DNA of 64,000 nt from positions 1 through 64,000 of the forward strand of contig NZ_JAAGMD010000073.1 of the NCBI RefSeq assembly GCF_010548465.1, written 5' to 3'. The first letter of the stretch is position 1. The number at the start of each line of letters is the position of its first letter. Of this stretch, positions 1 through 64,000 are shown one piece after another. Made by a program: the position numbers and the translations under genes. The notes below the pieces were generated by a model. It was not told the origin of the DNA. It did no database searches and was given only the letters and a program-made list of their open reading frames with translations. The stretch is from Streptomyces sp. SID14436 (lineage in GTDB: Bacteria > Actinomycetota > Actinomycetes > Streptomycetales > Streptomycetaceae).

Positions 1-544
1 CCAGGGCGGCCGCCGCGCCGTCACCGCCCGACCGGGCGAGCGCCCAGCGCAGGGCGCCCGCCACATGCGGGTCGGACTCCGCCAGCACCGCCTCGGCCAG
101 CAGCTCCGTCGCGCCGTCACCCCCGCCCGCCGGGCCGAGCAGCGTCTGCTGCCGGCGGGCGGGACTGGGCGAGCCGAGGCCCTGCATGAGCGCGACCACG
201 CGCAGCACGTCCCGCCAGTCGTCCGGCTCCGACGCGTCGATCGCGCGGAGCCGGTCGAGCAGTTCCCGCTCCCGCTCCAGGCGGTCCTCCGTCCACCGGA
301 TGAGATCACCGACCAGCGCGGACGGCGTGGAGGCCGGGTCCTCCAGCGCCCGCCCGATCTGCTTGAGCGACAGCCCGAGGGACCGCAGGCTCTGCACCTG
401 GAAGAGCCGGCGCACGTCCTCGGCGGAGTACTCGCGGTAGCCGCCGACGGTGCGGCCCGTCGGCCGCACCAGCCCGAGGGCGTCGTAGTGGCGCAGCATC
501 CGGGGGCTCACCCCCGAGTGCCGCGCCACGTCACCGATCAGCAT
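1..544 (-). CDS. MerR-family transcriptional regulator (C-terminus cut by window edge)
   Basis: This minus-strand gene starts at ATG 544 and is still open at base 1, so only the first 181 codons are visible. The N-terminus reads MLIGDVARHSGVSPRMLRHY, a MerR winged helix-turn-helix with the usual wing (GGYREYSAEDV), followed by a coiled-coil helix rich in Glu and Arg. The C-terminal half has no metal-site cysteines and resembles the alanine-rich effector part of antibiotic or stress-type MerR proteins, so a metal role is unlikely. Its start overlaps the end of the upstream HEAT-repeat gene by 14 bases, implying translational coupling. The DNA-binding fold is clear; the ligand is unknown. Confidence 0.85.
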   Translation of the reverse strand, partial: MLIGDVARHSGVSPRMLRHYDALGLVRPTGRTVGGYREYSAEDVRRLFQVQSLRSLGLSLKQIGRALEDPASTPSALVGDLIRWTEDRLERERELLDRLRAIDASEPDDWRDVLRVVALMQGLGSPSPARRQQTLLGPAGGGDGATELLAEAVLAESDPHVAGALRWALARSGGDGAAAAL

Positions 545-1292
545 GCCGCGCCTCCGGGGGCAGGGCCCCGGCCTCCGCCGCCGCCCCGCCCGCCCCGGCG
601 GACTTCTCGGCGGCGGCCGCCCGTTCCGGTCCGAGGGCGACGATGCGTTTCGCCTCCTCGACCGCCGCGTCGAACCCCGCCTCCGGGTCCCGCAGGAGCA
701 GCGCGGTCGCACCGGCATGCGTGGCCACCACCGGGTCGGGGTCCGCCGCGGCCTTCTCCAGCGCGGGCCGGATGTCGTCCCCGAGGTCCACCAGGGCCCG
801 GCTCAGGCTCAGCCGCACGTCCCGGTCGCCCCGCCCGAGCTGCTCCACGAGCGCCCCGGTCAGGCGCGCCCGCTCGCCCTCGTCCCACGGCGCGAGAGCC
901 ACCGCCGTCCGCCACGCGGTGCGCGCGACCCCGTCGTCGGCGTCGTGCAGCAGCGCACGCGTGATCCAGGCGTACGCCCGCCCGTCCCCGATCTTGGACA
1001 GCGTGTGCAGCGCCTGGCCGCGGGCCTGAGCCCGCCCGGAGTCCAGTTCCTCCCGCAGCCGGGGCAGGGTGAGATCCGCCGGGAGGCGGATCAGCGCCCA
1101 GGTGAGCATGTCCCGCACGAAGAAGTCCGGTTCCACCGCGCACCGTTCGACGAGCGTCTCCAGCAGCGCCGGGTCCGGTGCCGAACCGGCCGCCATCGCC
1201 GCCTGGAGCCGGACCGACGCGGCCTCGGCGCCGAGGGCCGCCGCCACACGGGTTGGCTGCGGGGTTCCGTTGGTCGGATTGATCGAAACCAC
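531..1292 (-). CDS. HEAT-repeat protein paired with MerR regulator
   Basis: A protein of about 253 residues is built from repeated helical pairs (for example VRLQAAMAAG, ARGQALHTLSKIGDG, VRLSLSRALVDLGDD) typical of HEAT/PBS-lyase repeats, which form a protein-binding scaffold. No enzymatic motif, signal peptide or membrane segment is visible. GTG 1292 is chosen because the conserved-looking sequence INPTNGTPQPTR begins just after it. GTG 1301 is an alternative, and the GGAGG here overlaps the start, so the true start is uncertain. The gene overlaps the MerR gene downstream, and a MerR-like dyad lies directly upstream. The HEAT protein may therefore modulate the regulator or be its target; that is inference. 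Confidence 0.72.
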   Translation of the reverse strand: MVSINPTNGTPQPTRVAAALGAEAASVRLQAAMAAGSAPDPALLETLVERCAVEPDFFVRDMLTWALIRLPADLTLPRLREELDSGRAQARGQALHTLSKIGDGRAYAWITRALLHDADDGVARTAWRTAVALAPWDEGERARLTGALVEQLGRGDRDVRLSLSRALVDLGDDIRPALEKAAADPDPVVATHAGATALLLRDPEAGFDAAVEEAKRIVALGPERAAAAEKSAGAGGAAAEAGALPPEARHADR

Positions 1293-1310
1293 CTCCAGCA
1301 CCCAGGGGAC

Positions 1311-1334
1311 ACCTTGCCACGATGTCAGGGTCAA
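1311..1334 (-). promoter_or_regulatory. Candidate MerR-type operator/-35 for the HEAT-MerR operon
   Basis: On the minus strand a -35-like TTGACC (1334-1329) runs into an imperfect 21-bp dyad at 1331-1311, ACCCTGACA-TCG-TGGCAAGGT, with seven of nine arm positions paired. A MerR protein commonly sits between -35 and -10 on such a dyad, so autoregulation by the downstream MerR gene is plausible. No good -10 hexamer is visible, and the start codon follows within about 20 bases, so a very short leader is likely. Confidence 0.45.
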
Positions 1335-1538
1335 GCCGCTCCCGCCTCTGCCCTCACCCGGAGGCCGGGAGCAGGTTTGTTTCCGCAGACACTGTGTCCC
1401 CCGCAGGTCGTGTCGCTTTACATGGGGGACGAAGACCTGGCCGGTGTCGCATTCGAACGGTTCACCGTGTCGCTATCTCCAGCACTCCTCGTGACGAACG
1501 CCACACTGTAGCGGATTCCGAGGCGCGCCTGGGGTCGA

Positions 1539-1880
1539 TCAGGCGCCTCGGGCTGTGAGTTGGCGTAGCGCGGCTTGGGTGCGGGCGAGGGCGGTGATGC
1601 GTTCGTCGATGTGGCGCAGGTGGGCCTCGATGAGTGCGGCGGCGTGGGGACAGGGGGCTTGGCCGCTGTCGCGCAGGGCGAGTACGCCGCGGATCTCGGC
1701 GAGGGTGAGTCCGGCGGCTTGGGCGTCGCGGATGAAGGTGAGCCGGGGCTGGGCCTCGGGCGGGTAGTCGCGGTAACCGCCCGCAGTCCGGGGCGGTGCG
1801 GGCAGCAGTCCGCTCTGCTCGTAGTAGCGAATGGTCTTGGCGGTCAGGCCGGTGACCGTGGCGAGGGTGCTGATGCGCAT
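1539..1880 (-). CDS. MerR-family metal-responsive regulator, 113 aa
   Basis: A short MerR protein with an N-terminal helix-turn-helix (MRISTLATVTGLTAKTIRYY), wing (GGYRDYPPEAQ) and a dimerisation helix. It has one cysteine, Cys77 in GQAPCPHA, at the place of Cys82 of Tn501 MerR. The C-terminal metal-loop cysteines are missing, so the effector cannot be named. It is the last gene of the minus-strand merA1...merB series, 51 bases after merB, and has its own symmetric site immediately upstream (1887-1922). ATG 1880 is preceded by GGAAAC only, consistent with a very short or absent leader. It could sense copper, mercury or another thiophilic metal. Confidence 0.85.
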   Translation of the reverse strand: MRISTLATVTGLTAKTIRYYEQSGLLPAPPRTAGGYRDYPPEAQPRLTFIRDAQAAGLTLAEIRGVLALRDSGQAPCPHAAALIEAHLRHIDERITALARTQAALRQLTARGA

Positions 1881-1886
1881 GTTTCC

Positions 1887-1922
1887 AGCCTTGACCTTCC
1901 AGCAGGGTAGAAGGTCAAGGCT
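1887..1922 (-). promoter_or_regulatory. Perfect 13-bp inverted repeat, CueR/MerR-like operator
   Basis: AGCCTTGACCTTC (1887-1899) and GAAGGTCAAGGCT (1910-1922) are perfect inverted arms around a 10-bp centre. On the minus strand TTGACC at 1918-1913 can serve as -35, with AAGGCT near -10 at 19-20 bp spacing. The inner ACCTTC...GAAGGT resembles the CueR/MerR consensus. It lies between the merB stop and the start of the 113-aa MerR gene, so autoregulation is the simplest reading. It could also weakly terminate merB transcripts, but no U-tract follows. Confidence 0.6.
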
Positions 1923-1931
1923 GGGCGCGAT

Positions 1932-2579
1932 TCAGCAGCAGGACTCCGGGGTCGTCCCGTCGAGGAGGTTTTGGGTGAGGGGGCGGCCGAGCTGGTAGGC
2001 GTCGGCGACGGGCAGGACGGTCATGCCGGGGTGGTCGGTGAGCCAGTCCTGGGCGGCGGCTGGGTTGGCGAAGAAGTGGACGTGGTTGCAGAAGGCCGAG
2101 CGTACGGAGGTCAGGTCGTCGGGGGTGACGATCGAGACGACGGCGTCGGCCGGGGTGAGGCCGGTAACGCCGTCGGGGGCTGCGGTGAGCCTGATCGGGG
2201 TGCCGGTGGCGTGGCAGGGGGATTCGACGTGGGCGGTGCGGCCGAGGACGGCTGGGAAGACGAGGGTGTCCAGGGCACACCAGGTGTACAGCTGCTTGCC
2301 GTCGACTTCGAAGCGGTGGGGGGTGGGGCGCTGGGTCAGGCCGCTGCCGATGATGCGGCCGGTCTCGTCGTATTCGGTGTCGGGCATGGCGGCCAGGGCG
2401 TGGCGGACGTCGTCTTCGGTGTGGCTGGTGGCGGTGGCGAGCTGGCCGGTGGTGACGGGCCGGCCGGTGGCCAGGAGCTGGAGCAGCGGGCGCCACAGCC
2501 AGGGCTGGCCGGTGACGTTTTCGCCGCCGCCCAGGGCGGCGGTCAGGCGGTCGGCGAGCTTCTGGGCGGAGGTGTCCAT
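1932..2579 (-). CDS. merB: Organomercurial lyase MerB
   Basis: MerB cleaves the carbon-mercury bond of organomercurials by protonolysis, releasing Hg(II) for MerA. The 215-residue length fits. The catalytic set is visible: Cys101 and Asp104 in TWCALDTLVFP and Cys164 in SAFCNHVHFF, matching Cys96/Asp99/Cys159 of the R831b enzyme. The N-terminal 80 residues form the expected winged-helix-like domain. The protein ends in a Cys-Cys pair (214-215) that might hand over or bind mercury; this tail is unusual. ATG 2579 follows AAGGAATCCCGACC. A MerR-type promoter sits between this gene and the upstream merR-like gene. Confidence 0.95.
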   Translation of the reverse strand: MDTSAQKLADRLTAALGGGENVTGQPWLWRPLLQLLATGRPVTTGQLATATSHTEDDVRHALAAMPDTEYDETGRIIGSGLTQRPTPHRFEVDGKQLYTWCALDTLVFPAVLGRTAHVESPCHATGTPIRLTAAPDGVTGLTPADAVVSIVTPDDLTSVRSAFCNHVHFFANPAAAQDWLTDHPGMTVLPVADAYQLGRPLTQNLLDGTTPESCC

Positions 2580-2656
2580 GGTCGGGATTCCTTGTCGTCG
2601 CTTTGCGAAGGTGGCGGGCGGTCGGCCGCCGCGCGTCCGGAGGGGGTGCCTGGTCG

Positions 2657-2688
2657 ACCGTAGGGTCTGCCCCCGGGGACAGAGTCAA
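2657..2688 (-). promoter_or_regulatory. MerR-type promoter for merB with 20-bp spacer
   Basis: On the minus strand TTGACT (2688-2683) and TACGGT (2662-2657) are separated by 20 bp, the overlong spacer characteristic of MerR-activated promoters. The spacer holds a near-perfect dyad, CTGTCCCC/GGGGGCAG (2682-2667), exactly between the hexamers. The TGA stop of the upstream regulator gene (2687-2685) is part of the -35 box. This suggests metal-dependent activation of merB by that regulator. Confidence 0.7.
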
Positions 2689-3128
2689 GTGCACTGGGCG
2701 CACTGCCTCGGATCATCCGCCCACAGGCCGGTTCCGCTGCCTTCGGCGAGTTCGGCCTGGTGGGCGGCTTCGAAGGCGTCGATGCGGCGCCGTGTCTTCT
2801 CCAGGTCCGCGATCCTGGTCTCGATGCGCGCCCGGGCGGTGCGCAGGCGTTCGGCCAGCGAGGGGCCGAGGGCCCGGTCGCCGGTTTCCGCGTAGGTGCT
2901 GAGGAGGTCGCGGATCTCGGCCAGGGTGAGGCCGAGGCTGCGCAGTTCGCCGATCAGCCGTACGCACCACAGGGCGTCGGAGTCGTACAGGCGGTAGTTG
3001 GCCGGGCTGCGGCCCGCAGTGTAGATCAGGCCCCAGTCGGTGTAGGCGCGCAGTGCCTTGACAGTCACGTGGGTGCGCCGGGACAGTTCGCCGATGGTCA
3101 TCGGCCGTGCGGGCCGCTCGCCGGTCAC
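2685..3128 (-). CDS. MerR-family regulator, likely activator of merB
   Basis: A 147-residue MerR protein: helix-turn-helix MTIGELSRRTHVTVKALRAY, wing (NYRLYDSDALW), then a long charged coiled coil. Cysteines are Cys55 and a C-terminal pair in RQCAQCT (143 and 146), a possible metal site unlike that of classical MerR. GTG 3128 is chosen because GGAGG lies 5-9 bases upstream; ATG 3101 would still keep the whole HTH. The gene lies between a membrane-protein gene and merB on the same strand, and the merB promoter overlaps its stop codon. It is clearly MerR-like; the inducer is inferred to be Hg or an organomercurial. Confidence 0.88.
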   Translation of the reverse strand: MTGERPARPMTIGELSRRTHVTVKALRAYTDWGLIYTAGRSPANYRLYDSDALWCVRLIGELRSLGLTLAEIRDLLSTYAETGDRALGPSLAERLRTARARIETRIADLEKTRRRIDAFEAAHQAELAEGSGTGLWADDPRQCAQCT

Positions 3129-3200
3129 AGGAACCTCCGGGTTTCTTGCGGTGAGTGTCGGGTGGTGGCCATGCCGATGATTGTCGGGGCGGAGGAGGCG

Positions 3201-3665
3201 TCACGGCCGCCGGTGGCGCAGGGCCCAGGCGGTCTCGGTGACGGCGGCCACGGCCAGCCCGTAGACGAGGTGGGCGGCGAGGCCGCGCAGGTGCGTGGCG
3301 GCGGGGTAGACCCGGTTGGGGGCGGAGAATCCGGCCAGCGGGGTGATGCCCTCGTCCACGATCAGCGACATGGCCGCGCCCGAGGCCAGCCCGGCCGCGA
3401 CGGGGCTCAGGCCGGTGGTGCGGCGCAGCAGGGCGTAGACCGGTGCCCAGCTGATCGCCAGTCCGTAGTGGAAGGCCAGCCCGGCCCGGTCCAGGGCGCG
3501 GTCGCCGGGGTGGATGCCGAGCAGGCGCAGGGTCTTGTCGGCGGCGATCCGGTACGGCGGGCCGGGCCGGGCGGCGTCCTCGCGGGCCCGGTCTGGTTCG
3601 GATTCGAGCTGGTAGAGCGTGGTGCTCACCGGCTCCATAGCCTTGGTGGCCAGCCCGCCGGCCAC
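3201..3665 (-). CDS. DUF1440/YagU-like membrane protein, probable frameshift at 5' end
   Basis: A 154-residue protein with three hydrophobic segments (around the AFHYGLAISWAPVYALL stretch, AAGLASGAAMSLIVD, and AAHLVYGLAVAAVTE), resembling DUF1440/YagU-type inner-membrane proteins. Its role in metal resistance is unknown. No good ribosome site precedes GTG 3665. By contrast ATG 3711 has GAGG upstream and reads MKKD, but in another frame. Dropping one A from the AAA there would give MKKTTDLLEDLAIAPVAGG joined directly to this frame. The intact gene was therefore probably 3711-3201, with a 1-base insertion either in the DNA or in the read. It sits between merA1 and the merB regulator. Confidence 0.7.
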   Translation of the reverse strand: MAGGLATKAMEPVSTTLYQLESEPDRAREDAARPGPPYRIAADKTLRLLGIHPGDRALDRAGLAFHYGLAISWAPVYALLRRTTGLSPVAAGLASGAAMSLIVDEGITPLAGFSAPNRVYPAATHLRGLAAHLVYGLAVAAVTETAWALRHRRP

Positions 3666-3760
3666 CGGCGCGATGGCGAGGTCCTCGAGCAGGTCCGTGG
3701 TCTTTCTTCATCTTCGCGGTACCTCACTCCCAGGGGTGCGGATCGCTGTGCGGTGGTGGG

Positions 3761-5185
3761 TCAGGAGGCGCAGCAGGACAGTTTGCTCACGTCCCGGGTG
3801 TAGGTCTGGGCGGCGAGCTTGAGGCCCTCGGCCATGGTCAGGTACGGGCACCACAGGTCGGCCATCTGGTGCACCGTCATCCGGTTCGCCAGCGCGTAGA
3901 CGGCGGTGGCGATCACATCACCGGCGCTCTCGGCGATGACATGGGCGCCGAGCAGCCGCCCGGTACCACGTTCGGCGACGAGTTTGATCAGGCCGCGGGT
4001 GTCGCGGTTGACCAGTGCCCGGGGTACGTACTCCAGGGGCAGGACGCGGCAGTCGCATGCCATGCCCTGCGCGATGACTTGGGCGTCGGTGAGACCGGCG
4101 GCGGCGATGGCCGGGCTGGTGAAGGTGACCCGCGGCAGGTGGTGGTAGTCCAGGGTGCGCTCGGCCCCGTCCAGGGCGTTGTCGGCGACCAGCGTGCCGT
4201 GGGCCCCGGCGACATAGACGAACTGCGGATGCCCGGTCACGTCCCCGGCCGCCCAGATCCGTTCGTTGCCGGTGCGCAGGTGCTCGTCCACGACGATCTC
4301 GCCGCGCTCCCCGGTCTTGACCCCCACCGTCTGAAGGCCGAGGCCGTCGGTGACCGGGCGGCGGCCGGTGGCGACCAGCAACTGCTCCGCCTTCCGTTCG
4401 AAGACGTCGCCCGCGCGGGCGGCGGTGAGCCTGTAGCCGCCGGTGTCGCGGCGCACGGCGGTGATGGTGACGCCGGTGTGCACGCTGATGCCCTCGCCGG
4501 TGAAGACGTCCTCGATCATCGCGGAGACCTCGGGCTCCTCGAACGGGGCGAGCCGGTCCAGCGCCTCGACGACGGTGACCTGGGTGCCGAGCCGGGCGAA
4601 GAGCTGGCCCTGCTCCAGGCCGATGGCGTTGCCACCCACCACGAGCATCGACTCGGGCAGGCGGTCGAGTTCCATGGCGGTGGTGGAGGTCAGGTAGCCT
4701 GCCTCGTCCAGTCCGTCGATGGGCGGTGCCCACGGGGCGGAGCCGGTCGCGATGACGTAGTGGGCGGCCTCGATGGTGGTGGTGCCGCCGTCGCCCAGGG
4801 CGACTTCCAGTTCGGGTCCGGGGGCGAAGCGGGCGGTGCCGGCCAGGATCGGCCAGTCGTACTCGGTGGCCAGGTCCTCGTACTTGTCCGCCCGCATCGC
4901 CTCCACCATGGCCTGCTTGCCGCTGATCAGGGCGGGGAAGTCCACCGGGCCCGCTTCGGTGCGGATACCGGGGAACGGCTGGGCGAGGGCCACATGGCGG
5001 GCCTCGGCGGCGGCCAGCAGCGCCTTGGAGGGCACGCATCCGGTGTTCACACAGGTGCCGCCGGTGGTGCCGCGCTCGACCATCACCACGCTTTTGCCCT
5101 TGTTCCGTGCGGCGATCGCGGCGGCGAACGCTGCCCCGCCCGAGCCGATGACCGCCAGATCGAACCGGCTGCGCTGCGTGCTCAC
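3761..5185 (-). CDS. merA: Mercuric reductase MerA (copy 1)
   Basis: This FAD- and NADPH-dependent cytoplasmic enzyme reduces Hg(II) to volatile Hg(0). The Rossmann motif VIGSGGAAFAAAIAA and the redox motif GTCVNTGCVPSK (Cys45 and Cys50 with this start) are intact. The NADPH fold has VVGGNAIGLEQGQL and the FAD site IWAAGDVTG. The C-terminus ends LSCCAS, the Cys pair that hands Hg to the partner active site. There is no N-terminal MerP-like domain, so the protein is short at 474 residues. GTG 5185 is preferred over 5194 because GGAGG lies 8 bases before it. It is transcribed divergently from an ArsR-type merR. Confidence 0.95.
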   Translation of the reverse strand: MSTQRSRFDLAVIGSGGAAFAAAIAARNKGKSVVMVERGTTGGTCVNTGCVPSKALLAAAEARHVALAQPFPGIRTEAGPVDFPALISGKQAMVEAMRADKYEDLATEYDWPILAGTARFAPGPELEVALGDGGTTTIEAAHYVIATGSAPWAPPIDGLDEAGYLTSTTAMELDRLPESMLVVGGNAIGLEQGQLFARLGTQVTVVEALDRLAPFEEPEVSAMIEDVFTGEGISVHTGVTITAVRRDTGGYRLTAARAGDVFERKAEQLLVATGRRPVTDGLGLQTVGVKTGERGEIVVDEHLRTGNERIWAAGDVTGHPQFVYVAGAHGTLVADNALDGAERTLDYHHLPRVTFTSPAIAAAGLTDAQVIAQGMACDCRVLPLEYVPRALVNRDTRGLIKLVAERGTGRLLGAHVIAESAGDVIATAVYALANRMTVHQMADLWCPYLTMAEGLKLAAQTYTRDVSKLSCCAS

Positions 5186-5236
5186 AGCCACCACCTCCCT
5201 TGGATGGAACGGGTACCGGCCCGCTTTCTATATGCC

Positions 5237-5282
5237 TTGCCGAATACCCGAACCCCGCCATACTATTCGAGTAGGCGAATAG
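5237..5282 (+). promoter_or_regulatory. merR promoter and operator, divergent mer unit 1
   Basis: TTGCCG (5237-5242) and TACTAT (5261-5266) with an 18-bp spacer give a promoter toward the ArsR-type merR. Overlapping its -10 is a perfect inverted repeat CTATTCG-AGTAGG-CGAATAG (5263-5282), a typical ArsR-family operator. The same arrangement recurs at 9148-9193 upstream of the second copy, which supports function. It lies between merA (minus) and merR (plus), so one site could repress both directions. Confidence 0.75.
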
Positions 5283-5305
5283 ATGCATGTGGGAGAGGGG
5301 CTGTC

Positions 5306-5728
5306 ATGGGCTCCGCACCTGTTCTGGTCCGCACTGAGGCCGCAGCGTCCGCCCGCCAGGCCGACGCCGGGTGTTCGCACACCGACACCGTGGCCCGGTT
5401 CTTCCGCGCGCTTGCGGACCCCACCCGGCTGAAGCTGCTGGAGTTCATCCTTCGCGGGGAGCGCACCTGTGCCGAGTGCGTCGGATATGCAGGGGTATCC
5501 CAGTCGCGGGTCTCGGTCCATCTGGCCTGTCTGACGGCCTGCGGGTATGTGACCGGCCACCGGGACGGAAGGAGGCTGCGCTACCGCGTCGGCGACCCCC
5601 GGGTGGCGGACCTGGTCGTCCTCGCCCGCGCCGTCGCCGCGGACCACGACGGCGTCCCGGACCGCTGCTCTGGTGATCGCGCCCAGCCGGGACCGACTCT
5701 CGGAAGGAATCGCCATGCCGACCTCTGA
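5306..5728 (+). CDS. merR: ArsR/SmtB-family mercury repressor MerR (copy 1)
   Basis: A 140-residue winged-helix protein: ARFFRALADPTRLKLLEFIL, then GVSQSRVSVHLACL as recognition helix, and a beta wing (GHRDGRRLRYRVGDPR). The published Streptomyces lividans mer operon repressor is likewise an ArsR-type protein called MerR, and this protein fits it. Cysteines at the helix (ERTCAECVGYAG) and a C-terminal Cys (PDRCSG) are candidates for binding Hg(II), which would release the operator. It starts at ATG 5306 after GGGAGAGGGG, and its last 14 bases overlap the next gene. Note that it is unrelated to the three true MerR-fold proteins nearby. Confidence 0.9.
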   Translation: MGSAPVLVRTEAAASARQADAGCSHTDTVARFFRALADPTRLKLLEFILRGERTCAECVGYAGVSQSRVSVHLACLTACGYVTGHRDGRRLRYRVGDPRVADLVVLARAVAADHDGVPDRCSGDRAQPGPTLGRNRHADL

Positions 5729-6038
5729 CCAGCCCCCACGCCGCGAACAGGACCGGCCCGCCACGGGCGCTGCCCCGGGCATCGGGATCGTCCTGCTGAT
5801 GATCGTCTGCTGTGCGGGTCCCGTCCTGGTCCTGTCCGGTGCCCTCGCCGGGATCGGCGCCTGGCTCGCCAATCCGTGGGTGATCGCCGCAGCCGTGGTC
5901 CTGGCCGTCGCGGCCGTCACCGTCCTCGTACGCCGCCGCGCCCGCCGCGACGACTGCTGCCCGCCCGGGGGCGCCTCCGGCAGCGCCGCAAGGCGACGCC
6001 GGGCACCACAGCAGCGAGGCGGCCCGCATGACCGCTGA
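5715..6038 (+). CDS. Small di-cysteine membrane protein, MerT/MerF-like mercury importer (copy 1)
   Basis: A 107-residue protein with two predicted membrane helices (about 23-42 and 47-72). Vicinal Cys32-Cys33 lie inside the first helix in the string MIVCCAGPVLVLSG, as in MerT/MerF transporters that pass Hg(II) inward. A second Cys pair (81-82) lies in the short basic C-terminal tail. ATG 5715 follows GGAAGGAAT and overlaps the merR gene, so the two are co-translated. Function is inferred from topology, the Cys pair and mer context; it is not a close match to classical MerT. A paralogue is at 9600-9902. Confidence 0.82.
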   Translation: MPTSDQPPRREQDRPATGAAPGIGIVLLMIVCCAGPVLVLSGALAGIGAWLANPWVIAAAVVLAVAAVTVLVRRRARRDDCCPPGGASGSAARRRRAPQQRGGPHDR

Positions 6039-6060
6039 TTCCGACCCCGAGGAGACCGTT

Positions 6061-6348
6061 ATGTATGCCCCTCCCCAGCCCTCACGCCGTCAGCTGCAAC
6101 GGTCCGGTGACCGCGGTGCCGCAGGCTTCGTCCGGCTGCTGTCGACTGTCCGCGGTGCCGGTCCGTTCCTGCTCGCGGCCGTTGTCCTGGCCGGGATCGG
6201 CGCCGTTTTGTCTATCGCGTGGGTGGTCGACGCCGCGGTCGTCCTGGCCATCGCCGCCGTCGTCACCGTGCTCGTGCGCCGCCGCGTCCACAGCGACGCC
6301 GCATCCGCGCACGGCCAGGCCGGCCGGCGCCGCAGGCGGTGCTGCTGA
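6061..6348 (+). CDS. Paralogous small membrane protein lacking the membrane Cys pair
   Basis: A 95-residue two-helix protein whose sequence follows the preceding gene closely (GPFLLAAVVLAGIGAVL... AVVTVLVRRR). The transmembrane Cys-Cys is replaced by Arg31-Gly32, so it probably cannot carry Hg(II) in the same way. A Cys pair remains as the last two residues. ATG 6061 has GAGGAG seven bases upstream. ATG 6028, which would overlap the previous stop, is an alternative. It may be a decaying duplicate or a partner subunit. Confidence 0.65.
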   Translation: MYAPPQPSRRQLQRSGDRGAAGFVRLLSTVRGAGPFLLAAVVLAGIGAVLSIAWVVDAAVVLAIAAVVTVLVRRRVHSDAASAHGQAGRRRRRCC

Positions 6349-6438
6349 ACCGCGGGGAGGAATCCACCGATGGCCGCCTGGCTTTGTTCACGAATCGTTT
6401 CGAAGGCAGCGGGGGGCTTGCCAGGACGGCATCGGGGC

Positions 6439-6466
6439 TGCCCCGGAGGCAACGCCAGCCGGGGCA
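6439..6466 (-). terminator. Hairpin downstream of the Cys-rich small gene
   Basis: TGCCCCGG (6439-6446) pairs perfectly with CCGGGGCA (6459-6466). The hairpin begins 12 bases past the stop codon of the minus-strand gene ending at 6478. No long U-tract is present, as is common in Streptomyces. Confidence 0.45.
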
Positions 6467-6477
6467 ACCCTGAGGAG

Positions 6478-6627
6478 CTACTGGCCGACCCTGGTCATCT
6501 TCTTCCCACAGCAGCAGGTCGGGTTCTGCTGGCCACCACAGGTCGCTGGGGCGCCCTTGGTCACCGTCAGCTCGCACCCACAGTTCTCGTCCGGGCAGCG
6601 GTAAACCTCACCCTCACGGAATGGCAC
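6478..6627 (-). CDS. 49-aa Cys-rich protein, desulfoferrodoxin-N/zinc-ribbon-like
   Basis: A very small protein with seven cysteines arranged as YRCPDENCGCEL, APATCGG and NPTCCCGKKM. The second half resembles the metal-binding N-terminal domain of desulfoferrodoxin (a C-x-x-C ... C-C-G-x-x-M pattern), so a rubredoxin-like or metal-sequestering fold is likely. GTG 6627 is chosen because AAGGAGGTGAG lies just upstream; a longer frame would begin at 6705 inside the promoter. It is divergent from a MerR gene and carries a MerR-type promoter. It may bind intracellular metal; no enzymatic role is visible. Confidence 0.75.
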   Translation of the reverse strand: MPFREGEVYRCPDENCGCELTVTKGAPATCGGQQNPTCCCGKKMTRVGQ

Positions 6628-6670
6628 CGCGCTCACCTCCTTGTTCTCGCGTTTTTGTCCTACGCGAGCG

Positions 6671-6702
6671 ACGCTAGAACCTGGCCCCTGGGGCAAGGTC
6701 AA
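6671..6702 (-). promoter_or_regulatory. MerR-type promoter of the Cys-rich gene
   Basis: On the minus strand TTGACC (6702-6697) and TAGCGT (6676-6671) are 20 bp apart. The spacer contains the dyad ACCTTGCCCC-A-GGGGCCAGGT (6699-6679), nine of ten arm positions paired. The MerR gene starting at 6729 points the other way, the classical layout for a MerR regulator activating a divergent target. Confidence 0.7.
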
Positions 6703-6728
6703 CACTGGAGAGGAGGAAGGGAGCGATC

Positions 6729-7136
6729 ATGGCGTTGCACGGCATGACCATCGGGCAGACTGCCCGCGCTGCAGGACTCACGCGCAAGGCGGTCCGGGTC
6801 TATGAGGCCAGGGGCCTGCTGCCTGAGGCAGAGCGCAGCATGGCCGGCTACCGGCTCTACACTCTGGCCGATGTCAAGCTGCTGACCTTCATCCGCCAGG
6901 CCCGCGCTCTGGGACTCCACCTTGATGACGTCCGCGAAGTGTTGGAGATTCGCCGCGGTGGCACCCCGCCCTGCGACGCCGTCCGTGACCTCCTCGACGC
7001 CCGCATTGCTGAGATCGATGCCACCGTCGTTGATCTCTTGGCCCTGCGGCAGACCCTCACCGAGACTCGCGAGGCCGCTGGCGACCGCCCCACCGGAGAG
7101 CCTTCCACGGTCTGCTCGATCATCGAAGAGGCTTGA
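6729..7136 (+). CDS. MerR-family metal sensor, divergent to Cys-rich gene
   Basis: A 135-residue MerR protein: HTH (MTIGQTARAAGLTRKAVRVY), wing (MAGYRLYTLADV), dimer helix, and Cys82 (TPPCDAV) plus Cys129 (STVCSII). These are two of the three positions that bind Hg in Tn501 MerR (82, 117, 126), so thiophilic metal sensing is likely. ATG 6729 follows GGAGGAAGGGAG. The protein probably controls the Cys-rich gene through the dyad at 6679-6699 and may control the downstream membrane-protein gene as well. Confidence 0.87.
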   Translation: MALHGMTIGQTARAAGLTRKAVRVYEARGLLPEAERSMAGYRLYTLADVKLLTFIRQARALGLHLDDVREVLEIRRGGTPPCDAVRDLLDARIAEIDATVVDLLALRQTLTETREAAGDRPTGEPSTVCSIIEEA

Positions 7137-7278
7137 GGGAGCTGTCACAGACGGCGGGCTGCCCCATGCAGTGAGGTCATTTCTCCTCGTGAACATTCAG
7201 GCCGCTGTCGACCGCCAACCGACGCCCGAACCGATGGACAAACGCTGTCGCTTGAAGTGAACGAAGCCAGCCGCCGCC

Positions 7279-7653
7279 TTGTCCACACCGGCCCGGCAGC
7301 GCATAGTGCTGAGCCGGGCCGCTCGGAGACTGCTGGAAGTCACCCTTGCCGGTCTCGGTGCCCTGGCCGCCACGCTGGGCGCGGGGCTGTCGCTGGTCGG
7401 CCTCTGCTGTGGCGCTCTGGCCGCGGCGGGTGCGGGCACGGCCGCCACGGGCGCCGCCGTGCTGGGCCCCTGGCCGTGGCTGTTGCTGACGGCCGGGGCC
7501 ACGCTGATCACTGCCGCGCTGTTCGTGCGGCGTCGGCGGACGGCCCGTCGGGACTACCGCCTGCCGAAGCCCACCCCGCCCGATCACCGCGCCCATGGCG
7601 AGGGCGCTATCGGCCAGGATCTCCGCAGACAGGGCGGGCGGGACGCCGGCTGA
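7279..7653 (+). CDS. Small membrane protein with Cys pair, MerT-like
   Basis: A protein of about 124 residues with two membrane helices. The first carries GLSLVGLCCGALAAAGAG, with the vicinal cysteines typical of mercury transporters; a basic tail follows. It is closely similar to the protein at 12392-12709 (shared LGAGLS..GLCC core). There is no ATG: TTG 7279 or GTG 7306 are the possible starts, with no clear ribosome site, and the frame is closed by a stop at 7258. It lies downstream of a MerR gene and ends 3 bases before the convergent merA2 stop. Transport of Hg(II) is inferred. Confidence 0.68.
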   Translation: MSTPARQRIVLSRAARRLLEVTLAGLGALAATLGAGLSLVGLCCGALAAAGAGTAATGAAVLGPWPWLLLTAGATLITAALFVRRRRTARRDYRLPKPTPPDHRAHGEGAIGQDLRRQGGRDAG

Positions 7654-7655
7654 GT

Positions 7656-9089
7656 TCAGCCGGCGCAGCAGGAGAGCTTGGCGACGTCCGAGGTGAAGGT
7701 CTGGGCGGCCAGTTTGAGGGCTTCGGCCATGGTCAGGTAGGGGTGCCAGGTGTGGGCGAGCTGGTCGACGGTCAGTCCGGCGGTGATGGCGTAGGTCGCG
7801 GCGGTGATGATGTCGCCCGCGCCGTCGGCCAGGACGTGGGCGCCCAGCAGCTTTCCGGTGCCGCGTTCGGCTATGAGCTTGACCAGGCCGCGGGTGTCGC
7901 GGTTGGCCAGGGCGCGGGGTACGTACTCCAGCGGCAGGGTGCGGCACTGGCAGGCGATCCCGGCCTCGGCCAGCTGGGCGTCGGTCATCCCGACCGACGC
8001 GATGGCGGGGCTGGTGAAGGTGACCTTCGGCAGCGCGGTGTAGTCCAGGGTGCGCTCCGCCCCGTCCAGGGCATTGTCGGCGACCAGGGTGCCGTGGGCG
8101 GCGGCCACGTACACGAAGTCGGGGTGCCCGGTGACGTCGCCGGCCGCCCAGATGCGGGGGTTGCCGGTGCGCAGGTGCTCATCGACGACGACTTCGCCGC
8201 GCTCGCCGGTCTTCACGCCCACCCGCTCCAGGCCGAGGCCGTCGGTGACCGGGCGGCGTCCGGTGGCGATCAGCAGGTGGCTGGCGCGGATCTGCTGCTC
8301 GCCGTCGGGGCCGGTGAGGGTGGTGAGAATGCCGTCGCCGTCGCGGTGTACGGCGCTGGCCTGGGTGCGGGTGTGGACGGTGATGCCCTCCTCGCGGAAG
8401 ACGGCCTCGATGCCGGCGGAGATCTCCGGCTCTTCCTGGGAGGCCAGGCGGGAGCGGACGGCGATGGTGACGCGGCTGCCGAGGCGGGCGAAGAGCTGGG
8501 CCTGCTCCAGGCCGACGTAGCCGCCGCCGAGCACCAGCAGGTGCTCGGGGAGCTCATCCAGTTCCATGGCGGAGGTGGAGGTCAGGTAGCCGGCCTCCAC
8601 CAGTCCGTCGATGGGCGGCGCCCACGGGGCGGAGCCGGTGGCGATCACGTAGTGGGCGGCCTCGATGGTGGCGGTGCCGCCGTCGTTGAGCGCGACCTCC
8701 AGGGCGGGGCCGTCGTCGTTCGCCGTGAAGGTGGCGGTGCCGTGCACGATCTGCCAGCCGTACTCGGCGGCCAGATCGGTGTACTTCTCCGCCCGCAACT
8801 GCTCCACCAGCGTGTCCTTGCCGCCGATCAGTGCGGGGAAGTCGACCGCGGGCTCGGTGCCCTCCAGGCCGGGGAACCGGCTGGCCGCGCGGGCGCCGTG
8901 GCGGGCCTCGGCGGCGGCCAGCAGCGCCTTGGACGGCACACAGCCGACGTTCACGCAGGTGCCGCCGGTGGTGCCGCGCTCGACCATCACCACGCTCCTG
9001 CCCTTGCTGCGGGCGGCGATGGCCGCGGCGAACGCGCCACCTCCCGAACCGATGATCGCCAGGTCATAACCGGTGTGTGCCTGAAGCAC
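7656..9089 (-). CDS. merA: Mercuric reductase MerA (copy 2)
   Basis: A 477-residue second mercuric reductase, clearly homologous to the first copy but diverged. It has FAD motif IIGSGGGAFAAAIAA, redox Cys45/Cys50 in GTCVNVGCVPSK, NADPH fold VLGGGYVGLEQAQL, FAD motif IWAAGDVTG and the C-terminal Hg-relay pair Cys474-Cys475 (KLSCCAG). It has no N-terminal MerP-like domain. GTG 9089 has GGAGG seven bases upstream. It is divergent from the second ArsR-type merR. The NADPH site here is GGGYVG, whereas copy 1 has GGNAIG; both loops lie at the dinucleotide-binding turn, so the two enzymes may differ in cofactor use or stability. Confidence 0.95.
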   Translation of the reverse strand: MLQAHTGYDLAIIGSGGGAFAAAIAARSKGRSVVMVERGTTGGTCVNVGCVPSKALLAAAEARHGARAASRFPGLEGTEPAVDFPALIGGKDTLVEQLRAEKYTDLAAEYGWQIVHGTATFTANDDGPALEVALNDGGTATIEAAHYVIATGSAPWAPPIDGLVEAGYLTSTSAMELDELPEHLLVLGGGYVGLEQAQLFARLGSRVTIAVRSRLASQEEPEISAGIEAVFREEGITVHTRTQASAVHRDGDGILTTLTGPDGEQQIRASHLLIATGRRPVTDGLGLERVGVKTGERGEVVVDEHLRTGNPRIWAAGDVTGHPDFVYVAAAHGTLVADNALDGAERTLDYTALPKVTFTSPAIASVGMTDAQLAEAGIACQCRTLPLEYVPRALANRDTRGLVKLIAERGTGKLLGAHVLADGAGDIITAATYAITAGLTVDQLAHTWHPYLTMAEALKLAAQTFTSDVAKLSCCAG

Positions 9090-9147
9090 AGCACTACCTC
9101 CCTCAGTGGGGGCCGGACGCTCCCGCCGAACCCGTTTCCTATGCGGC

Positions 9148-9193
9148 TTGCCGAATGGCAGACGGCCACCATACTATGCGGACAAGCGAATAG
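9148..9193 (+). promoter_or_regulatory. merR promoter and operator, divergent mer unit 2
   Basis: TTGCCG (9148-9153) and TACTAT (9172-9177) with an 18-bp spacer match the promoter of unit 1 exactly. The inverted repeat over the -10 is CTATGCG-GACAAG-CGAATAG (9174-9193), with one arm mismatch. The conservation between the two copies while the spacer sequence has drifted argues that these hexamers and arms are under selection. Confidence 0.75.
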
Positions 9194-9216
9194 CTGCTTG
9201 TGGAAAGGCTCTGCCT

Positions 9217-9603
9217 ATGAAAACCCCTGCCCTTGCCGGCTCACCGGACACGGCCGCCGCGGCCGAGGTGCCGTGCATCCATCTGGACACCACAGCCCGG
9301 TTCTTCCGCGCGCTCGCGGACCCCACCCGGCTGAAGCTGCTGGAGTTCATCCAGCGCGGCGAGCGCACCTCGGCCGAATGCGTCGAGCACGCCGGGATCT
9401 CGCAGCCGAGGGTGTCGGTGCACCTGTCCTGTCTCGTGGACTGCGGCTACGTCACCGCCCGCCGGGACGGCAAGAAACTGCGCTACTCCGTCGGCGACCC
9501 CCGCGTCGCGGATCTGATCATGCTGGCCCGGTCCCTGGCCGCCGACAACGCCGCCGCCCTGGACTGCTGCCCCCGCATCCCCGCAAAGGGGGACCCGCGA
9601 TGA
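9217..9603 (+). CDS. merR: ArsR/SmtB-family mercury repressor MerR (copy 2)
   Basis: A 128-residue winged-helix repressor nearly matching copy 1 through the DNA-binding core (TTARFFRALADPTRLKLLEF, GISQPRVSVHLSCLVDCGYV). In the metal region TCAEC of copy 1 has become TSAEC, leaving one fewer cysteine, while a Cys-Cys pair near the end (ALDCCPR) is gained. Metal affinity may differ from copy 1. ATG 9217 is preceded by GGAAAGG, and the stop overlaps the next start as ATGA. Confidence 0.9.
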   Translation: MKTPALAGSPDTAAAAEVPCIHLDTTARFFRALADPTRLKLLEFIQRGERTSAECVEHAGISQPRVSVHLSCLVDCGYVTARRDGKKLRYSVGDPRVADLIMLARSLAADNAAALDCCPRIPAKGDPR

Positions 9604-9902
9604 CGCGCCCGCCCACCCAGCCCGGCGAGCGCCGAGGCGGTCTGCTCGGCACCCTCGGAATGGTCGGCGTCGTGCTGCTGCCCGTCCTGTGCTGCGCCGG
9701 GCCGGTACTGCTGGCCGGCGGCGCTTTGGCCGGACTCGGCGGGGCCCTGGTCAGTCCCTGGCTGCTGGCCCCGGCCGCGGTCCTGCTGGCCGGCGGTCTC
9801 CTCTGGTGGCTGCGCCGCCGCCCCACCGGCAGCGGCGATTCCTGCTGCCCGCTGCCCGCCCGCACCGACCAGCACGACCGCGACCTGCTCCGCAAGCCCT
9901 GA
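9600..9902 (+). CDS. Small di-cysteine membrane protein, MerT/MerF-like mercury importer (copy 2)
   Basis: A 100-residue protein with two membrane helices (about 14-40 and 43-70). Cys31-Cys32 lie within the first (LPVLCCAGPVLLAGG) and Cys82-Cys83 in the cytoplasmic-type basic tail. It is the counterpart of 5715-6038, translationally coupled to merR copy 2 through ATGA. The two Cys pairs suggest a relay: capture in the membrane, then transfer to the tail and on to MerA. That mechanism is inferred from MerT/MerF. Confidence 0.82.
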   Translation: MTRPPTQPGERRGGLLGTLGMVGVVLLPVLCCAGPVLLAGGALAGLGGALVSPWLLAPAAVLLAGGLLWWLRRRPTGSGDSCCPLPARTDQHDRDLLRKP

Positions 9903-10006
9903 GCAGGTCGGCGACCGGCACCGCCACGACACGCGTATCCGCCCGCCCGCTCCGCCGCCGACCGGGACAAACTCCCGTCCCGCCTCCGAGGAAGGCCCGC
10001 ACCACC

Positions 10007-10567
10007 ATGACCTCCCCGTCCCCCACCGCCCGCCGCACCCGCCTGCGCCGCCGCACAGTCCTGGCCCTCGCCGCCGCCACCGCCGCCGTACTCACCCTGT
10101 CCGCCTGCGGCACCGCCACCACCGGCTCCACGGCCAAGACTGACACCGTCAGCGGCAGTTCCGCCGCAGCCAAGACGGACACCGTCACCCTCCTCGACGA
10201 CACCACGCTGGCGGTGCCCGGAAAGAAGCCCGCCGCTCTGTTCTTCTTCTCCGTGGGCTGCGGCGAGTGCGCCGGAGGTGCCAAGTCGCTGGACAAGGCT
10301 GCCAAGGCGTTCGGGGACAAGGCCACCTTCCTCGCGGTGGACATGGACCCGAGCGAGTCGAAGACGACCATCATGCAGTTCCTCGACTACATCAAGGCGC
10401 CCGGACTGGCCACCACCGTCGACAAGGGCGCCGCCCTGTCCCTGCGCTACCAGGTCTCGGCCCTGTCCACGCTGATCGTCGTCGACCCCCAGGGCAAGGT
10501 CACCTACCGGGCCACCGACCCGTCGGCCGACCAGATCCAGGCCGCCTTGAAGAAGGCGGGCGCGTGA
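10007..10567 (+). CDS. Thioredoxin-like (TlpA-type) lipoprotein
   Basis: A 186-residue exported lipoprotein: basic N-terminus, hydrophobic stretch and lipobox LSAC with Cys34 as the lipidated residue, then a Ser/Thr/Ala-rich linker. A thioredoxin fold follows with active site Cys85-Gly-Glu-Cys88 (SVGCGECAGG) and the cis-loop region ALSTLIVVD. It would sit on the outer face of the membrane and exchange thiols with the CcdA protein encoded next; the genes share the bases TGATG. ATG 10007 follows GAGGAAGG. Its presence in a mer operon suggests keeping Hg-binding cysteines reduced or capturing Hg outside the cell. That is inference. Confidence 0.85.
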   Translation: MTSPSPTARRTRLRRRTVLALAAATAAVLTLSACGTATTGSTAKTDTVSGSSAAAKTDTVTLLDDTTLAVPGKKPAALFFFSVGCGECAGGAKSLDKAAKAFGDKATFLAVDMDPSESKTTIMQFLDYIKAPGLATTVDKGAALSLRYQVSALSTLIVVDPQGKVTYRATDPSADQIQAALKKAGA

Positions 10568-11523
10568 TGAACGGCCTGCTCACCCTCGCCTTCGCCGCCG
10601 GGATGCTCGCCCCGGTCAACCCATGCGGCTTCGCCCTGCTGCCCGCCTGGATCACCTCCGCCCTCGGCGAAAACGACACCTCCCCGCTGCCGGTACGCCT
10701 CACCCGCGCCCTGCGCTCCGGCGCCGCCCTCACCCTCGGCTTCGCCGGCACCCTCGCCGCTGCCGGGCTCATCGTCAGCGCCGGGGCCCGCGCCCTGATC
10801 CGTGCCGCCCCCTGGCTCGGCCTGGCCACCGGCATCATCCTGCTGCTCCTCGGCGCCTTCATGCTCACCGGCCGCGCGCTCAGCCTGCGGCTGAACCTGC
10901 CCACCGGTACCCGCCGGTCGGCGGGCCCGCCGACCGCCCGGCGCATGGTGGTCTTCGGCGCCGGCTACGCCGCCGCGTCCCTGTCCTGCACCTTCGGTGT
11001 GCTGCTCGCCGTCATCGCCCAGGCCCAGGCCACCGCCAGCTTCGCCGGGCTCCTCGCGGTCTTCGCCGCCTACGCCGCCGGATCGGCCGCCGTGCTGCTG
11101 CTCGTCGCGGTCACCACCGCCGCCGCAGGCGCCGCCCTCACCCGCAAGATCACCGCCTTGGCCCGGCACGGCACCCGCATCACCGCCGCCGTCCTCGTCC
11201 TCACCGGCGCCTACCTGGCCTGGTACTGGTACCCCGCCGCCACCGGCGGCCCCGCCACCGCCGCCCCCGGCGGCGGCCTCGCCGCCTGGTCCGCCACCGC
11301 GACCGCCTGGATCCAGGGCCACACCACCACCATCGCCGTCACCGCTCTCGTGGTCGTCCTCGCCGTCACCGCCGCCGCCCTGCGCCACCGCAGGCGGCAG
11401 GCCGCCCGCAACGCCGCTCCCACCGGGGCAGCCCCCTCTGCCGAGGCGGACTGCTGTGCGCCCCAGCCCGTCCCCACCCCGGCCGCCGCCCCGGACCGCG
11501 ACAATCCCGGCCACTGCTGCTGA
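10567..11523 (+). CDS. CcdA/DsbD-type thiol-electron transmembrane transporter
   Basis: A 318-residue integral membrane protein with six or more hydrophobic segments. The two conserved CcdA cysteines are seen in PVNPCGFALLPAW (Cys20) and ASLSCTFGVLL (Cys141). CcdA carries reducing equivalents from cytoplasmic thioredoxin to extracytoplasmic thioredoxin-like proteins, here most likely the lipoprotein encoded immediately upstream. Beyond the usual domain there is an extra helix and a tail with Cys-Cys pairs (ADCCAPQ and the terminal HCC). Such a metal-binding-like tail is unusual for CcdA and fits the mercury setting. Confidence 0.87.
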   Translation: MNGLLTLAFAAGMLAPVNPCGFALLPAWITSALGENDTSPLPVRLTRALRSGAALTLGFAGTLAAAGLIVSAGARALIRAAPWLGLATGIILLLLGAFMLTGRALSLRLNLPTGTRRSAGPPTARRMVVFGAGYAAASLSCTFGVLLAVIAQAQATASFAGLLAVFAAYAAGSAAVLLLVAVTTAAAGAALTRKITALARHGTRITAAVLVLTGAYLAWYWYPAATGGPATAAPGGGLAAWSATATAWIQGHTTTIAVTALVVVLAVTAAALRHRRRQAARNAAPTGAAPSAEADCCAPQPVPTPAAAPDRDNPGHCC

Positions 11524-11594
11524 CCACGCCCCATCTCTGCGGCCGGGAAACGGATAAAGCCCCGGCCGCAGGCATGCAGAACGGACACTGCTCC

Positions 11595-12230
11595 ATGACC
11601 ATGCCAGCAGCCCGCGAGACGGCCACCCCAGCCGTGCACAAGAGCAGGCACGCGACGTTCGGCGCCAGCCGGACGCTCGCCCTCCTACTGATCCTGGGCG
11701 GCTCCCTCGGCCTGCTCGCCTCGGCCGTGCTCACGCACGACAAGATGGAACTGCTCGCCAACCCGGACTACGTCTCGGCGTGCAGCATCAACCCGGTGCT
11801 GTCCTGCAACAACATCATGAAGAGCTGGCAGGCCAGCACCTTCGGCTTCCCCAACCCCTTCATCGGCTGGGCCGCCTTCCCCGCCGTCATCGCCATCGGC
11901 GCGGGACTGCTGGCTGGCGCCCGCTACCGGCGCTGGCACTGGCTGGGCCTGCAGGCCGGCACCGTCTTCGGCATCGGCCTCATCACCTGGCTGCAGTACT
12001 CCTCGCTGTATGCCATCGGCGCACTGTGCCTGTGGTGCACCCTCGTATGGGCCGTGACGATCCTCATCTTCTGGTACACCACCGTGCACAACATCCAGCA
12101 CGGGCTCATCCCCGCCCCCGACCGGGTACGCTGCACTGTCGCCGAGTTCCACTGGGCCGTACCCGTCCTGTGGATCGGCATCATCGCGCTGCTGATCCTG
12201 ACCAGGTGGGGCAGCGCCCTGTGGGCCTGA
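11595..12230 (+). CDS. Vitamin K epoxide reductase (VKOR) family protein
   Basis: A 211-residue polytopic membrane protein. It shows the VKOR signature: the loop pair Cys63 and Cys71 (ACSINPVLSCNN) and the CXXC Cys145/Cys148 (GALCLWCTLVW) in a later helix. Bacterial VKOR homologues use quinone to reoxidise DsbA-like proteins. Having an oxidising VKOR beside a reducing CcdA/thioredoxin pair implies a redox cycle outside the membrane. ATG 11595 is taken as start; ATG 11574 in the same frame is possible, and neither has a strong ribosome site. Confidence 0.9.
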   Translation: MTMPAARETATPAVHKSRHATFGASRTLALLLILGGSLGLLASAVLTHDKMELLANPDYVSACSINPVLSCNNIMKSWQASTFGFPNPFIGWAAFPAVIAIGAGLLAGARYRRWHWLGLQAGTVFGIGLITWLQYSSLYAIGALCLWCTLVWAVTILIFWYTTVHNIQHGLIPAPDRVRCTVAEFHWAVPVLWIGIIALLILTRWGSALWA

Positions 12231-12391
12231 CCCCCAGCCCCCGAAGCCCCGGCCGCCAACCCCCGTGGGAGCCGGGAGGGCGGTCGGCTGCCGCATCCCC
12301 CCGAGCGGCAGTCGGCCACACCCTCACCCCTGCCCGCCCCGGCCCCTGGAGTCCAGCCGATGCACACAGCGCCCCCGCCCGGCTACGCCGG

Positions 12392-12709
12392 GTGCTCGGC
12401 CACCTGCTGACGGCCACGCTCGCCGCGCTCGGGGCCCTCGGCACGGCCCTCGGCGCCGGGCTGTCCATGATCGGCCTGTGCTGCACCGGCCCAGCCCTGG
12501 CCACCGCCGCCGCAGGCGGTGCAGCCACCGGGGCCGCCGCCTCCGTCACCCCTGTGACCTGGCCCTTCTGGACAGCCGGAGCCGTCCTGCTCACCGCCGC
12601 CGCATTGTGGCACCGCCGCCACCGCACCTCCACCTGCCGCAGCCGCCGCATGCCGCCCGGATCACCCGAACAGCCCCGCCCCTCCGGCCCCACCGGCCCG
12701 CACGGCTGA
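12392..12709 (+). CDS. Small membrane protein with Cys pair, MerT-like, uncertain start
   Basis: A protein of about 105 residues with two membrane helices and the core LGAGLSMIGLCCTGPALA, strongly like the protein at 7279-7653. Only GTG 12392 offers an in-frame start, without a ribosome site. ATG 12360 has GGAG upstream but is out of frame. Loss of one CA from CACACA right after it would give MHSAPARLRRVLG in this frame, matching the N-terminus of the paralogue (STPARQR). The gene may thus carry a 2-base slip. Mercury transport is inferred from the Cys pair and position. Confidence 0.62.
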   Translation: MLGHLLTATLAALGALGTALGAGLSMIGLCCTGPALATAAAGGAATGAAASVTPVTWPFWTAGAVLLTAAALWHRRHRTSTCRSRRMPPGSPEQPRPSGPTGPHG

Positions 12710-12781
12710 GGATCTTCACACGCCCCAGTACGCACCGTCCGCACCGGGCTGGACAGGCAGAGACACAGAAGGAGTCCTCTC

Positions 12782-14158
12782 ATGGCCGAGCGGTACGACA
12801 CCCTGGTGATCGGCGGCGGCATGGCCGGCCTGCCCCTGGCCCTGCGCGCAGCAAGACACGGCCGGGTCGCCTTCGTGGAGAAGGAGAAACTCGGCGGCAC
12901 CTGCCTCAACCGCGGCTGCATCCCCACCAAGACGATGATCGCCTCCGCAGCGGTGGCCCACCAGGTGCGCCGGGCCGCCGAGTTCGGCGTCCACGTCCCC
13001 GCCCCCAGCGTGGACCTGGCCGCCGTGGTCGCGCGCAAGAACGCGATCGTGGAGACGATCCGCTCCGGCTCATACAAGACGGTCGGCAAGGCCGACCAGA
13101 TCGACTTCTATCCCGCCGAGGGACGCTTCACCGCGCCCCGGCGGCTGCGCGTGGACCACACCGAGATCGAGGCCGACAAGATCTTCCTGGTCACCGGCCT
13201 GCGCACCACCATCCCCGCCATCGACGGCCTGGAGACCACCCCGTACTACACCTCCCGCACCCTGCTCGACCTCACCGACCTGCCCGAGCACCTGATCGTG
13301 GTGGGCGGCGGCTACATCGGCTGCGAGTTCGCCCAGATGTTCGCCCGCTTCGGCTCCCGCGTGACGCTCATCCAGCGCGCCGAGCGACTGCTGCCCGCCG
13401 AGGACCCCGACATCTCCGCTGCCGTCACCGACGGCTTCACCGCCGACGGCATCACCGTCCTGACCGGCACCACCTGCACCGCCGTCGACGGCCGCCCCGG
13501 AAACATCCGGGCCGGCTGCCAGGGCAGCGAGACCGGCGAGATCAACGGCAGCCACCTCCTCATCGCCACCGGCCGCACCCCCAACACCGACATCCTCGGC
13601 CTCGAACACCTCGGGCTGGCCCCCGACGAGCGCGGCTTCCTGCCCGTCGACGACCTGCTGCGCACCGCGGCCGAGGACGTGTGGGCGCTCGGCGACATCC
13701 GCGGCGGGCCGATGTTCACCCACACCGCCCGCGACGACGCCGACATCGCCTACCGCACCACCTACCGCGGCCAGAACCGCTCCACCAACGGGCGGATCGT
13801 GCCGCACGCGGTGTTCACCGACCCCGAGGTCGGCTCCGTCGGACTGACCGAACCCGCCGCCCGCGCCGCCGGACACCAGGTCCTCATCGGCCGCCAGGAC
13901 TTCACCGGCGTCGTCAAGGCCCGCGCCATCGGCAACACCCGCGGCCTGATCAAATTCGTCGTCGACGCCTCAACCGACAAGATCTTGGGCTGCCACATCG
14001 CCGGCCCCGACGGCGGGAACCTCGTCCACGAGGCCGTCATCGCCATGACCTGCGGCGCCACCTACAGCGACATCGCCCGCGCCATCCACATCCACCCCAC
14101 CCTCGCCGAGGGCGTCAACACCGCCGCCGGCGGCGTCCACCGGGAGATCGGCACCTGA
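12782..14158 (+). CDS. MerA-like pyridine nucleotide-disulfide oxidoreductase
   Basis: A 458-residue flavoprotein with FAD motif LVIGGGMAGLPLALRAA, redox Cys41/Cys46 (GTCLNRGCIPTK), NAD(P)H motif VVGGGYIGCEFAQMF, FAD motif VWALGDIRGG and the C-terminal dimer-interface His region (IHIHPTLAEG). The C-terminus ends HREIGT and lacks the Cys pair of MerA, so Hg(II) may not be its direct substrate. It could reduce a dithiol carrier, a low-molecular-weight disulfide or an unknown thiol. It has a strong ribosome site (GAAGGAG) before ATG 12782. It ends the redox run that begins at merR copy 2. Confidence 0.88.
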   Translation: MAERYDTLVIGGGMAGLPLALRAARHGRVAFVEKEKLGGTCLNRGCIPTKTMIASAAVAHQVRRAAEFGVHVPAPSVDLAAVVARKNAIVETIRSGSYKTVGKADQIDFYPAEGRFTAPRRLRVDHTEIEADKIFLVTGLRTTIPAIDGLETTPYYTSRTLLDLTDLPEHLIVVGGGYIGCEFAQMFARFGSRVTLIQRAERLLPAEDPDISAAVTDGFTADGITVLTGTTCTAVDGRPGNIRAGCQGSETGEINGSHLLIATGRTPNTDILGLEHLGLAPDERGFLPVDDLLRTAAEDVWALGDIRGGPMFTHTARDDADIAYRTTYRGQNRSTNGRIVPHAVFTDPEVGSVGLTEPAARAAGHQVLIGRQDFTGVVKARAIGNTRGLIKFVVDASTDKILGCHIAGPDGGNLVHEAVIAMTCGATYSDIARAIHIHPTLAEGVNTAAGGVHREIGT

Positions 14159-14200
14159 CCCTCCGGGCCCGGTGGTGGCAAAAGACCGCCCGCAGCATTG

Positions 14201-14698
14201 TCAACTGCAAGACCCGTACGGCGCCGGACCACCGCGGGCGGCAGGCAGCCGACGGACGTTGCCGACGGCGGCCGCCTGTTCCCGCAGCCGCTCGATCTCC
14301 ATCCGCTGGGCGGCGATCTGCGACAGAGCCCGCTCCCTGAAGTCAGTGAGCCCATCGATCTGCGCGTCACGCGCGGCGAGGCGCTCCTTCAGCCCGGAGA
14401 CCTGTTCTTTGAGGCGCTCGATCTGTGCAGCCCGCGGGTCTGGAATCACGCCCGTTTCCCGAAGCTCGGTCAACCGGCGCTCGAACTCCTCCGCCAGGTG
14501 TTGATAGGGACCTGGCCGCGGCGAGCCGTCGCGGTTCTTCTTGGGATAGAAGCCGGTGCGTGCGACCCCGGCTTGGGCCGCGAGGGTCTTGATGTCGCAC
14601 TTGCTGCCCGCGGGAACGTCACCGGCAAGGAGCCGCTCCATGACGTGCCGAATGGCCGCCTCGTTGTCCCGACGGGTCTCGTCGCTGATGCGGGCCAC
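14201..14698 (-). CDS. TnpC-like accessory transposition protein (DUF6262)
   Basis: A 165-residue protein with an N-terminal winged-helix-like part (KTLAAQAGVARTGFYPKKN) and a C-terminal coiled coil (IERLKEQVSGLKERLAARDA). This is the arrangement of TnpC proteins from Tn554-type elements, which assist the recombinases and affect orientation and frequency of integration. GTG 14698 is used because it opens at the end of the upstream recombinase gene. The preceding ATG 14703 reads another frame. It is the last gene of the four-gene transposition operon. Confidence 0.8.
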   Translation of the reverse strand: MARISDETRRDNEAAIRHVMERLLAGDVPAGSKCDIKTLAAQAGVARTGFYPKKNRDGSPRPGPYQHLAEEFERRLTELRETGVIPDPRAAQIERLKEQVSGLKERLAARDAQIDGLTDFRERALSQIAAQRMEIERLREQAAAVGNVRRLPAARGGPAPYGSCS

Positions 14699-14699
14699 G

Positions 14700-16880
14700 T
14701 CATGCCCCCGTTCCGGAGCGGGCGTCGATCTCGGCCAGCACCCGTTCATCGCGGGCGAGTTCCGTACCCAGCCGGGCCTTCTCCGTCCGCTGCGCGCGTC
14801 CGATGGTGGCGATGAAGACCTTCTTGCTCTCGGCACTGGCCGCCCATACCGGGCGATGCCCGGCATGGTGGGTGGCCTGGGGGCACCGCGCCGAATCGCA
14901 CATGCCGATCAAGGGCTCTGTCGCCCCGCGGGCGTGGGCCCCTGCGAGCTTGAGGCACAGCGCCTTGGACGGATCGAGGAACCAGCAGTAGTTCGCCGGC
15001 CCCAGGTGCAGGGCCTTGGCCCGCTTGGCGAGCAGGTTCGTCATCTCCTGGTCGCTGCGCTTGATGTTCGGCGCCCCGGAGGAATCCAGCTGTTCGTCGA
15101 CGAACGCGAAGAAGTCCAGGAGGTCACTGGCGCCAGGCCCCGCAGGCCGGATACCGTTCTGGTAGTCGTGGAAAGCGTCGAGGGCGACGCGCAACTTGTG
15201 CTCCCGCTCCTCTTGGCCGAACTCGGCCATCAGCACCGACTGGGCCCCACCGGGGCGGTCCGCATAGCCCTCCGTGGTGACCACGGAAATGTGCTTGAGA
15301 TGGATCTTGGCGGCCAGCAGACCACCGGGCCGGTGCGCCATTTCCACCGCGAGGGTTCTCCGTAGCATCCGCAGACTGACCGGCTCCTCGGGGATCGGCG
15401 CCAGCCCAAGGCGACGGCCGTCTGGGCCATTGACCCAGGTCAGGAACCATTCGTACGGGGTGAAGAAGGAGAGCGACTTGAACAGGTGACCGGTGTTCTT
15501 CACCGGGTCGGCGAGCGAGGCGGCCACGCCGGCGGTGTCGTACGCCTGCTTGATGGTCACCCACTGATCGTGTTCACCACCCAGCTTCCGGCCCTTGATG
15601 ACCTTGCCCTTCAGGCGGTAGCGGAGGCGGCCCTCGCCGAGCTGCTCGGGAGGCAGGCGGCAGTCGTGGGTCAGCTCGGCCAGTTCGCTCTTCCGCATCC
15701 CCGTCAGTGCGGCGAGCGCGATGACGCACGCTGTGCGGGCCCGGGAGAGCTGCAGTCGGGCCTCGGTGGTGTTCATCGGCAGGGTCCAGGGGACACTGCC
15801 CCGTCCGTCCGCGCGTTCGACCAGGGCGGCCGTCCGGCCCCAGCGTTTGGCCAGGCCGACTTCCCGGACGGCCTTCTCCAGGTGGCCGCGCAGGGTGGGC
15901 AGCCACCTGGAGTGGAAGGCATGCCGTCCGGTCTCGTGGGCGAGGGAGATCAGATTCACCCGCAGCAGCGGATCGTCCGGATCCCAGCCGTCCGCCAGCC
16001 GCTGGGACACGACGTGATCGAGGGCGACATCCAACGGATCGCCCTCTTGTATGTGCCGGTCGATGGCCTGCGCGACCTCGACCCTCCAGTCCGGACGCTC
16101 TCGGTTGTTGCGGCCCGGCCGGTTCGGCACCATCTCCTGCAACTGTTGCTGCAGCTCCATGACGTGCGGCGCCAGCACCTCCACCACGTACAGGGCCGCC
16201 GCGACGAGCGGTTGGAAGACGTCGTTGCTCAGCGGCGGTGTCGTGTTGCCCGTCCGACGGACCATCCCGGCGACGGAGTACGCCGTGCGTCGCCCCCACG
16301 GACGGAAGGCCGACACGTAGCCGTCTGCTGAGAACAATTCCTTGTAGTAGCCCAGCTCCTGGATGACCGCCACTACGTCCATGCGGTAGCCGGGGCTGCT
16401 GTCGCGGATCACGACGCCGTGCTTGTCCCGTACCTTCTTGCGAAGCTCCAGGTAGGCAGCACAGTGCTGCTGGGTGACCTCCCCGAGACTGTCCACGCCC
16501 TGTTCGGTGAGCCAGTTCAGCCAGCCGGTCAGCACGGTCAGCCGCCCGTGCACCGTGGCAATCAGCACCGGCGTTCGATAGGCGTGAGCAAGTTCCCGCA
16601 CAGCGCGGTGGTCCGGTGCAAGCCGGGCGAAGACGAACTCCTTCGCGAGTTCCCTCCACTGGGGATTGAGGATCTCGACGAAGGACAAGATCCGCGCGTA
16701 CCGCGCAAGGTACCGCGGCAGCCCGATGACACCAGTGAAGTCCCAGATTGCGTCGTCGAAGTGAGGATGCGGGCCCGCACCGTGAACCGGCAGACCGGCC
16801 GCAGCGCACACGTCTTCACCTCGAAAGACGGAACGCGAAAAGGCAGCCGCGAGGCCCGCGGGCCGGTGCAGGGTGGTCAT
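14700..16880 (-). CDS. Tn554 TnpB-like tyrosine recombinase, 726 aa
   Basis: A large tyrosine recombinase. Catalytic box I is Arg396 in LTGMRKSEL, box II is SLRMLRRTLAVEMAH with Arg507, and the tail box LKHISVVTTEGYA holds His530 and the nucleophile candidate Tyr539. Before the catalytic domain is a long N-terminal SAM-like/DNA-binding region, and after it a Cys/His segment (GMCDSARCPQATHH) suggestive of a zinc site. ATG 16880 overlaps the upstream stop as ATGA, so translation is coupled. Size and gene order fit TnpB of Tn554-like transposons. Confidence 0.88.
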   Translation of the reverse strand: MTTLHRPAGLAAAFSRSVFRGEDVCAAAGLPVHGAGPHPHFDDAIWDFTGVIGLPRYLARYARILSFVEILNPQWRELAKEFVFARLAPDHRAVRELAHAYRTPVLIATVHGRLTVLTGWLNWLTEQGVDSLGEVTQQHCAAYLELRKKVRDKHGVVIRDSSPGYRMDVVAVIQELGYYKELFSADGYVSAFRPWGRRTAYSVAGMVRRTGNTTPPLSNDVFQPLVAAALYVVEVLAPHVMELQQQLQEMVPNRPGRNNRERPDWRVEVAQAIDRHIQEGDPLDVALDHVVSQRLADGWDPDDPLLRVNLISLAHETGRHAFHSRWLPTLRGHLEKAVREVGLAKRWGRTAALVERADGRGSVPWTLPMNTTEARLQLSRARTACVIALAALTGMRKSELAELTHDCRLPPEQLGEGRLRYRLKGKVIKGRKLGGEHDQWVTIKQAYDTAGVAASLADPVKNTGHLFKSLSFFTPYEWFLTWVNGPDGRRLGLAPIPEEPVSLRMLRRTLAVEMAHRPGGLLAAKIHLKHISVVTTEGYADRPGGAQSVLMAEFGQEEREHKLRVALDAFHDYQNGIRPAGPGASDLLDFFAFVDEQLDSSGAPNIKRSDQEMTNLLAKRAKALHLGPANYCWFLDPSKALCLKLAGAHARGATEPLIGMCDSARCPQATHHAGHRPVWAASAESKKVFIATIGRAQRTEKARLGTELARDERVLAEIDARSGTGA

Positions 16881-18655
16881 ACGGTGTGCTCCTCAGGTCG
16901 CAGGGGAAGCTCGACATCGGAGTCGGTGACCTCGGCAGCGGCTGCCCGCAGCGCGTGCTCGGAGAAGTACCGGTCGGGGGTCAGGATCTCGTCGAGACGG
17001 TGGGCGTACGGGCCGAAGACGGGGATGAACTCGGCGGTGGTCATCTGCTCCCACTGACGGGAGAAGAACGCCCGTAGTCGCAGCAGGTTCGGCAGATGGC
17101 GGGGGGCGAACAAGGCCAGCGGACACAGCAGGCACACCCACGGACGTGCCGGACAGGGCTTGCCCTTCGGCCCGTGAAGTCCCGACATCTGATCTCCACA
17201 TGCCGCAGTGAATACGTCGCGCTGCCCGGACAGGAGCTGCGCCAAGGCGTTGTCATCCAGGCCGAGCCGCTTCATGTGCTCGGGATAGTTCTCCACCAGG
17301 TCGGCCATTTCAGCGGTGGCCAGCACCAAGGGCGGCAGCGCCCGGCGAACGAGGTCCTCCTGCGCCTGGACGATGATGTCTTCCACCGCCTCACGCTGAG
17401 ACGGCGTCGTGTTCGTCAGATAGTGATCACCCTCGATGCCGGGGGACCGGTTCGGATCCAGCGTGGACCGGCGGCTGCCGCGCCAGTGCGACCGGTCTTG
17501 CAGCGCGTCGTGAGTAGTGCGGATGCGGTGCAGGTGAAGGGCCAGGGGGAGACCGTCGTCACCGGTCATCTGCGCGGGGCGCCCGTCCTCGTCGACGGCC
17601 TGGCGCCGCTCCACCCAGGCGCATATGGACAGGCGCGTGGCCGGCTTGGCCAGCCATCGCTCTCCCGCCCATGTGCCACTCGGCGTGAAACGCACCCAGA
17701 GCTCGGGGCGCAGTTCCTCGGGCGCGAAGCGGCGGGCCACCGCAGAGTGATCGAGCCACTGCTCCAGCAGGCGAGTGGCCTGACGTGACAGAGCAAGGCT
17801 CTCCGCCGCTGTGCGGCCCTTGACGTAGCTGAGGAGGATCTTCTCGTCACCCGCCCACTCGATGTCGTCGAGTCCCAGGTCCGCGATCCCGTCCGGCACG
17901 ACCCCGGTGTAGGCGCCGAACAGCAGCTGATAGGCGATGATCACGTCCAGGGTCGGGATCAGCGGATCCAGCACCGCGCGAAGACCGACCCCGTATCTCT
18001 GCCGGAAGGGGAACGAGCCGCGGTCTGCCATCTCGTTGACGAGCGGGTCGGGCCCGTGGTGAAGCACCAGCCAGTGATGGGCAGTGCGCTCACGGAGCGC
18101 AGCCCCTGGCCCGTCAGCTGACGAAGCCTGCTCACGGGCCGCGCAGAACGCGCGGAACGCGCCATCGACCTCGTCGCGGCAGGTACGGATGAGCCGGGCC
18201 CATTCGGCCTCGCTGTACGGCTGGTGCGAGCCGTACCGCTCGCCCGTGTTGAACAGCCGGCCATCGACGAACGCGCGCACGTCCGGCGCCAGAATCTGAT
18301 CCTGGTCGTCGGCGCAACGCAACATCGCCCGCAGCGCGCTCTCCTGGGAGGATCGCACCCCTTGCCGCCAGTACCGGGCGAGGAGCGCGCGCGTCAGGTC
18401 GGAGGCCCCGCCGGAGAACCCGAACTCGACCAGCCAGTCGGTGAAGCCGCGGACGGCCGTGAGGTAGAGGTCGATCCCTCCCGCGCTGTCGACCTGCCCG
18501 TGCGGATGGACAAGATCCGTAACGCCTTCCAGCAGAGTGCGTGCCAGCCCCGGGAGCTCCACTCGTCGCCGCACACGCAGGGGACGGCGGTACTCCGACC
18601 CGTCGCTGAAGACGCAGTGCACACCCAGCGGGTCAAGGGTGACGGTGGCCGGCAT
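16877..18655 (-). CDS. Middle recombinase-like protein of the transposition operon, 592 aa
   Basis: The protein has the overall plan of a tyrosine recombinase. The first catalytic region reads GAYTGVVPDGIADL, without the Arg expected after TG. A HRIRTTH motif resembles box II, and a Tyr-containing segment GDHYLTNTTPSQ follows. A Cys cluster occurs near the C-terminus (CPARPWVCLLCPLALF). It is therefore probably a structural or non-catalytic subunit acting with the two flanking recombinases. Its ATG shares the bases TGATG with the upstream gene end, and its stop overlaps the downstream start. Confidence 0.78.
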   Translation of the reverse strand: MPATVTLDPLGVHCVFSDGSEYRRPLRVRRRVELPGLARTLLEGVTDLVHPHGQVDSAGGIDLYLTAVRGFTDWLVEFGFSGGASDLTRALLARYWRQGVRSSQESALRAMLRCADDQDQILAPDVRAFVDGRLFNTGERYGSHQPYSEAEWARLIRTCRDEVDGAFRAFCAAREQASSADGPGAALRERTAHHWLVLHHGPDPLVNEMADRGSFPFRQRYGVGLRAVLDPLIPTLDVIIAYQLLFGAYTGVVPDGIADLGLDDIEWAGDEKILLSYVKGRTAAESLALSRQATRLLEQWLDHSAVARRFAPEELRPELWVRFTPSGTWAGERWLAKPATRLSICAWVERRQAVDEDGRPAQMTGDDGLPLALHLHRIRTTHDALQDRSHWRGSRRSTLDPNRSPGIEGDHYLTNTTPSQREAVEDIIVQAQEDLVRRALPPLVLATAEMADLVENYPEHMKRLGLDDNALAQLLSGQRDVFTAACGDQMSGLHGPKGKPCPARPWVCLLCPLALFAPRHLPNLLRLRAFFSRQWEQMTTAEFIPVFGPYAHRLDEILTPDRYFSEHALRAAAAEVTDSDVELPLRPEEHTV

Positions 18656-20115
18656 CAGACCACCGCCAGTTCGTCGTCGAACTCAGTCTCGAGCTCCAGC
18701 TCGGCCTCCTCGTCCAGCAGCCCGTACTCCTTGCCGACCCGCCGATACAGGGAGGTGAACAGGCGGAGCACGTCCAGGCGGTGGAGGTACGCTTCCGTGG
18801 TCAGTGAACTGGTATGTCCGAGCAGATCGCGCAGAATCAGAAGCGGCTCTTGGGTCCGCAGGTAGTGCGCCAGGGCGGCATCGTCGTCGGTGTCGCGGAC
18901 CTGTCGTGCAGCCTGCTCGTACCAGCCACGCATCAGCCGCGCCATGGTCGCCATGGCCATGGTGTGACGTAGCCGGTGCGGATTGACGTGCGGGAAGCGC
19001 GGCTCGTAACGCTCGCGGATGCGGTCAGAGGTCCTGGCGAAAACCGTGGCCCATCCGGTGAATGGACGTCCCTGGCCCCACACCGAGAGCAGCATCGAAC
19101 CGCCCTCCGGGGCGACCAGACGCCGCCGTTCGTCAGGCCCGAGCGAACTCCACTGCACACGGACCCCGTTGACGCGTCCGCCCCGCTGATCGGCGTCCGT
19201 CACGAACAGCGGCTCTCCCCAGCGGGCCGGCGGACGCCACGACGATCCGAACGTTGCCGCTGCCCGGTCGAGCGAGATGTAGGAGTGCAGCTCGACCAGC
19301 GAGTCGTAGTCGATCCACGACTCGCGGTACTTGCTTCCCTTGGTGATTCCGGAAGGGACTGGGAACGACACTGGCACCGCGGTCCGTCGCGAGGGAAGCA
19401 GGGGCACCTCGCAGACCAGCAGGTATGTGTACTCCTGGCTGCGTAGTCCGCTGGAGACGATCATTCGGCCGACCGCCGAGTTCCGGGCCAACTCCCGTCC
19501 TCGGTAGCGCAGATCCCGCTCCCCGTCGGGGCTCAGGCCCGCCAACCCCTTCAGGAACATGTCCGTGAAGTCGTCGTCGAGATACTTGATCGTCACATGA
19601 GGCTTGGCTTGGCGCCGCCGTGACTGGTTGACCCGTCCGCGACGGACTTGCCCCTTGAAGGCCCAGACCGCCTGCCGGTACGTGAACGGCTCGGAGTCGG
19701 CGTACTCCTCATCCTTCGCCCACTTGTAGAACCCCGCCAGAATCCCCATGTTCTGGTTCCACGTGGACGCCTCGAAGCGATGCTTGATGGGGCCCTGGGC
19801 GCGATAGACGGAGTACGCGCCCAACGCCGCCTTCAGACGACGCCGCGTGTCGAACAGGGCGACTCCGTGCTCGGATATGAACTCCAGCCACTCACGCACC
19901 GTACGCACGTAGTAGGGCCACGAATTCGGCGATGGGCATCCATTCGCTGGCAGCTCGCAGGCCCAGCAGTTGATCACGGTTGTGGGACGGACACCGTTGC
20001 TGTCCTCGAAGAGAAGGTCGTCGTCGAACAGCAACGGCATCCCCTCCGGGATCGCCGGCCTGAACGCAAGTCCCCAGGACTCCCAGCCTGCTGATGAGTA
20101 CGTCGATTGGTGCAT
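18655..20115 (-). CDS. Tn554 TnpA-like tyrosine recombinase, 486 aa
   Basis: First gene of the transposition operon. A complete catalytic set is visible: Arg225 in SSGLRSQEYTYL, His380 and Arg383 in PHRLRHTMA, His434 in LLGHTSSLTTEAYL, and nucleophile Tyr443. An N-terminal SAM-like core-binding domain precedes it (about 65-160). It would cut and join element ends through a phosphotyrosine link, probably together with the next two proteins. ATG 20115 lies about 88 bases from the neighbouring chromosomal gene, so this end of the element is very close to the gene start. Confidence 0.9.
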   Translation of the reverse strand: MHQSTYSSAGWESWGLAFRPAIPEGMPLLFDDDLLFEDSNGVRPTTVINCWACELPANGCPSPNSWPYYVRTVREWLEFISEHGVALFDTRRRLKAALGAYSVYRAQGPIKHRFEASTWNQNMGILAGFYKWAKDEEYADSEPFTYRQAVWAFKGQVRRGRVNQSRRRQAKPHVTIKYLDDDFTDMFLKGLAGLSPDGERDLRYRGRELARNSAVGRMIVSSGLRSQEYTYLLVCEVPLLPSRRTAVPVSFPVPSGITKGSKYRESWIDYDSLVELHSYISLDRAAATFGSSWRPPARWGEPLFVTDADQRGGRVNGVRVQWSSLGPDERRRLVAPEGGSMLLSVWGQGRPFTGWATVFARTSDRIRERYEPRFPHVNPHRLRHTMAMATMARLMRGWYEQAARQVRDTDDDAALAHYLRTQEPLLILRDLLGHTSSLTTEAYLHRLDVLRLFTSLYRRVGKEYGLLDEEAELELETEFDDELAVV

Positions 20116-20119
20116 GGCC

Positions 20120-20195
20120 GATGAGTATCAATGCAACCCGGCTGAGTGCAACACACAAACGAGCAGGTCAGGTGGCACATCAGGCAGTAAGCAAC
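20120..20195 (-). promoter_or_regulatory. Candidate promoter of the recombinase operon and right element end
   Basis: This 76-base stretch is richer in A and T than its surroundings. On the minus strand TTGCAC and TACTCA about 18 bp apart precede the tnpA-like ATG, and the hexamer GTTGCA occurs twice. The element border is expected here, but the joint itself cannot be placed. Confidence 0.35.
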
Positions 20196-20202
20196 ACCGT
20201 CG

Positions 20203-20688
20203 TTAAGCGGGAACAAGCAGGTACTCCGCCCACACCGTCTTGCCCGGGCCGTCGCACCGCGGACACCAGCCCCAGCGGGCGGCCAGCCCCGCCACCAGGA
20301 GCAGCCCCCGGCCCCCCACGTCCTCCGGCCCCGGCGCCCGCGGCTCCACCCTTTCGGGCGGGGTCCGGTCGCCCCGCGTGTCGGTGACCTCGATCCGCAC
20401 GGTGCCGGGGCACCCGGTCACCTCCATCCGGAGGTGGAAGTCCCGGCCGCCCACATGACCGTGTCGCACGGCGTTGGCGGTCAGCTCGCCGACGACCACC
20501 ACGATCTCGTCGTGCGGTCCCGTCCCGTACGGGACACCCCAGGCGTCCAGCCGGTGCGCGGACAGCCGGCGGGCGAGACGGGCACCGCGCGGGGTGGAGG
20601 TGAACCGCATCTCGAAGGCGCGGCTCGGAGCATCGGCCGAAGCCGCGGACCGGACGGTGCCGACGGCACCCGGGAGTTGATTCGTCAC
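20203..20688 (-). CDS. ATP-binding regulatory protein (RsbW/SpoIIAB-like)
   Basis: A protein of about 161 residues with the HATPase fold of anti-sigma-factor kinases: N box ELTANAVRHG, G1 region VTDTRGD, G2 box GGRGLLLVAGLAARWG. Streptomyces has dozens of these, usually next to an XRE regulator and a DUF397 protein, as here. GTG 20688 is chosen because conserved sequence starts shortly afterwards; GTG 20697 is equally possible. Its stop abuts the right end of the mobile element, so the last residues could have been altered by the insertion. Confidence 0.82.
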   Translation of the reverse strand: MTNQLPGAVGTVRSAASADAPSRAFEMRFTSTPRGARLARRLSAHRLDAWGVPYGTGPHDEIVVVVGELTANAVRHGHVGGRDFHLRMEVTGCPGTVRIEVTDTRGDRTPPERVEPRAPGPEDVGGRGLLLVAGLAARWGWCPRCDGPGKTVWAEYLLVPA

Positions 20689-20840
20689 GCCGTCCACCGT
20701 CCCGCCGGTCGCGCAGTGTGACCAGCGGTGACCCGACGACGCGGCCCGTTGTACGCGCGGCGCCTCCCCGCGTACGCGGCGCGGGGCGTGACGCGACCAC
20801 GGGCGCCGCCGTTGGGCACGGGAGGCGACAGGGGACACCG

Positions 20841-21710
20841 ATGACCGAGGGCACGGAGCCGGGGGGCGAGGCCGTCATGGCCGACGACACGGAGGGGACG
20901 ACCGCCGACACGTCGGGGCAGGCGGTCGTCGCCGCGTTCGGGCAGACACTGAAGACACTGCGCCTGCGAGCGGGCCTGGAACGCGAGGAGTTCGGACGCC
21001 GCATCGGCTACTCGGCCTCCACGATCGCGTCCTACGAACAGGGCCGACGCATCCCGTCTCCGCGGACCATCGAGCGCGCGGACGAGGTGCTGGGCGCGGA
21101 CGGTCTGCTGACGGTGTGGAAGGAGCAGGTGGAGCGGGCGCAGTACCCGGTGTTCTTCCAGGGGATGGCGAGTCTGGAGAAGGTGGCCATCGAACTGCTG
21201 TCGTACGACACGCTCGTGGTCAAGGGCCTCCTCCAGACCGAGGCCTACATGAGAGCCGTACTGGCCATGCGGCGGCCGCCCCTGGACGAGGAGACCATCG
21301 AGCAGCGGGTCGCGGCGCGCCTCGCCCGCCGGGACATCTTCGACCGGCCGTCCGCGCCGCTGCTGAGTTTCGTCATGGACGAGTCCGTGCTGCGGCGCCC
21401 GCTGGGCGGAACCGGCGTGCTCCGGGGGCAGTTGGAGCACCTGCTCGTCGTCGGCCGCAAGCGCAACGTCGAGATCCAGATCGCTCCGCTCCGCTGCGAG
21501 GAAAGCGCGGGTGTGGACGGGCCGTTCACGGTCGTCACGCGTGACGACGGCAGGAAGTTCGCGTACACGGAGGCCCAGGGGACCAGCACTCTCCAGACCG
21601 ACCCGCAGCAGACGGCACTCGCCGCCGCCCGCTATGGGATTATCCGATCCCAGGCTCTCACCCCGAGAGAGTCCCTGGAGTTCATCGAGAGGTTGCTGGG
21701 AGCGCTATGA
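20841..21710 (+). CDS. XRE-family regulator with DUF5753 domain (Scr1 TA-like)
   Basis: A 289-residue protein with an N-terminal XRE helix-turn-helix (about 30-90; FGRRIGYSASTIASYEQGRR). It is followed by the long C-terminal domain usual for Streptomyces Scr1/DUF5753 regulators (VKGLLQTEAYMRAVL ... VEIQIAPL). It starts at ATG 20841 with GGAGG upstream and overlaps the DUF397 gene by four bases (ATGA), the typical two-gene unit. Such pairs affect development or resemble toxin-antitoxin systems; the specific target is unknown. Confidence 0.9.
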   Translation: MTEGTEPGGEAVMADDTEGTTADTSGQAVVAAFGQTLKTLRLRAGLEREEFGRRIGYSASTIASYEQGRRIPSPRTIERADEVLGADGLLTVWKEQVERAQYPVFFQGMASLEKVAIELLSYDTLVVKGLLQTEAYMRAVLAMRRPPLDEETIEQRVAARLARRDIFDRPSAPLLSFVMDESVLRRPLGGTGVLRGQLEHLLVVGRKRNVEIQIAPLRCEESAGVDGPFTVVTRDDGRKFAYTEAQGTSTLQTDPQQTALAAARYGIIRSQALTPRESLEFIERLLGAL

Positions 21711-21904
21711 ACACCGCCGAGTCCTCACCCGTCACGCTCGACCTCACCTGGCACAAGAGCAGTTACAGCGGAGCAGAGGGCGGGGACTGCGTCGAGGTCG
21801 CCGCCGGTACGGGATCGGTGCACATCCGGGACTCCAAGGCCGTGACGGGTCCCGTCGTCGAGGTGTCGCGCGAGGCGTGGACGGACTTCGTCGAACACGC
21901 CTGA
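21707..21904 (+). CDS. DUF397 protein
   Basis: A 65-residue protein with the DUF397 hallmarks WHKSSYSGAEGGDCVEVA, VHIRDSK and a C-terminal FVEHA helix. It is the usual small partner of the XRE/DUF5753 regulator encoded immediately upstream, with which it overlaps by four bases. The literature on such pairs suggests the small protein may be held in check by, or modulate, the regulator. Confidence 0.92.
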   Translation: MNTAESSPVTLDLTWHKSSYSGAEGGDCVEVAAGTGSVHIRDSKAVTGPVVEVSREAWTDFVEHA

Positions 21905-21930
21905 CACCGTCCCACCCCGCTCCGTCGAAG

Positions 21931-21968
21931 CGGGAGCCCTGCTCTCCACCCGGAGGGCAGGGCTCCCG
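21931..21968 (+). terminator. Strong hairpin after the XRE/DUF397 unit
   Basis: CGGGAGCCCTGC (21931-21942) pairs perfectly with GCAGGGCTCCCG (21957-21968) around a 14-base loop, 27 bases after the DUF397 stop. The T/C-rich run GCTTTCCCC follows. Confidence 0.8.
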
Positions 21969-22045
21969 GCTTTCCCCTTCACCAACTCCCGGGATTCCAT
22001 GCCCTCTGGCAGACCGTCCTCCTCGTCACCCCCGCACGTACGGCT

Positions 22046-22558
22046 GTGGCCCTGCTGCTCGCCCCGCTCGCGGTGACGGCGCTGCTCGTCCTGGAGACCC
22101 GCTGGGCGGAGGGGATGCGCACGGCGGGCCGCATCGGGCTCGTCCTCTACGCCTCGGTGGTCATCGCCGCCACGTTCTCGCTGAGCCCCGCGGAGACCGG
22201 GGGCGGCGGGCTCTCCTTCGGTTCACTCGGTTACCTCCAGTCCGGAGGCGAGAACCTCGGCAGCATGGAGAAGGACATGATCGTCAGGCAGTCCCTGGCG
22301 AACCTGCTGATGTTCGTGCCGCTCCCCGTGCTGATCAGCCTCTCGCGCCCGGGGACACGGGCCTGGGTCACGCTGGGCTCCTGTGTGACCCTCACGTTCG
22401 TGATCGAGACGGTGCAGTTCCTCGTGGGCGGAGGCCGGGTGGCCGACGCCGAGGACTTCCTGCTGAACTCCCTCGGCGCGGGCGCCGGCCTCCTCGTCCT
22501 CGCGACCGCCCGCAGACTGGCCGCACTGGCCCGTTCGTCCAGTTCGGCGGCACCGTAG
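22046..22558 (+). CDS. VanZ-family membrane protein
   Basis: A protein of about 170 residues with four hydrophobic segments and the VanZ-like core ANLLMFVPLPVLISL, TFVIETVQFL and DAEDFLLNSLGAGAGLL. VanZ proteins lower glycopeptide binding in some hosts; in Streptomyces the role is mostly unknown. GTG 22046 has no ribosome site, and the frame upstream (LWQTVLLVTPARTA) looks like genuine N-terminal VanZ sequence, yet no start codon was found before the terminator. The annotated start may therefore be too short. Confidence 0.72.
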   Translation: MALLLAPLAVTALLVLETRWAEGMRTAGRIGLVLYASVVIAATFSLSPAETGGGGLSFGSLGYLQSGGENLGSMEKDMIVRQSLANLLMFVPLPVLISLSRPGTRAWVTLGSCVTLTFVIETVQFLVGGGRVADAEDFLLNSLGAGAGLLVLATARRLAALARSSSSAAP

Positions 22559-22678
22559 ACGGCGGACGAGCACACCACCGCGGCCCGCAGCCGAGCACGC
22601 CTGCATGGAACAGTGGCAGTGTCCGAGCCGCGGTGTGAGGGTGGGAGGGAACGGGGGACGTCTTCGGAGGAGCACCCC

Positions 22679-23338
22679 ATGAACGTCACCATCGTCGGCG
22701 CGGGAAACATGGGCCGCGGCATCGGCACCCGGGTCCTGGCAGGGGGCCACACCCTCCGTGTGCACGACCGCACCCGGGCCAAGGCGGAGGAGCTGGCCGC
22801 CGCGCTGCGCGAGGGGGCCTCCGGGGCGGACGCCTCGGCGGTCGACGCCGACGGCGCGGCCGACGCCGACGGCGCGGCCGACGCCGACATCGTGGTCCTG
22901 GCCCTGCCCTATCCGGCCGGGCGCGACATCGCCGCCGCGTGGGCCGAGAGCCTGGACGGGAAGATCGTCGTCGACATCTCCAATCCCGTCGACTTCAGCA
23001 CCTTCGACAAGCTGGTCGTGCCCGCCGACACCTCCGCCGCCGAGCAGATCGCGGCCGCCGCCCCGAAGAGCCGCGTCGTGAAGGCGTTCAACACCACGTT
23101 CGCCGGGCCGCTCGCGGCGGGAAGGGTGGCGGGGCGGCCCCTGGACGTCTTCATCGCCGGGGACGACGACGCGGCCCGGCAGACCGTGGCCGACCTGGTC
23201 ACCGGGGCCGGGCTCCGTCCGCTGGACGTGGGCCCGCTGCACTGGGCGCGCCAGTTGGAAGGCTTCCAGCTGCTGCACATGGCGGCCCAGGACCGACTCG
23301 GCCTGAACTGGTCCAGCGCTCTGACGATCATGACGTGA
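22679..23338 (+). CDS. F420/NADP oxidoreductase-like dinucleotide-binding protein
   Basis: A 219-residue protein with N-terminal Rossmann motif VTIVGAGNMGRGIGTRVL. The body resembles NADPH:F420 oxidoreductase and related NADP-binding proteins (VVDISNPVDF, VVKAFNTTFAGPL). GGAGGAGC precedes ATG 22679. An 18-bp tandem repeat encodes DADGAADADGAADAD in a surface loop between two strands (22844-22888). Actinobacteria use F420 widely, so hydride transfer between NADP and F420 is plausible, but the substrate is not certain. Confidence 0.75.
   Translation: MNVTIVGAGNMGRGIGTRVLAGGHTLRVHDRTRAKAEELAAALREGASGADASAVDADGAADADGAADADIVVLALPYPAGRDIAAAWAESLDGKIVVDISNPVDFSTFDKLVVPADTSAAEQIAAAAPKSRVVKAFNTTFAGPLAAGRVAGRPLDVFIAGDDDAARQTVADLVTGAGLRPLDVGPLHWARQLEGFQLLHMAAQDRLGLNWSSALTIMT
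22844..22888 (+). repeat. 18-bp coding tandem repeat, 2.5 copies
   Basis: GACGCCGACGGCGCGGCC occurs at 22844-22861 and 22862-22879, followed by a half copy. It adds DADGAA units in frame, so copy number can vary without disrupting the protein. Confidence 0.85.
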
Positions 23339-23365
23339 CCGTCGTACCCCACGGCCCGACGCGCG

Positions 23366-24544
23366 TCAGAACGCGTACCGGACCCGCAGCCACGGCGCAT
23401 GGGTGTCGATCAGCTGCCGGAGTTCCGCCACGGCCCGGCGTTTGACGTCGAGGGCGTAGCGGACGTTGAGGTCGCCGTTCTGCGAGCGCTTGGTCTCCTG
23501 CACGTCGGGCCGCCACAGCACCTCCTCCGCGCGCGGGTGCCAGCCCAGGTTGACGTCGTGCAGGGCCTGGTTGTGGGTGAGCATGATGATTTCGGCCGCC
23601 GCCTGCTGCTTCACCCGGGCGGGCAGCACGTCGTCGAGGTGGGTGAGCAGCTCGGTCCAGTCCGGTTGCCAGCCGTCGCGCAGGACGACGGGTGAGAGGT
23701 TGAAGTGGACCTCGTAGCCCGCGTCCAGGAAGTCGGCCGCGGCGGCGATGCGTTCGGCGATCGGGCTGGTGCGGAGGTCGAGCAGCCGGGAGTCGTCGGC
23801 CGGCATGAGGGAGAACCGCACGCGGGTGCGTCCCTGCGGGTCGAGGGCGAGCAGGTCGGGGTTGACGAACTTGGTCGCGAAGGACGCCTTCGCCGTCGGC
23901 AGCCCACGGAACGCGGCGATCAGGTCGGCCGTGTTGTCGCAGATCAGCGCGTCGACGGAGCAGTCGCCGTTCTCCCCGATGTCGTAGACCCACGCCTCGG
24001 GGTCGCACTGGTTGGGCCCGGGTTTGGGGCCCTGGGCCCGTACGTGGCGCCGGATGTGCGCCACGATCGCCTCGATGTTGGTGAAGAGGGTGATGGGGTT
24101 GGCGTAACCCTTGCGCCGGGGGACGTAGCAGTAGGCGCAGGCCATGGCGCAGCCGTTGGAGGGACCGGGGGCGATCCAGTCGGCAGACCGGCCGTTGGGG
24201 CGGGTCGTGAGGGACTGCTTGACGCCGAGGACGAGCGTCTCGGTCTTGACCCGCACCCACCGGGAGACGTTCCCGTCGTTGCCGTGCAGGGACGGGATGC
24301 GCCAGTGACCGGGGACCTCGGTGACGCGCACCCCGGGAAGCCCGGCGATGATCTGCGCGCCGCGCGGGGTGTCGAGGGCGGCGGGCTCGGCGTAGACCTC
24401 CCGGATGTCCAGCATCCGGCGCGCCCGCGCACTGTCCCGGAACGGCTGCCGGGGGGACGGCGCCGGGGCCGTGTCGGCCCACCCGAACAGCGTCGGCTGC
24501 TCGGGTTCACCGGGCGCGGGGCCGGGCGGCGTCGGCTGATCCAC
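23366..24544 (-). CDS. Spore photoproduct lyase-family radical SAM protein
   Basis: A 392-residue radical-SAM protein. The cluster motif CX3CX2C is Cys132-Cys136-Cys139 in GCAMACAYCYVPRRKG, which binds a 4Fe-4S cluster and S-adenosylmethionine. The sequence resembles the spore photoproduct lyase family found across actinobacteria, where the natural substrate is often unproven. GTG 24544 is preceded by GGAGAGGAACGGCAC. It is convergent with the upstream F420-type gene, leaving only 27 bases between the stops. DNA-repair function is a family-level guess. Confidence 0.83.
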   Translation of the reverse strand: MDQPTPPGPAPGEPEQPTLFGWADTAPAPSPRQPFRDSARARRMLDIREVYAEPAALDTPRGAQIIAGLPGVRVTEVPGHWRIPSLHGNDGNVSRWVRVKTETLVLGVKQSLTTRPNGRSADWIAPGPSNGCAMACAYCYVPRRKGYANPITLFTNIEAIVAHIRRHVRAQGPKPGPNQCDPEAWVYDIGENGDCSVDALICDNTADLIAAFRGLPTAKASFATKFVNPDLLALDPQGRTRVRFSLMPADDSRLLDLRTSPIAERIAAAADFLDAGYEVHFNLSPVVLRDGWQPDWTELLTHLDDVLPARVKQQAAAEIIMLTHNQALHDVNLGWHPRAEEVLWRPDVQETKRSQNGDLNVRYALDVKRRAVAELRQLIDTHAPWLRVRYAF

Positions 24545-24652
24545 GTGCCGTTCCTCTCCTCGCCTTCTCGCCCCCCGGGGTGGGGTCGGGCCGGGCCCAC
24601 CGGGGAAGGGCGGGTTGCTCCAGTATCCCGCTCCCGGTGCCACACTGGACGG

Positions 24653-24943
24653 GTGGCGGATCCGCAGGAGCGAGAGCTGGACCGGCGCCTGGAGCAGGTC
24701 ATCCTGGACCTGCTGGCACAGCGCGCGGCCACCGCGTCGATCTGCCCGTCCGACGCGGCCCGCAGGGCCTACGAGGGGGACGAGGGGCACGACGACGGCT
24801 GGCGGGCGTTGATGGAGCCGGCCCGCCGCGCCGCCTGGCGTCTGGTGTCGGCCGGGGAGGTCGAGGTGACCCAGGCGGGCCGGCCCGTCACGGAGGACAC
24901 GGCCCGCGGTCCGATCCGCATCCGTCGCCCGAGGCAGGGGTAG
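24653..24943 (+). CDS. DUF3253 protein
   Basis: A 96-residue small protein, winged-helix-like, with the DUF3253 pattern ICPSDAARRAY ... WRALMEPARRAAWRL ... EVEVTQAGRPV. No catalytic or membrane segment is visible. It starts at GTG 24653, 108 bases from the divergent radical-SAM gene, and ends 17 bases before a convergent SDR gene. Confidence 0.85.
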   Translation: MADPQERELDRRLEQVILDLLAQRAATASICPSDAARRAYEGDEGHDDGWRALMEPARRAAWRLVSAGEVEVTQAGRPVTEDTARGPIRIRRPRQG

Positions 24944-24960
24944 CACGGCACGGGCGGGCG

Positions 24961-25785
24961 TCACGGCGACCGGCGACCGGAGTCCCCCGTGTCCCCCGCG
25001 TCCGCGGAGCCCGGTTCCGCCATGCGCCGGTGCGCCGCCGCCTTGAGCCCGTCGGGCAGCACCTTCCCGGCCAGCCCCTGTGCCTTCGCCTTCAGCGACC
25101 CGGTGAGGGCCTTCCGCTCACCCTTGACGATCGCCTCGTACGCCTGCTCGGCGACCTGCGCGGGATCGTCCTTCCTCATGGTGCCGATCCGGGTGTCGTC
25201 CTCCATGCCGGCCCGGTCGAAGAACTCCGTGTCCGTGGGGCCCGGCAGGAAGGACGTGACGGTCACGCCGGTGTCCTTGACCTCGTCGGCCAGCGCCTGG
25301 GCGAAGGACTCCACGAACGCCTTGGAGGCGTTGTACACGGGCTGGAAGGAACCGGGCGTCGCCGAGGCGACGGACGAGGTGAAGGCGAGCCGGCCCTCGC
25401 CGCGGGCCACCATGGCCCGGAGCAGCGGTTTGGCCAGCCGTACCGTCGCGGTGACGTTGAGGTCGATGACCTCCTGGTCGTCGGCGAGGTCGGTGTCCAC
25501 GAAGGCGCCGCCCTGGCCCACCCCGGCATTGAGGGCGGCCACGTCGACCGTGAGGCCGTCGAGGGCGTCCAGGAGCATGAAGCGCCCCTCGCCGGTCCGC
25601 AGATCGGCGCGCACCGTACGGACGTCGGCCCCCGTCTCCCGCAGCTCCCGGGCGGCGGAGTCCAGCGCCTCGTCCTCGGCGTTCACCACGAGGTCGTACC
25701 CGTGCAGCGCGAACTGCCGGGCGAGCTCGCGGCCGATTCCGCTGGACGCGCCGGTGATCAGGGCGAGTGGCCGTGTCTCAGTCAT
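24961..25785 (-). CDS. Short-chain dehydrogenase/reductase
   Basis: A 274-residue SDR with TGASSGIGRELARQ at the NADP site and the catalytic set Ser in FTSSVASATPG plus YNASK (Tyr-x-x-x-Lys). The LNAGVG stretch gives the usual NNAG position. The C-terminal region (DTEFFDRAGM onward) is of the group often annotated as sulfoacetaldehyde or oxidoreductase of unknown substrate. ATG 25785 faces the divergent TPP-enzyme gene across 222 bases. Confidence 0.88.
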   Translation of the reverse strand: MTETRPLALITGASSGIGRELARQFALHGYDLVVNAEDEALDSAARELRETGADVRTVRADLRTGEGRFMLLDALDGLTVDVAALNAGVGQGGAFVDTDLADDQEVIDLNVTATVRLAKPLLRAMVARGEGRLAFTSSVASATPGSFQPVYNASKAFVESFAQALADEVKDTGVTVTSFLPGPTDTEFFDRAGMEDDTRIGTMRKDDPAQVAEQAYEAIVKGERKALTGSLKAKAQGLAGKVLPDGLKAAAHRRMAEPGSADAGDTGDSGRRSP

Positions 25786-26007
25786 GGCGGACGAGTAACC
25801 GCCCCGCCCCGTGCCAAGCATCGCCGCGGCCCGCGACGACCCGGCCACCGGTCCGTCCCGACGGGGGGCGACGGGCGAGCTCGGCGCGGGCGACGTTTCG
25901 CCCGTATCCGCACGGTTACCCAGGAGGCGTCGCACCCTCGCGCGCCGCCGTGCACGGGCCTGACGCGCCGGGGCGGTCGTCGTCGACGGGATCGGAACGG
26001 AGTGTCC

Positions 26008-27852
26008 ATGGCCAGCACCAAGGTGTCCGACTACATCCTCCAGCGGCTCCGCGAATGGGACGTCGACCACGTCTTCGCCTACGCGGGCGACGGCATCAAC
26101 GGTCTGCTGGCGGCCTGGGGGCGGGCGGACAACGACCCGAAGTTCGTCCAGGCCCGCCACGAGGAGATGGCCGCGTTCCAGGCCGTCGGCTACGCGAAGT
26201 TCTCCGGCAAGGCCGGCGTGTGCGCGGCCACGTCCGGCCCCGGCGCCATCCACCTGCTGAACGGGCTGTACGACGCCAAGCTGGACCACGTGCCGGTGGT
26301 GGCGCTGGTCGGGCAGACCGACCGCAGCGCCATGGGCGGCTCCTACCAGCAGGAAGTGGACCTCGCGAGCCTGTACAAGGACGTCGCCTCCGACTTCTGC
26401 GAGACGGTCATGGTGCCCGAGCAGTTGCCCAACCTGATCGACCGGGCGTTCCGCACCGCGTACGCCGAACGCACCGTCACCGCGCTCATCATCCCCGGTG
26501 ACGTGCAGGAACTGGACTACAGCCCGCCCACCCACGCGTTCAAGATGGTCCCCTCCAGCCTCGGCCTGAGCCGCTACGCGCCGGTGCCCGCCGACGAGGA
26601 CGTGCAGCGGGCCGCCGACGTGCTGAACGCCGGGGAACGGGTCGCGGTGCTGATCGGCCAGGGCGCCCGTGGCGCGCGCGAGGAGGTCGAGCGGCTGGCG
26701 GACGTGCTCGGCGCCGGCGTGGCCAAGGCCCTGCTCGGCAAGGACGCCCTGCCCGACGACCTGCCCTACGTCACCGGCTCCATCGGCCTGCTGGGCACCC
26801 GCCCCTCCTACGAGCTGATGCAGGAGTGCGACACCCTGCTGATGATCGGCTCCAGCTTCCCGTACACCCAGTTCATGCCGGAACTGGACCAGGCCCGCGC
26901 GGTGCAGATCGACATCGACCCGCACATGATCGGCCTGCGCTACCCGAACGAGGTCAACCTCGTCGGCGACGCCCGCGAGACCCTGCGCCGCCTGCTGCCC
27001 AAGCTGCACCGCAAGCAGGACCGGACATGGCGGGACACGGTCGAGAAAAACGTGGCCCGCTGGTGGGAGGTCATGCAGCGCCGGGCCGCCGTCAGCGCCG
27101 CCCCCGTCAACCCGGAGTACGTCGTGCACGCCCTGGACGGCAAGCTGCCCGACGACGCGATCCTCGCCGCCGACTCCGGCTCGGCCGCCAACTGGTACGC
27201 CCGCCACCTGCGGTTGCGCGGGCGCATGCGCGGCTCCCTGTCCGGCACCCTGGCCACCATGGGCCCCGGCGTGCCGTACGCCATCGGCGCGAAGTTCGCC
27301 CACCCCGACCGGCCCGCCATCGCCCTCGTCGGAGACGGCGCCATGCAGATGAACGGCATGATGGAGCTGGTCACGGCCGCGAAGTACTACCGCGAGTGGT
27401 CCGACCCGCGGCTCGTCGTCGCCGTGCTGAACAACGGCGACCTCAACCAGGTCACCTGGGAGATGCGCGCCATGTCCGGCGCCCCCCAGTTCGAGGAGTC
27501 CCAGCACATCCCCGACCTCCCCTACGCCGACATCGCCCGGAGCATCGGCCTGGACGGCGTACGGGTGGAGAAGCCCAAGCAGGTCGAGGCCGCCTGGGAC
27601 CGGGCCCTCGCCGCCGACCGGCCGTTCGTGATCGACTTCCGCACCGACCCGGCCGTCCCGCCGATCCCGCCGCACGCCTCGCTGGACCAGATCGAGGCCG
27701 CGGCGGCCGCGATCCTCAAGGGCGACAGCGACCGCGCCTCGATGGTGAAACAGGGCCTCAAGGCCAAGGTGCAGGAGATGCTACCCGGCAGCCGCCACCG
27801 GGACGACCACCCCGGCGCGGGGCGGCACGACAGCTCCGAGAAGAACTCTTGA
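26008..27852 (+). CDS. Thiamine-pyrophosphate enzyme, pyruvate oxidase/acetolactate synthase-like
   Basis: A 614-residue three-domain TPP enzyme. The N-terminal domain has the catalytic Glu in QARHEEMAAFQAVGYAK and GPGAIHLLNGLYDAK. The C-terminal domain has the TPP motif GDGAMQMNGMMELVTAAKYY ... LNNGDLNQV. It resembles PoxB-type pyruvate oxidases and the broad thiamine pyrophosphate-requiring group rather than biosynthetic acetolactate synthase, since no small regulatory subunit gene is near. ATG 26008 follows GGAACGGAG. The substrate is not certain. Confidence 0.87.
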   Translation: MASTKVSDYILQRLREWDVDHVFAYAGDGINGLLAAWGRADNDPKFVQARHEEMAAFQAVGYAKFSGKAGVCAATSGPGAIHLLNGLYDAKLDHVPVVALVGQTDRSAMGGSYQQEVDLASLYKDVASDFCETVMVPEQLPNLIDRAFRTAYAERTVTALIIPGDVQELDYSPPTHAFKMVPSSLGLSRYAPVPADEDVQRAADVLNAGERVAVLIGQGARGAREEVERLADVLGAGVAKALLGKDALPDDLPYVTGSIGLLGTRPSYELMQECDTLLMIGSSFPYTQFMPELDQARAVQIDIDPHMIGLRYPNEVNLVGDARETLRRLLPKLHRKQDRTWRDTVEKNVARWWEVMQRRAAVSAAPVNPEYVVHALDGKLPDDAILAADSGSAANWYARHLRLRGRMRGSLSGTLATMGPGVPYAIGAKFAHPDRPAIALVGDGAMQMNGMMELVTAAKYYREWSDPRLVVAVLNNGDLNQVTWEMRAMSGAPQFEESQHIPDLPYADIARSIGLDGVRVEKPKQVEAAWDRALAADRPFVIDFRTDPAVPPIPPHASLDQIEAAAAAILKGDSDRASMVKQGLKAKVQEMLPGSRHRDDHPGAGRHDSSEKNS

Positions 27853-27906
27853 CGAGGGCCCAGCCTGAAGCGGTTACGCCGGCGCCCACCTCTGCCCTGC
27901 CGTGAC

Positions 27907-27930
27907 GCCCGCTCCCCCAGCGGAGCGGGC
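27907..27930 (+). terminator. Hairpin after the TPP-enzyme gene
   Basis: GCCCGCTC (27907-27914) pairs with GAGCGGGC (27923-27930) with an 8-base loop, 55 bases after the stop at 27852. No U-tract is visible. The rest of 27853-28079 contains no gene I can support. Confidence 0.5.
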
Positions 27931-28079
27931 ACACCAGTGTCCGGCGCACGCACCTGGACGCTCCTCACGCCACGCCCGCACGGCCGTTACAACACCGGAA
28001 AGCCTCCCGCCCGAGGGTCCGGCTTCGAGAAATTCCACGGAGGTCGGGCCGGGCCACCACTGCCCGACCACGTCCACGG

Positions 28080-28784
28080 TTATACGGGATCGAGCACAGG
28101 CTTCTCGGGGAGCCCGCCATTCCCCTCACAACGCAGTTCCTTGGCCATGGCCAGGGCGACGGAGTGAGCGACCGTCGCATATGCGTCCTTCAACGCCTTT
28201 ACGTCCCCTTCAAACTCCCTCGGCACGGCCCAATGCTGCACCATGACAATGAGGTGCGCCAATCCCAACGAGTCGGGCAATCTAGTTCCACGGCAAGAAA
28301 AGAACACCATCGCCTTATCCGCCGCCGCCACCGTCCGCTCCCCCATTCTCAGCTCGGTGAATTTTGACGCCGGGGAACCTGTCGGGGGGGACGGACTCGC
28401 ATCCCAGCTAATCTTGATCTCGAAACTGGGTTTTCCAATCGGAGTGTAGACACCACAGATGTCCTGTCGGCCGACGTTAAGATCGGGATACGCATTGACA
28501 ACGTCATCTGCGGCCCGGGCGATGGTGTACTCCTCAGCCGAAGCTTCGAACCGAGACTCCCCCGTGATCAACTCCAGCGCCCGTGACGCCTCGACAGAAA
28601 TAGCATTTCCACCGCAAAGCTCTGTCCCCGCCACCACTTTGTAGTCCTTCGGAATTTTCGGATCCCGACTTTCCTCTCGACCCTCACTGCAACCTGCGGA
28701 TCCAAGGCACAACAATCCGGCTAGCACACCGCTGAGAAGCCGCCCACGAACCGGCCCGAGATTGAATACAGAAAACCTCTTCAT
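28080..28784 (-). CDS. Lipoprotein of unknown function
   Basis: A 234-residue lipoprotein: positively charged start (MKRFS), hydrophobic core and lipobox LGSAGC (Cys near residue 32). The body has several Cys residues and no recognised domain. ATG 28784 is preceded by AGAAAGAGAAC; the longer frame from 28823 would overlap the upstream gene. Base composition is clearly less GC-rich than in neighbouring genes, suggesting transfer. It directly follows the 780-residue protein gene, so it could be its partner, for example a surface-anchored immunity or receptor protein. That is inference. Confidence 0.7.
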   Translation of the reverse strand: MKRFSVFNLGPVRGRLLSGVLAGLLCLGSAGCSEGREESRDPKIPKDYKVVAGTELCGGNAISVEASRALELITGESRFEASAEEYTIARAADDVVNAYPDLNVGRQDICGVYTPIGKPSFEIKISWDASPSPPTGSPASKFTELRMGERTVAAADKAMVFFSCRGTRLPDSLGLAHLIVMVQHWAVPREFEGDVKALKDAYATVAHSVALAMAKELRCEGNGGLPEKPVLDPV

Positions 28785-28803
28785 GTTCTCTTTCTCGCTA
28801 GAA

Positions 28804-31146
28804 TCAACCCGTCTCCGGTTCATTTCCTACCTGCTGCGCCCGATCGTTGCCGGCCCCGTAACCAATCAGCCTCGAATTCACCAAATCCTCCCGCAGCGCG
28901 CTGCCGTACGAAATGCCGTGGCGCGTCATAAAGTTCTCCAACGGACCTTCGGTCATCTCCTCCCCGGCAGCATAGATTTTCTTCCTCTCCTGTTCGACAA
29001 GGTCTTCCACCTTTTCCTTGTGCTCGTCCACGGACTTGTCCGAAACGTCCCCGACCAACTGGCTGATGGCCTGCTCAACCGCGCCACTGGCCGTATCAGT
29101 CGCCAATGGGATGAGCACCGCGGCCGTACCGACGGCCGCGGTTGCAGGCAAGAAGGCCACACCGGCGGCGAGGGTCGCAGTAGCTCCGAACTCGACCCAG
29201 CCCGCGCGTCGCGCGACCGCCTTCTCATAGTCCTCATGGGTCTTGAGGTGAGTCGCTTTCACCTGGTCGGCCCGTGACTGGTCCAGCATCCCCTGCACCT
29301 CGGCGCCCACACGCACGGCCGCCCTGGCCGAACCCTCCTTGATCCCGTCCGGGCCCACGGTCCCCTCCAGAACGCTGCGGGTGTACGCCTGTTCCGCGGT
29401 CGAAAGCGTCGCGTAGGCATCGGGATGCTGGCCCAGAGTAGTCAGGAAACCTCGGACAATGCTCCGCCCGTCCCCGTCCTCGGTGTCCGCGAAGTCGATG
29501 CGCCCCTCCGCGTTCCCGCCCGGTGCGAACACGCTGTCCCGATGGTTCTTGTCCAGAGCCCAGTTGATGTCGTCGATGTACCCCGCGCCCATGATGCCCA
29601 GGCTGTCCGCCATCGCCTCGTGCTGCTTCAGCAGAGCCGGGTCGGCACCGTACTTCTCCATGACCTGCTGCATGATCGCCGCGTTCTCCGCGTCGCGCAC
29701 CACGTGCGGGTCCGGGACTCCGGCCGGGTAGCCGAGGGTCGCTGCTTCCAGGGCATGACCGAGCGCGTCCGGCATGTGGTCGAGTGATGCCTCGAGTTCC
29801 TTCTCGTCCACCGAGTTGACGTCGCCGAAGGACTCCCACTCCTCGTTGCCGAAGAAGTCGAGGTAGTTCTCGATGTCCTTGCCGTTCTTGTCCTTGCCCA
29901 GGTCGGCCGTGGCGCCCCGGTTGACCGTGCCGTCCTCGTTGTAGGCAGTGGGAGGGTCCGTGAAGAACTTCTTCGCGGCTTCCGGGCTGTTGCCGAGCGC
30001 CTCCAGCATGGCGGTCGTCGGGTCGTAACCGGCCCCGTTCACGCCGGAGGGGTTGAACGGGTTCTTGTACGGGCCGTTCACCTGCTTGTTTCCGGCGAAC
30101 AGGCCCGGATCCTTCTGGTGCAGCTGCGCCACGTGTTCGGCGATCGGGTTGAGGAACTTCGCGTCGTAGTTCCCGTACCGCATGATCCCGCCCAGCAGCT
30201 GGTACCCGAACGGGCCGCCCTGGTCGTACTTGCTCAACGGAATGCGCTCCGTGCCCAACTTGCGCAGCTCCGGGCCCCACTTTTCGGTGAAGTCCTTGTC
30301 CTGGGAGGCGGTCGCCAGATTGAGGCCGAGGTTTCTCTGGAGGTCCTGGACGTCCTTGAGGCGTTGCGGGTCGACCTTGCCGAAGTCGTGTGTGTCCGTG
30401 GCGAGCTGGCCGAAGAACGCCAGCGCCTTCTCCGGTCCCAGCCTGTTGTAGAAGACCTGGGCGAACTCGGCCGACTTGCTGTTGTCCTTCAGCAGTTCGT
30501 TGAGCTGCTGAAGCTGCGCGTGCGTGAGGTCCGGGCCCTTGGAGGCCAGTGCAACCGCGCGGGCGGCTTCCTCCTGGTCCAGCGTGGTGTACCTCGGAGC
30601 GCCGAAGTCCTTGCGGTCGGTGACGTTGGCCTCGAGGGAGTTCTTGAGAGCGAGGTCGGTGTCGTTGCAGTTGTCGACGATGAGGTCGATCCGCTTCTGC
30701 CACTGCTCGACCGCCTGCCGCTCCTTGCGCAGAAGCTGGTCGTAGTCGGGTTCGTTCCGAGCTCCCTTGATCTCGGACAGCGGTTCCCGCGGCGTCACCT
30801 TGCCCTTGCCGTCCACGCGAACGCCGGCCGCGGGCCCCTCGTCGTCGCGGATGGCGATCAGGTCGGCTCTGGCCTTCTTGATGGCCGCGTAGCCCTCGTT
30901 CAGGATCCGGTGCACGCCCTTGGCCTCGGTCACGGCGTCCGCGAACTCCTTGGCCGTCTTGCCGATGAACTCCTTGGTCACGCCTGCGTTGACGCCCTGC
31001 CAGGCCGCCCTGTCCGCCTTCTTCTTCATCCCGTCACGGGCATCGGCGGCGAGTGTCTCCAGCTTTCCCGCCATCTCGGACCAGTCGTCGACCGCCGCCT
31101 TCAGCTTGGCCAACGGCGCATCGATGATGTCCTCGAACTTCAGCAC
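28804..31146 (-). CDS. Large WXG100/ESX-associated protein (780 aa), putative secreted effector
   Basis: A 780-residue protein. The first about 150 residues are a helical ESX-like region (FEDIIDAPLAKLKAAVDDW, KEFIGKTAKEFADAVTEAK). The middle part has the MLEALGNSPEAAKKFF type of motif seen in a family of large actinobacterial proteins (DUF6571-like, from memory). A hydrophobic glycine/alanine-rich stretch near 660-690 (TLAAGVAFLPATAAVGTAAV) could insert in membranes. No signal peptide is visible, as expected for type VII substrates. A small WXG-like gene lies 16 bases upstream and a lipoprotein gene follows. The activity is unknown. Confidence 0.68.
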   Translation of the reverse strand: MLKFEDIIDAPLAKLKAAVDDWSEMAGKLETLAADARDGMKKKADRAAWQGVNAGVTKEFIGKTAKEFADAVTEAKGVHRILNEGYAAIKKARADLIAIRDDEGPAAGVRVDGKGKVTPREPLSEIKGARNEPDYDQLLRKERQAVEQWQKRIDLIVDNCNDTDLALKNSLEANVTDRKDFGAPRYTTLDQEEAARAVALASKGPDLTHAQLQQLNELLKDNSKSAEFAQVFYNRLGPEKALAFFGQLATDTHDFGKVDPQRLKDVQDLQRNLGLNLATASQDKDFTEKWGPELRKLGTERIPLSKYDQGGPFGYQLLGGIMRYGNYDAKFLNPIAEHVAQLHQKDPGLFAGNKQVNGPYKNPFNPSGVNGAGYDPTTAMLEALGNSPEAAKKFFTDPPTAYNEDGTVNRGATADLGKDKNGKDIENYLDFFGNEEWESFGDVNSVDEKELEASLDHMPDALGHALEAATLGYPAGVPDPHVVRDAENAAIMQQVMEKYGADPALLKQHEAMADSLGIMGAGYIDDINWALDKNHRDSVFAPGGNAEGRIDFADTEDGDGRSIVRGFLTTLGQHPDAYATLSTAEQAYTRSVLEGTVGPDGIKEGSARAAVRVGAEVQGMLDQSRADQVKATHLKTHEDYEKAVARRAGWVEFGATATLAAGVAFLPATAAVGTAAVLIPLATDTASGAVEQAISQLVGDVSDKSVDEHKEKVEDLVEQERKKIYAAGEEMTEGPLENFMTRHGISYGSALREDLVNSRLIGYGAGNDRAQQVGNEPETG

Positions 31147-31162
31147 GTCGCTCCCCCGAGCC

Positions 31163-31576
31163 CTACTTCATGTACTCGCTGAGCACCGAGATCCTCAGCA
31201 GTTCACCCTCGACCTTCGCCTCGTCCTTGGCGTGCTGCGCCTTGCTGAAGTCGAGGTGGTTGGAGATCCGCGCGCAGGCGTCCAGCAGGGTCTTCAGATG
31301 CGTCTGCCAGCGGTCGTGGACCTTCAGCACGGCTGAACCGCTCACGAAGTTGCCGTTGGTCAGCGCCGTTGCCGCATCGAACGTGGCGGGACGGGCGATG
31401 TCGCCCTCCTTCGTCAACCGCCCCAGCAAGTCGTAGGCGTCGTTGCCGATGGCGCCCAGGTCGTCACGGTTGACCACCAGGTCGTACTCGCCGTCGGCCG
31501 GGCCGCTGTTGATCTGTGTCGCCGTGCGATCGGCAGCAGCAGCGCGCAGCTCTGCCCATTCCTTCTCGAATGTCAT
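31163..31576 (-). CDS. Small ESX-like helical protein, partner of the 780-aa protein
   Basis: A 137-residue protein, predicted largely helical, with one Trp in the second half (VHDRWQTHLKTLLD). It has the length and position of WXG100-like chaperones or substrates encoded before large ESX proteins. ATG 31576 follows GGGGGATCTGT. No catalytic motif, signal peptide or membrane segment is present. Forming a complex with the downstream protein is inferred from gene order. Confidence 0.65.
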   Translation of the reverse strand: MTFEKEWAELRAAAADRTATQINSGPADGEYDLVVNRDDLGAIGNDAYDLLGRLTKEGDIARPATFDAATALTNGNFVSGSAVLKVHDRWQTHLKTLLDACARISNHLDFSKAQHAKDEAKVEGELLRISVLSEYMK

Positions 31577-31957
31577 ACAGATCCCCCGAAGTCCTCCTAC
31601 CGACCGACCGCTGCACGATATGCGGGCGATCACCGGCCTCTTCACCGGTCGTCTTGTCTCACCATTCGTCCGCGGGTGGCAACAGCGGCACCCGCGGAGC
31701 CACTCTGGCACTACCGGCTTGACGTGGCAGGTTCACTCGAACGAGACCCGGCCCGCACGTGGCCTCGGACCAGTCGACGTCGAGCGCGCAGCACGACCCG
31801 CGGTGCTGAACCATGGGATCACGACCGGCCGCCGGATGCAGGAGAACACTCCGGAGTGGCTGATTGGCACATCGCCGCACGAAGGAATGACCGAACAGAG
31901 GAAACGGTGGCGGCCGTCGTCGATGGAGTTGCTCCCGCCCCCTGGCGGACAAGACGG
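31577..31957. other. Intergenic region upstream of the ESX-like cassette
   Basis: No gene can be supported here. Reading frames present on both strands are rich in Arg/Pro and lack ribosome sites. The promoter of the ESX-like cassette must lie near 31580-31700 on the minus strand, but no clear hexamer pair was found. Confidence 0.5.
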
Positions 31958-32007
31958 CGGCCGGCTGCGGCCCCCGTCGTAGGACGGACGGAGCCCGCAG
32001 CCGGCCG
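31958..32007 (-). terminator. Transcription terminator of xlnC
   Basis: CGGCCGGCTGCGG (31958-31970) pairs perfectly with CCGCAGCCGGCCG (31995-32007). The 24-base loop contains an inner hairpin CCGTC/GACGG. It lies 16 bases past the xlnC stop on the minus strand. Confidence 0.8.
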
Positions 32008-32022
32008 TATGCCGGGCGGAGG

Positions 32023-32745
32023 TCAGCCGCTGACCGTGATGCTCGAGCTTCCGCTGCTCTGATAGCCCTCGGTGGCCATGATCATGTAGTACTGGAACTG
32101 GCCGAGATTCATGCCTGCGCGCGCCCAGGCGTCGAAGTGGTTCCCGGTGGTGATGGTGCCGGAGCCGATCACCTTCGACTGGCGGACGCTCCAGTACTGG
32201 TCGAAGGTGCGCGTGCCCTCGACGGAGGGGGCGTTGTACCGCGTCGTCTTGTAGATGTCGTACGTGCCGCCGTCGCTGTACACGGTGCCGCGGTACTCGC
32301 CGGTGGGCCGGTAGCTGCCCCAGTTGTCGACGATGTAGTACTCCACCAGCGGGTTCGACGTCCAGCCGTAGAGGCAGCCGTAGCCGTTGCCCGAGGGGTT
32401 GAAGTAGCCGCTGTAGCGGACCGTCCTGCGCCCGCCGTTGCCCCAGCCCTTGCCGGCGACGAAGTTGCCGCAGTTGGTCCACTGGGTGCTGTAACTGCCG
32501 CCGCCGTTGAGCGTCATGGAGACGGAGCCGCCGCCGTCCGTCCAGAACGAGTAGTACATGCCGTCGTAGCCGGTCTGGTTGGTGGTGATGGTGGTGGCGG
32601 CGTGGGCCGTGCTGGGCAGCAGCAGTCCGGACGCGGTCGCGAGCGCGACGGTGCCGGCGCCGCCGAGGAAGCCTCGTCGGCTCAAGCCGCTGAAGGGGGC
32701 GGGGTTCTGCTGGTTCTGGTCCTGCCGCTTACCGTCCTGCTGCAT
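32023..32745 (-). CDS. xlnC: Tat-exported GH11 endo-1,4-beta-xylanase XlnC
   Basis: A 240-residue family 11 xylanase that cuts internal beta-1,4 bonds of xylan outside the cell. Catalytic residues are Glu135 ([11 protein letters not shown], nucleophile) and Glu226 ([12 protein letters not shown], acid/base). The N-terminus carries a twin-arginine signal (SRRGFLGG) and an AHA-Ala cleavage site near 49/50. Length and sequence agree closely with XlnC of Streptomyces lividans. ATG 32745 is preceded by GGGAGGACGC. It has no carbohydrate-binding module. Upstream palindromes suggest sugar-dependent repression. Confidence 0.96.
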
Positions 32746-32938
32746 GCGTCCTCCCGATGAAGGCTGGTGGGGGGCGGGCGGCTTCTGCCGCCCGTGGCCT
32801 TGCATGGAACTCGACGGGGGTCACCCGTCGTCGCGCCGCGACGACGTGACCGGTCGCAGTGCCGGTCACGGCACGAGGAGCGCGACGTCTCCCGTCTGTC
32901 GGTGGCCACAGTTCTCGCAGAGCGCCATGACCCTGTCA

Positions 32939-32966
32939 ACACTTTCGACACTCTTTCGGAAAGTCC
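32939..32966 (-). promoter_or_regulatory. Candidate xylanase regulatory palindrome
   Basis: Upstream of xlnC the region carries ACTTTCG followed by CTTTC-G-GAAAG (32953-32963), an 11-bp near-palindrome. Repeats of the GAAA/TTTC type are reported upstream of Streptomyces xylanase genes and bind regulators of xylan use. The remainder of 32746-33190 contains no supported gene. Confidence 0.45.
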
Positions 32967-33190
32967 GGCGCGACGGAAACAACCGTGAGGCGCGCGTCTG
33001 CCGAGGTCAACCCACCTCTCAAGGCTACCGCCGCGAGCACGAGAAGGAGATCGACGGGAGGATGGCGCAATTCTATGCATCGCGATCGAATGTTTCGAAC
33101 CACTGCATGGCACACCTGACGCCTCATCGGTACCGGCGTCTCCCCCCGTCCGGCTTCCGCGGCGCCGCCGATCCCTTCCGCCGCGCGCGC

Positions 33191-33424
33191 TCAGCCGTCG
33201 GCGGAGAGCTGGCGGGCGAAGCGGCGGACGGCGTCGGTGAACGCATCCGGGTCGTCGAAGTTCGCCAAGTGCCGTGCTCGCGGGATCACTTCGACGCGAG
33301 CGTGCGGATGCGCGCGGGCGAAGTCCGCCTCTCCGGCCCGGAAGGCGGTGTCCTTCTCGCCGTTGAGAACGAGGACCGGAGCCTTTACAGGCTCGAATCC
33401 GGTGACCGCGTAGATGGCGACCAC
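33191..33424 (-). pseudogene. 3' fragment of an alpha/beta-hydrolase gene
   Basis: Only 77 codons of coding sequence are recognisable: VKAPVLVLNGEKDTAFRAG (beta strand and catalytic Asp loop), VEVIPRARHLANFDDP (the catalytic His region) and a C-terminal helix. The nucleophile-elbow part is absent. The sequence remains open upstream for some codons (VTERAERGGPP) but then becomes unlike a hydrolase. It is therefore a truncated gene, perhaps cut by arrival of the toxin/immunity block. Confidence 0.6.
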
Positions 33425-33551
33425 GGGTGGACCGCCCCGTTCCGCCCTTTCTGTGACGTCCAGGCCACAGCGCTCAAGGACGTCCGGCCCATCGGGCGCC
33501 TGGGTGGTCGCAGGGGCGGGGCCATGGCCCTGGGCTGGTCTTCGTTCTCTT

Positions 33552-34313
33552 TCACCGGTTCCCGTAGTCCTCCACGTAGGTGGCGATCAACTCCAGCAGG
33601 GCGTCGGCCCGGTGCCGGTCCTCGCGTTGCTCGCGCAGGTCCCTGTCGGTGGACTGGAGACGGGCCAGGGCGGCCGGTTCGCCGTCGACCAGGCCGTCGA
33701 CCACCGGCACCACGGTGACCAGATCCAGGCATTCGGTCAGGAGGCGGCGGGTGGCCGGGACGGGAGGAGCGGGGTCGGGGGCGGCGAAGCCGGCGGTCAG
33801 GTAGCGCGCGGGGTCCGTGATGCTCCAGCCGACGACAGTGCCGTGCTGGACGAGGAGCGCCACGTCCGGGGCGATGCCGATGCGGGCCTCCAGAGGCTCG
33901 TCCAGGACGTCGAGGTCACGCAGGCAGGTCAGCACGGCGTCACCGGGAGCGCGGCACAGCACCGTGCACACCTCGTGCCGGAAGTCCTTGACCTCGTCCG
34001 CCTGCAGACCGCCCGGGCGTACTCCGGGCATGTCGGGAACGCGGCCCGAGTCCTCGGCCGAGGCGGCCTCTTCCGGAATGCGGAACTCGGCTCCGACCAG
34101 CCTCCGGCCGCCCGGGGCGAAGCGGAAGACCTCGGGGAGGTCCCACAGCCAGTCCTGACTGCCGAACGTGTCCGCGAAGAACCTCTCCCGTTCCACCCGG
34201 TCCGTATAAGGGGACACGATCAGGGACATGCCGATGAGACGAGGGACGAGGTCGAGCGGTTCGCCTGTCACCGCCGCGGACCAGCTGCCGTCGAACCCGA
34301 GTCTCGCCGTCAT
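33552..34313 (-). CDS. Putative immunity protein, copy 2
   Basis: A 253-residue soluble protein with no signal peptide. It is closely paralogous to the gene upstream: both contain DTFGSQ[D/E]WLWD, RAPGDAVLTCLRDLD, LEARIGIAPDVALLVQH and RRLLTECLDL. No known domain is recognised. Position downstream of an Rhs toxin and duplication are typical of immunity genes; the function is inferred. ATG 34313 is taken; ATG 34331 is an alternative. A Cys-containing surface region is shared with the copy. Confidence 0.7.
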   Translation of the reverse strand: MTARLGFDGSWSAAVTGEPLDLVPRLIGMSLIVSPYTDRVERERFFADTFGSQDWLWDLPEVFRFAPGGRRLVGAEFRIPEEAASAEDSGRVPDMPGVRPGGLQADEVKDFRHEVCTVLCRAPGDAVLTCLRDLDVLDEPLEARIGIAPDVALLVQHGTVVGWSITDPARYLTAGFAAPDPAPPVPATRRLLTECLDLVTVVPVVDGLVDGEPAALARLQSTDRDLREQREDRHRADALLELIATYVEDYGNR

Positions 34314-34364
34314 CGACGTCTCATTCCTCATTCTGGACCCGGCCGTCGTCATCCTGCCGGTGGT

Positions 34365-35141
34365 TCACGGCTCCCGCCCGGTTGGCCGGTCGGCGTAGTC
34401 CTCGACCAGGTTGCTGATGAGCGCGAGGAGGGAGTCTGCGCGGTGGCGGTCCTCGCGCTGGTCGCGCAGGGCCTTGTCGGCGGCCTTGAGGCGGGCCAAG
34501 GTGGCCGGGTTCCGGTCCATCACTTCGTAGAGCAGTGGCGTGGTGATCAGGTCCAGGCACTCGGTGAGCAGCCGACGGGTGGCCGGGGAGGGAGGGTGGG
34601 GGTCTGGGGCTGCGAACCCGGTGGTCAGGTACCGGACCGGGTCGGTCAGGCTCCAGCCGACGACCGTGCTGTGCTGGACGAGGAGCGCCACGTCGGGGGC
34701 GATGCCGATGCGGGCCTCCAGCGGCCCGTCCAGGGCGTCGAGGTCGCGCAGACAGGTCAGCACCGCATCACCGGGAGCGCGGCAGAGTTCCGTGGTCGGC
34801 TCCAGGCGGAAGTCCCGGGCCTCGTCCGCCAGGAGCCCACCCGGGCGGACCGTCGGCGTGCGGGGAACGCGGGCACAGTCCTCGGCGGAAGCGGACTCGG
34901 AGGGCAACCGGAACCCGGCGCCGACCAGTTCCCGGCTGTCCGGGGCGAACCGGAGCTCGTCGGGGTCGTCCCACAGCCACTCCTGGCTGCCGAACGTGTC
35001 CACGAGGAACTGCTGCCATTCCGCCACGTCCGCGTACTCCGCGATGCGCACAGATTGGCCCGGGAAGTCGAATCGCGGGGCGATGCCCAGCGGACCGTCC
35101 GTCACCGTCGCATGCCAGTCGCCGTCGAGGGTGAGTCTCAT
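34365..35141 (-). CDS. Putative immunity protein for the Rhs toxin, copy 1
   Basis: A 258-residue soluble protein encoded 13 bases after the toxin gene, the position where cognate immunity genes usually lie. It shares long identical stretches with its neighbour (see 33552-34313), while the first about 60 residues differ more, which fits divergence of specificity. ATG 35141 is preceded by GAGGCGGCATTCACC. The longer upstream frame (to 35321) runs inside the toxin coding region and is not credible. There is no recognised domain. Confidence 0.72.
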   Translation of the reverse strand: MRLTLDGDWHATVTDGPLGIAPRFDFPGQSVRIAEYADVAEWQQFLVDTFGSQEWLWDDPDELRFAPDSRELVGAGFRLPSESASAEDCARVPRTPTVRPGGLLADEARDFRLEPTTELCRAPGDAVLTCLRDLDALDGPLEARIGIAPDVALLVQHSTVVGWSLTDPVRYLTTGFAAPDPHPPSPATRRLLTECLDLITTPLLYEVMDRNPATLARLKAADKALRDQREDRHRADSLLALISNLVEDYADRPTGREP

Positions 35142-35154
35142 GGTGAATGCCGCC

Positions 35155-38100
35155 TCATCGAATCTGCACTCCAGGAGCCATATAGCCGTCCTTGGCCGGA
35201 ATCCTGCCCTCCACCACGTCCGTGTGGGTGATCGGCCCACCGGGGTCGGTGGGGAGGCCGCCGAGCGCTCGCACGCCGGAGTCGCCCCTGATGCCGGACG
35301 GACCGTACGCCGTGATGACATTTCCTGCCCCGGCGCCGCGGCCCTCCGCCACCACGATGTCCTCCCCGTGCCGGAAGATCAGCCTTCCGCTGCCCGCCGT
35401 CGAGTGGTACACCGCGTCAGGGCTCTTGAGGATCTCCAGGACCCGTTCGTCGCTGAAGCCGTGCATGGAATCGGCGTGGTAGTTACCGGCCTTCCTCATC
35501 CGATCGCCCTGGGCTCTCTCGACGACCTCGTCCGCGGTCTGGATGGCCTTTTCCCTGGCCTGCTGGGCCTTCTCCTCCTTCGTGTACTTGGGCATGAGGC
35601 CCAGCGGGTCGCACCCGCTGTACGGGTTGTCCACGTACGCGACGGGGTTCGGGGCGGGAGCCAGGCCCAGCGGGTCGGGGGAGGTGTAGCGGCCGGTCTC
35701 GGGGTCGTAGTGGCGGAAGTAGTTGTAGTGGAGGCCGGTCTCGGGGTCGTAGTACTGGCCGGGGAAGCGGAGCGGGGTGTAGGCACTGCTGTCACGGGCC
35801 CAGGCCGTGGTGCCCCAGAGCGTGCTCCGGGTGCGCCAGGCGATGTCGCCCGTCTCGTCGATGAGCTCGGTCGGCGTGCCGATCAGGTCGGTGGCGATGG
35901 CGAAGAACCGCCGGTCGATCTCCTCCTGGCGGTCGTCGGCCGTGAGGATGCGCTCGGTCTGAGTGAGGGGCACGTCGGCGCGATGTTCCCAGGTGAGGGC
36001 GACCGTGTGCGGTACGTCAGGCTGGTGGCTGGTCTGTTCGCACAGGGTGAGGCCGTCCCAGGTGAACCGGGTCTCCTCGGCCACACTGGTGCCGTCGGCC
36101 GCCAGGCGCTGTTTCGCGATGCGGCGGCCCAGCGGGTCGTAGCGGTAGGTCCAGCGGGTGCCGTCGGGGGTGGTGACGGAGGTGAGGCGGTTCTCCGTGT
36201 CCCACGCGTAGCGCCAGGTGTCGGGCTTGCGGGAGAGGCGGGTCTTCTGCCGCAGGGTGACCCGGCCGAGGGCGTCGTACTCGAAGCGGACGTCTCCGGC
36301 ACGGGTGATGCGGGTGCCGCTGTAGGTCCGCTCCCCGGTCGCCTCACCGCCCGGATGCCGGTCCGGCCAGGTCGCCGAGGTCTGGTTGCCGGCGTCGTCG
36401 TAGGCGTACCGCTCCGTCCAGCCCTGGGCGTGGACGGCGGTGACCCGGCCCACCCGGTCGAGGTCGAAGGTGCGGCTGCCCGACAGACCGTCCGTGACGG
36501 AGGTGGGATGCCCGTCGGCGCGGTAGGAGTAGGCACGGTGGTTGACGACGCGAGCCCCGGCGGTGACGTGCTGCGCGGCGAGCCGTCCGGCCTCGTCCCA
36601 GGCCGAGGTGATGGTGATCGTGTCGCCGAAGACGCGGGTGAGTTCCCTGCCGGCGGCGTCGTGGGTGAATGCGATGCGGTACCCGCCGCTGGTCAGGCGG
36701 TGGGGCTGTCCGTCGGTGCCGTAGGTGTAGGAAGTGACGTGACCGGTGGGGGTGGTGCGGCGCGTGCGGCGGCCCAGGGCGTCGTAGGAGTAGGAGACGG
36801 GGCGGCCGTCCACCAGTTCGGTCTTGATCTTCCCCCGGCGGTCGTACTGGTAGCGGAGTTCGCTGTCCGGTCCGGCCGCCTCCAGCAGGCGGCCCGCCCT
36901 GTCGTAGGCGTAGGTCGTCACCCGGCCGTCGATGTCCTTGCGGACCACCTGGCCGAGCTGGTCACGCTCGAAGGAGATGGTCCCGCCGAGCGCGTCGGTG
37001 CGGGCGGCGAGCCGGCCCGCGGCGTCCACCCGGTAGGTGAGTACGCGGTCGTCGAAGTCGGTCTCGGAGACGATGTCGCCGGCGGCGTTGTACTCGTAGG
37101 TCCAGGTCAGTCCCTGCGGGTTGATGACGCGGGTGAGACGCAGTTCGGCATCGTGCTCGAACGCGTAGCGGGTGCCGTCGGGCCGGGTGCGACCGACCAG
37201 GAGGTCGAAGTGGGTGTACTCGAAGCGGGAGACACCACCGGACGCATCCGTGTGGGTGAGAACGTTGCCCTCGCCGTCGTAGGTCCACGACTCCGTGGCT
37301 CCATCGGGGCCTATGCGTCGGGCGAGTTGCCCGTCGGCGTGCCATTCCAGGCGGGTGACGCCGCCCACCGGGTCGGTGATGCGGACCGGCCTGCCGAGGG
37401 CGTCCCGTCGCGTGCGCGTGCCGGCGCCGCCGGGACCGGTCACCTCCACGGGCAGCCCCGCCGCGTCGCACACCACGCGCGTCACGGCTCCGAGTGCGTC
37501 CGTGACCGAGGTGAGGCGACCGGCGTGGTCGTAGGTGTAGCGGGTGGTGGCGCCGGCCTGGTCGGTGACCGCCGTGCGGTTTCCCCGCTCGTCGAACTCA
37601 TGGACCATACGGGCGCCGTCCGGCCCGACGACCTCCACCGGCAGGCCGAACCGGCCGCGAACGGTCCGCAGTTCGCTTCCGTCGGGGCGGGTGGCGGCGA
37701 CGACCCGGCCGTCCTCGTCGTAGAAGAACGCGGTGGTGTGTCCCAGCGGGTCGGTGCGGGTGAGCAGGTTGCCGTGGGTGTCGTAGGTGAAGCGGGTGGT
37801 GTGGCCGAGCGGGTCGGTGGTGGCGATCACCCGGCAGCGGTGGTCGATCAGGTGGCGGGTCGCGTGTCCGGCGGCGGTGGTGAGGGTGGTGGTGCGGTGG
37901 CCGGTGTCCGGGTCGGGTTCGGTGTAGGCCAGGGTGATCTGGACGTGGCCGGCTTCGCCGCCTTCTGCGATGACGCGGTCGCGGTCGTCGTAGACGTAGT
38001 CGTAGCGGCTGCCGTTGGAGTCGATCCAGGCGGTGACGCGCCGGCGGTCGTCGTGGACGAACGTGGTGGTCGCGCCGGAGGGTTTGGTGACGGTGGTGAG

Positions 38101-39933
38101 GTTGCCGTCCTCGTCGTAGCCGTAGGACATGAGTGGCAGGTCGGCGCCGTCCTCGCCCCCGCCGGCCAGGTGGAGTGCGGTGATCAGGCCGTCGGCGGTG
38201 GTCAGCTTCAGCTGATGGCCGGCCGAGTGGACCAGGGCCGTGGGCAGTCCGTCGGCGGCGCGGTCGACGGTGATGGTGTGGCCGTTGCGTTCGGTGACGC
38301 AGGCCAGCCAGGCGGTTCCGTCGCCACCGGGTTCGGCGTCGGGCGGGGCGGTGAAGCGGCGGGTCAGTCCGGTGTCGGGGTCGGTGAGCGTGTAGTCGCC
38401 GTCCGCGTCGCGGGCCAGCAGGGTGCGGGCGGGGCCGGACTCGGGACGGGTGGGGGTGCCGGGGGCGGGGTGCGGATACGTGATCAGCAGCCCGTCGGCC
38501 GTGACGTGGACGATGCCGACCGGGTCGACCTCCAGGCGCTCGTCGACGGTGGAGGTCCAGGACCGCCCCAGGAAACGGCCGGCCGTGCAGCCCGACTCGG
38601 TGCGGCGGGTGAACACCAGCGGCAGGATGCCGGGAATCTCCACGTCCGTCTGCGGCAGGAACATACGGCCCGAGGCGAGGTCGACCGGGTCGGTGCCGTC
38701 GGTCGTGCGGTCTCCGTCCGGCCGGTTGTGGGTGCCGCCGGGCGCGTCGTCGACCAGCCGGCGCACCCGGGCCGCGTCGGCCGCGTCGGCGGCGACGCGC
38801 ATGCCCTTGACGGCGGCGCCACCCCCGCCCGTGGCCACGGTCAGCGCCACGTCCGGCAGCAGACGGCCGAAGCCCTCGTAGGGGTCCTTCATGAAGTCGC
38901 TGACCATCTGCTTGCCGGTGCCGACCGGGTCGTTGGCGGCCAGCACCAGCCCCGCGGCCAGGCTGTTGAGGCTGGTGGCGTACTCGGCCGGGTGGGTCAG
39001 GTTGTACGGGTCGAGGGGGTTGATGCCGCGCACGAAGTTGAGCAGCCCGGCGGTGCCCTTGATGACGCCGCCGCCGACGTGGTCGCCCATGATCTGCAAC
39101 TCCTGCAGACCGTCGCCGAGTTGCTCCGTGTACGACGGCTTCTCCGGAGCCATGTCCCGGGCTGCGCGCACCGCTGTGCGGGCCGTCTCGGCCGCGGTGT
39201 TGCGCTGCTTGCGGGCCTCGGCCAGGATCTCCTGCGCCTCCTTCATCAGCTTCTTGCCCGGGTCGTCGAACGTCGGGGCCGGGCAGGGCGGAAGCGTGGA
39301 GGGGTCGCGTTTGTCGGCGGGCAGGGCGTTGTAGCGGTCGACGGCCTTGTTGTAGGAGTCGACCTTCTTGCGGTGGGCGTCGGCGGCGTCCTCGGACGCC
39401 TTCACGCCGTCCTTCCACTTCTCGATCGCCGTCTGCGCCTGCCCCTGCGCCCAGGTCACGGTGGAGGCGAACGACTCCAGCGCGGCGGCCGCCTTCTCGC
39501 AGGCGTCGGCGCCCTCGAACCACTTCGGCGGCTGGGTGCTCACCGCCTTGCGCAGCGCCTCGGCCGTCTCCCCCTTCAAGCGGGCGGGGTCCAGCCCCTT
39601 CAGTCCGGAGCCGGCGTCGTCGAACGCCTTCTGGAAGCCGCGCAGTTTCTCCGCGGTGGAGCGGATCTTGTCGGGGCTTCCGTAGACCAGCTTCGTCTTG
39701 TCCTCGGTGTCCCCGAGGTCCATCTCGTCGACCTCGGCGCCCATCCGGTTCGCGACCGAACGGGACTGCTCGCGCACCCAGTCCGCGCCGGACTCCCAGC
39801 CGACGTCGTCCAGCCGGTCCGCGGTCCAGTTGCCCGCGCCCTCGACCTTGTCACCGAGCCACTCGACACCGTCCTCGACCACCTCCTCGACCGAGTCGGG
39901 GGTGATGTCCTTGATGAAGTCGCCTATGCCCAC
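35155..39933 (-). CDS. Rhs-repeat polymorphic toxin with BECR-like C-terminal domain
   Basis: A 1592-residue protein. An N-terminal helical ESX-like region (about 1-300) precedes a DUF6531-type segment (DPVDLASGRMFLPQTDVE, about 410). Then come dozens of YD/RHS repeats (YDALGR, YDDAGN, YDPLGRR) and the Rhs core (FPGQYYDPETGLHYNYFRHY), ending in the cleavage-type motif CDPLGL near 1446. The last 145 residues differ sharply and carry MHGFSDERVLEILKSPDAVY, GRLIFRHGEDIVV and NVITAYG, recalling DUF4258/BECR-fold RNases; the RNase role is inferred. GTG 39933 follows the preceding stop directly. Confidence 0.85.
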   Translation of the reverse strand: MGIGDFIKDITPDSVEEVVEDGVEWLGDKVEGAGNWTADRLDDVGWESGADWVREQSRSVANRMGAEVDEMDLGDTEDKTKLVYGSPDKIRSTAEKLRGFQKAFDDAGSGLKGLDPARLKGETAEALRKAVSTQPPKWFEGADACEKAAAALESFASTVTWAQGQAQTAIEKWKDGVKASEDAADAHRKKVDSYNKAVDRYNALPADKRDPSTLPPCPAPTFDDPGKKLMKEAQEILAEARKQRNTAAETARTAVRAARDMAPEKPSYTEQLGDGLQELQIMGDHVGGGVIKGTAGLLNFVRGINPLDPYNLTHPAEYATSLNSLAAGLVLAANDPVGTGKQMVSDFMKDPYEGFGRLLPDVALTVATGGGGAAVKGMRVAADAADAARVRRLVDDAPGGTHNRPDGDRTTDGTDPVDLASGRMFLPQTDVEIPGILPLVFTRRTESGCTAGRFLGRSWTSTVDERLEVDPVGIVHVTADGLLITYPHPAPGTPTRPESGPARTLLARDADGDYTLTDPDTGLTRRFTAPPDAEPGGDGTAWLACVTERNGHTITVDRAADGLPTALVHSAGHQLKLTTADGLITALHLAGGGEDGADLPLMSYGYDEDGNLTTVTKPSGATTTFVHDDRRRVTAWIDSNGSRYDYVYDDRDRVIAEGGEAGHVQITLAYTEPDPDTGHRTTTLTTAAGHATRHLIDHRCRVIATTDPLGHTTRFTYDTHGNLLTRTDPLGHTTAFFYDEDGRVVAATRPDGSELRTVRGRFGLPVEVVGPDGARMVHEFDERGNRTAVTDQAGATTRYTYDHAGRLTSVTDALGAVTRVVCDAAGLPVEVTGPGGAGTRTRRDALGRPVRITDPVGGVTRLEWHADGQLARRIGPDGATESWTYDGEGNVLTHTDASGGVSRFEYTHFDLLVGRTRPDGTRYAFEHDAELRLTRVINPQGLTWTYEYNAAGDIVSETDFDDRVLTYRVDAAGRLAARTDALGGTISFERDQLGQVVRKDIDGRVTTYAYDRAGRLLEAAGPDSELRYQYDRRGKIKTELVDGRPVSYSYDALGRRTRRTTPTGHVTSYTYGTDGQPHRLTSGGYRIAFTHDAAGRELTRVFGDTITITSAWDEAGRLAAQHVTAGARVVNHRAYSYRADGHPTSVTDGLSGSRTFDLDRVGRVTAVHAQGWTERYAYDDAGNQTSATWPDRHPGGEATGERTYSGTRITRAGDVRFEYDALGRVTLRQKTRLSRKPDTWRYAWDTENRLTSVTTPDGTRWTYRYDPLGRRIAKQRLAADGTSVAEETRFTWDGLTLCEQTSHQPDVPHTVALTWEHRADVPLTQTERILTADDRQEEIDRRFFAIATDLIGTPTELIDETGDIAWRTRSTLWGTTAWARDSSAYTPLRFPGQYYDPETGLHYNYFRHYDPETGRYTSPDPLGLAPAPNPVAYVDNPYSGCDPLGLMPKYTKEEKAQQAREKAIQTADEVVERAQGDRMRKAGNYHADSMHGFSDERVLEILKSPDAVYHSTAGSGRLIFRHGEDIVVAEGRGAGAGNVITAYGPSGIRGDSGVRALGGLPTDPGGPITHTDVVEGRIPAKDGYMAPGVQIR

Positions 39934-39935
39934 GC

Positions 39936-40601
39936 TCAGTTGCCCCCGCCGTCACCCGGACCGCCCTGCTGCTGCGCCTGCTGGGCGCGCTCCTCGGGCG
40001 ACGGGCCGAACGCCTCGTCCAACGCCCGGTTCCACTCGTTCTCGTCGATGCCCAGCCGCTCGTTGAGCCACTCCGACTGCTGTCCGCCCCGCCCCTCCGT
40101 GAGCAGCGAACGGCCGGTGTCCTTCCAGGTCTGTTCGATCTCCTCACCGGCCCGGTCGAACGACTCGCGGCTCCAGTCCGGGTCGAAGGCGTCCGGCGTG
40201 AACACCTCACCCCAGCCCTGCTGGGCGATCTCCTCCTCGGAGGCGTGCGGGTTGCCGCCCATCAGGGCGTTGACCCCCACCTTCAGCGATCCGGCCACGT
40301 ACTGGTCGTGCTCCCACAGCGTGCCCGCCGCGAGGCCGAGGCGGTTCGCGATCTGGCTGGCGTCGTTGACCAGGGCGCGCACGCCCCACTCCCAGCGTTC
40401 GCAGAAGTCCTCGAAGTCGGTCGACAGGCCGTGGTGCCCGGCCTCCATCCCGGTCATCGACAGCCCGGAGAAGCCCTTGCCCATGATCGAGCCGGTGGCA
40501 CCGCCCAACTCCCCCAGCCCGTCGATGGTGGCGCCCACTCCCTTGGTGAACTTCGCCACCGACGCCGCATCGAGATTCAGGTCCACATCGTCAGCGGCCA
40601 C
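39936..40601 (-). CDS. WXG100/ESX-like helical protein, upstream of Rhs toxin
   Basis: A 221-residue protein, largely helical in the first 120 residues (GVRALVNDASQIANRLGLAAG) with an acidic, Gln-rich disordered tail. No signal peptide. It is placed between the SseB-like gene and the toxin gene, with four bases or fewer to the toxin start, suggesting a chaperone or adaptor for type VII export. GTG 40601 overlaps the SseB-like gene by 11 bases. Confidence 0.72.
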   Translation of the reverse strand: MAADDVDLNLDAASVAKFTKGVGATIDGLGELGGATGSIMGKGFSGLSMTGMEAGHHGLSTDFEDFCERWEWGVRALVNDASQIANRLGLAAGTLWEHDQYVAGSLKVGVNALMGGNPHASEEEIAQQGWGEVFTPDAFDPDWSRESFDRAGEEIEQTWKDTGRSLLTEGRGGQQSEWLNERLGIDENEWNRALDEAFGPSPEERAQQAQQQGGPGDGGGN

Positions 40602-41040
40602 GCCCGTCCCCCTCCCCGTCCGAGCCGGCGTCCACGGCGGCTTCGTCGGGCACGGCGTCCACGGCAGCCTCGTCGGGCACGATCCCCGTGACCGGCGGGA
40701 AGAACATCGACCCGTCCTCGGTCGCGATGTCCACCGCCAGACCGGCCGGCTCCCCCAGCCCCGGCACGATCTCGTCCACGATCCGGGCCCCCAGCAACGC
40801 CGCGTAGTCCAACGGCCGTTCCGTCATCCCGCGTTGCTCCGCGAACCGGGCCAGCGCCGTCTCGTCCGTGAAGGCACACACCCACCGCACCCCGCCCGAG
40901 TGCGCGCTCCACAACCGCCCGTCCACCGACGGCACCAGCAGCACCGACCGGCGCATCTCCCCCACCAGGGCCCGCGGATCACCGACCCCGGCCCGTTGTT
41001 CCGCGATCCGCTCGGCCAACGCCGTCCTCGCGTGCTCCAC
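40591..41040 (-). CDS. SseB-like N-terminal domain protein
   Basis: A 149-residue protein with the SseB-type domain (RSVLLVPSVDGRLWSA, VCAFTDETALARFAEQ). An acidic C-terminal tail carries a direct repeat VPDEAAVDAVPDEAAVDA, encoded by a 27-bp repeat (40628-40680). GTG 41040 has GAGGAGGGG upstream. It begins the Rhs toxin operon; a role in secretion is inferred from its place. Confidence 0.75.
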   Translation of the reverse strand: MEHARTALAERIAEQRAGVGDPRALVGEMRRSVLLVPSVDGRLWSAHSGGVRWVCAFTDETALARFAEQRGMTERPLDYAALLGARIVDEIVPGLGEPAGLAVDIATEDGSMFFPPVTGIVPDEAAVDAVPDEAAVDAGSDGEGDGRGR

Positions 41041-41151
41041 GAACCCCTCCTCGCTCCGGTGTCCTGCGCGACCGTGGCACCGTAGAACACGACGTGCCGG
41101 GAGGGGTCAGTGGTTCTGTGGAAGATCCACGGCTCCTTCACCGGACTCCCC

Positions 41152-41199
41152 GAGCCGAGCTGAGCCGAGCTGAGCCGAGCTGAGCCGAGTGAGCCGAGC
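41152..41199. repeat. 10-bp tandem repeat GAGCCGAGCT, about five copies
   Basis: Three perfect units at 41152-41181 are followed by two nine-base variants to 41199. It lies about 110 bases upstream of the SseB-like gene start. No coding role is evident; copy number may vary by slippage. Apart from this repeat and the leader ORF, 41041-41555 holds nothing I can call. Confidence 0.75.
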
Positions 41200-41425
41200 C
41201 AGCTGGTCCCGCGCGAGGCAACGCCGACCGTTCAGCGAGGACCGGCGGTCGGCTGTTCCAGCGACCGGCCGCGCGCGACGCGCAGGGCGGGATCCGTTTG
41301 CGTACGAGGCTGTCCAGCGCGCCACCTTCTTGCGTTCCACGCAACTACGTATGCCCCTCATGCAATACCGGCCTAGCGTCGGCGGCAGATGTTCCACACG
41401 GGAGACGTACGAAAGGAGGCGCACC

Positions 41426-41470
41426 ATGCCTGCGCAGACCAGCGGCAACCCGCGCAACGCGCCCGTGTGA
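41426..41470 (+). other. 14-codon leader ORF ahead of the MFS gene
   Basis: ATG 41426 is preceded by the strong ribosome site GAAAGGAGGCGCACC. The frame MPAQTSGNPRNAPV ends at TGA 41470, 85 bases before the transporter start. A short translated leader in this position could act in attenuation of an efflux gene, but no clear competing hairpin was seen. Confidence 0.45.
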
Positions 41471-41555
41471 TCGCGCTCGACGCGCCGCCCTGCCTCACTT
41501 CTTGCGACCGGATCCGTTCCGGCGCTGAGCCCCCATGCCCTTACGGAAGGAAGAC

Positions 41556-43169
41556 ATGAGCACCGATCAGCCTCACCGGACGGCGTCCCTGCCGCCGAGC
41601 GACGAGGGTGCACCGGACCCGCGTCAGCTGCGCGCGATCCTGATCGCCGTCTCCATCGCGCTGATGGCCGTCATCGCCTCGGTGTCCGGATTGAACGTCG
41701 CGCAGACCCACATGGCCGTCGAGTGGGGCGCGTCCCAGACCACCATCCTGTGGATCATCAACATCTACACCCTGGCCCTGGCCGCCCTGCTCCTGCCGCT
41801 CGGCGCGATCGGGGACCGGCTGGGGCGCAAGCCCATGCTGATCACCGGGCTGATCATCTTCGGTGCGGCCGGCGCCGTGGCCGGGCTCGCCCCCTCGGCC
41901 GCGGTCATGATCGGCGCCCGCGTGGCCGCCGGCGTCAGCGCGGCGATCATCATGCCGATCACCCTCTCCGTCATCACCTCCACCTTCCCCGAGGAGGAAC
42001 GCGGCAAGGCCATCGGTGTGTGGACCGGTGTCGCCGGCGGAGGCGGCATCCTCGGCATGTTCCTCTCCGCACTGCTCGTGGACGTCGCGGACTGGCGGTG
42101 GCTGTTCGTGCTGCCGGTCGCCCTGGCCGCCGTCGCCCTGGCCATGACGCTCAGGTCGGTCCCCGACTCGCGCGACCATGCCACCCACCCCTTCGACACC
42201 GTCGGGGCGCTGCTCTCCTCCCTCGCAGTCATCGGGCTGATCTTCGCACTGCAGGAAGGCCCCGAACGCGGCTGGGGCGACCCCGTCACCCTGACCGGCC
42301 TCACGATCGGAGTGATCGCCTCCGCCGTGTTCGTCGGGTGGGAACTGCGCCGCCGCGACGCCTCCTTGCTCGACGTACGCCTCTTCCGCGAGCGCGGACT
42401 GGCCGGCGGCTCCCTCACCCTGCTGGTCGTCTTCGGCGTCCAGGCCGGCATCGCCGTCGTCCTCTTCCCGTTCTTCCAGGCGGTCCTCGGCTGGTCGGGT
42501 CTCCTGTCCACCCTGGCGATGATGCCCATGGCCGTCATGATGATGATCACCTCCGGCCTGGCCCCCAGGATGGCCGCCGCGACCGGCGCCCGCTCCACCA
42601 TGAGCACCGGCATCACCCTGTCCACCCTCGGCCTCGCCCTGATGGCGCTGTTCGTCTCCGTGGACGGCGGCTACCTCTCCCTCCTGCCCGGCATGCTCGC
42701 CATGGGCATCGGCATGGGCCTGGCGATGACCCCGTCCACCGAGGCCATCACCAGCTCCCTGCCCCGTGCCAAGCAGGGCGTCGCCTCTGCTCTCAACGAC
42801 GTCACCCGCGAACTCGGCACCGCGCTGGGCGTTGCTCTCCTCGGCGCCCTCGTCGCCGGCGGCTACCGCAGCGCCATCGACGGCAAGCTGGCCGGCATCC
42901 CCCAAGAAGCCGCCGACACCGCCCGCGAGGGCATCGCCAACGCCGTCGAGGTCGCCCCCGCCACCGGCACCCACGCCCCGAGCCTCGTCGACGCCGCGCA
43001 GCAGTCCTTCGTCGACGGCTGGCAGCAGGCCATGTGGGCCGGCGTCGCCGTCATGGCCGCCCTCCTCGTATACGTCGCGCTGCGCGGCCCGAGGAACACG
43101 GCGCCCCGACCGGCCGACGACGAGCCGGCCCCCGCGGCGACGGCCACCGAGAACGCCGCTGCCCGCTGA
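41556..43169 (+). CDS. MFS drug:proton antiporter, DHA2 family (14 TM)
   Basis: A 537-residue integral membrane protein with 14 hydrophobic segments of the EmrB/QacA type. Motifs include GDRLGRKPMLITG (motif A, loop 2-3) and the internal LGTALGVALLGAL region. ATG 41556 follows GGAAGGAAGAC; an in-frame ATG at 41535 lacks a good site. It probably exports a toxic compound or antibiotic using the proton gradient. No linked regulator is recognised; a 14-codon leader ORF precedes it. Confidence 0.9.
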   Translation: MSTDQPHRTASLPPSDEGAPDPRQLRAILIAVSIALMAVIASVSGLNVAQTHMAVEWGASQTTILWIINIYTLALAALLLPLGAIGDRLGRKPMLITGLIIFGAAGAVAGLAPSAAVMIGARVAAGVSAAIIMPITLSVITSTFPEEERGKAIGVWTGVAGGGGILGMFLSALLVDVADWRWLFVLPVALAAVALAMTLRSVPDSRDHATHPFDTVGALLSSLAVIGLIFALQEGPERGWGDPVTLTGLTIGVIASAVFVGWELRRRDASLLDVRLFRERGLAGGSLTLLVVFGVQAGIAVVLFPFFQAVLGWSGLLSTLAMMPMAVMMMITSGLAPRMAAATGARSTMSTGITLSTLGLALMALFVSVDGGYLSLLPGMLAMGIGMGLAMTPSTEAITSSLPRAKQGVASALNDVTRELGTALGVALLGALVAGGYRSAIDGKLAGIPQEAADTAREGIANAVEVAPATGTHAPSLVDAAQQSFVDGWQQAMWAGVAVMAALLVYVALRGPRNTAPRPADDEPAPAATATENAAAR

Positions 43170-43393
43170 GCCTTGGGCAGGCCGGGGATCGCGATGGCCG
43201 GCTCCAGGACGGCCGTGCTTGGAAGGCCGTCGACCGACGGCTCCCGTCCATCCGATCGAGTCGGTCGACCGTCACCGGGCCTGGACGCGCATGACCGAGC
43301 TCGCCGGCCTCGCATCACCACCACGGCCCGGTCGACGGATGCGGAACCCGCACTTCAGGCCAGATCCTTCCGTGCTCCGGCGACGGGAGCCGG

Positions 43394-45178
43394 TCAGGCG
43401 GGTCCGGCGTTGAGGAGGCGCCCGGCGGGGCTGCGGGTGTGGAGCCAGGCGGGCAGGGCGGCCAGTGCCGCTACGGCAAGGAGTACGGCCGGGGCGGCGG
43501 CCGCGAGCCAGGTGCCCGGGGGTACCACCACGACCGCGCTGAACAGCGAGAACAAGCCGAGCCCCAGGGGAATCCCCACCGCGATCCCGCCGACGGCGGG
43601 CAGCAGTTGGGCGATGCAGAGCGCCGCGACGACCTGGCCGGGGGTGGCGCCCAGGGCGCGGGTGACGGCCAGCGCACGCCGCGCCTGCACGGCGGTGCTC
43701 CAGCTGACGAAGACGGTGTTGAGCACGGACAGCGCCAGCAGGGCCATCGTGACACCGAACATGACCTGGCCCGTCAGGGCGTTGCGGATGTCCTCGAAAG
43801 CTGAAGTTCCCCGAGCGATTTCCGCGTCGAGCGACACCCGGAAGGTGAGGGCCGCGGTCACCATGACCGTGGTGGCGGCCGTGCCCACAGCGCTCAGGGC
43901 CGCGCGGCCGGGACGGCGTGCCACCAGCCGTACCCCGATCAGGAGCGGCGTCGGGAGATGGGCCGTCATGGCCGGCAGCCGAGAACGGTCCGCGGGCAGG
44001 CGCGCCGGGTCGGCCAGGTTGTCGATGGTGCTGGAGCGCCCGGTGCGCAGGACCGGGCCGAGGGTGCCGGTCAGTGCCACCGTTACGGCGAGCAGGGTGG
44101 CGGCCACGACGATGCCGGTGGTCGGCGGGCTGACCGTGTTGAGCAACCCGGCGCTGGCGTCGGCCAGTTCGGGCGCGGTCAGGCATCCTACGGTGACTCC
44201 GGCAGCGGCGGCCGCCACCGTGAGGAGCAGGTACTGCGCGAGCAGCAGCGCGGCCACGGTACGGGGTGTGGCGCCGACTGCCTTGAGAAGGCTTGCGCGC
44301 CGGTGGTCCCGCGGGGCGCGTACGGCGGCGAGCGAGGCGAGGGTGACGAGCGAGGCCGCCGCGAGCAGTCCCGCGCCGATGACCAGGGCGGGCTGGACGG
44401 ACCTCAGCAACCGTGTGTTCCCTTCGATGAAGCCCTGCCAGGGATGGGTGTTGACCCAGTTGCGGCCTTTGACATCGTCGGTGAAGAGGGTGTCTGCCAG
44501 GCGCTGTGCCGCGTCGGGGTCGGACAGCTTGATGTTCAACAGGTGCAGGGGGGACGCGTCGTCGGCTGCCGCGCGGGCGTCGTCGGTGGTGAGCCAGATG
44601 CGGCCGCCGCCATCGGAAGGCCCCGGGCCCGTGGCCCAGTTGCTGTTCGGGTACACGCGGGTGGCTGCGCTGATGGCCGTACCGACGACCGGGTAGTCGC
44701 GCCCACCGATGGTGACACTGTCTCCGACACGCACGCCAAGTGCCTGGGCGAAGCCGCGTTCGAGCACCGCGCCACCGCTGCGGACCCACGTGCCGGAGGT
44801 CACCAGCGGCCGGTCCACGGCGGCCGCCGCGTGCTCACGCCCTTCGACCGCGGTGTTCTCCGTGCGCCCGTGTACGCGGACGGTGGTGGAGAACCCGGGG
44901 ACCGGGTCGGCGACCGTGTCCACGCCGGGGGCGTCCGCGATGCGCCGGGCCAGAGCGGCAGGGTCCGTGGCGGTGGTGACGGCCGTGATGTCCGGGCCCG
45001 CGGTGGCCTGACGGGTCTTCACGTACCCGGCGGCCACGGCATCGTCGGTGGCCAGTCCCAGGGTGAGGGAGGCGGTGGCGGCGGTGACCACGACAAGGAA
45101 CATGACGGCCTCACCGGGACGGCGCCGCAGGTCCCGCGCGATGAGCCGCCAGATCAGCAGCAGACGGCCCATGGTCAC
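43394..45178 (-). CDS. FtsX-like ABC transporter permease
   Basis: A 594-residue membrane protein with a helix at the N-terminus, a large extracytoplasmic region (about 50-260), three helices with an FtsX domain (LASLAAVRAPRDHRRASLLK), and a second group near the C-terminus (ALGATPGQVVAALCIAQLLP). It pairs with the ATPase encoded upstream, with which it overlaps by four bases (GTGA). Such MacB/FtsX-type systems export or extract amphipathic compounds; the substrate is unknown. Confidence 0.88.
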   Translation of the reverse strand: MTMGRLLLIWRLIARDLRRRPGEAVMFLVVVTAATASLTLGLATDDAVAAGYVKTRQATAGPDITAVTTATDPAALARRIADAPGVDTVADPVPGFSTTVRVHGRTENTAVEGREHAAAAVDRPLVTSGTWVRSGGAVLERGFAQALGVRVGDSVTIGGRDYPVVGTAISAATRVYPNSNWATGPGPSDGGGRIWLTTDDARAAADDASPLHLLNIKLSDPDAAQRLADTLFTDDVKGRNWVNTHPWQGFIEGNTRLLRSVQPALVIGAGLLAAASLVTLASLAAVRAPRDHRRASLLKAVGATPRTVAALLLAQYLLLTVAAAAAGVTVGCLTAPELADASAGLLNTVSPPTTGIVVAATLLAVTVALTGTLGPVLRTGRSSTIDNLADPARLPADRSRLPAMTAHLPTPLLIGVRLVARRPGRAALSAVGTAATTVMVTAALTFRVSLDAEIARGTSAFEDIRNALTGQVMFGVTMALLALSVLNTVFVSWSTAVQARRALAVTRALGATPGQVVAALCIAQLLPAVGGIAVGIPLGLGLFSLFSAVVVVPPGTWLAAAAPAVLLAVAALAALPAWLHTRSPAGRLLNAGPA

Positions 45179-45969
45179 TCCTCCCAGCCGAGGAGCGCGC
45201 CGAGGTGCGAGCCGTCCACGGCCACGGACGTGTCCTCGGCCGACGCCCCGTCGCGAAGGGAGACGACCCGGTCCGCGGTGGCGGCGACGCGTTCGTCATG
45301 GGTGACGAGTACGAGGGTCTGTCCGGTGGCCCGCAGGTCGGCGAAGAGGCGGAGGACGTCGTGGGTCGCGGCGGTGTCGAGATTGCCGGTGGGTTCGTCG
45401 GCGAGGACCACGAGCGGCTCGTTGACCAGGGCGCGGGCGATGGCGACCCGCTGCCGCTGCCCTCCGGACAGCTCGGACGGCAGGTACCGGCCCCGGTCCG
45501 CGAGTCCGACGCGGTCGAGAAGGGCGGCGGCGCGTCGGCGGGCGGTGCGCGGCGTGTCACCGGCGAGCAGCGCGGGCAGCTCCACGTTCTCGGCGGCGGT
45601 CAGTTCGTCCATCAGATGGAAGTCCTGGTGCACGAAACCGACGGCGCGGCGCCGCAGTCGGGCGAGCGCGCGTTCGCCGAGCAGGTCGATGCGCTGCCCG
45701 CCGAGCCACACCTCACCCTCGTCGGGCCGGTCGAGGCCGCCCAGCAGATGGAGCAGCGTCGACTTTCCGCAGCCGCTGGGACCGGTCACGGCCAGTGTCT
45801 GCCCGGAGGGTACGTCGAGGTCGACCCCGTCGACGGCGACCACCGTGCTCTCGCCCCGCCCGTAGACCCGTGACAGACCGACGGTCCGCAGCACCGGACC
45901 TGCCGCCACGTCCGCGCTGTCGCCGCGCCCGGACAGCCGTCTGCCCCGCCGACCGCCTCGTGTCGTCAT
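45175..45969 (-). CDS. ABC transporter ATP-binding protein (MacB/LolD type)
   Basis: A 264-residue ATPase with Walker A GPSGCGKST at 63-71, signature ELSGGQRQRV, Walker B VVLADEPTG and the H-loop LVTHD. The N-terminus has about 25 extra residues. It is co-translated with the permease (GTGA overlap) and with the PadR regulator upstream (ATGA overlap). ATG 45969 has GGTGGAGGG upstream. Confidence 0.92.
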   Translation of the reverse strand: MTTRGGRRGRRLSGRGDSADVAAGPVLRTVGLSRVYGRGESTVVAVDGVDLDVPSGQTLAVTGPSGCGKSTLLHLLGGLDRPDEGEVWLGGQRIDLLGERALARLRRRAVGFVHQDFHLMDELTAAENVELPALLAGDTPRTARRRAAALLDRVGLADRGRYLPSELSGGQRQRVAIARALVNEPLVVLADEPTGNLDTAATHDVLRLFADLRATGQTLVLVTHDERVAATADRVVSLRDGASAEDTSVAVDGSHLGALLGWEE

Positions 45970-46535
45970 CCGTGCCCTCCACCTGTTCCGAACGGGGTGC
46001 GGGCGGACCAAGTCCGTTCGCACGCTTCCAGCCAGCGCAGATCGGCCTGTAGCCGGAGGGCGACACCCTCCAGGAGCAGTCCGGCCTCCGAGTGCGTGTC
46101 GTGAGCGAGGACGGCGTGCTGGACCTCGGCGAGGCTGCGCCGCAGCTCGCGGCGCCGTGCCTCGACGAGCGCGAGCGGATCGGCCATGCCCGACTCGGCG
46201 GCGGCCACCAGTTTCAGGTGGAACCCCGCAACGTCCGCCCGGGCCTCGGCGGGCTCGGCCAGCCACCCGGCCACCCGCTCCCGTCCGGCCGCGGTCAGCG
46301 CGTACACCTTGCGCCGCGGACCGCGCGCGGATGCGTCCTCGCGTTCCCGTACGACCAGACCCGCCTTCTCGAGCCGGGTGAGTGTCACGTACACCTGCCC
46401 GGCGTTGAGGGTCTCTCCCAGTGGCCCGAGCGCGGCCAGCAGCCGTCCGCGCAGGTCGTACCCGTGCGACGGCCCCTTGACCAGCAGCGCCAGCACCACG
46501 TCCTGCACGGACGGCCCTCCTCCTCCACGACTCAC
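45966..46535 (-). CDS. PadR-family transcriptional repressor
   Basis: A 189-residue PadR protein: winged helix (VQDVVLALLVKGPSHGYDLR, VYVTLTRLEKAGLV) and C-terminal helices for dimerisation. It heads the operon with the ABC ATPase and permease, so it most likely represses this efflux unit until a drug binds. Start is GTG 46535 (TTG 46538 is possible), with no ribosome site, consistent with the leaderless promoter just upstream. Confidence 0.88.
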   Translation of the reverse strand: MSRGGGGPSVQDVVLALLVKGPSHGYDLRGRLLAALGPLGETLNAGQVYVTLTRLEKAGLVVREREDASARGPRRKVYALTAAGRERVAGWLAEPAEARADVAGFHLKLVAAAESGMADPLALVEARRRELRRSLAEVQHAVLAHDTHSEAGLLLEGVALRLQADLRWLEACERTWSARTPFGTGGGHG

Positions 46536-46538
46536 CAA

Positions 46539-46568
46539 TAGCTAACGGTTAGCCAAATGCGGCGTCAA
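46539..46568 (-). promoter_or_regulatory. PadR promoter with overlapping operator, leaderless
   Basis: On the minus strand TTGACG (46568-46563) and TAGCTA (46544-46539) are separated by 18 bp. The dyad GCTAAC-G-GTTAGC (46541-46553) covers the -10. The start codon follows within 4 bases of the -10, so transcripts probably begin at or beside the start codon. The PadR protein is the natural ligand of the dyad. Confidence 0.72.
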
Positions 46569-47112
46569 GCCGGTGATCCGTCGCCGCCGTCCTCGGAGCG
46601 CCCAGCAGCGGTCGGCCGAGTCCTCTGCCGCCTCGACGCGAAGGTGGCCCTCAGCGAGATCACCGAGGATGTCGTCGATGCCGGTGTTGGGAAGCGCTCG
46701 TCGGCCGGAGCGCCCGGTGGAGGCATCGCGCAGCCGGTACCCATGACCGTTGACGGGTCTGCCGGTCGGCCCGTCAGCGGTCGATCGCGAACTCGACGGG
46801 CTGGGTGCAGCCCGAGTGGTGTTCCCGGCGGCCACGCTCCCGAGGGGCCGACCCGGCGGGGAGCAGCCCCAGCGGGCCGGCCTGCGACCCCCGAGGGCAT
46901 GGCGTACCGCGTCGCCCCCCGTGAGCGGAGGGTTCGCGGGCCCGGTCGTCGTCGCGGTCGCCGGCCAGGTCGAGCACTTTCTGACGCCGGGCGGGGAGGT
47001 CCACCCGTTGGCGGCGAGGCCCTGGCAGGCCGACTTCAGGTTGTCCCGGCCGGCGGACCGCTACCCGGAGGGAAACAGGTCGAGCAACTCACCCGGGCGA
47101 CAAAAGCACAGG
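46569..47112. other. Intergenic region, no supported gene
   Basis: Frames in this stretch have Arg/Pro/Gly-rich translations without ribosome sites. A minus-strand frame ending at 46542 (residues such as GIDDILGDLAEGHLRVEAAED) looks slightly protein-like but has no recognised domain. It overlaps the PadR promoter, so it is not called. Confidence 0.45.
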
Positions 47113-48441
47113 TCAGGATCCCTTGCCCGCAGGCTCGAGAATCGCCACGCACTCCACGTGGTGCGTCATCGGGAACAGGTCGAACACCCGCAGCGTCCGC
47201 ACCCGGTATCCGCCCTCGCGGAAGTACGCGAGGTCGCGGGCCAGGGCCGCCGGGTCGCAGGCGACGTAGGCGATCCTGCGGGCGCCCAGGGAGGAGAGGT
47301 GCTCGACCGTCTTGCGGCCCGCTCCCGCGCGCGGCGGGTCGAGGACGACGAGGTCGACCTCCGTGATGCCGGTGCGGGGCAGGACGGACTCGACCTTGCC
47401 CTGCTCGATGCGGACGCGGGGGAAGTCGGCGAGGTTGTGGCGGGCGTCCTCGACCGCGCGCTTGGTGGACTCGATGCCGAGGACGGCACCCGCTTCACCG
47501 ACCCGGTCGGCGAGGGCCCCCGCGAACAGGCCGACTCCGCAGTACAGGTCGAGGGCCATGTCGCCCTTGCGGGGCAGCAGGCCCTGCATGACGGCGGTGA
47601 CCAGGGTGTCGGCGGCCTTCGGGTGGACCTGCCAGAAGCCGCCGTTGCCGACGCGGTGGGTGCGGCCGTCGGCGCGTTCGCGGACGAAGGGGCGGCCGTG
47701 GACGCGGTGGACCTGGCCGGAACGCTCGTCGATGCGCATGACCGAGACGGGGCGGTCGAGTTCGACGAGCGGGAGGCGGGCGCCGGGCTTGGGGGTGAGG
47801 ATGAGCTGGCGGTCCTGGGAGCCGGTGGCCGCGATCGCCTCGACGGAGTCCATGCCCGTCCAGTCGCGCTTCTCGATGCCGAGTTCGCTGACACCCTCGG
47901 CGGCGATCATGCAGTGGTCGATCGGCTCGACCTCGTGCGAGCGGTGCCGGCGCAGCCCCGCGCGGCCGTCGGCGGTGACGGCGTACTGCACGCGCGTGCG
48001 CCACGACGGGACCTGGCCGGCGGGGACCTTGTCCCCCTCGGCGGGCATCACGGTGCCGTCCCAGCCGGCCTCCTCCGGGGTGAGCCCGGCGAGGCGCTCC
48101 AGCTGCTCGGCGACGACCTCGCCCTTGAGGCGGCGCTGCGCGCCGGGCTTGGCGTGCTGCCAGTCGCAGCCGCCGCAGCGGCCGGGTCCGGCGAACGGGC
48201 AGGGGGCGTCGATCCGGTCCTTGGAGGCGTCCAGGATCGTCACGGCGTCGGCCCGCAGGAAGCGGGCGCCCTCCTCACCCTCGGTGACACGGGCGACGAC
48301 GCGTTCCCCGGGCAGCGCGTGCCGCACGAACAGCACCTGGCCGGCGGACGTGCGGGCGATGCAGTGGCCGCCGTGTGCGACGGGGCCGACCTCGACCTCG
48401 TACTCCTCCCCCACCAGTGATTTCCTCGGTTCTGCCTGCAT
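47113..48441 (-). CDS. TrmA/RumA-type class I SAM-dependent RNA methyltransferase
   Basis: A 442-residue enzyme. An N-terminal TRAM-like domain (EVEVGPVAHGGHCIAR), an iron-sulfur-type Cys set (PCPFAGPGRCGGCDWQH), and a Rossmann methyltransferase core (MALDLYCGVGLFAGALA, GIESTKRAVEDARHNL). The catalytic motif is LDPPRAGAG and AYVACDPAALARDL holds the nucleophilic Cys. It methylates a uridine in rRNA or tRNA. ATG 48441 is chosen because the TRAM domain starts shortly after. Confidence 0.9.
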   Translation of the reverse strand: MQAEPRKSLVGEEYEVEVGPVAHGGHCIARTSAGQVLFVRHALPGERVVARVTEGEEGARFLRADAVTILDASKDRIDAPCPFAGPGRCGGCDWQHAKPGAQRRLKGEVVAEQLERLAGLTPEEAGWDGTVMPAEGDKVPAGQVPSWRTRVQYAVTADGRAGLRRHRSHEVEPIDHCMIAAEGVSELGIEKRDWTGMDSVEAIAATGSQDRQLILTPKPGARLPLVELDRPVSVMRIDERSGQVHRVHGRPFVRERADGRTHRVGNGGFWQVHPKAADTLVTAVMQGLLPRKGDMALDLYCGVGLFAGALADRVGEAGAVLGIESTKRAVEDARHNLADFPRVRIEQGKVESVLPRTGITEVDLVVLDPPRAGAGRKTVEHLSSLGARRIAYVACDPAALARDLAYFREGGYRVRTLRVFDLFPMTHHVECVAILEPAGKGS

Positions 48442-48510
48442 GGCGGGGTGACTCCACAACATCGAGAGCGGGTGGGCGGACCGGTCGGTCCGCGACAACA
48501 GCCCACCAGT

Positions 48511-50556
48511 CTACGGGTGCGGGGACGTGTCCTTCGCCCGCTCCTTCGGACCCCGCCGTACCGCGCCCGGCGCGCTCCAGTTCTGCCGCTTGCGGGCACG
48601 CCGCCGGGCGACCTCCGACGACTGGAGCTGGTACGGCACCGACGTCACCATCACGCCCGGGGTGAACAGCAGGCGGCCCTTCAGCCGCAGGGCGCTCTGG
48701 TTGTGCAGCAGGTGCTCGTACCAGTGGCCCACGACGTACTCCGGGATGATCACGGACACGACGTCGCGGGGCGACTCCTTGCGCAGGTTCTTGACGTACT
48801 CGATCACCGGCCGGGTGACCTCGCGGTACGGGGAGTCGAGGACCTTGAGGGGGACCTCGATGCCGCGCCGTTCCCATTCGTCGCGCAGCGCCTTCGTCTC
48901 GGCGGCGTCGACGTTGACGCTCAGGGCCTCCAGGCTGTCGGAGCGCATCAGCTTGGCGTAGGCGAGGGCGCGCAGGGCGGGCCGGTGGATCTTGGAGATG
49001 AGCACGACGGAGTGGACGCGGGAGGGGCGCACCATGTCGTCGCCCGGGGTGTCCGGGGCGGCGATCTCCTCTGCGACGCGGTCGTAGTGGCGGCGGATCG
49101 CGGTCATCGTCGCGTAGAAGATGCACATGCCGAGCAGGGCGACCCAGGCGCCGTGGGTGAACTTGGTGCTGAGCACGACGAGCAGGACGAGGCCGGTGAA
49201 GAAGGCACCGAAGGCGTTGATGACCCGCGAGCGCATCATGTGGCGCCGCGCGGTCCGGTCCCGTTCGGTGGCCAGCAGGCGGTTCCAGTGCCGGACCATG
49301 CCGATCTGGCTCAGGGTGAAGGAGACGAAGACGCCGACGATGTAGAGCTGGATCAGCCGTGTGGAGTTGGCTCCGTAGATCCACACGAGCAGCCCGGCGG
49401 CGCCGGCGAGCAGCAGGATGCCGTTGGAGAAGGCGAGGCGGTCGCCGCGGGTGTGGAGCTGGCGGGGGAGGTAGCGGTCCTGGGCGAGGATCGAGCCGAG
49501 CAGCGGGAAGCCGTTGTAGGCGGTGTTCGCCGCGAGGAAGAGGACGAGAGCGGTGGCCGCAGCCAGGATCATGAACAGGATGCTGCCGTGCCCGAAGACC
49601 GCCTCCGCGACCTGCGAGATCACGGGGTCCTGTACGTAGCCGGGGCCGAGCGGGACACCGTCGTGGACCAGGTCCGTGGCCGGGTTCTCGGCCATCCGGA
49701 CGTGGGTGGCCGAGGCGAGGGCGATGATCCCGCAGAACATGGTGACGGCCAGGAGGCCCATCATGGCGAGCGTGGTGGCGGCGTTGCGCGCCTTGGGCTT
49801 GCGAAAGGCGGGGACGCCGTTGGAGATCGCCTCGACACCGGTGAGCGCCGCGCAGCCGGAGGAGAAGGCGCGCAGCAGGAGGAAGATCAGGGCGAAGCCG
49901 GCCAGGCCGGGGTGCTCGGGCCGGATCTCGAAGTCGGCCGTGGGGGCGCGCATGTCGTCGCCGAGCACCAGGCTGCGGAACGCGCCCCAGGCGATCATGG
50001 TGAAGACGCCGAAGACGAAGACGTAGGTGGGGATCGCGAAGAGCGTGCCCGACTCCCGGACGCCGCGCAGGTTCATCAGGGTCAGCAGCACGATCACGCC
50101 GATCCCGCAGGCCACCTTGTTCTCCACGACGAACGGGATCGCGGAGCCCAGGTTCTCGATGCCGGCGGAGATCGACACGGCGACCGTGAGGACGTAGTCG
50201 ACGAGCAGGGCGCTCGCGACGGTGAGCCCGGCGCGGGGGCCGAGGTTCGTGTTGGCGACCTCGTAGTCGCCGCCCCCGCTGGGGTACTCGCGGACGTTCT
50301 GCCGGTAGGAGGCGACGACGGTGACCATCAGCACGACGATCGCGGCGGCGATCCAGGGGCTGAAGTGGTAGGCCGACAGGCCCGCGATGGAGAGGACCAG
50401 CAGTACCTCACCGGGCGCGTACGCCACGGAGGACAGCGGGTCGGAAGCGAAGACGGGGAGTGCCACACGCTTCGGCAGAAGCGTTTCCCCCAGCCGGTCG
50501 CTGCGCAGTGCGCGCCCGATGAGAATCCGTTTGGGCACGTCGGTCAGTTTGGACAC
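48511..50556 (-). CDS. APC-superfamily permease, KimA/YdaO-like potassium transporter
   Basis: A 681-residue protein with 12 membrane segments and the opening motif LPVFASDPLSSVAYAPGEVL shared by B. subtilis KimA (YdaO). A cytosolic C-terminal domain (about 510-640; VHSVVLISKIHRPALRALAY) resembles a universal-stress-type fold, as in KimA, which is a K+ uptake protein controlled by c-di-AMP. Two TrkA proteins and KdpDE nearby support a potassium role. GTG 50556 lacks a ribosome site; TACGAT eight bases before it could be a -10 of a leaderless transcript. Confidence 0.82.
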   Translation of the reverse strand: MSKLTDVPKRILIGRALRSDRLGETLLPKRVALPVFASDPLSSVAYAPGEVLLVLSIAGLSAYHFSPWIAAAIVVLMVTVVASYRQNVREYPSGGGDYEVANTNLGPRAGLTVASALLVDYVLTVAVSISAGIENLGSAIPFVVENKVACGIGVIVLLTLMNLRGVRESGTLFAIPTYVFVFGVFTMIAWGAFRSLVLGDDMRAPTADFEIRPEHPGLAGFALIFLLLRAFSSGCAALTGVEAISNGVPAFRKPKARNAATTLAMMGLLAVTMFCGIIALASATHVRMAENPATDLVHDGVPLGPGYVQDPVISQVAEAVFGHGSILFMILAAATALVLFLAANTAYNGFPLLGSILAQDRYLPRQLHTRGDRLAFSNGILLLAGAAGLLVWIYGANSTRLIQLYIVGVFVSFTLSQIGMVRHWNRLLATERDRTARRHMMRSRVINAFGAFFTGLVLLVVLSTKFTHGAWVALLGMCIFYATMTAIRRHYDRVAEEIAAPDTPGDDMVRPSRVHSVVLISKIHRPALRALAYAKLMRSDSLEALSVNVDAAETKALRDEWERRGIEVPLKVLDSPYREVTRPVIEYVKNLRKESPRDVVSVIIPEYVVGHWYEHLLHNQSALRLKGRLLFTPGVMVTSVPYQLQSSEVARRRARKRQNWSAPGAVRRGPKERAKDTSPHP

Positions 50557-50662
50557 AACAGAGCATCGTAGGCCGTCGGGAGCGGACCCGCCCAGCCGCC
50601 ACCCCTCCTCCGCCCGGCCCTCCGCCGGGCCCTCCGCCCGGCCTCCTCCCGTCGTCCACCGC

Positions 50663-50719
50663 CCGTCCGGATTCCGCCGCCTCCCGTCCGGATTCCGTGT
50701 GCCCTCCGTCCGGATTCCG
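50663..50719. repeat. 14-bp direct repeat, three copies
   Basis: CCGTCCGGATTCCG occurs at 50663-50676, 50684-50697 and 50706-50719, spaced 21-22 bp. It lies between the KimA-like gene start and the small membrane-protein gene. Regular helical spacing could allow cooperative protein binding; no function is shown. Confidence 0.7.
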
Positions 50720-50874
50720 TCTGCCCTCCGGGTGAATCGGGCGGCGGGACGGGCACGGATCGCACCGGCCGCGAGGCTTCCATGCCTATATGACTAAGCC
50801 CGGATCCGGTTCCGGGGCCGGTCGGGGCGAGGTCCCGGCTCGGCCGTGCCGGAACGCGCCGCGATCCGGCCCCC

Positions 50875-50904
50875 GTTCGACCTCGTTCGACCTCGTTCGA
50901 CCTC
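50875..50904. repeat. 10-bp tandem repeat, three copies
   Basis: GTTCGACCTC is repeated three times without gaps, followed by a partial copy (AGTTCGG). Located upstream of the 31-residue gene. The rest of 50557-51051 contains only low-complexity GC-rich DNA. Confidence 0.7.
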
Positions 50905-51051
50905 AGTTCGGCCTGGGGTCGTCCTGCGCTCGTCCGCTGTTCGTCGTCTGTGCCGCCTGTTCCGCTCGTCCCGCCCCGCCTGTCCTACTCCCCCCGTTCT
51001 CGTTCCCCCTGTTCCCCGATGTCCGGCCCCGCCGCGCTCCGTGGAGGTTCC

Positions 51052-51147
51052 ATGCATGCGACCGCAGAACTGATCGGCGCCGCAGCCGCCCTCGTCGGCG
51101 TGGCCCTGCTGGCCCTGGCCAGCGTGCGCAGCATCACCCGCCGCTGA
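51052..51147 (+). CDS. 31-aa small membrane protein
   Basis: ATG 51052 with the ribosome site GTGGAGG encodes MHATAELIGAAAALVGVALL followed by a short basic tail ending RSITRR. It is one predicted helix of about 20 residues. Its last 14 bases overlap the convergent PfkB gene end. It is shorter than most annotation limits but has a good start, and seems real; the role is unknown. Confidence 0.5.
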   Translation: MHATAELIGAAAALVGVALLALASVRSITRR

Positions 51148-52054
51148 CCGGGGCCGGGGAGGCGGCGCGGGCCAGCAGTTCCTCCCGTCCGATGCTGTCG
51201 ACGCGGGTGGCCGGCACCGTGCAGGCGTGGGCGCCCGCCACCGCGCCGTAGCGGGCACAGCGGAGCGGGGGTTCGCCGTGCAGCCAGCCGTACAGGAACC
51301 CGGCGGCGAAGGCGTCCCCGGCGCCGTTGGAGTCCACGACCGGCGCGGGGGGCGGCGCCGCGGGGACGTGGGTCAGGCGGCCGTCGGCCAGGACGTACGC
51401 GCCCTCCGCTCCCGCGGTGACGACGACCACCCGGGCCCGTCCGCGCCCGGCGATGTCGCGCATGGTGGCTTCCGGGTCGGACAGCGCGGCGGCGGACAGG
51501 AAGACCAGGTCCGCGGTGAGGGCGAAGGGCTCGTGGTAAGGATTCCGCCCGTCCCAGTCGTGCAGGTCGGTCGAGAGGGTCACCCCGGAGGCGCGCAGCA
51601 AGGGCAGGGCGTCGGCGCAGGGCTGGGTGATGACCACGTGGACGTGCCGGCTGGTGGCGGCCAGGGCGCGGACGGTCTCCTCGGGCAGCCGGTCCTGTTC
51701 GGCCCAGCGGGTCGCGTCGTAGAGGGAGAGCCGCCGCCCTCCCGGATCGACGAGGTTGACGGCGCGCTTCGTGCCGCGGGGCTGCGGCACGGCGGTGAGG
51801 GCGATGCCGTGCTCGCGGTGCAGCGCGCGGACGAGGTCGCCCTCCGGGTCGTCGCCGAGGAGGTCGATGTGGTGGGTGCGCAGCCCGAGGGCGCGGGTGC
51901 CGAGGGCGACGAAGTCCCCGCTCTGTCCCGCGCGGGTGACGATGCCCGGGCGGATCATGTGACTGTCGGCGAACGGCAGCGGCAGTTCGGGCACATGAAC
52001 GATGGTGTCCACGCCCGCGCCGCCCAGCACGAGCACGTCGATGTCTGTGGTCAT
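51134..52054 (-). CDS. PfkB-family carbohydrate kinase
   Basis: A 306-residue ribokinase-type sugar kinase: the N-terminal GGAGVDTIVHV, the sugar-contact region MIRPGIVTRAGQSGDFVALG, and the C-terminal motif VVDSNGAGDAFAAGFLYG with Asp as catalytic base and anion hole GAGD. Here the usual DTTGAGD reads DSNGAGD. ATG 52054 has GGGGGAAGCGG upstream. The sugar substrate is not clear. Confidence 0.87.
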   Translation of the reverse strand: MTTDIDVLVLGGAGVDTIVHVPELPLPFADSHMIRPGIVTRAGQSGDFVALGTRALGLRTHHIDLLGDDPEGDLVRALHREHGIALTAVPQPRGTKRAVNLVDPGGRRLSLYDATRWAEQDRLPEETVRALAATSRHVHVVITQPCADALPLLRASGVTLSTDLHDWDGRNPYHEPFALTADLVFLSAAALSDPEATMRDIAGRGRARVVVVTAGAEGAYVLADGRLTHVPAAPPPAPVVDSNGAGDAFAAGFLYGWLHGEPPLRCARYGAVAGAHACTVPATRVDSIGREELLARAASPAPVSGG

Positions 52055-52133
52055 ACCGCTTCCCCCATACCGGTTCTCCTGCCGATTCCTGCCGCTCCTG
52101 CTGATTCCTGTACCGACCCTCGAACCGTTCCTC

Positions 52134-52225
52134 GTACCGGTTCCCATACCGGCCCCGTACCGGTTCCCATACCGGCCCCGTACCGGTTCCCCTACCGGCC
52201 CCGTACCGGTTCCCATACCGGCCCC
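52134..52225. repeat. 23-bp tandem repeat, four copies
   Basis: Units GTACCGGTTCCC-ATACCGGCCCC lie at 52134-52156, 52157-52179, 52180-52202 (one base differs) and 52203-52225. Degenerate copies extend left to about 52080. The unit has two ACCGG/CCGGT elements. It sits in the 584-bp region between the PfkB start and the trkA genes, so it may be an expanded regulatory site or only a slipping VNTR. No other gene is supported in 52055-52638. Confidence 0.88.
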
Positions 52226-52638
52226 CCGGGTTCTGGGCGCCCTGGCGTGCCGACCCGTCGATCTTGTCGGACGTCCGGGCGCCCTGTCGACGGCTGTGGA
52301 CAACTGCCCGCACGACCGCTGTGGACAACGGCCCGGACGCCCCGCCGGACCCGGCGGCACTGCCATGATCCGCCCGTCCGTTCGGCCCTCCGTCCGCCCG
52401 TCCGTTCGGCCCCCGCGGGCCGGAGGGATACGTTGGACGGGCGGGCCCTCCGGTGCCGCGACCATGTCCGACCCGACGGGCCGTGCCCCGAAGGGCGTCA
52501 GGATCCCGATCCCCCGGCATGATGTTGCCCTGCGGTCCGCTGCCGGGCCGCGGACGTGTTGCCTGGCGAGCCGAAAGAGGGACATGAGCACCAGAGTCGT
52601 GAAGGCCGCAGGGCCTGCAGGAAGCGCGGTGTGAAGTA

Positions 52639-53310
52639 ATGCATATCGTCATCATGGGCTGCGGAAGGGTGGGCTCCGCCCTGGCCCAGACCCTGGAGGA
52701 ACAGGGTCACACGGTCGCCGTGGTCGACCAGGACCCCACCGCCTTCCGCCGCCTGGGCTCCTCGTTCGGCGGCCGCCGGGTCACCGGGGTGGGCTTCGAC
52801 CAGGACACCCTGCGCGAGGCGGGCATCGAGGACGCCGGCGCCTTCGCCGCCGTCTCCAGCGGTGACAACTCCAACATCATCGCCGCGCGGGTCGCCCGCG
52901 AGACGTTCGGCGTCGAGAACGTCGCCGCCCGCATCTACGACCCCCGCCGCGCGGAGGTCTACCAGCGCCTCGGCATCCCCACCGTGGCGACGGTCCGCTG
53001 GACGGCCGACCAGATGCTGCGCCGGCTGCTCCCCTCGGGCGCCGAGCCGCTGTGGCGCGACCCGACCGGCGGGGTGCAGCTCGCCGAGGTGCACACCTCG
53101 CCCGCGTGGGTGGGGCACCGGATCAGCAGGCTCCAGGACCAGACCGGGGTCCGCGTGGCCTTCCTGACCCGGCTCGGCGAGGCCATACTGCCCAGCTCGC
53201 AGACGGTGCTGCAGGAGGGCGACCTGGTGCATGTGATGATGCGCACCGACGAGATCGACCGGGTCGAGGCGGCGTTCGCCAAGGGACCCGACGAGGAGGG
53301 CGGTCACTGA
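52639..53310 (+). CDS. trkA: TrkA-family potassium uptake regulator (first of pair)
   Basis: A 223-residue protein with the RCK NAD-binding fold (MHIVIMGCGRVGSALAQTL, GFDQDTLREAGI, AAVSSGDNSNIIAA) and a C-terminal TrkA_C domain (QEGDLVHVMMRTDEID). It senses NAD(H) or ATP and gates a K+ transporter. The next gene overlaps by one base (TGATG), so the two are co-translated and may form a hetero-oligomer. A partner is probably the KimA-like permease nearby, or another system elsewhere; this is inference. Confidence 0.88.
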   Translation: MHIVIMGCGRVGSALAQTLEEQGHTVAVVDQDPTAFRRLGSSFGGRRVTGVGFDQDTLREAGIEDAGAFAAVSSGDNSNIIAARVARETFGVENVAARIYDPRRAEVYQRLGIPTVATVRWTADQMLRRLLPSGAEPLWRDPTGGVQLAEVHTSPAWVGHRISRLQDQTGVRVAFLTRLGEAILPSSQTVLQEGDLVHVMMRTDEIDRVEAAFAKGPDEEGGH

Positions 53311-53987
53311 TGAGGGTCGCCATTGCCGGGGCCGGGGCGGTCGGCCGCTCCATCGCGGGCGAGCTGCTGGAGAACGGCCACGAGGTCCTGCTCATCGACA
53401 AGACGCCGACCGCGATCTCGGTCGAGCGCGTTCCGCAGGCGGAGTGGCTGCTGGCGGACGCCTGCGAGATCACGTCGCTGGACGAGGCGGCGCTGCAGCG
53501 CTGCAACGTCGTCATCGCCGCCACCGGCGACGACAAGGTCAACCTGGTGGTCTCGCTGCTCGCCAAGACCGAGTACGGGGTGCCCCGGGTCGTGGCCCGG
53601 GTCAACAACCCGAAGAACGAGTGGCTGTTCAACGAGTCGTGGGGCGTGGACGTCGCCGTCTCCACCCCGCGCCTGATGTCGGCGCTGGTGGAGGAGGCGG
53701 TCAGCGTCGGCGACCTGGTCCGTCTGCTGCGGTTCAGCCACGGCGACGCCAACCTCGTCGAGCTGACACTGCCGGAGGAGTCGGCGCTGGCCGGCACCCA
53801 GGTCGGCGACGTGCAGTGGCCGCAGGACACCTCGCTGGTCACGATCATCCGCGGCACGCGCGTGCTGACGCCGACGCGGGAGGACTCCCTGGAGGTGGGC
53901 GACGAGCTGCTGTTCGTGGCCGCCCAGGCCCGTGAGGAGCAGCTGGAGGACCTGCTGTCGGTGCGCAAGGGCGACGCGGGGCGCTGA
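53310..53987 (+). CDS. trkA: TrkA-family potassium uptake regulator (second of pair)
   Basis: A 225-residue RCK protein (VAIAGAGAVGRSIAGELL, LACEITSLDE-type loop, VVIAATGDDKVNLVV) with a C-terminal TrkA_C domain. It is homologous to the preceding gene and overlaps it by one base. Sequence at the nucleotide site keeps the GxGxxG motif (GAGAVG), so ligand binding is likely retained. A strong terminator follows. Confidence 0.88.
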   Translation: MRVAIAGAGAVGRSIAGELLENGHEVLLIDKTPTAISVERVPQAEWLLADACEITSLDEAALQRCNVVIAATGDDKVNLVVSLLAKTEYGVPRVVARVNNPKNEWLFNESWGVDVAVSTPRLMSALVEEAVSVGDLVRLLRFSHGDANLVELTLPEESALAGTQVGDVQWPQDTSLVTIIRGTRVLTPTREDSLEVGDELLFVAAQAREEQLEDLLSVRKGDAGR

Positions 53988-54007
53988 GACGGCTCCGCCC
54001 GGCACAC

Positions 54008-54052
54008 GCGTGAGGGGGCGGCCGGGAGAATCCCCCGGCCGCCCCCTCACGC
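54008..54052. terminator. 19-bp perfect hairpin between trkA and DUF3159 genes
   Basis: 54008-54026 pairs perfectly with 54034-54052 around a 7-base loop. It lies 20 bases past the second trkA stop, and the genes on either side converge here, so it can serve both directions. Confidence 0.85.
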
Positions 54053-54093
54053 ACGTACGGGCAGCGGTTCCGCGGCGACTGCGGGGCTGCGGG

Positions 54094-54128
54094 CTACCGG
54101 CTACCGGCTACCGGCTACCGGCTACCGG
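54094..54128. repeat. 7-bp tandem repeat CTACCGG, five copies
   Basis: Five perfect head-to-tail units immediately precede the stop codon of the convergent DUF3159 gene. Near it the coding region of that gene carries two 18-bp repeats (54188-54223, encoding AGAHAGP-type residues). Confidence 0.85.
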
Positions 54129-54137
54129 CTGCGCAGG

Positions 54138-54959
54138 CTACGCGCCCCTGCGGTGCCGTCCGGTGGTCGTGGCCGTGCCGGGGTCCTCGGGCCCGGCGTG
54201 GGCTCCGGGCCCGGCGTGGGCTCCGGGCGTCTGCGCGGTGCCGGCGGCCCGGGCCGCCTCGCGCTCCTTCTCGGCGCGCTCCTCCGCCTCCATCTCCGCG
54301 AACACGTCGATGGGCGGCGGAGCCTTCGCCAGGAACACCCAGGTCAGGTACACCGCCAGCAGGAACGGCGGAATCTTCAGCGCGACCAGCACCCAGCCCA
54401 GCTGGGTGGTGTCGGCCCACCAGTACAGCGGGAAGAGGATCGCGCTCTTGCCGAGCAGGATCAGACCCCAGGCGTAGCTGGACTTGGTGTACGCCTTCTT
54501 GCGGCCGGGATTGCGGGTGCGCCAGGAGAGGTTCTCCCGGAAGATCGGCCCGAGCATCAGACCGATCAGCGGGACGCCCGCCATCGCCGTGATGATGTAC
54601 GCGAGGGCCAGGCCCAGCGTGTAGAGCATGCCGGGCAGGTAGAAGTCCTTGGCGTTGCCGGTCATCATCGCGAAGACCACACCGAAGCCGACGCCGAAGA
54701 CGCCGCTGAAGGCGTGCTTGACGGTGTCCTTCATGGCCAGCCGGACCACGACCAGGACCAGCGACACGGCGAGCGCCGCGATCGCCGACATGTGCAGGTC
54801 CTTGTTGATCGTGTAGATGCTGACGAAGAGGAGCCCGGGCAGCACCGTCTCGACCATGCCCCGCACTCCGCCGAACGCCTCGAACAGGGCGGCTTCGGTC
54901 ACCGCCCGGGCGTCGTCCGCGGATGTGTCTTCGGTTGTCGGCTTGTCGAGCGACGTCAC
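54138..54959 (-). CDS. DUF3159 membrane protein
   Basis: A 273-residue protein with six or so membrane segments between residues 30 and 220 and the DUF3159 pattern FEAFGGVRGMVETVLPGLLF ... PIFRENLSWRTRNPGRKKAY. The C-terminal 50 residues are charged and repeat-bearing. GTG 54959 lies four bases after the OB-fold gene stop, so both belong to one operon. The function is unknown. Confidence 0.87.
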   Translation of the reverse strand: MTSLDKPTTEDTSADDARAVTEAALFEAFGGVRGMVETVLPGLLFVSIYTINKDLHMSAIAALAVSLVLVVVRLAMKDTVKHAFSGVFGVGFGVVFAMMTGNAKDFYLPGMLYTLGLALAYIITAMAGVPLIGLMLGPIFRENLSWRTRNPGRKKAYTKSSYAWGLILLGKSAILFPLYWWADTTQLGWVLVALKIPPFLLAVYLTWVFLAKAPPPIDVFAEMEAEERAEKEREAARAAGTAQTPGAHAGPGAHAGPEDPGTATTTGRHRRGA

Positions 54960-54962
54960 CGG

Positions 54963-55361
54963 CTACTCCCGTCCCAGGGGTCTCAATTCGTATTTCGGGT
55001 TGAACAGCACCCGGCGGCCCCGGCTCATCGAGATCCGGCCCGATGCGATCAGCTTGCGCCCCGGTTCGATCCCCATGATGGAGCGCCTGCCGAGCCACAC
55101 CACGTCCAGGGCGGCGGAGCCGTCGAACAGCTCGGCCTCCAGGGCCGGGACTCCCGCGCGCGGGCGCAGCGTGACCGTGCGCAAGGTACCAGTAACCGTG
55201 ACGACCTGCCGGTCCTGGCAGTCTCCTATCCGCGTGCAGCCCGCGATGTCGGCGTCCTCGCGCAGCTCCTCCGACTCCAGCTCCTCCTGCGAGGAGGAGA
55301 GCCGGTCGAGCATGCGCCGGAACCGACCCGCCGGCTTCTCGGGACGAGGAACAGCACTCAT
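54963..55361 (-). CDS. OB-fold nucleic-acid-binding-domain protein
   Basis: A 132-residue protein with an acidic/Ser-rich N-terminus and an OB-fold-like core (VVTVTGTLRTVTLRPRA, VPALEAELFDGSAALDVVWLG, GRKLIASGRISM). Similar small proteins are found beside DUF3159 genes in actinobacteria. It may bind RNA or DNA. ATG 55361. Confidence 0.8.
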   Translation of the reverse strand: MSAVPRPEKPAGRFRRMLDRLSSSQEELESEELREDADIAGCTRIGDCQDRQVVTVTGTLRTVTLRPRAGVPALEAELFDGSAALDVVWLGRRSIMGIEPGRKLIASGRISMSRGRRVLFNPKYELRPLGRE

Positions 55362-55491
55362 GTCTGAAGCGTACCGGGGTGCACTGACGGTTACGTACCC
55401 GTGGAGCCGACGCCCCGAACCGGCCGGTGCCCGCCACCGCCGGGGGCCTCTCCGCCGCGAGGCGGGGGTCCGTGGTGGCGGGTGCCGGGCG

Positions 55492-56172
55492 TCACTTCTC
55501 GAAGCGGTATCCCATGCCGGGCTCGGTGATGAAGTGCCTGGGGTGCGACGGGTCGGCCTCCAGCTTGCGCCGCAGCTGTGCCATGTACACCCGCAGGTAG
55601 TTGGTCTCCGTCCCGTAGGACGGCCCCCACACCTCCCGCAGCAGCTGCTTCTGCGCGACCAGGCGGCCGCTGTTGCGGACCAGGACCTCCAGCAGGTGCC
55701 ACTCGGTCGGCGTCAGCCGCACGTCCTTGCCGCCCCGGTTGACCTTCTTCGCGGCCAGGTCGACGGTGAACTCGCCGGTGTCCACGACGCCGTCCTCCTC
55801 GCCCCCGGCCGGTTCGGCGCGCCGCACCGCCGCCCGCAGCCGGGCCAGCAGTTCGTCCATGCCGAAGGGCTTGGTGACGTAGTCGTCGGCGCCCGCGTCC
55901 AGGGCCAGCACCTTCTCCTCGGAGGCGTGCCGGGCGGACAGCACCAGGATGGGCACGCGGGTCCAGCCGCGCAGTCCCCGGATCACCTCGACGCCGTCCA
56001 TGTCGGGCAGCCCGAGGTCGAGGACGACCACGTCGGGGCGGCGGTCGGCGGCCAGTCGCAGGGCGCCGGCCCCGTCCTCGGCGGCGTCGACGTCGTACGA
56101 GCGTGCCTTGAGGTTGATCACGAGGGCGCGCACGATCGCCGGCTCGTCGTCGACCACCAGCACACGGGTCAT
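55492..56172 (-). CDS. kdpE: OmpR/PhoB-family response regulator KdpE
   Basis: A 226-residue response regulator. The receiver has the acidic pocket VLVVDDE and phospho-acceptor Asp52 (VVVLDLGLPDMDG) with VTKPFG. The winged helix includes LTPTEWHLLEVLVRNSGRLV and YLRVYMAQLRRKLE. It is translated with KdpD (ATGA overlap) and would activate potassium-uptake genes. Confidence 0.93.
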   Translation of the reverse strand: MTRVLVVDDEPAIVRALVINLKARSYDVDAAEDGAGALRLAADRRPDVVVLDLGLPDMDGVEVIRGLRGWTRVPILVLSARHASEEKVLALDAGADDYVTKPFGMDELLARLRAAVRRAEPAGGEEDGVVDTGEFTVDLAAKKVNRGGKDVRLTPTEWHLLEVLVRNSGRLVAQKQLLREVWGPSYGTETNYLRVYMAQLRRKLEADPSHPRHFITEPGMGYRFEK

Positions 56173-58721
56173 GGAAACTGCCTTTCGGGTACCGCGGGTT
56201 CTGCGGGGCGGGCGGGCTCGGGGACGGCTCCCGCGGCGCGGAGGGTGACCGTCATGGTCAGGCCCCCGCCGGGGGTGTCCTCGGCCTCCAGGGTGCCGCC
56301 CATCGCCTCGGCGAAGCCCCGCGCGACGGGCAGGCCGAGGCCCACACCGGCACCGCGCGGGGCATCACCGTAGCGCTGGAAGGGCTCGAAGATGCGGGCC
56401 TTCGCCTGGTCGGGCACCCCCGGGCCGCGGTCCACCACACGGACCTCGACCCGGTCGCCGAGGGCGCTGGCTGCCACCAGTACGGGTGTGCCGGCGGGAC
56501 TGTACTTGACGGCGTTCTCCACCAGATTGGCCATGGTCCGCTCCAGGAGGCCGGGATCGACGGCGACCATGGGCAGGGTTTCGGGGACGTCCAGGGCGAC
56601 CTCGCCCTCGGGCACGCCGCCGAGCGCCATCGGCACCACCTCGTCGAGGTCGATCTCGCGGATCAGCGGGGTGACGGTGCCGGTGTGCAGCCGCGACATG
56701 TCGAGCAGGTTGCCCACCAGGTGGTCCAGGCGGTCGGCGCCGTCCTCGATGCTCTCCAGCAGCTCGGCCCGGTCCTCCGGCGACCACACGACGTCGGGCG
56801 AGCGCAGCGAGGAGACCGACGCCTTGATCCCGGCGAGGGGGGTGCGCAGGTCGTGGCTGACGGCCGCCAGGAGCGCGGTGCGGATGCGGTTGCCCTCGGC
56901 GAGGGCCCTGGCCCGGTCGGCCTCCTCGCGCAGGCGGCGGTGGTCCAGGACGACGGCCGCCTGGGCGGCGAACGCGCCGAGCACCCGGCGGTCCTCGGCG
57001 GGCAGCACCCGGCCGGTGAGCGCGAGGGCCATGTGGTCGCCGACGGGGACGTCCACGTCGGCGTCCTCCGGGCGGTCCACCGGCCGGTCGGTGCCCGCCC
57101 GTCCCGCGCAGGTCCACGGCTCCAGGTCGCCCGCGCGCTCCAGCAGGGCGGCGGACTCCATGCCGAAGGTCTCCCGTACCCGTTCCAGCAGGTCCTCCAG
57201 GCCGGTCTCGCCGCGCAGCACGTTGCCGGCGAGGTAGGAGAGGATCTCCGCCTCGGCGCGCAGCCGGGCGGCCTGGTGGGTCCGGCGGGCGGCGAGGTCG
57301 ACGACCGAGGCGACGGCCACCCCGACGGCGACGAAGATCACGATGGCGCCGATGTTCTTCGGGTCGGCGACCGTCCAGCGGTGCAGGGGCGGCGTGTAGA
57401 AGTAGTTCAGCAGCAGCGATCCGGACGCCGCCGAGGCCAGGGCGGGCCACAGCCCGCCGAGCAGGGCGGCGGCCACGGTCAGCACGAGGAACAGCAGCAT
57501 GTCGTTGGCCAGGCCCGGGTTGACGGCGCTCAGCAGCAGCGCCAGCAGCGCGGGGCCCGCCACGCCGACCGTCCAGCCCCACACGACGCGGGACCGTCCC
57601 AGCCGGGCGCCCCGGGCCACCGGCAGACCGCGGCCCTGCGCGATCGCCTCGTGGGTGACGATGTGCACGTCCAGGTCGGGCCCGGACTCGCGGGCCACGG
57701 TCGCGCCGACGCCGGGGCCGAAGACGTACTGCCAGGCCTTGCGGCGCGAGGACCCCAGCACGATCTGGGTGGCGTTGGCGCCGCGGGCGAAGGCGAGCAG
57801 GGCGCCCGGGATGTCGTCGCCGACGACGTGGTGGAAGGTGCCGCCCAGGTTCTCCACCAGGGTGCGCTGCTCGGCGAGTTCGCTGGGCGAGGCGGCGGTG
57901 AGGCCGTCGCCGCGGGCGATGTAGACGGCCAGCACCTCGCCCCCGGCGCCCTTCTCGGCCAGCCGGACGGCCCGGCGGATCAGGGTGCGGCCCTCGGGGC
58001 CCCCGGTGAGGCCGACGACGATCCGTTCGCGGGAGCCCCAGATCGCGGACACGTCGTGCTCGCTGCGGTAGCGCTGGAGGTGCTCGTCGACGCGGTCGGC
58101 GACCCACAGGAGGGCGAGTTCCCTGAGGGCGGTGAGGTTGCCGGGGCGGAAGTAGTTGGAGAGGGCGGCGTCGACCTTGTCGGGCTGGTAGATGTTGCCG
58201 TGCGCCATGCGGCGGCGCAGCGCCTCGGGGGTCATGTCGACCAGTTCGATCTGTTCGGCCCGCCGCACCACCTCGTCGGGCACCGTCTCGGCGGGCCGTA
58301 CGCCGGTGATGGACTCCACGACGTCGCCCAGGGACTCCAGGTGCTGGATGTTGAGCGTGGAGTGCACGTCGATCCCGGCGGCCAGCAGTTCCTCCACGTC
58401 CTGCCAGCGCTTGGCGTTGCGCGAGCCGGGGACGTTGGTGTGGGCGAGTTCGTCGACGAGGGCCACGCGGGGGCGGCGGGCGAGCACCGCGTCGACGTCC
58501 ATCTCGGACCGGACCTCCCCGCGGTGCTCCAGGTGGGCGGGCGGTATCCGCTCCAGCCCGTCCAGCAGCGCCTCGGTCCTCGGCCGGCCGTGGGGCTCGG
58601 CGAAGGCGACCACGCAGTCGGTGCCCCGCCCGATCCGGCGGTGCGCCTCGGCGAGCATCGCGTAGGTCTTGCCGACGCCCGGTGCGGCACCGAGGTGTAT
58701 CCGTAGCGTCCCGCGTCCCAT
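56169..58721 (-). CDS. kdpD: Sensor histidine kinase KdpD
   Basis: An 850-residue kinase: N-terminal KdpD sensor domain with Walker-type GAAPGVGKTYAML (11-23) and ALVDELAHTNVPGSRN, a universal-stress-like domain (about 235-350; IVVGLTGGPEGRTL), a DUF4118 block of four helices (about 385-480), a GAF-like part, and kinase core with His623 in AAVSHDLRTPLAG. N/G boxes are ENAVKYSP and GAGVGLGLPVARG. It senses potassium limitation or turgor. No kdpFABC genes are adjacent, so the target pump lies elsewhere. Confidence 0.93.
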   Translation of the reverse strand: MGRGTLRIHLGAAPGVGKTYAMLAEAHRRIGRGTDCVVAFAEPHGRPRTEALLDGLERIPPAHLEHRGEVRSEMDVDAVLARRPRVALVDELAHTNVPGSRNAKRWQDVEELLAAGIDVHSTLNIQHLESLGDVVESITGVRPAETVPDEVVRRAEQIELVDMTPEALRRRMAHGNIYQPDKVDAALSNYFRPGNLTALRELALLWVADRVDEHLQRYRSEHDVSAIWGSRERIVVGLTGGPEGRTLIRRAVRLAEKGAGGEVLAVYIARGDGLTAASPSELAEQRTLVENLGGTFHHVVGDDIPGALLAFARGANATQIVLGSSRRKAWQYVFGPGVGATVARESGPDLDVHIVTHEAIAQGRGLPVARGARLGRSRVVWGWTVGVAGPALLALLLSAVNPGLANDMLLFLVLTVAAALLGGLWPALASAASGSLLLNYFYTPPLHRWTVADPKNIGAIVIFVAVGVAVASVVDLAARRTHQAARLRAEAEILSYLAGNVLRGETGLEDLLERVRETFGMESAALLERAGDLEPWTCAGRAGTDRPVDRPEDADVDVPVGDHMALALTGRVLPAEDRRVLGAFAAQAAVVLDHRRLREEADRARALAEGNRIRTALLAAVSHDLRTPLAGIKASVSSLRSPDVVWSPEDRAELLESIEDGADRLDHLVGNLLDMSRLHTGTVTPLIREIDLDEVVPMALGGVPEGEVALDVPETLPMVAVDPGLLERTMANLVENAVKYSPAGTPVLVAASALGDRVEVRVVDRGPGVPDQAKARIFEPFQRYGDAPRGAGVGLGLPVARGFAEAMGGTLEAEDTPGGGLTMTVTLRAAGAVPEPARPAEPAVPERQFP

Positions 58722-58892
58722 GGCCTCACTGTCTTCCGCTCACCACTGCTGCGCGGCCTCGACCATACGTCCGGAACACCGCTGCTCAGGCGCCGGGGCC
58801 CGGGCGGCCGGCCGGTCGTGGACGCCGGCGGCCGGGTGCGGTGCGCGGCGCCCCGGGCCGGCGGCCCGTGGGGCCGGGCGCCGCCGGCGGGG

Positions 58893-59591
58893 TCAGTGCT
58901 CGACGATCTCGCCGTCGTTGAGTTCCAGGACCCGGTCCGCGAGGTCGAGGAGGGTGGCGTCGTGGGTGGCGACGAGGGCGGTGACGCGTTCGCTGCGCAC
59001 GACGGCCCGCAGGAGCTCCATCACGGCGTGCCCGGTCTCCGCGTCCAGCTGGCCGGTCGGCTCGTCCGCGATGAGCAGCGAGGGGTTGTTGGCGAGGGCG
59101 CGCGCGATGGCGACCCGCTGCTGCTGGCCGCCGGACAGCTCGCCGGGCCGCTGGGCCGCGTGGTCGGCCAGGCCGACCAGGGACAGCAGCAGCTCGACGC
59201 GTTCCTCCCGCTCACGCGCGTCGGCGCGGCGCAGCCGCAGCGGGACGCCGACGTTCTCGGCGGCGGTGAGGATCGGGATGAGTCCGAAGGACTGGAAGAC
59301 GAAGCCGACGCGGTCCCGGCGCAGGGCGAGGAGCCCGTTCTCGTCCAGGTCGGCGAGGTCGACCCCGTCGACGCCGACCCGTCCGCGGTCGGGGGCGTCG
59401 AGCCCGCCGACGATGTTGAGCAGGGTCGTCTTGCCCGACCCGGACCGCCCCTTGAGGGCCACCAGTTCCCCGCGCGGGACGTCGAAGGAGACGCCGCGCA
59501 GCGCGTGGACGGCCGCGGCCCCGGTGCCGTACGACTTGTGGACGTCCGTCACGCGCACCATGGTCTCGGTCTCGGTGACCACCCGACTCAT
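58893..59591 (-). CDS. ABC transporter ATP-binding protein (LolD/MacB type), no linked permease
   Basis: A 232-residue ATPase with Walker A GRSGSGKTTLLN, signature ELSGGQQQRV, Walker B LLIADEPTG and H-loop VATHD. No permease gene is visible on either side, so its partner is unlinked or outside the window. ATG 59591. Confidence 0.9.
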   Translation of the reverse strand: MSRVVTETETMVRVTDVHKSYGTGAAAVHALRGVSFDVPRGELVALKGRSGSGKTTLLNIVGGLDAPDRGRVGVDGVDLADLDENGLLALRRDRVGFVFQSFGLIPILTAAENVGVPLRLRRADAREREERVELLLSLVGLADHAAQRPGELSGGQQQRVAIARALANNPSLLIADEPTGQLDAETGHAVMELLRAVVRSERVTALVATHDATLLDLADRVLELNDGEIVEH

Positions 59592-59728
59592 CCGCTCGCC
59601 CTCCCCGTGGACCGGGCGTCAGTATCGCCGTTGCCCACCCGTCGATCAACAGGGGGCGCGCACCGGACACCGGTGAGGGGCCGGGCCCAGGCGCCTGCCG
59701 GGGTCGGCCCCTCACACGGATACGACGG

Positions 59729-60487
59729 TCAGCGGACCTCGGTGATCTCCGGTCCGCGCTGCAGCTGGCCCATGCCGCCGGCGAAGCGGGAGCCCTCCGT
59801 CTCCTCCTGCTGGACGCCCTCGGGCACCATCTGGGCGTCGTTGGGCAGCTTCAGGACGATCGGGTCGCGCGGCGCCATGGGGCCGTCCCCTCGCACCACG
59901 ACCGTGTCCCGGAAGATCTGCTCCAGCAGTCCGGCCGCCTGCGGCTGGACCGCGCCCTGGCCGGAGATCACGCCGCGCAGGAACCAGCGGGGGCCGTCCA
60001 CGCCGACGAACCGCACGACCTGGAAGCCGCCGGTGCCGTCCGGCAGCTGGACCGGCACCTGGGCCCGCAGCTCCCAGCCCAGCGGACCCTCGACCTCGTC
60101 GATGATGCCGCCCTGCTGGGTGATGCCGGTCGCGATCTCCTCGCGGACCTCGCCCCAGATGCCCTCACGCTTGGGAGCCGCGAAGGCCTGCAGCTGGATG
60201 GCGCTGTCCTGCAGGACGACGGTGGCCGCCACGATCGCGTCGCCCGCGACCTCCACCCGCAGCTCCATGCCGTCGACGCCGGGGACGAACAGACCGCCCA
60301 GGTCGACCCGCCCCTCGCCCGGCTCGCGGACCTCGGTGCTGTCCCAGGGCCCGTCGGGCCGCGGCGCCGGCTCGAGCCTCAGCCGCTCGCGCTCCTGCTC
60401 CACCTCGGTGTCGACACCGTCGACGACCTGCTCGGCCTCGCCGGCCGCGTCCTCGGCGGCATCCCTCTTCTTGCGACGTCCGAACAC
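59729..60487 (-). CDS. DUF3710 protein
   Basis: A 252-residue protein of the DUF3710 family, conserved beside dUTPase genes in actinobacteria. It has a basic N-terminus (FGRRKKRD), an acidic linker and a conserved body (GPWDSTEV, GLFVPGVDGMELRVE, GFQVVRFVGVDGPRWFLRG). It starts at GTG 60487, one base after the dut stop, so it is in the same operon. The function is unknown. Confidence 0.9.
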   Translation of the reverse strand: MFGRRKKRDAAEDAAGEAEQVVDGVDTEVEQERERLRLEPAPRPDGPWDSTEVREPGEGRVDLGGLFVPGVDGMELRVEVAGDAIVAATVVLQDSAIQLQAFAAPKREGIWGEVREEIATGITQQGGIIDEVEGPLGWELRAQVPVQLPDGTGGFQVVRFVGVDGPRWFLRGVISGQGAVQPQAAGLLEQIFRDTVVVRGDGPMAPRDPIVLKLPNDAQMVPEGVQQEETEGSRFAGGMGQLQRGPEITEVR

Positions 60488-60488
60488 G

Positions 60489-61049
60489 TCATTGTCCTTC
60501 CCGGTCGGATACGACCGAAGCGTATCGATTCCCACCCGCTGTGCCGCCCTCGGCGGCCTGATCGCTTGTACCGCTCTTACCTTCCACCGCGGCATGACCG
60601 CCGGTGGAGCCGAAGCCCCCTGCGGCCCGCGCCGAGCCGGGAAGCTCCGCGACCGGCACGAAGCGGACCCGCTCGACCTGCTGGACGACCAGTTGGGCGA
60701 TCCGGTCGAAGCGCTCGAACCGCACGGTCTCGCGCGGGTCGAGATTCACCACGATCACCTTGATCTCCCCACGGTACCCGGCATCAACCGTCCCCGGGGC
60801 ATTCACCAGGGCGACGCCGCAGCGCGCGGCCAGACCGGATCGCGGGTGCACGAACGCCGCGTACCCCTCCGGCAGCGCCACAGACACCCCGGTGGGCAGG
60901 ACGGCCCGTTCCCCGGGGGCGAGTTCGCACGGTTCGGTGGTGCGCAGATCGGCGCCCGCGTCGCCGGGGTGCTCGTACGACGGAAGCGGTACGTCCGGGT
61001 CGACGCGCCGGAGGAGGACCTCCAGCGGGGCACGGCCGGTCCCGCTCAC
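60489..61049 (-). CDS. dut: dUTP diphosphatase
   Basis: A 186-residue trimeric-type dUTPase with all five motifs: GDAGADLR (I), PRSGLAARCG (II), NAPGTVDAGYRGEIKV (III), RIAQLVV (IV), ARAAGGFGSTGG (V). It hydrolyses dUTP to dUMP, keeping uracil out of DNA. The C-terminal 35 residues after motif V are longer than usual. GTG 61049 overlaps the thioesterase gene end by four bases. Confidence 0.96.
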   Translation of the reverse strand: MSGTGRAPLEVLLRRVDPDVPLPSYEHPGDAGADLRTTEPCELAPGERAVLPTGVSVALPEGYAAFVHPRSGLAARCGVALVNAPGTVDAGYRGEIKVIVVNLDPRETVRFERFDRIAQLVVQQVERVRFVPVAELPGSARAAGGFGSTGGHAAVEGKSGTSDQAAEGGTAGGNRYASVVSDREGQ

Positions 61050-61630
61050 GGGTTCACCTCGAAGGCCCGGGCCCGGCGCACCTGGTCGGGGTCGTCCATG
61101 GCGGCCCGGATCTCCTCCGGGCGGCCGTTGTCGATGAAGTGGTCGACCTTGACCTCGATGAACAGCGCGTCGGCGCGGACCGCGACGGGGCCGTCGGGGC
61201 CGCCGACGCGGCCGGTGGCGGTGGAGTAGATCTTCCGCCCGGCCACCGCCGTCACCTCGGCCTCGAGGTACAACGTGGTGCCCACGGGCACCGGGCCGAC
61301 GAAGTCGGTCTCCAGCCTGCCGGTCACGGCGATGACGCGCAGCAGCCAGTTCAGGGAGCCGAGCGTCTCGTCCAGGGCGCTGGCGAGCACCCCGCCGTGC
61401 GCGAGGCCGGGAGCGCCCTGGTGGGCGGGCTGCACGACGAACTCCGCGGTGACCGACACGCCTTCACCGGCGCGCGCCTGGAGGTGCAGGCCGTGGGGCT
61501 GGTCGCCGCCGCAGCCGAAGCACTGGGCGTAGTGCGCGCCGAGGAGTTCGCCGGGGGCGGGCGCGTCCGGGTGCCGCACGGGTTTCCCGGCGTCGGCCGG
61601 GGGCTGAAGAGCTGGGGAATTACCACTCAC
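61046..61630 (-). CDS. PaaI-type hotdog-fold thioesterase
   Basis: A 194-residue protein with the hotdog fold (APGLAHGGVLASALDETLGSL carrying the HGG catalytic-loop signature). Two Cys (QCFGCGGDQP) near the N-terminus hint at a small zinc-like loop, typical of actinobacterial members. It likely hydrolyses acyl-CoA; the chain specificity is unknown. GTG 61630. Confidence 0.87.
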   Translation of the reverse strand: MSGNSPALQPPADAGKPVRHPDAPAPGELLGAHYAQCFGCGGDQPHGLHLQARAGEGVSVTAEFVVQPAHQGAPGLAHGGVLASALDETLGSLNWLLRVIAVTGRLETDFVGPVPVGTTLYLEAEVTAVAGRKIYSTATGRVGGPDGPVAVRADALFIEVKVDHFIDNGRPEEIRAAMDDPDQVRRARAFEVNP

Positions 61631-61687
61631 AGGCGCAGACCTTACCCGCGCGTCGGCGCGGTACCGACACCGTGCCAAGCTGGATCC

Positions 61688-62152
61688 ATGCAGCAGCTCT
61701 CCGCCGCCCCGTACGAAGAACGCCTGACCGCGCCCCGCACCTGGTGGCTGATCTCGTTCCTGACGGGTGTCTCCTTCGCCCTCATCCTGATGCCGTTCGG
61801 CACGCTGCCGAGCCTGGGCGGTCTGGCCGCGGGCTCGGCGGCGGCGGCCGTCGTGGTCAGTTCCTACGGTTCGGCGCGGATCCGGGTGGTGGGCGGCAGC
61901 CTGGTCGCGGGCGAGGCCCGGATCCCGGTGACGGCTCTGGGCGAGGCGGAGGTCCTGGACGCCGAGGAGGCCCGGGCCTGGCGCACGCACAAGGCCGACC
62001 CGCGCTGCTTCATGCTGCTGCGCGCCTACATCCCCACGGCGGTGCGGGTGGAGATCACCGATCCCGCGGACCCGACGCCGTACGTGTTCCTGTCGACCCG
62101 CGAGCCGGAGCGGCTGGCGGCGGCGCTGCGGGCGGCGAAGGCGGCCGCCTAG
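61688..62152 (+). CDS. DUF3093 membrane protein
   Basis: A 154-residue DUF3093 protein: short N-terminus (YEERLTAPRTWWLISFL), two adjacent membrane helices (about 19-60), then a soluble domain (EVLDAEEARAWRTHKADPR, VFLSTREPERLAAAL). Conserved next to dut in actinobacteria. The function is unknown. Confidence 0.92.
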   Translation: MQQLSAAPYEERLTAPRTWWLISFLTGVSFALILMPFGTLPSLGGLAAGSAAAAVVVSSYGSARIRVVGGSLVAGEARIPVTALGEAEVLDAEEARAWRTHKADPRCFMLLRAYIPTAVRVEITDPADPTPYVFLSTREPERLAAALRAAKAAA

Positions 62153-62240
62153 CCGTCGTCCGCGGCGCGGGGGCACGGGCCGGGCGTACCGGCCGGTCGC
62201 GTGGTGGACGCCGGGGCGCGGTCCGCGTCCGGGAGCGTGA

Positions 62241-63197
62241 TCAGGCGGCGGGGCCGTCGCCCTCCGTGCCGCGGCCGTCGCGGTGCCGGTGCGGTCCTTC
62301 GGTGAGCCGGTCCATGTCGAGGGCGTCCGCCGGGGTCTCCAGGGCGGGCAGCGGGGCCAGCCGGTCCCACGGCACCTGGATCCGGCGCAGGTCCGCGCGG
62401 ATGCGGGCGGCGAGTTTCCGGGTGTCCCTGCGGTTCATGAAGGCGCCGACGGCGGCGCCGACCAGGAAGGGCATCAGGTTCGGCAGGTTGCGGACCGTGC
62501 GCTTCATGATCCGCTGGCGCAGTTCGCGCTTCATCCGGCTGTTGAGCGCCGCGCTGACGGTCGACGGCTTGGTCGCCTCGACGCCGCGCTCCTCCGACCA
62601 CGTGTTGAGGTACACGGTGCTGCGCCGGGCGAGGGTGCCGGCCGGGCGGACGCCGTAGACCTCGTGGAGTTCGGCGATCAGCTTGAGTTCGATGGCGGCG
62701 ACGCCGGTGACCTCGGCGGCCAGTTCGGCGGGCATCGCGGGCGGTACGGGCATGGCCGCGGCGGCGCCCACTCCGGCTCCGACCGTCGCGGTGGCGTTGG
62801 CGGCACCCGCGACGAGTTTGTCGGCGAGCTCCTCGGGCCCGAGCCCGGGGAACTGGGCGCGCAGCGTCTGGAGGTCGCGTACGGGCACGCGGGGGGCCAT
62901 CTCGATGATGCGGTCCGCGAGGTACGCCAGTCCGGCACGCGCGCGTGCTCCGCCCTTGCGGGCTCCCTCCCTGGCTCTGTCGCGGAAGGCCGCGGCCCTT
63001 CGGCGGGCCACGGGTGCGGGGACCTCCTCGGGAGCAGGGAGGTCACCCTGGTGTCCGGCGTGCTCGAGCGAGGCCCCTCCGGTACCGGTCGGGCCTCGCT
63101 CGTGGTCACGCGCGTCGTGCTGCGGGCCGCTCTGCGGCCCCTGGTCCGCTCCCCTTGCGAAGAGTCGGCGCTTCCGGGAAGGGGTCGAGCCAGTCAC
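62241..63197 (-). CDS. Conserved hypothetical protein
   Basis: A 318-residue protein without a recognised domain. The charged N-terminal 80 residues look disordered. The middle contains a hydrophobic Gly/Ala-rich segment (AANATATVGAGVGAAAAMPV) and ELAAEVTGVAAIELKLIAELHEVYG. A second hydrophobic stretch (LMPFLVGAAVGAFMN) could associate with membrane. GTG 63197 follows GAGGGAGGG. It lies in the dut/DUF4193 neighbourhood. Confidence 0.85.
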   Translation of the reverse strand: MTGSTPSRKRRLFARGADQGPQSGPQHDARDHERGPTGTGGASLEHAGHQGDLPAPEEVPAPVARRRAAAFRDRAREGARKGGARARAGLAYLADRIIEMAPRVPVRDLQTLRAQFPGLGPEELADKLVAGAANATATVGAGVGAAAAMPVPPAMPAELAAEVTGVAAIELKLIAELHEVYGVRPAGTLARRSTVYLNTWSEERGVEATKPSTVSAALNSRMKRELRQRIMKRTVRNLPNLMPFLVGAAVGAFMNRRDTRKLAARIRADLRRIQVPWDRLAPLPALETPADALDMDRLTEGPHRHRDGRGTEGDGPAA

Positions 63198-63210
63198 GGC
63201 CGACCCTCCC

Positions 63211-63507
63211 TCAGTCGCAGTCGCGGCAGATCGGCTGGCCGTTCTTCTCCCGGGCCAGCTGACTGCGGTGGTGCACCAGGAAGCAGCTCATGCAGGTGAA
63301 CTCGTCCTGCTGCTTGGGCAGCACCCGGACGGCCAGCTCCTCGTTCGAGAGGTCCGCTCCGGGCAGTTCCAGGCCCTCGGCGGCCTCGAACTCGTCGACG
63401 TCCACGGCGGACGCCGACTTGTCGTTGCGCCGGGCCTTCAGTTCTTCCAGACTGTCCGAGTCGACGTCGTCGTCGGTCTTGCGTGGAGTGTCGTAGTCGG
63501 TTGCCAT
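63211..63507 (-). CDS. DUF4193 protein with zinc-ribbon-like Cys pairs
   Basis: A 98-residue acidic protein of the DUF4193 family, with two CXXC motifs (EFTCMSCFLV and PICRDCD at the end) forming a likely zinc site. Highly conserved in actinobacteria. Start ATG 63507 follows GGGGGAGAGCGAGC. It may act in transcription or redox, but no specific role is established here. Confidence 0.92.
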   Translation of the reverse strand: MATDYDTPRKTDDDVDSDSLEELKARRNDKSASAVDVDEFEAAEGLELPGADLSNEELAVRVLPKQQDEFTCMSCFLVHHRSQLAREKNGQPICRDCD

Positions 63508-63672
63508 GCTCGCTCTCCCCCTCTGGGTGTATGCGGTGTCTCCAGCGCACGTAACGCGTGAGAGGCCGGACTTGTGCCCGACCTGAGGCGGAGATTTTGC
63601 CTCACATCAAGGTCTGTTACTCAATCGACACCCAACCGGACTCCTCATGAGTGATCGGCTGGGATGGCGATG

Positions 63673-63713
63673 GGGACCGTACACGGTCCCGTCACTGGGC
63701 GCCAAAGGCGCCT
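63673..63713. other. Two consecutive hairpins in the DUF4193 upstream region
   Basis: GGGACCGT-AC-ACGGTCCC (63673-63690) and GGCGCC-AAA-GGCGCC (63698-63712) are perfect inverted repeats. They lie between the partial kinase gene and DUF4193, both on the minus strand, so they may terminate the kinase transcript. Confidence 0.5.
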
Positions 63714-63815
63714 CACCGTGTACTTCCCGTGATGAGGGGCCCTGAAAACCGGGACTTTCCCGACCTTTCGACCGGGCCCATGATCACGGAGAGTGGACGG
63801 TGGGGAAATCCGACC

Positions 63816-63829
63816 TGTGATCGATCACA
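63816..63829. promoter_or_regulatory. Crp-like palindrome TGTGATCGATCACA
   Basis: A perfect 14-bp palindrome with TGTGA/TCACA arms and a 4-bp centre, shorter than the 6-bp gap of the E. coli Crp consensus. It lies 70 bases after the sensor-kinase stop and about 310 bases upstream of DUF4193. Function is unproven. Apart from these elements 63508-63898 holds no gene. Confidence 0.4.
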
Positions 63830-63898
63830 CAGGTGACCGTCGGGCGGGTGCCCAAAAAATTCCGCGCAAAGCGAACACGGTCCGGCCGTGTCGTGATC

Positions 63899-64000
63899 TC
63901 ACATCGGCAGCGTGACACGCATCACGAGTCCGCCCCCCTCGCGCGGCTGCGCGTAGATGTGCCCGCCGTGCGCCCGGGCCACCGACCGGACTATGGAGAG
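63899..64000 (-). CDS. C-terminus of a sensor histidine kinase, possibly CutS
   Basis: Only the last 33 codons lie in the window, running off the right edge. The reading IVRSVARAHGGHIYAQP followed by EGGGLVMRVTLPM is the conserved end of a HATPase domain after its G2 box. The identity with CutS is suggested because cutRS is a conserved neighbour in Streptomyces genomes of this region, from memory; sequence alone only supports a histidine kinase. Confidence 0.75.
   Translation of the reverse strand, partial: LSIVRSVARAHGGHIYAQPREGGGLVMRVTLPM

Follow-up and report, generated by a model that had tools for sequence, protein, structure and literature searches.

A thioredoxin-fold lipoprotein and a CcdA-like protein with a cysteine-pair tail in a Streptomyces mercury resistance locus

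The window analysed here, a 64,000-nucleotide stretch of Streptomyces sp. SID14436 (contig NZ_JAAGMD010000073.1), contains a run of seven genes divergent from a mercuric reductase gene, which the first-pass annotation had read as an extracytoplasmic thiol module tied to mercury resistance. The block is confirmed, with all seven genes present and intact on the + strand, in the order and at the positions that annotation had given. The genes and putative regulatory sites are as follows.

5263..5282, no strand: putative operator as at 9174..9193, at the window's other merA/arsR promoter; exact match
7656..9089, - strand: merA2, true mercuric reductase, divergent from the block; TIGR02053 648.5 bits against a cut-off of 454.45; C-terminal LSCCAG
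9139..9158, no strand: second putative ArsR/MerR operator copy, one mismatch, CTATGCGGCTTGCCGAATGG; 35 bp upstream of the first copy
9174..9193, no strand: putative operator (first copy), inverted repeat CTATNCG-N6-CGNATAG, at the merA2/arsR promoter preceding the block
9217..9603, + strand: arsR-type merR, repressor; HTH_metalloreg 79.1 bits against a cut-off of 55; PF01022
9600..9902, + strand: MEMB1, small protein with two TM segments; one CC within TM1, another after TM2; MerF/MerT anatomy
10007..10567, + strand: Trx, thioredoxin-fold lipoprotein; LSAC lipobox, CGEC, Ser at the cis-Pro position
10567..11523, + strand: CcdA-like membrane protein; TM Cys in NPCGF and SLSCT; tail DCC...HCC
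11595..12230, + strand: VKOR; Pfam PF07884 139.7 bits against a cut-off of 27.5; four canonical Cys
12392..12709, + strand: MEMB2, second small CC membrane protein; GTG start likely; homologue in S. longwoodensis
12782..14158, + strand: FADX, FAD/NAD(P) disulfide-reductase-family enzyme; GGTCLNRGCIPTK, HIHPTLAE, no CC tail

The tight spacing claimed for these genes holds at two overlaps (arsR/MEMB1 and Trx/CcdA) but not at the other junctions, where the gaps are about 104, 71, 161 and 72 bp; no terminator matches were found on the + strand within the block. Because a Streptomyces longwoodensis plasmid aligns with the entire block (86% over 99%) and every gene has a dN/dS of 0.25-0.55, indicating purifying selection, the block is not a chance assembly. 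Next to the window locus, at 14201-20115, lie recombinase-like ORFs arranged as in Tn554; near the S. longwoodensis copy, site-specific integrases are annotated.

The exact motif CTATNCG-N6-CGNATAG occurs at two sites in the 6.84-Mb genome, both of them merA/arsR promoters of the window (control, 0), and lies between merA and arsR in most arsR-type loci compared; the spacing of the tandem copies is repeated in the merA/arsR gap of L003, L008 and L013-L016. The merA2 product belongs to MerA by both its TIGR02053 score and its CC tail, and with merA divergent from an ArsR-type merR across a shared putative operator the locus matches the S. lividans type in layout. Operator and gene order together predict that the gene run is controlled by a Hg-type ArsR repressor.

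The CC of MEMB1 is kept in 52/52 distinct relatives and the second CC in 45, and some relatives weakly match MerE, MerC and MerT (1.2e-4, 3.2e-3 and 4.4e-3 at best). The window MEMB1 itself had no match among Pfam MerT, MerF, MerE and MerC, reaching no gathering score, and it matched no solved MerF structure; we therefore rejected it as a formal MerF/MerT member.

Trx combines a thioredoxin fold with a CXXC motif, as in the thioredoxin/ResA family. Its AlphaFold model, like the others built from alignments with plasmid-record rows left out, has a pLDDT of about 97 over residues 61-186, and the top Foldseek matches are ResA, Etrx1/2 and DsbF. The CXXC is essentially invariant among distinct mer-linked copies, and by alignment the cis-Pro opposite it is missing from every distinct copy that covers the site (Ser or Thr, one Asp, never Pro). 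According to Su et al. 2007 (cited in an excerpt of PMC6210436), this residue keeps metals from binding the active-site thiols, and in DsbA it is needed for turnover, which its loss abolishes (excerpt of PMC13269488). We rejected its absence as a marker of metal binding peculiar to mer, because a non-mer Trx-CcdA pair on Streptomyces chromosomes also lacks it; the loss is thus not specific to mer and could be no more than a family trait.

No Pfam or NCBIfam model scored the window CcdA over its cut-off, and the assignment is based on a match to the CcdA NMR structure and on the database names of relatives. Structure 5vkv is the best solved match by both sequence and fold, weakly in each case (sequence E 0.089; Foldseek E 0.065, probability 0.96), and it has TPCIGP where the window protein has the TM4 motif SLSCT. 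The single cysteines of TM1 and TM4 are invariant in 55/55 distinct mer-linked copies. A profile comparison gave no link between CcdA and Trx, as expected. The extra cysteine pairs described for the tail by the first-pass annotation are present, and the C-terminal CC pair is specific to mer-linked copies, occurring in 45/56 distinct ones (missing in 11) and in 0/25 non-mer paralogues.

Whether such genes lie together mostly away from mer, which would make the tie to mercury accidental, was examined with a scan keyed on CcdA only, without reference to mer. Relatives of MEMB1, Trx and CcdA adjoin merA/merB in the same order in 76 of 80 loci, many of these being near-copies spread by mobile elements, so that the 80 loci do not amount to 80 independent cases. 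A second sample, drawn without bias from the actinobacterial class, comprised 36 merA loci; Trx-CcdA was found in 11 of them (12 counting one broken copy), about a third, and the remaining two thirds were without it. On these two counts the link to mercury is not accidental, and the core of the proposed module survived. The trio also stands under two unrelated regulators: the divergent ArsR type, and a MerR type with merA-merB-MEMB1-Trx-CcdA co-directional. The further claim that classical mer operons lack such a set is not supported, given the same frequency and the existing database entries (PMC12195606) that resemble Trx and CcdA and bear the names "mercury resistance operon ORF3" and "mercury transporter". 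Given these names the core is not new; it is a common, already sequenced and apparently little studied part of actinobacterial mercury operons. What is new is the CC tail of mer-linked CcdA, a Trx without cis-Pro, the VKOR/MEMB2 extension, and the motif, missing CC tail and sub-cut-off MerA score of FADX.

VKOR is absent from all 36 sampled merA loci, and the mer-type VKOR occurs in 3/393 Streptomyces genomes, ordinary VKOR homologues being found in 387/393. We accordingly rejected the idea that Trx-CcdA in mer generally goes with VKOR; because VKOR is missing from nearly all such operons, the core must work without it, and VKOR with MEMB2 is a rare extension confined to a few Streptomyces. 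A paralogue of MEMB2 lies in the window at 7318-7653. FADX, annotated at first as MerA-like without the cysteine pair, does lack a C-terminal CC, but it is ruled out as a MerA that has lost its CC by its score (393.7, under the MerA cut-off of 454.45), by HIHPTLAE, the HPxxxE His-Glu motif of disulfide reductases, and by a tree in which it groups with lpdA-like enzymes (97/96) outside the MerA clade. As a formal lipoamide dehydrogenase it was also rejected, at 405.9 just below the cut-off of 408.8.

Judged by described layout, the window shares with the mer locus of S. lividans 1326 and the giant linear plasmids of Streptomyces CHR28, for which divergent merAB and merRTP are given (excerpts of PMC5312570 and PMC3466566), a merA-merB unit pointing away from an ArsR-type merR that has transport genes behind it; the VKOR-MEMB2-FADX tail has no mention for those loci in the portions of the literature consulted. 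With CcdA-ResA/CcsX of cytochrome c maturation and pneumococcal CcdA-Etrx it shares a membrane electron conduit beside an extracytoplasmic thioredoxin-fold lipoprotein, with CXXC and a TM Cys pair, but it differs in having no nearby cytochrome genes, no cis-Pro, and a CC tail. The outside thiol pair, the membrane CC protein with a second CC and the CC-tailed MerA recall the Gram-negative MerP-MerT/MerF-MerA path, from which the window departs in that Trx has a thioredoxin rather than a MerP fold, CcdA is without counterpart, and MEMB1 falls under the Mer Pfam cut-offs. A VKOR with four canonical Cys is shared with actinobacterial VKOR-DsbA oxidative folding, whereas the window operon has no DsbA and mer VKOR is restricted to few Streptomyces mer loci. 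The non-mer pair of Streptomyces chromosomes has the same two genes, the same TM1 motif (NPCGFALLPA) and no cis-Pro, but a PWCPKC-type active site and no CC tail; at the 12 such loci examined no mer operon lies within about 8 kb, and near one of them (L136) a flavoenzyme scores weakly as MerA family (293 bits).

We read the block as that part of an actinobacterial mer operon of the S. lividans type which deals with transport and thiols: an extracytoplasmic Trx dithiol, reduced by CcdA, would capture Hg(II) for cytosolic CC pairs and MerA, a proposal we hold at about even chances. Streptomyces have a single membrane and no outer membrane, so the possible redox cycle of CcdA against VKOR, placed by the first-pass annotation at the outer membrane face, would act at the extracytoplasmic face of that one membrane. 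There the CGEC dithiol would bind Hg(II) much as Gram-negative MerP does, kept reduced by electrons passing from cytosolic thioredoxin through CcdA; alternatively or in addition, CcdA itself may take Hg(II) through its intramembrane Cys pair. The metal would then pass to the cytosolic CC pairs of the CcdA and MEMB1 tails and on to the CC tail of MerA for reduction, MEMB1 acting as a MerF/MerT-like carrier. VKOR, MEMB2 and FADX would be later additions, VKOR most likely renewing disulfide formation in exported proteins disturbed by Hg(II) and FADX perhaps reducing a cytosolic disulfide. Capture is supported by the trio's place beside merA/merB under two regulators with an operator found only at mer promoters, by the near-invariance of the Trx, CcdA and MEMB1 cysteines and the mer-specific CcdA tail, and by the absent cis-Pro and the weak Mer matches of MEMB1 relatives. 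This must be tempered by the non-mer pair that also lacks cis-Pro, the two thirds of merA loci without Trx-CcdA, the 11/56 copies without the CC tail, and the non-independence of the loci.

A bolder and rather doubtful extension is that mer CcdA has been turned into, or combined with, a Hg(II) conduit: the dithiol of Trx would hand the metal to the intramembrane Cys pair of CcdA, which would pass it to the CC tail and on to MerA, and VKOR of the Streptomyces variant would add an oxidising arm. Should CcdA indeed carry a metal in addition to electrons, the CcdA/DsbD family would have a broader role. For Hg(II) delivery to MerA without MerP, the block offers concrete candidate parts in its lipoprotein dithiol, membrane Cys pair and mer-only CC tail. 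The mer surveys PMC8261052 and PMC3466566 leave CcdA unmentioned, and one has thioredoxin in its reference list only, although a third of the sampled actinobacterial merA loci hold Trx-CcdA.

Among alternatives to capture, the one that survives best, though we think it improbable, is pure redox repair, in which Trx-CcdA (with VKOR) carries no Hg(II) and instead reduces and re-forms disulfides of Hg(II)-damaged exported proteins, like pneumococcal Etrx/CcdA under oxidative stress. The closest structural matches of Trx are thiol-disulfide exchange proteins, both redox Cys pairs are intact, and Etrx lipoproteins serve resistance to extracellular oxidative stress (excerpt of PMC3914529); against this stand the constant company of MEMB1 CC pairs and merA/merB, the mer-specific CcdA tail, and the absence from Trx of the proline whose loss abolished turnover in the DsbA excerpt. 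It is more unlikely still that the genes are Hg-induced spare copies of vicinal-dithiol enzymes poisoned by Hg(II) (extracytoplasmic thioredoxin, CcdA, VKOR, an Lpd/glutathione-reductase-like flavoenzyme). Relatives of these added redox enzymes do occur in Streptomyces, from near-universal VKOR homologues to the non-mer Trx-CcdA pair of some strains and several flavoenzymes in the host genome, but the copies in mer form lineages that separated long ago (CGEC not PWCPKC, CC tail) rather than recent host duplicates, and in many families it is Trx-CcdA, not VKOR, that keeps turning up with mer. Hitch-hiking on mobile mer elements without any role in mercury resistance, to which the recombinase-like ORFs, the S. 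longwoodensis integrases and the many near-copies lend some colour, is very improbable against a trio that two unrelated mer operon architectures have in common, an operator shared between loci and purifying selection on all genes.

Mercury-resistance genes of the window form two half-loci:

1932-2579, - strand: merB, first half-locus; its product's C-terminus also carries a CC pair (PESCC)
2685-3128, - strand: MerR-family regulator gene, first half-locus
3761-5194, - strand: merA1, first half-locus, divergent from arsR1
about 5306-5728, + strand: arsR1, first half-locus
5715-6038: MEMB1 paralogue (MEMB1, a small CC membrane protein), first half-locus, after arsR1
7656-9089, - strand: merA2, second half-locus, divergent from the block
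9217-14158, + strand: the block, in order arsR-type merR, MEMB1, Trx (thioredoxin-fold lipoprotein, CGEC), CcdA, VKOR, MEMB2 (a second small CC membrane protein) and FADX (FAD/NAD(P) disulfide-reductase-family enzyme), from ORFs and profile matches

Both merA products are true MerA (602 and 648 bits; TIGR02053 cut-off, 454). All seven block genes lie on one strand in the order that the first-pass annotation gave, while the tight spacing it described applies to the overlapping arsR/MEMB1 and Trx/CcdA pairs and not to the remaining gaps of 71-161 bp. A Streptomyces longwoodensis plasmid aligns with the whole stretch (86%, over 99% of its length) and dN/dS is 0.25-0.55 for each gene, from which it follows that all seven are maintained genes. 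The studied half-locus is adjoined, within 1932-9089, by merB, the MerR-family regulator gene and merA1, opposed to arsR1 and the MEMB1 paralogue; a further MEMB1-like protein (6028-6348), which has lost the CC of TM1 though its sequence ends in CC, looks like a copy that has changed or is decaying. Directly downstream of the block, three large ORFs on the - strand and one small one (14201-20115) have no Pfam match at 0.001 and resemble, by layout, TnpA/B/C of Tn554-type elements, making them candidates for that identity; annotated site-specific recombinases adjoin the S. longwoodensis copy.

An inverted repeat, CTATNCG-N6-CGNATAG, occupies both merA/arsR gaps of the window, its only two exact copies in the genome (control pattern, none). 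Most of the arsR-type loci looked at also have it in this gap, frequently as two tandem copies spaced by 35 bp; some (L005, L009, L062) do not. Given this distribution, and with no terminator-like site detected on the + strand between the block's ends, a single Hg-controlled promoter likely drives the whole block.

Association of the MEMB1-Trx-CcdA trio with mer genes was surveyed by a search that used CcdA as its only key and a single genome for each species. Among the best 80 of 366 relatives, nearly all loci keep the trio in the same order and 76 have a merA match, so that the first-pass refuting condition, co-occurrence mostly away from mer, does not hold for this core; the few loci without full merA are short contigs or have merB/arsR only. 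Many of the 80 are near-copies (56 distinct CcdA). Hosts include Streptomyces, Actinomadura, Rhodococcus, Mycobacterium and relatives, Nocardia, Microbacterium, Brevibacterium, Kocuria, Nocardioides and Corynebacterium. Two architectures occur, merA | arsR-MEMB1-Trx-CcdA and merR | merA-(merB)-MEMB1-Trx-CcdA, and recurrence under two unrelated regulators argues for function, an argument tempered by the near-copies and by the restriction to 80 of 366 relatives. Conversely, Trx-CcdA occurs in 11 of 36 merA loci sampled from other genomes of the class, with a broken copy in one more; the set is thus frequent at such loci without being obligatory.

Aligned Trx relatives keep the CXXC throughout, and no fewer than 90% of the rows have the lipobox Cys; the AlphaFold model of Trx is confident, with ResA, Etrx1/2 and DsbF the closest folds. 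CcdA, modeled with moderate confidence (mean pLDDT 75; top fold match, the CcdA NMR structure), has both TM Cys in 55/55 distinct mer-linked copies and a C-terminal CC pair in 45/56. This tail pair is found in 0/25 of a paralogous Trx-CcdA pair of Streptomyces chromosomes, around which no mer operon appeared at the 12 loci looked at (L095-L119 hold such pairs away from mer, with PWCPKC and NPCGFALLPA). MEMB1 has its CC in 52/52 distinct relatives and a second in 45/52. Given the co-occurrence of these genes, their regulation signals, the conserved Cys and the folds, the best-supported reading is that the Trx dithiol would bind Hg(II) outside the membrane, CcdA would keep that dithiol reduced, and MerA and CC pairs in the cytosol would receive the Hg(II); in this reading the binding of metal, its transport and the direction of electron flow are proposals. 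The Trx cis-Pro position (opposite CXXC) is Ser or Thr, and an argument on metal binding and turnover drawn from published work on other thioredoxins (PMC6210436, PMC13269488) is weakened because the non-mer pair has the same change.

The pairing of reducing CcdA with oxidising VKOR, proposed from the window, holds for a small subgroup and not for mer operons beyond it: mer-adjoining VKOR was seen at only a few Streptomyces loci (L003, L010, L011, L012; genomes G110, G339). Ordinary VKOR homologues occur in 387 of 393 Streptomyces genomes, and no DsbA was found in the block operon; VKOR of the subgroup may serve host disulfide formation rather than Trx.

The products of the S. lividans mer transport genes are presumably the same proteins as Trx and CcdA of the block. 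Layout and regulator of the S. lividans merAB | merRTP locus, as described in PMC5312570 and PMC3466566, match those of the block, and a 2025 review names actinobacterial Trx- and CcdA-domain proteins mercury transporters or 'mercury resistance operon ORF3' (PMC12195606). The core is therefore already known and, given also the 11/36 frequency, the suggestion that classical mer operons lack such a thiol set is not supported; we rate the VKOR-MEMB2-FADX extension and the CcdA CC tail as the new parts, having found no description of them.

FADX (motifs GGTCLNRGCIPTK and HIHPTLAE) does lack the C-terminal Cys pair, as first described; its score is below the MerA cut-off, and in a small, long-branched test tree it clusters with lpdA-like enzymes (97/96) and separately from MerA. 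It is also found at Rhodococcus, Mycobacterium, Nocardia and Hoyosella loci, and in the haloarchaeon Halorarius (L146, 4407-7359) merA is immediately followed by the gene of an lpdA-like enzyme that shares 50% identity with FADX; enzymes of this type thus recur with merA across domains. A Deinococcus relative lies away from mer. Another flavoenzyme, FADY (GGECAYWACIPSK; L003 17040-18401, L008, L005, L016, L062), is a recurrent mer-operon neighbour, replacing FADX or standing beside it.
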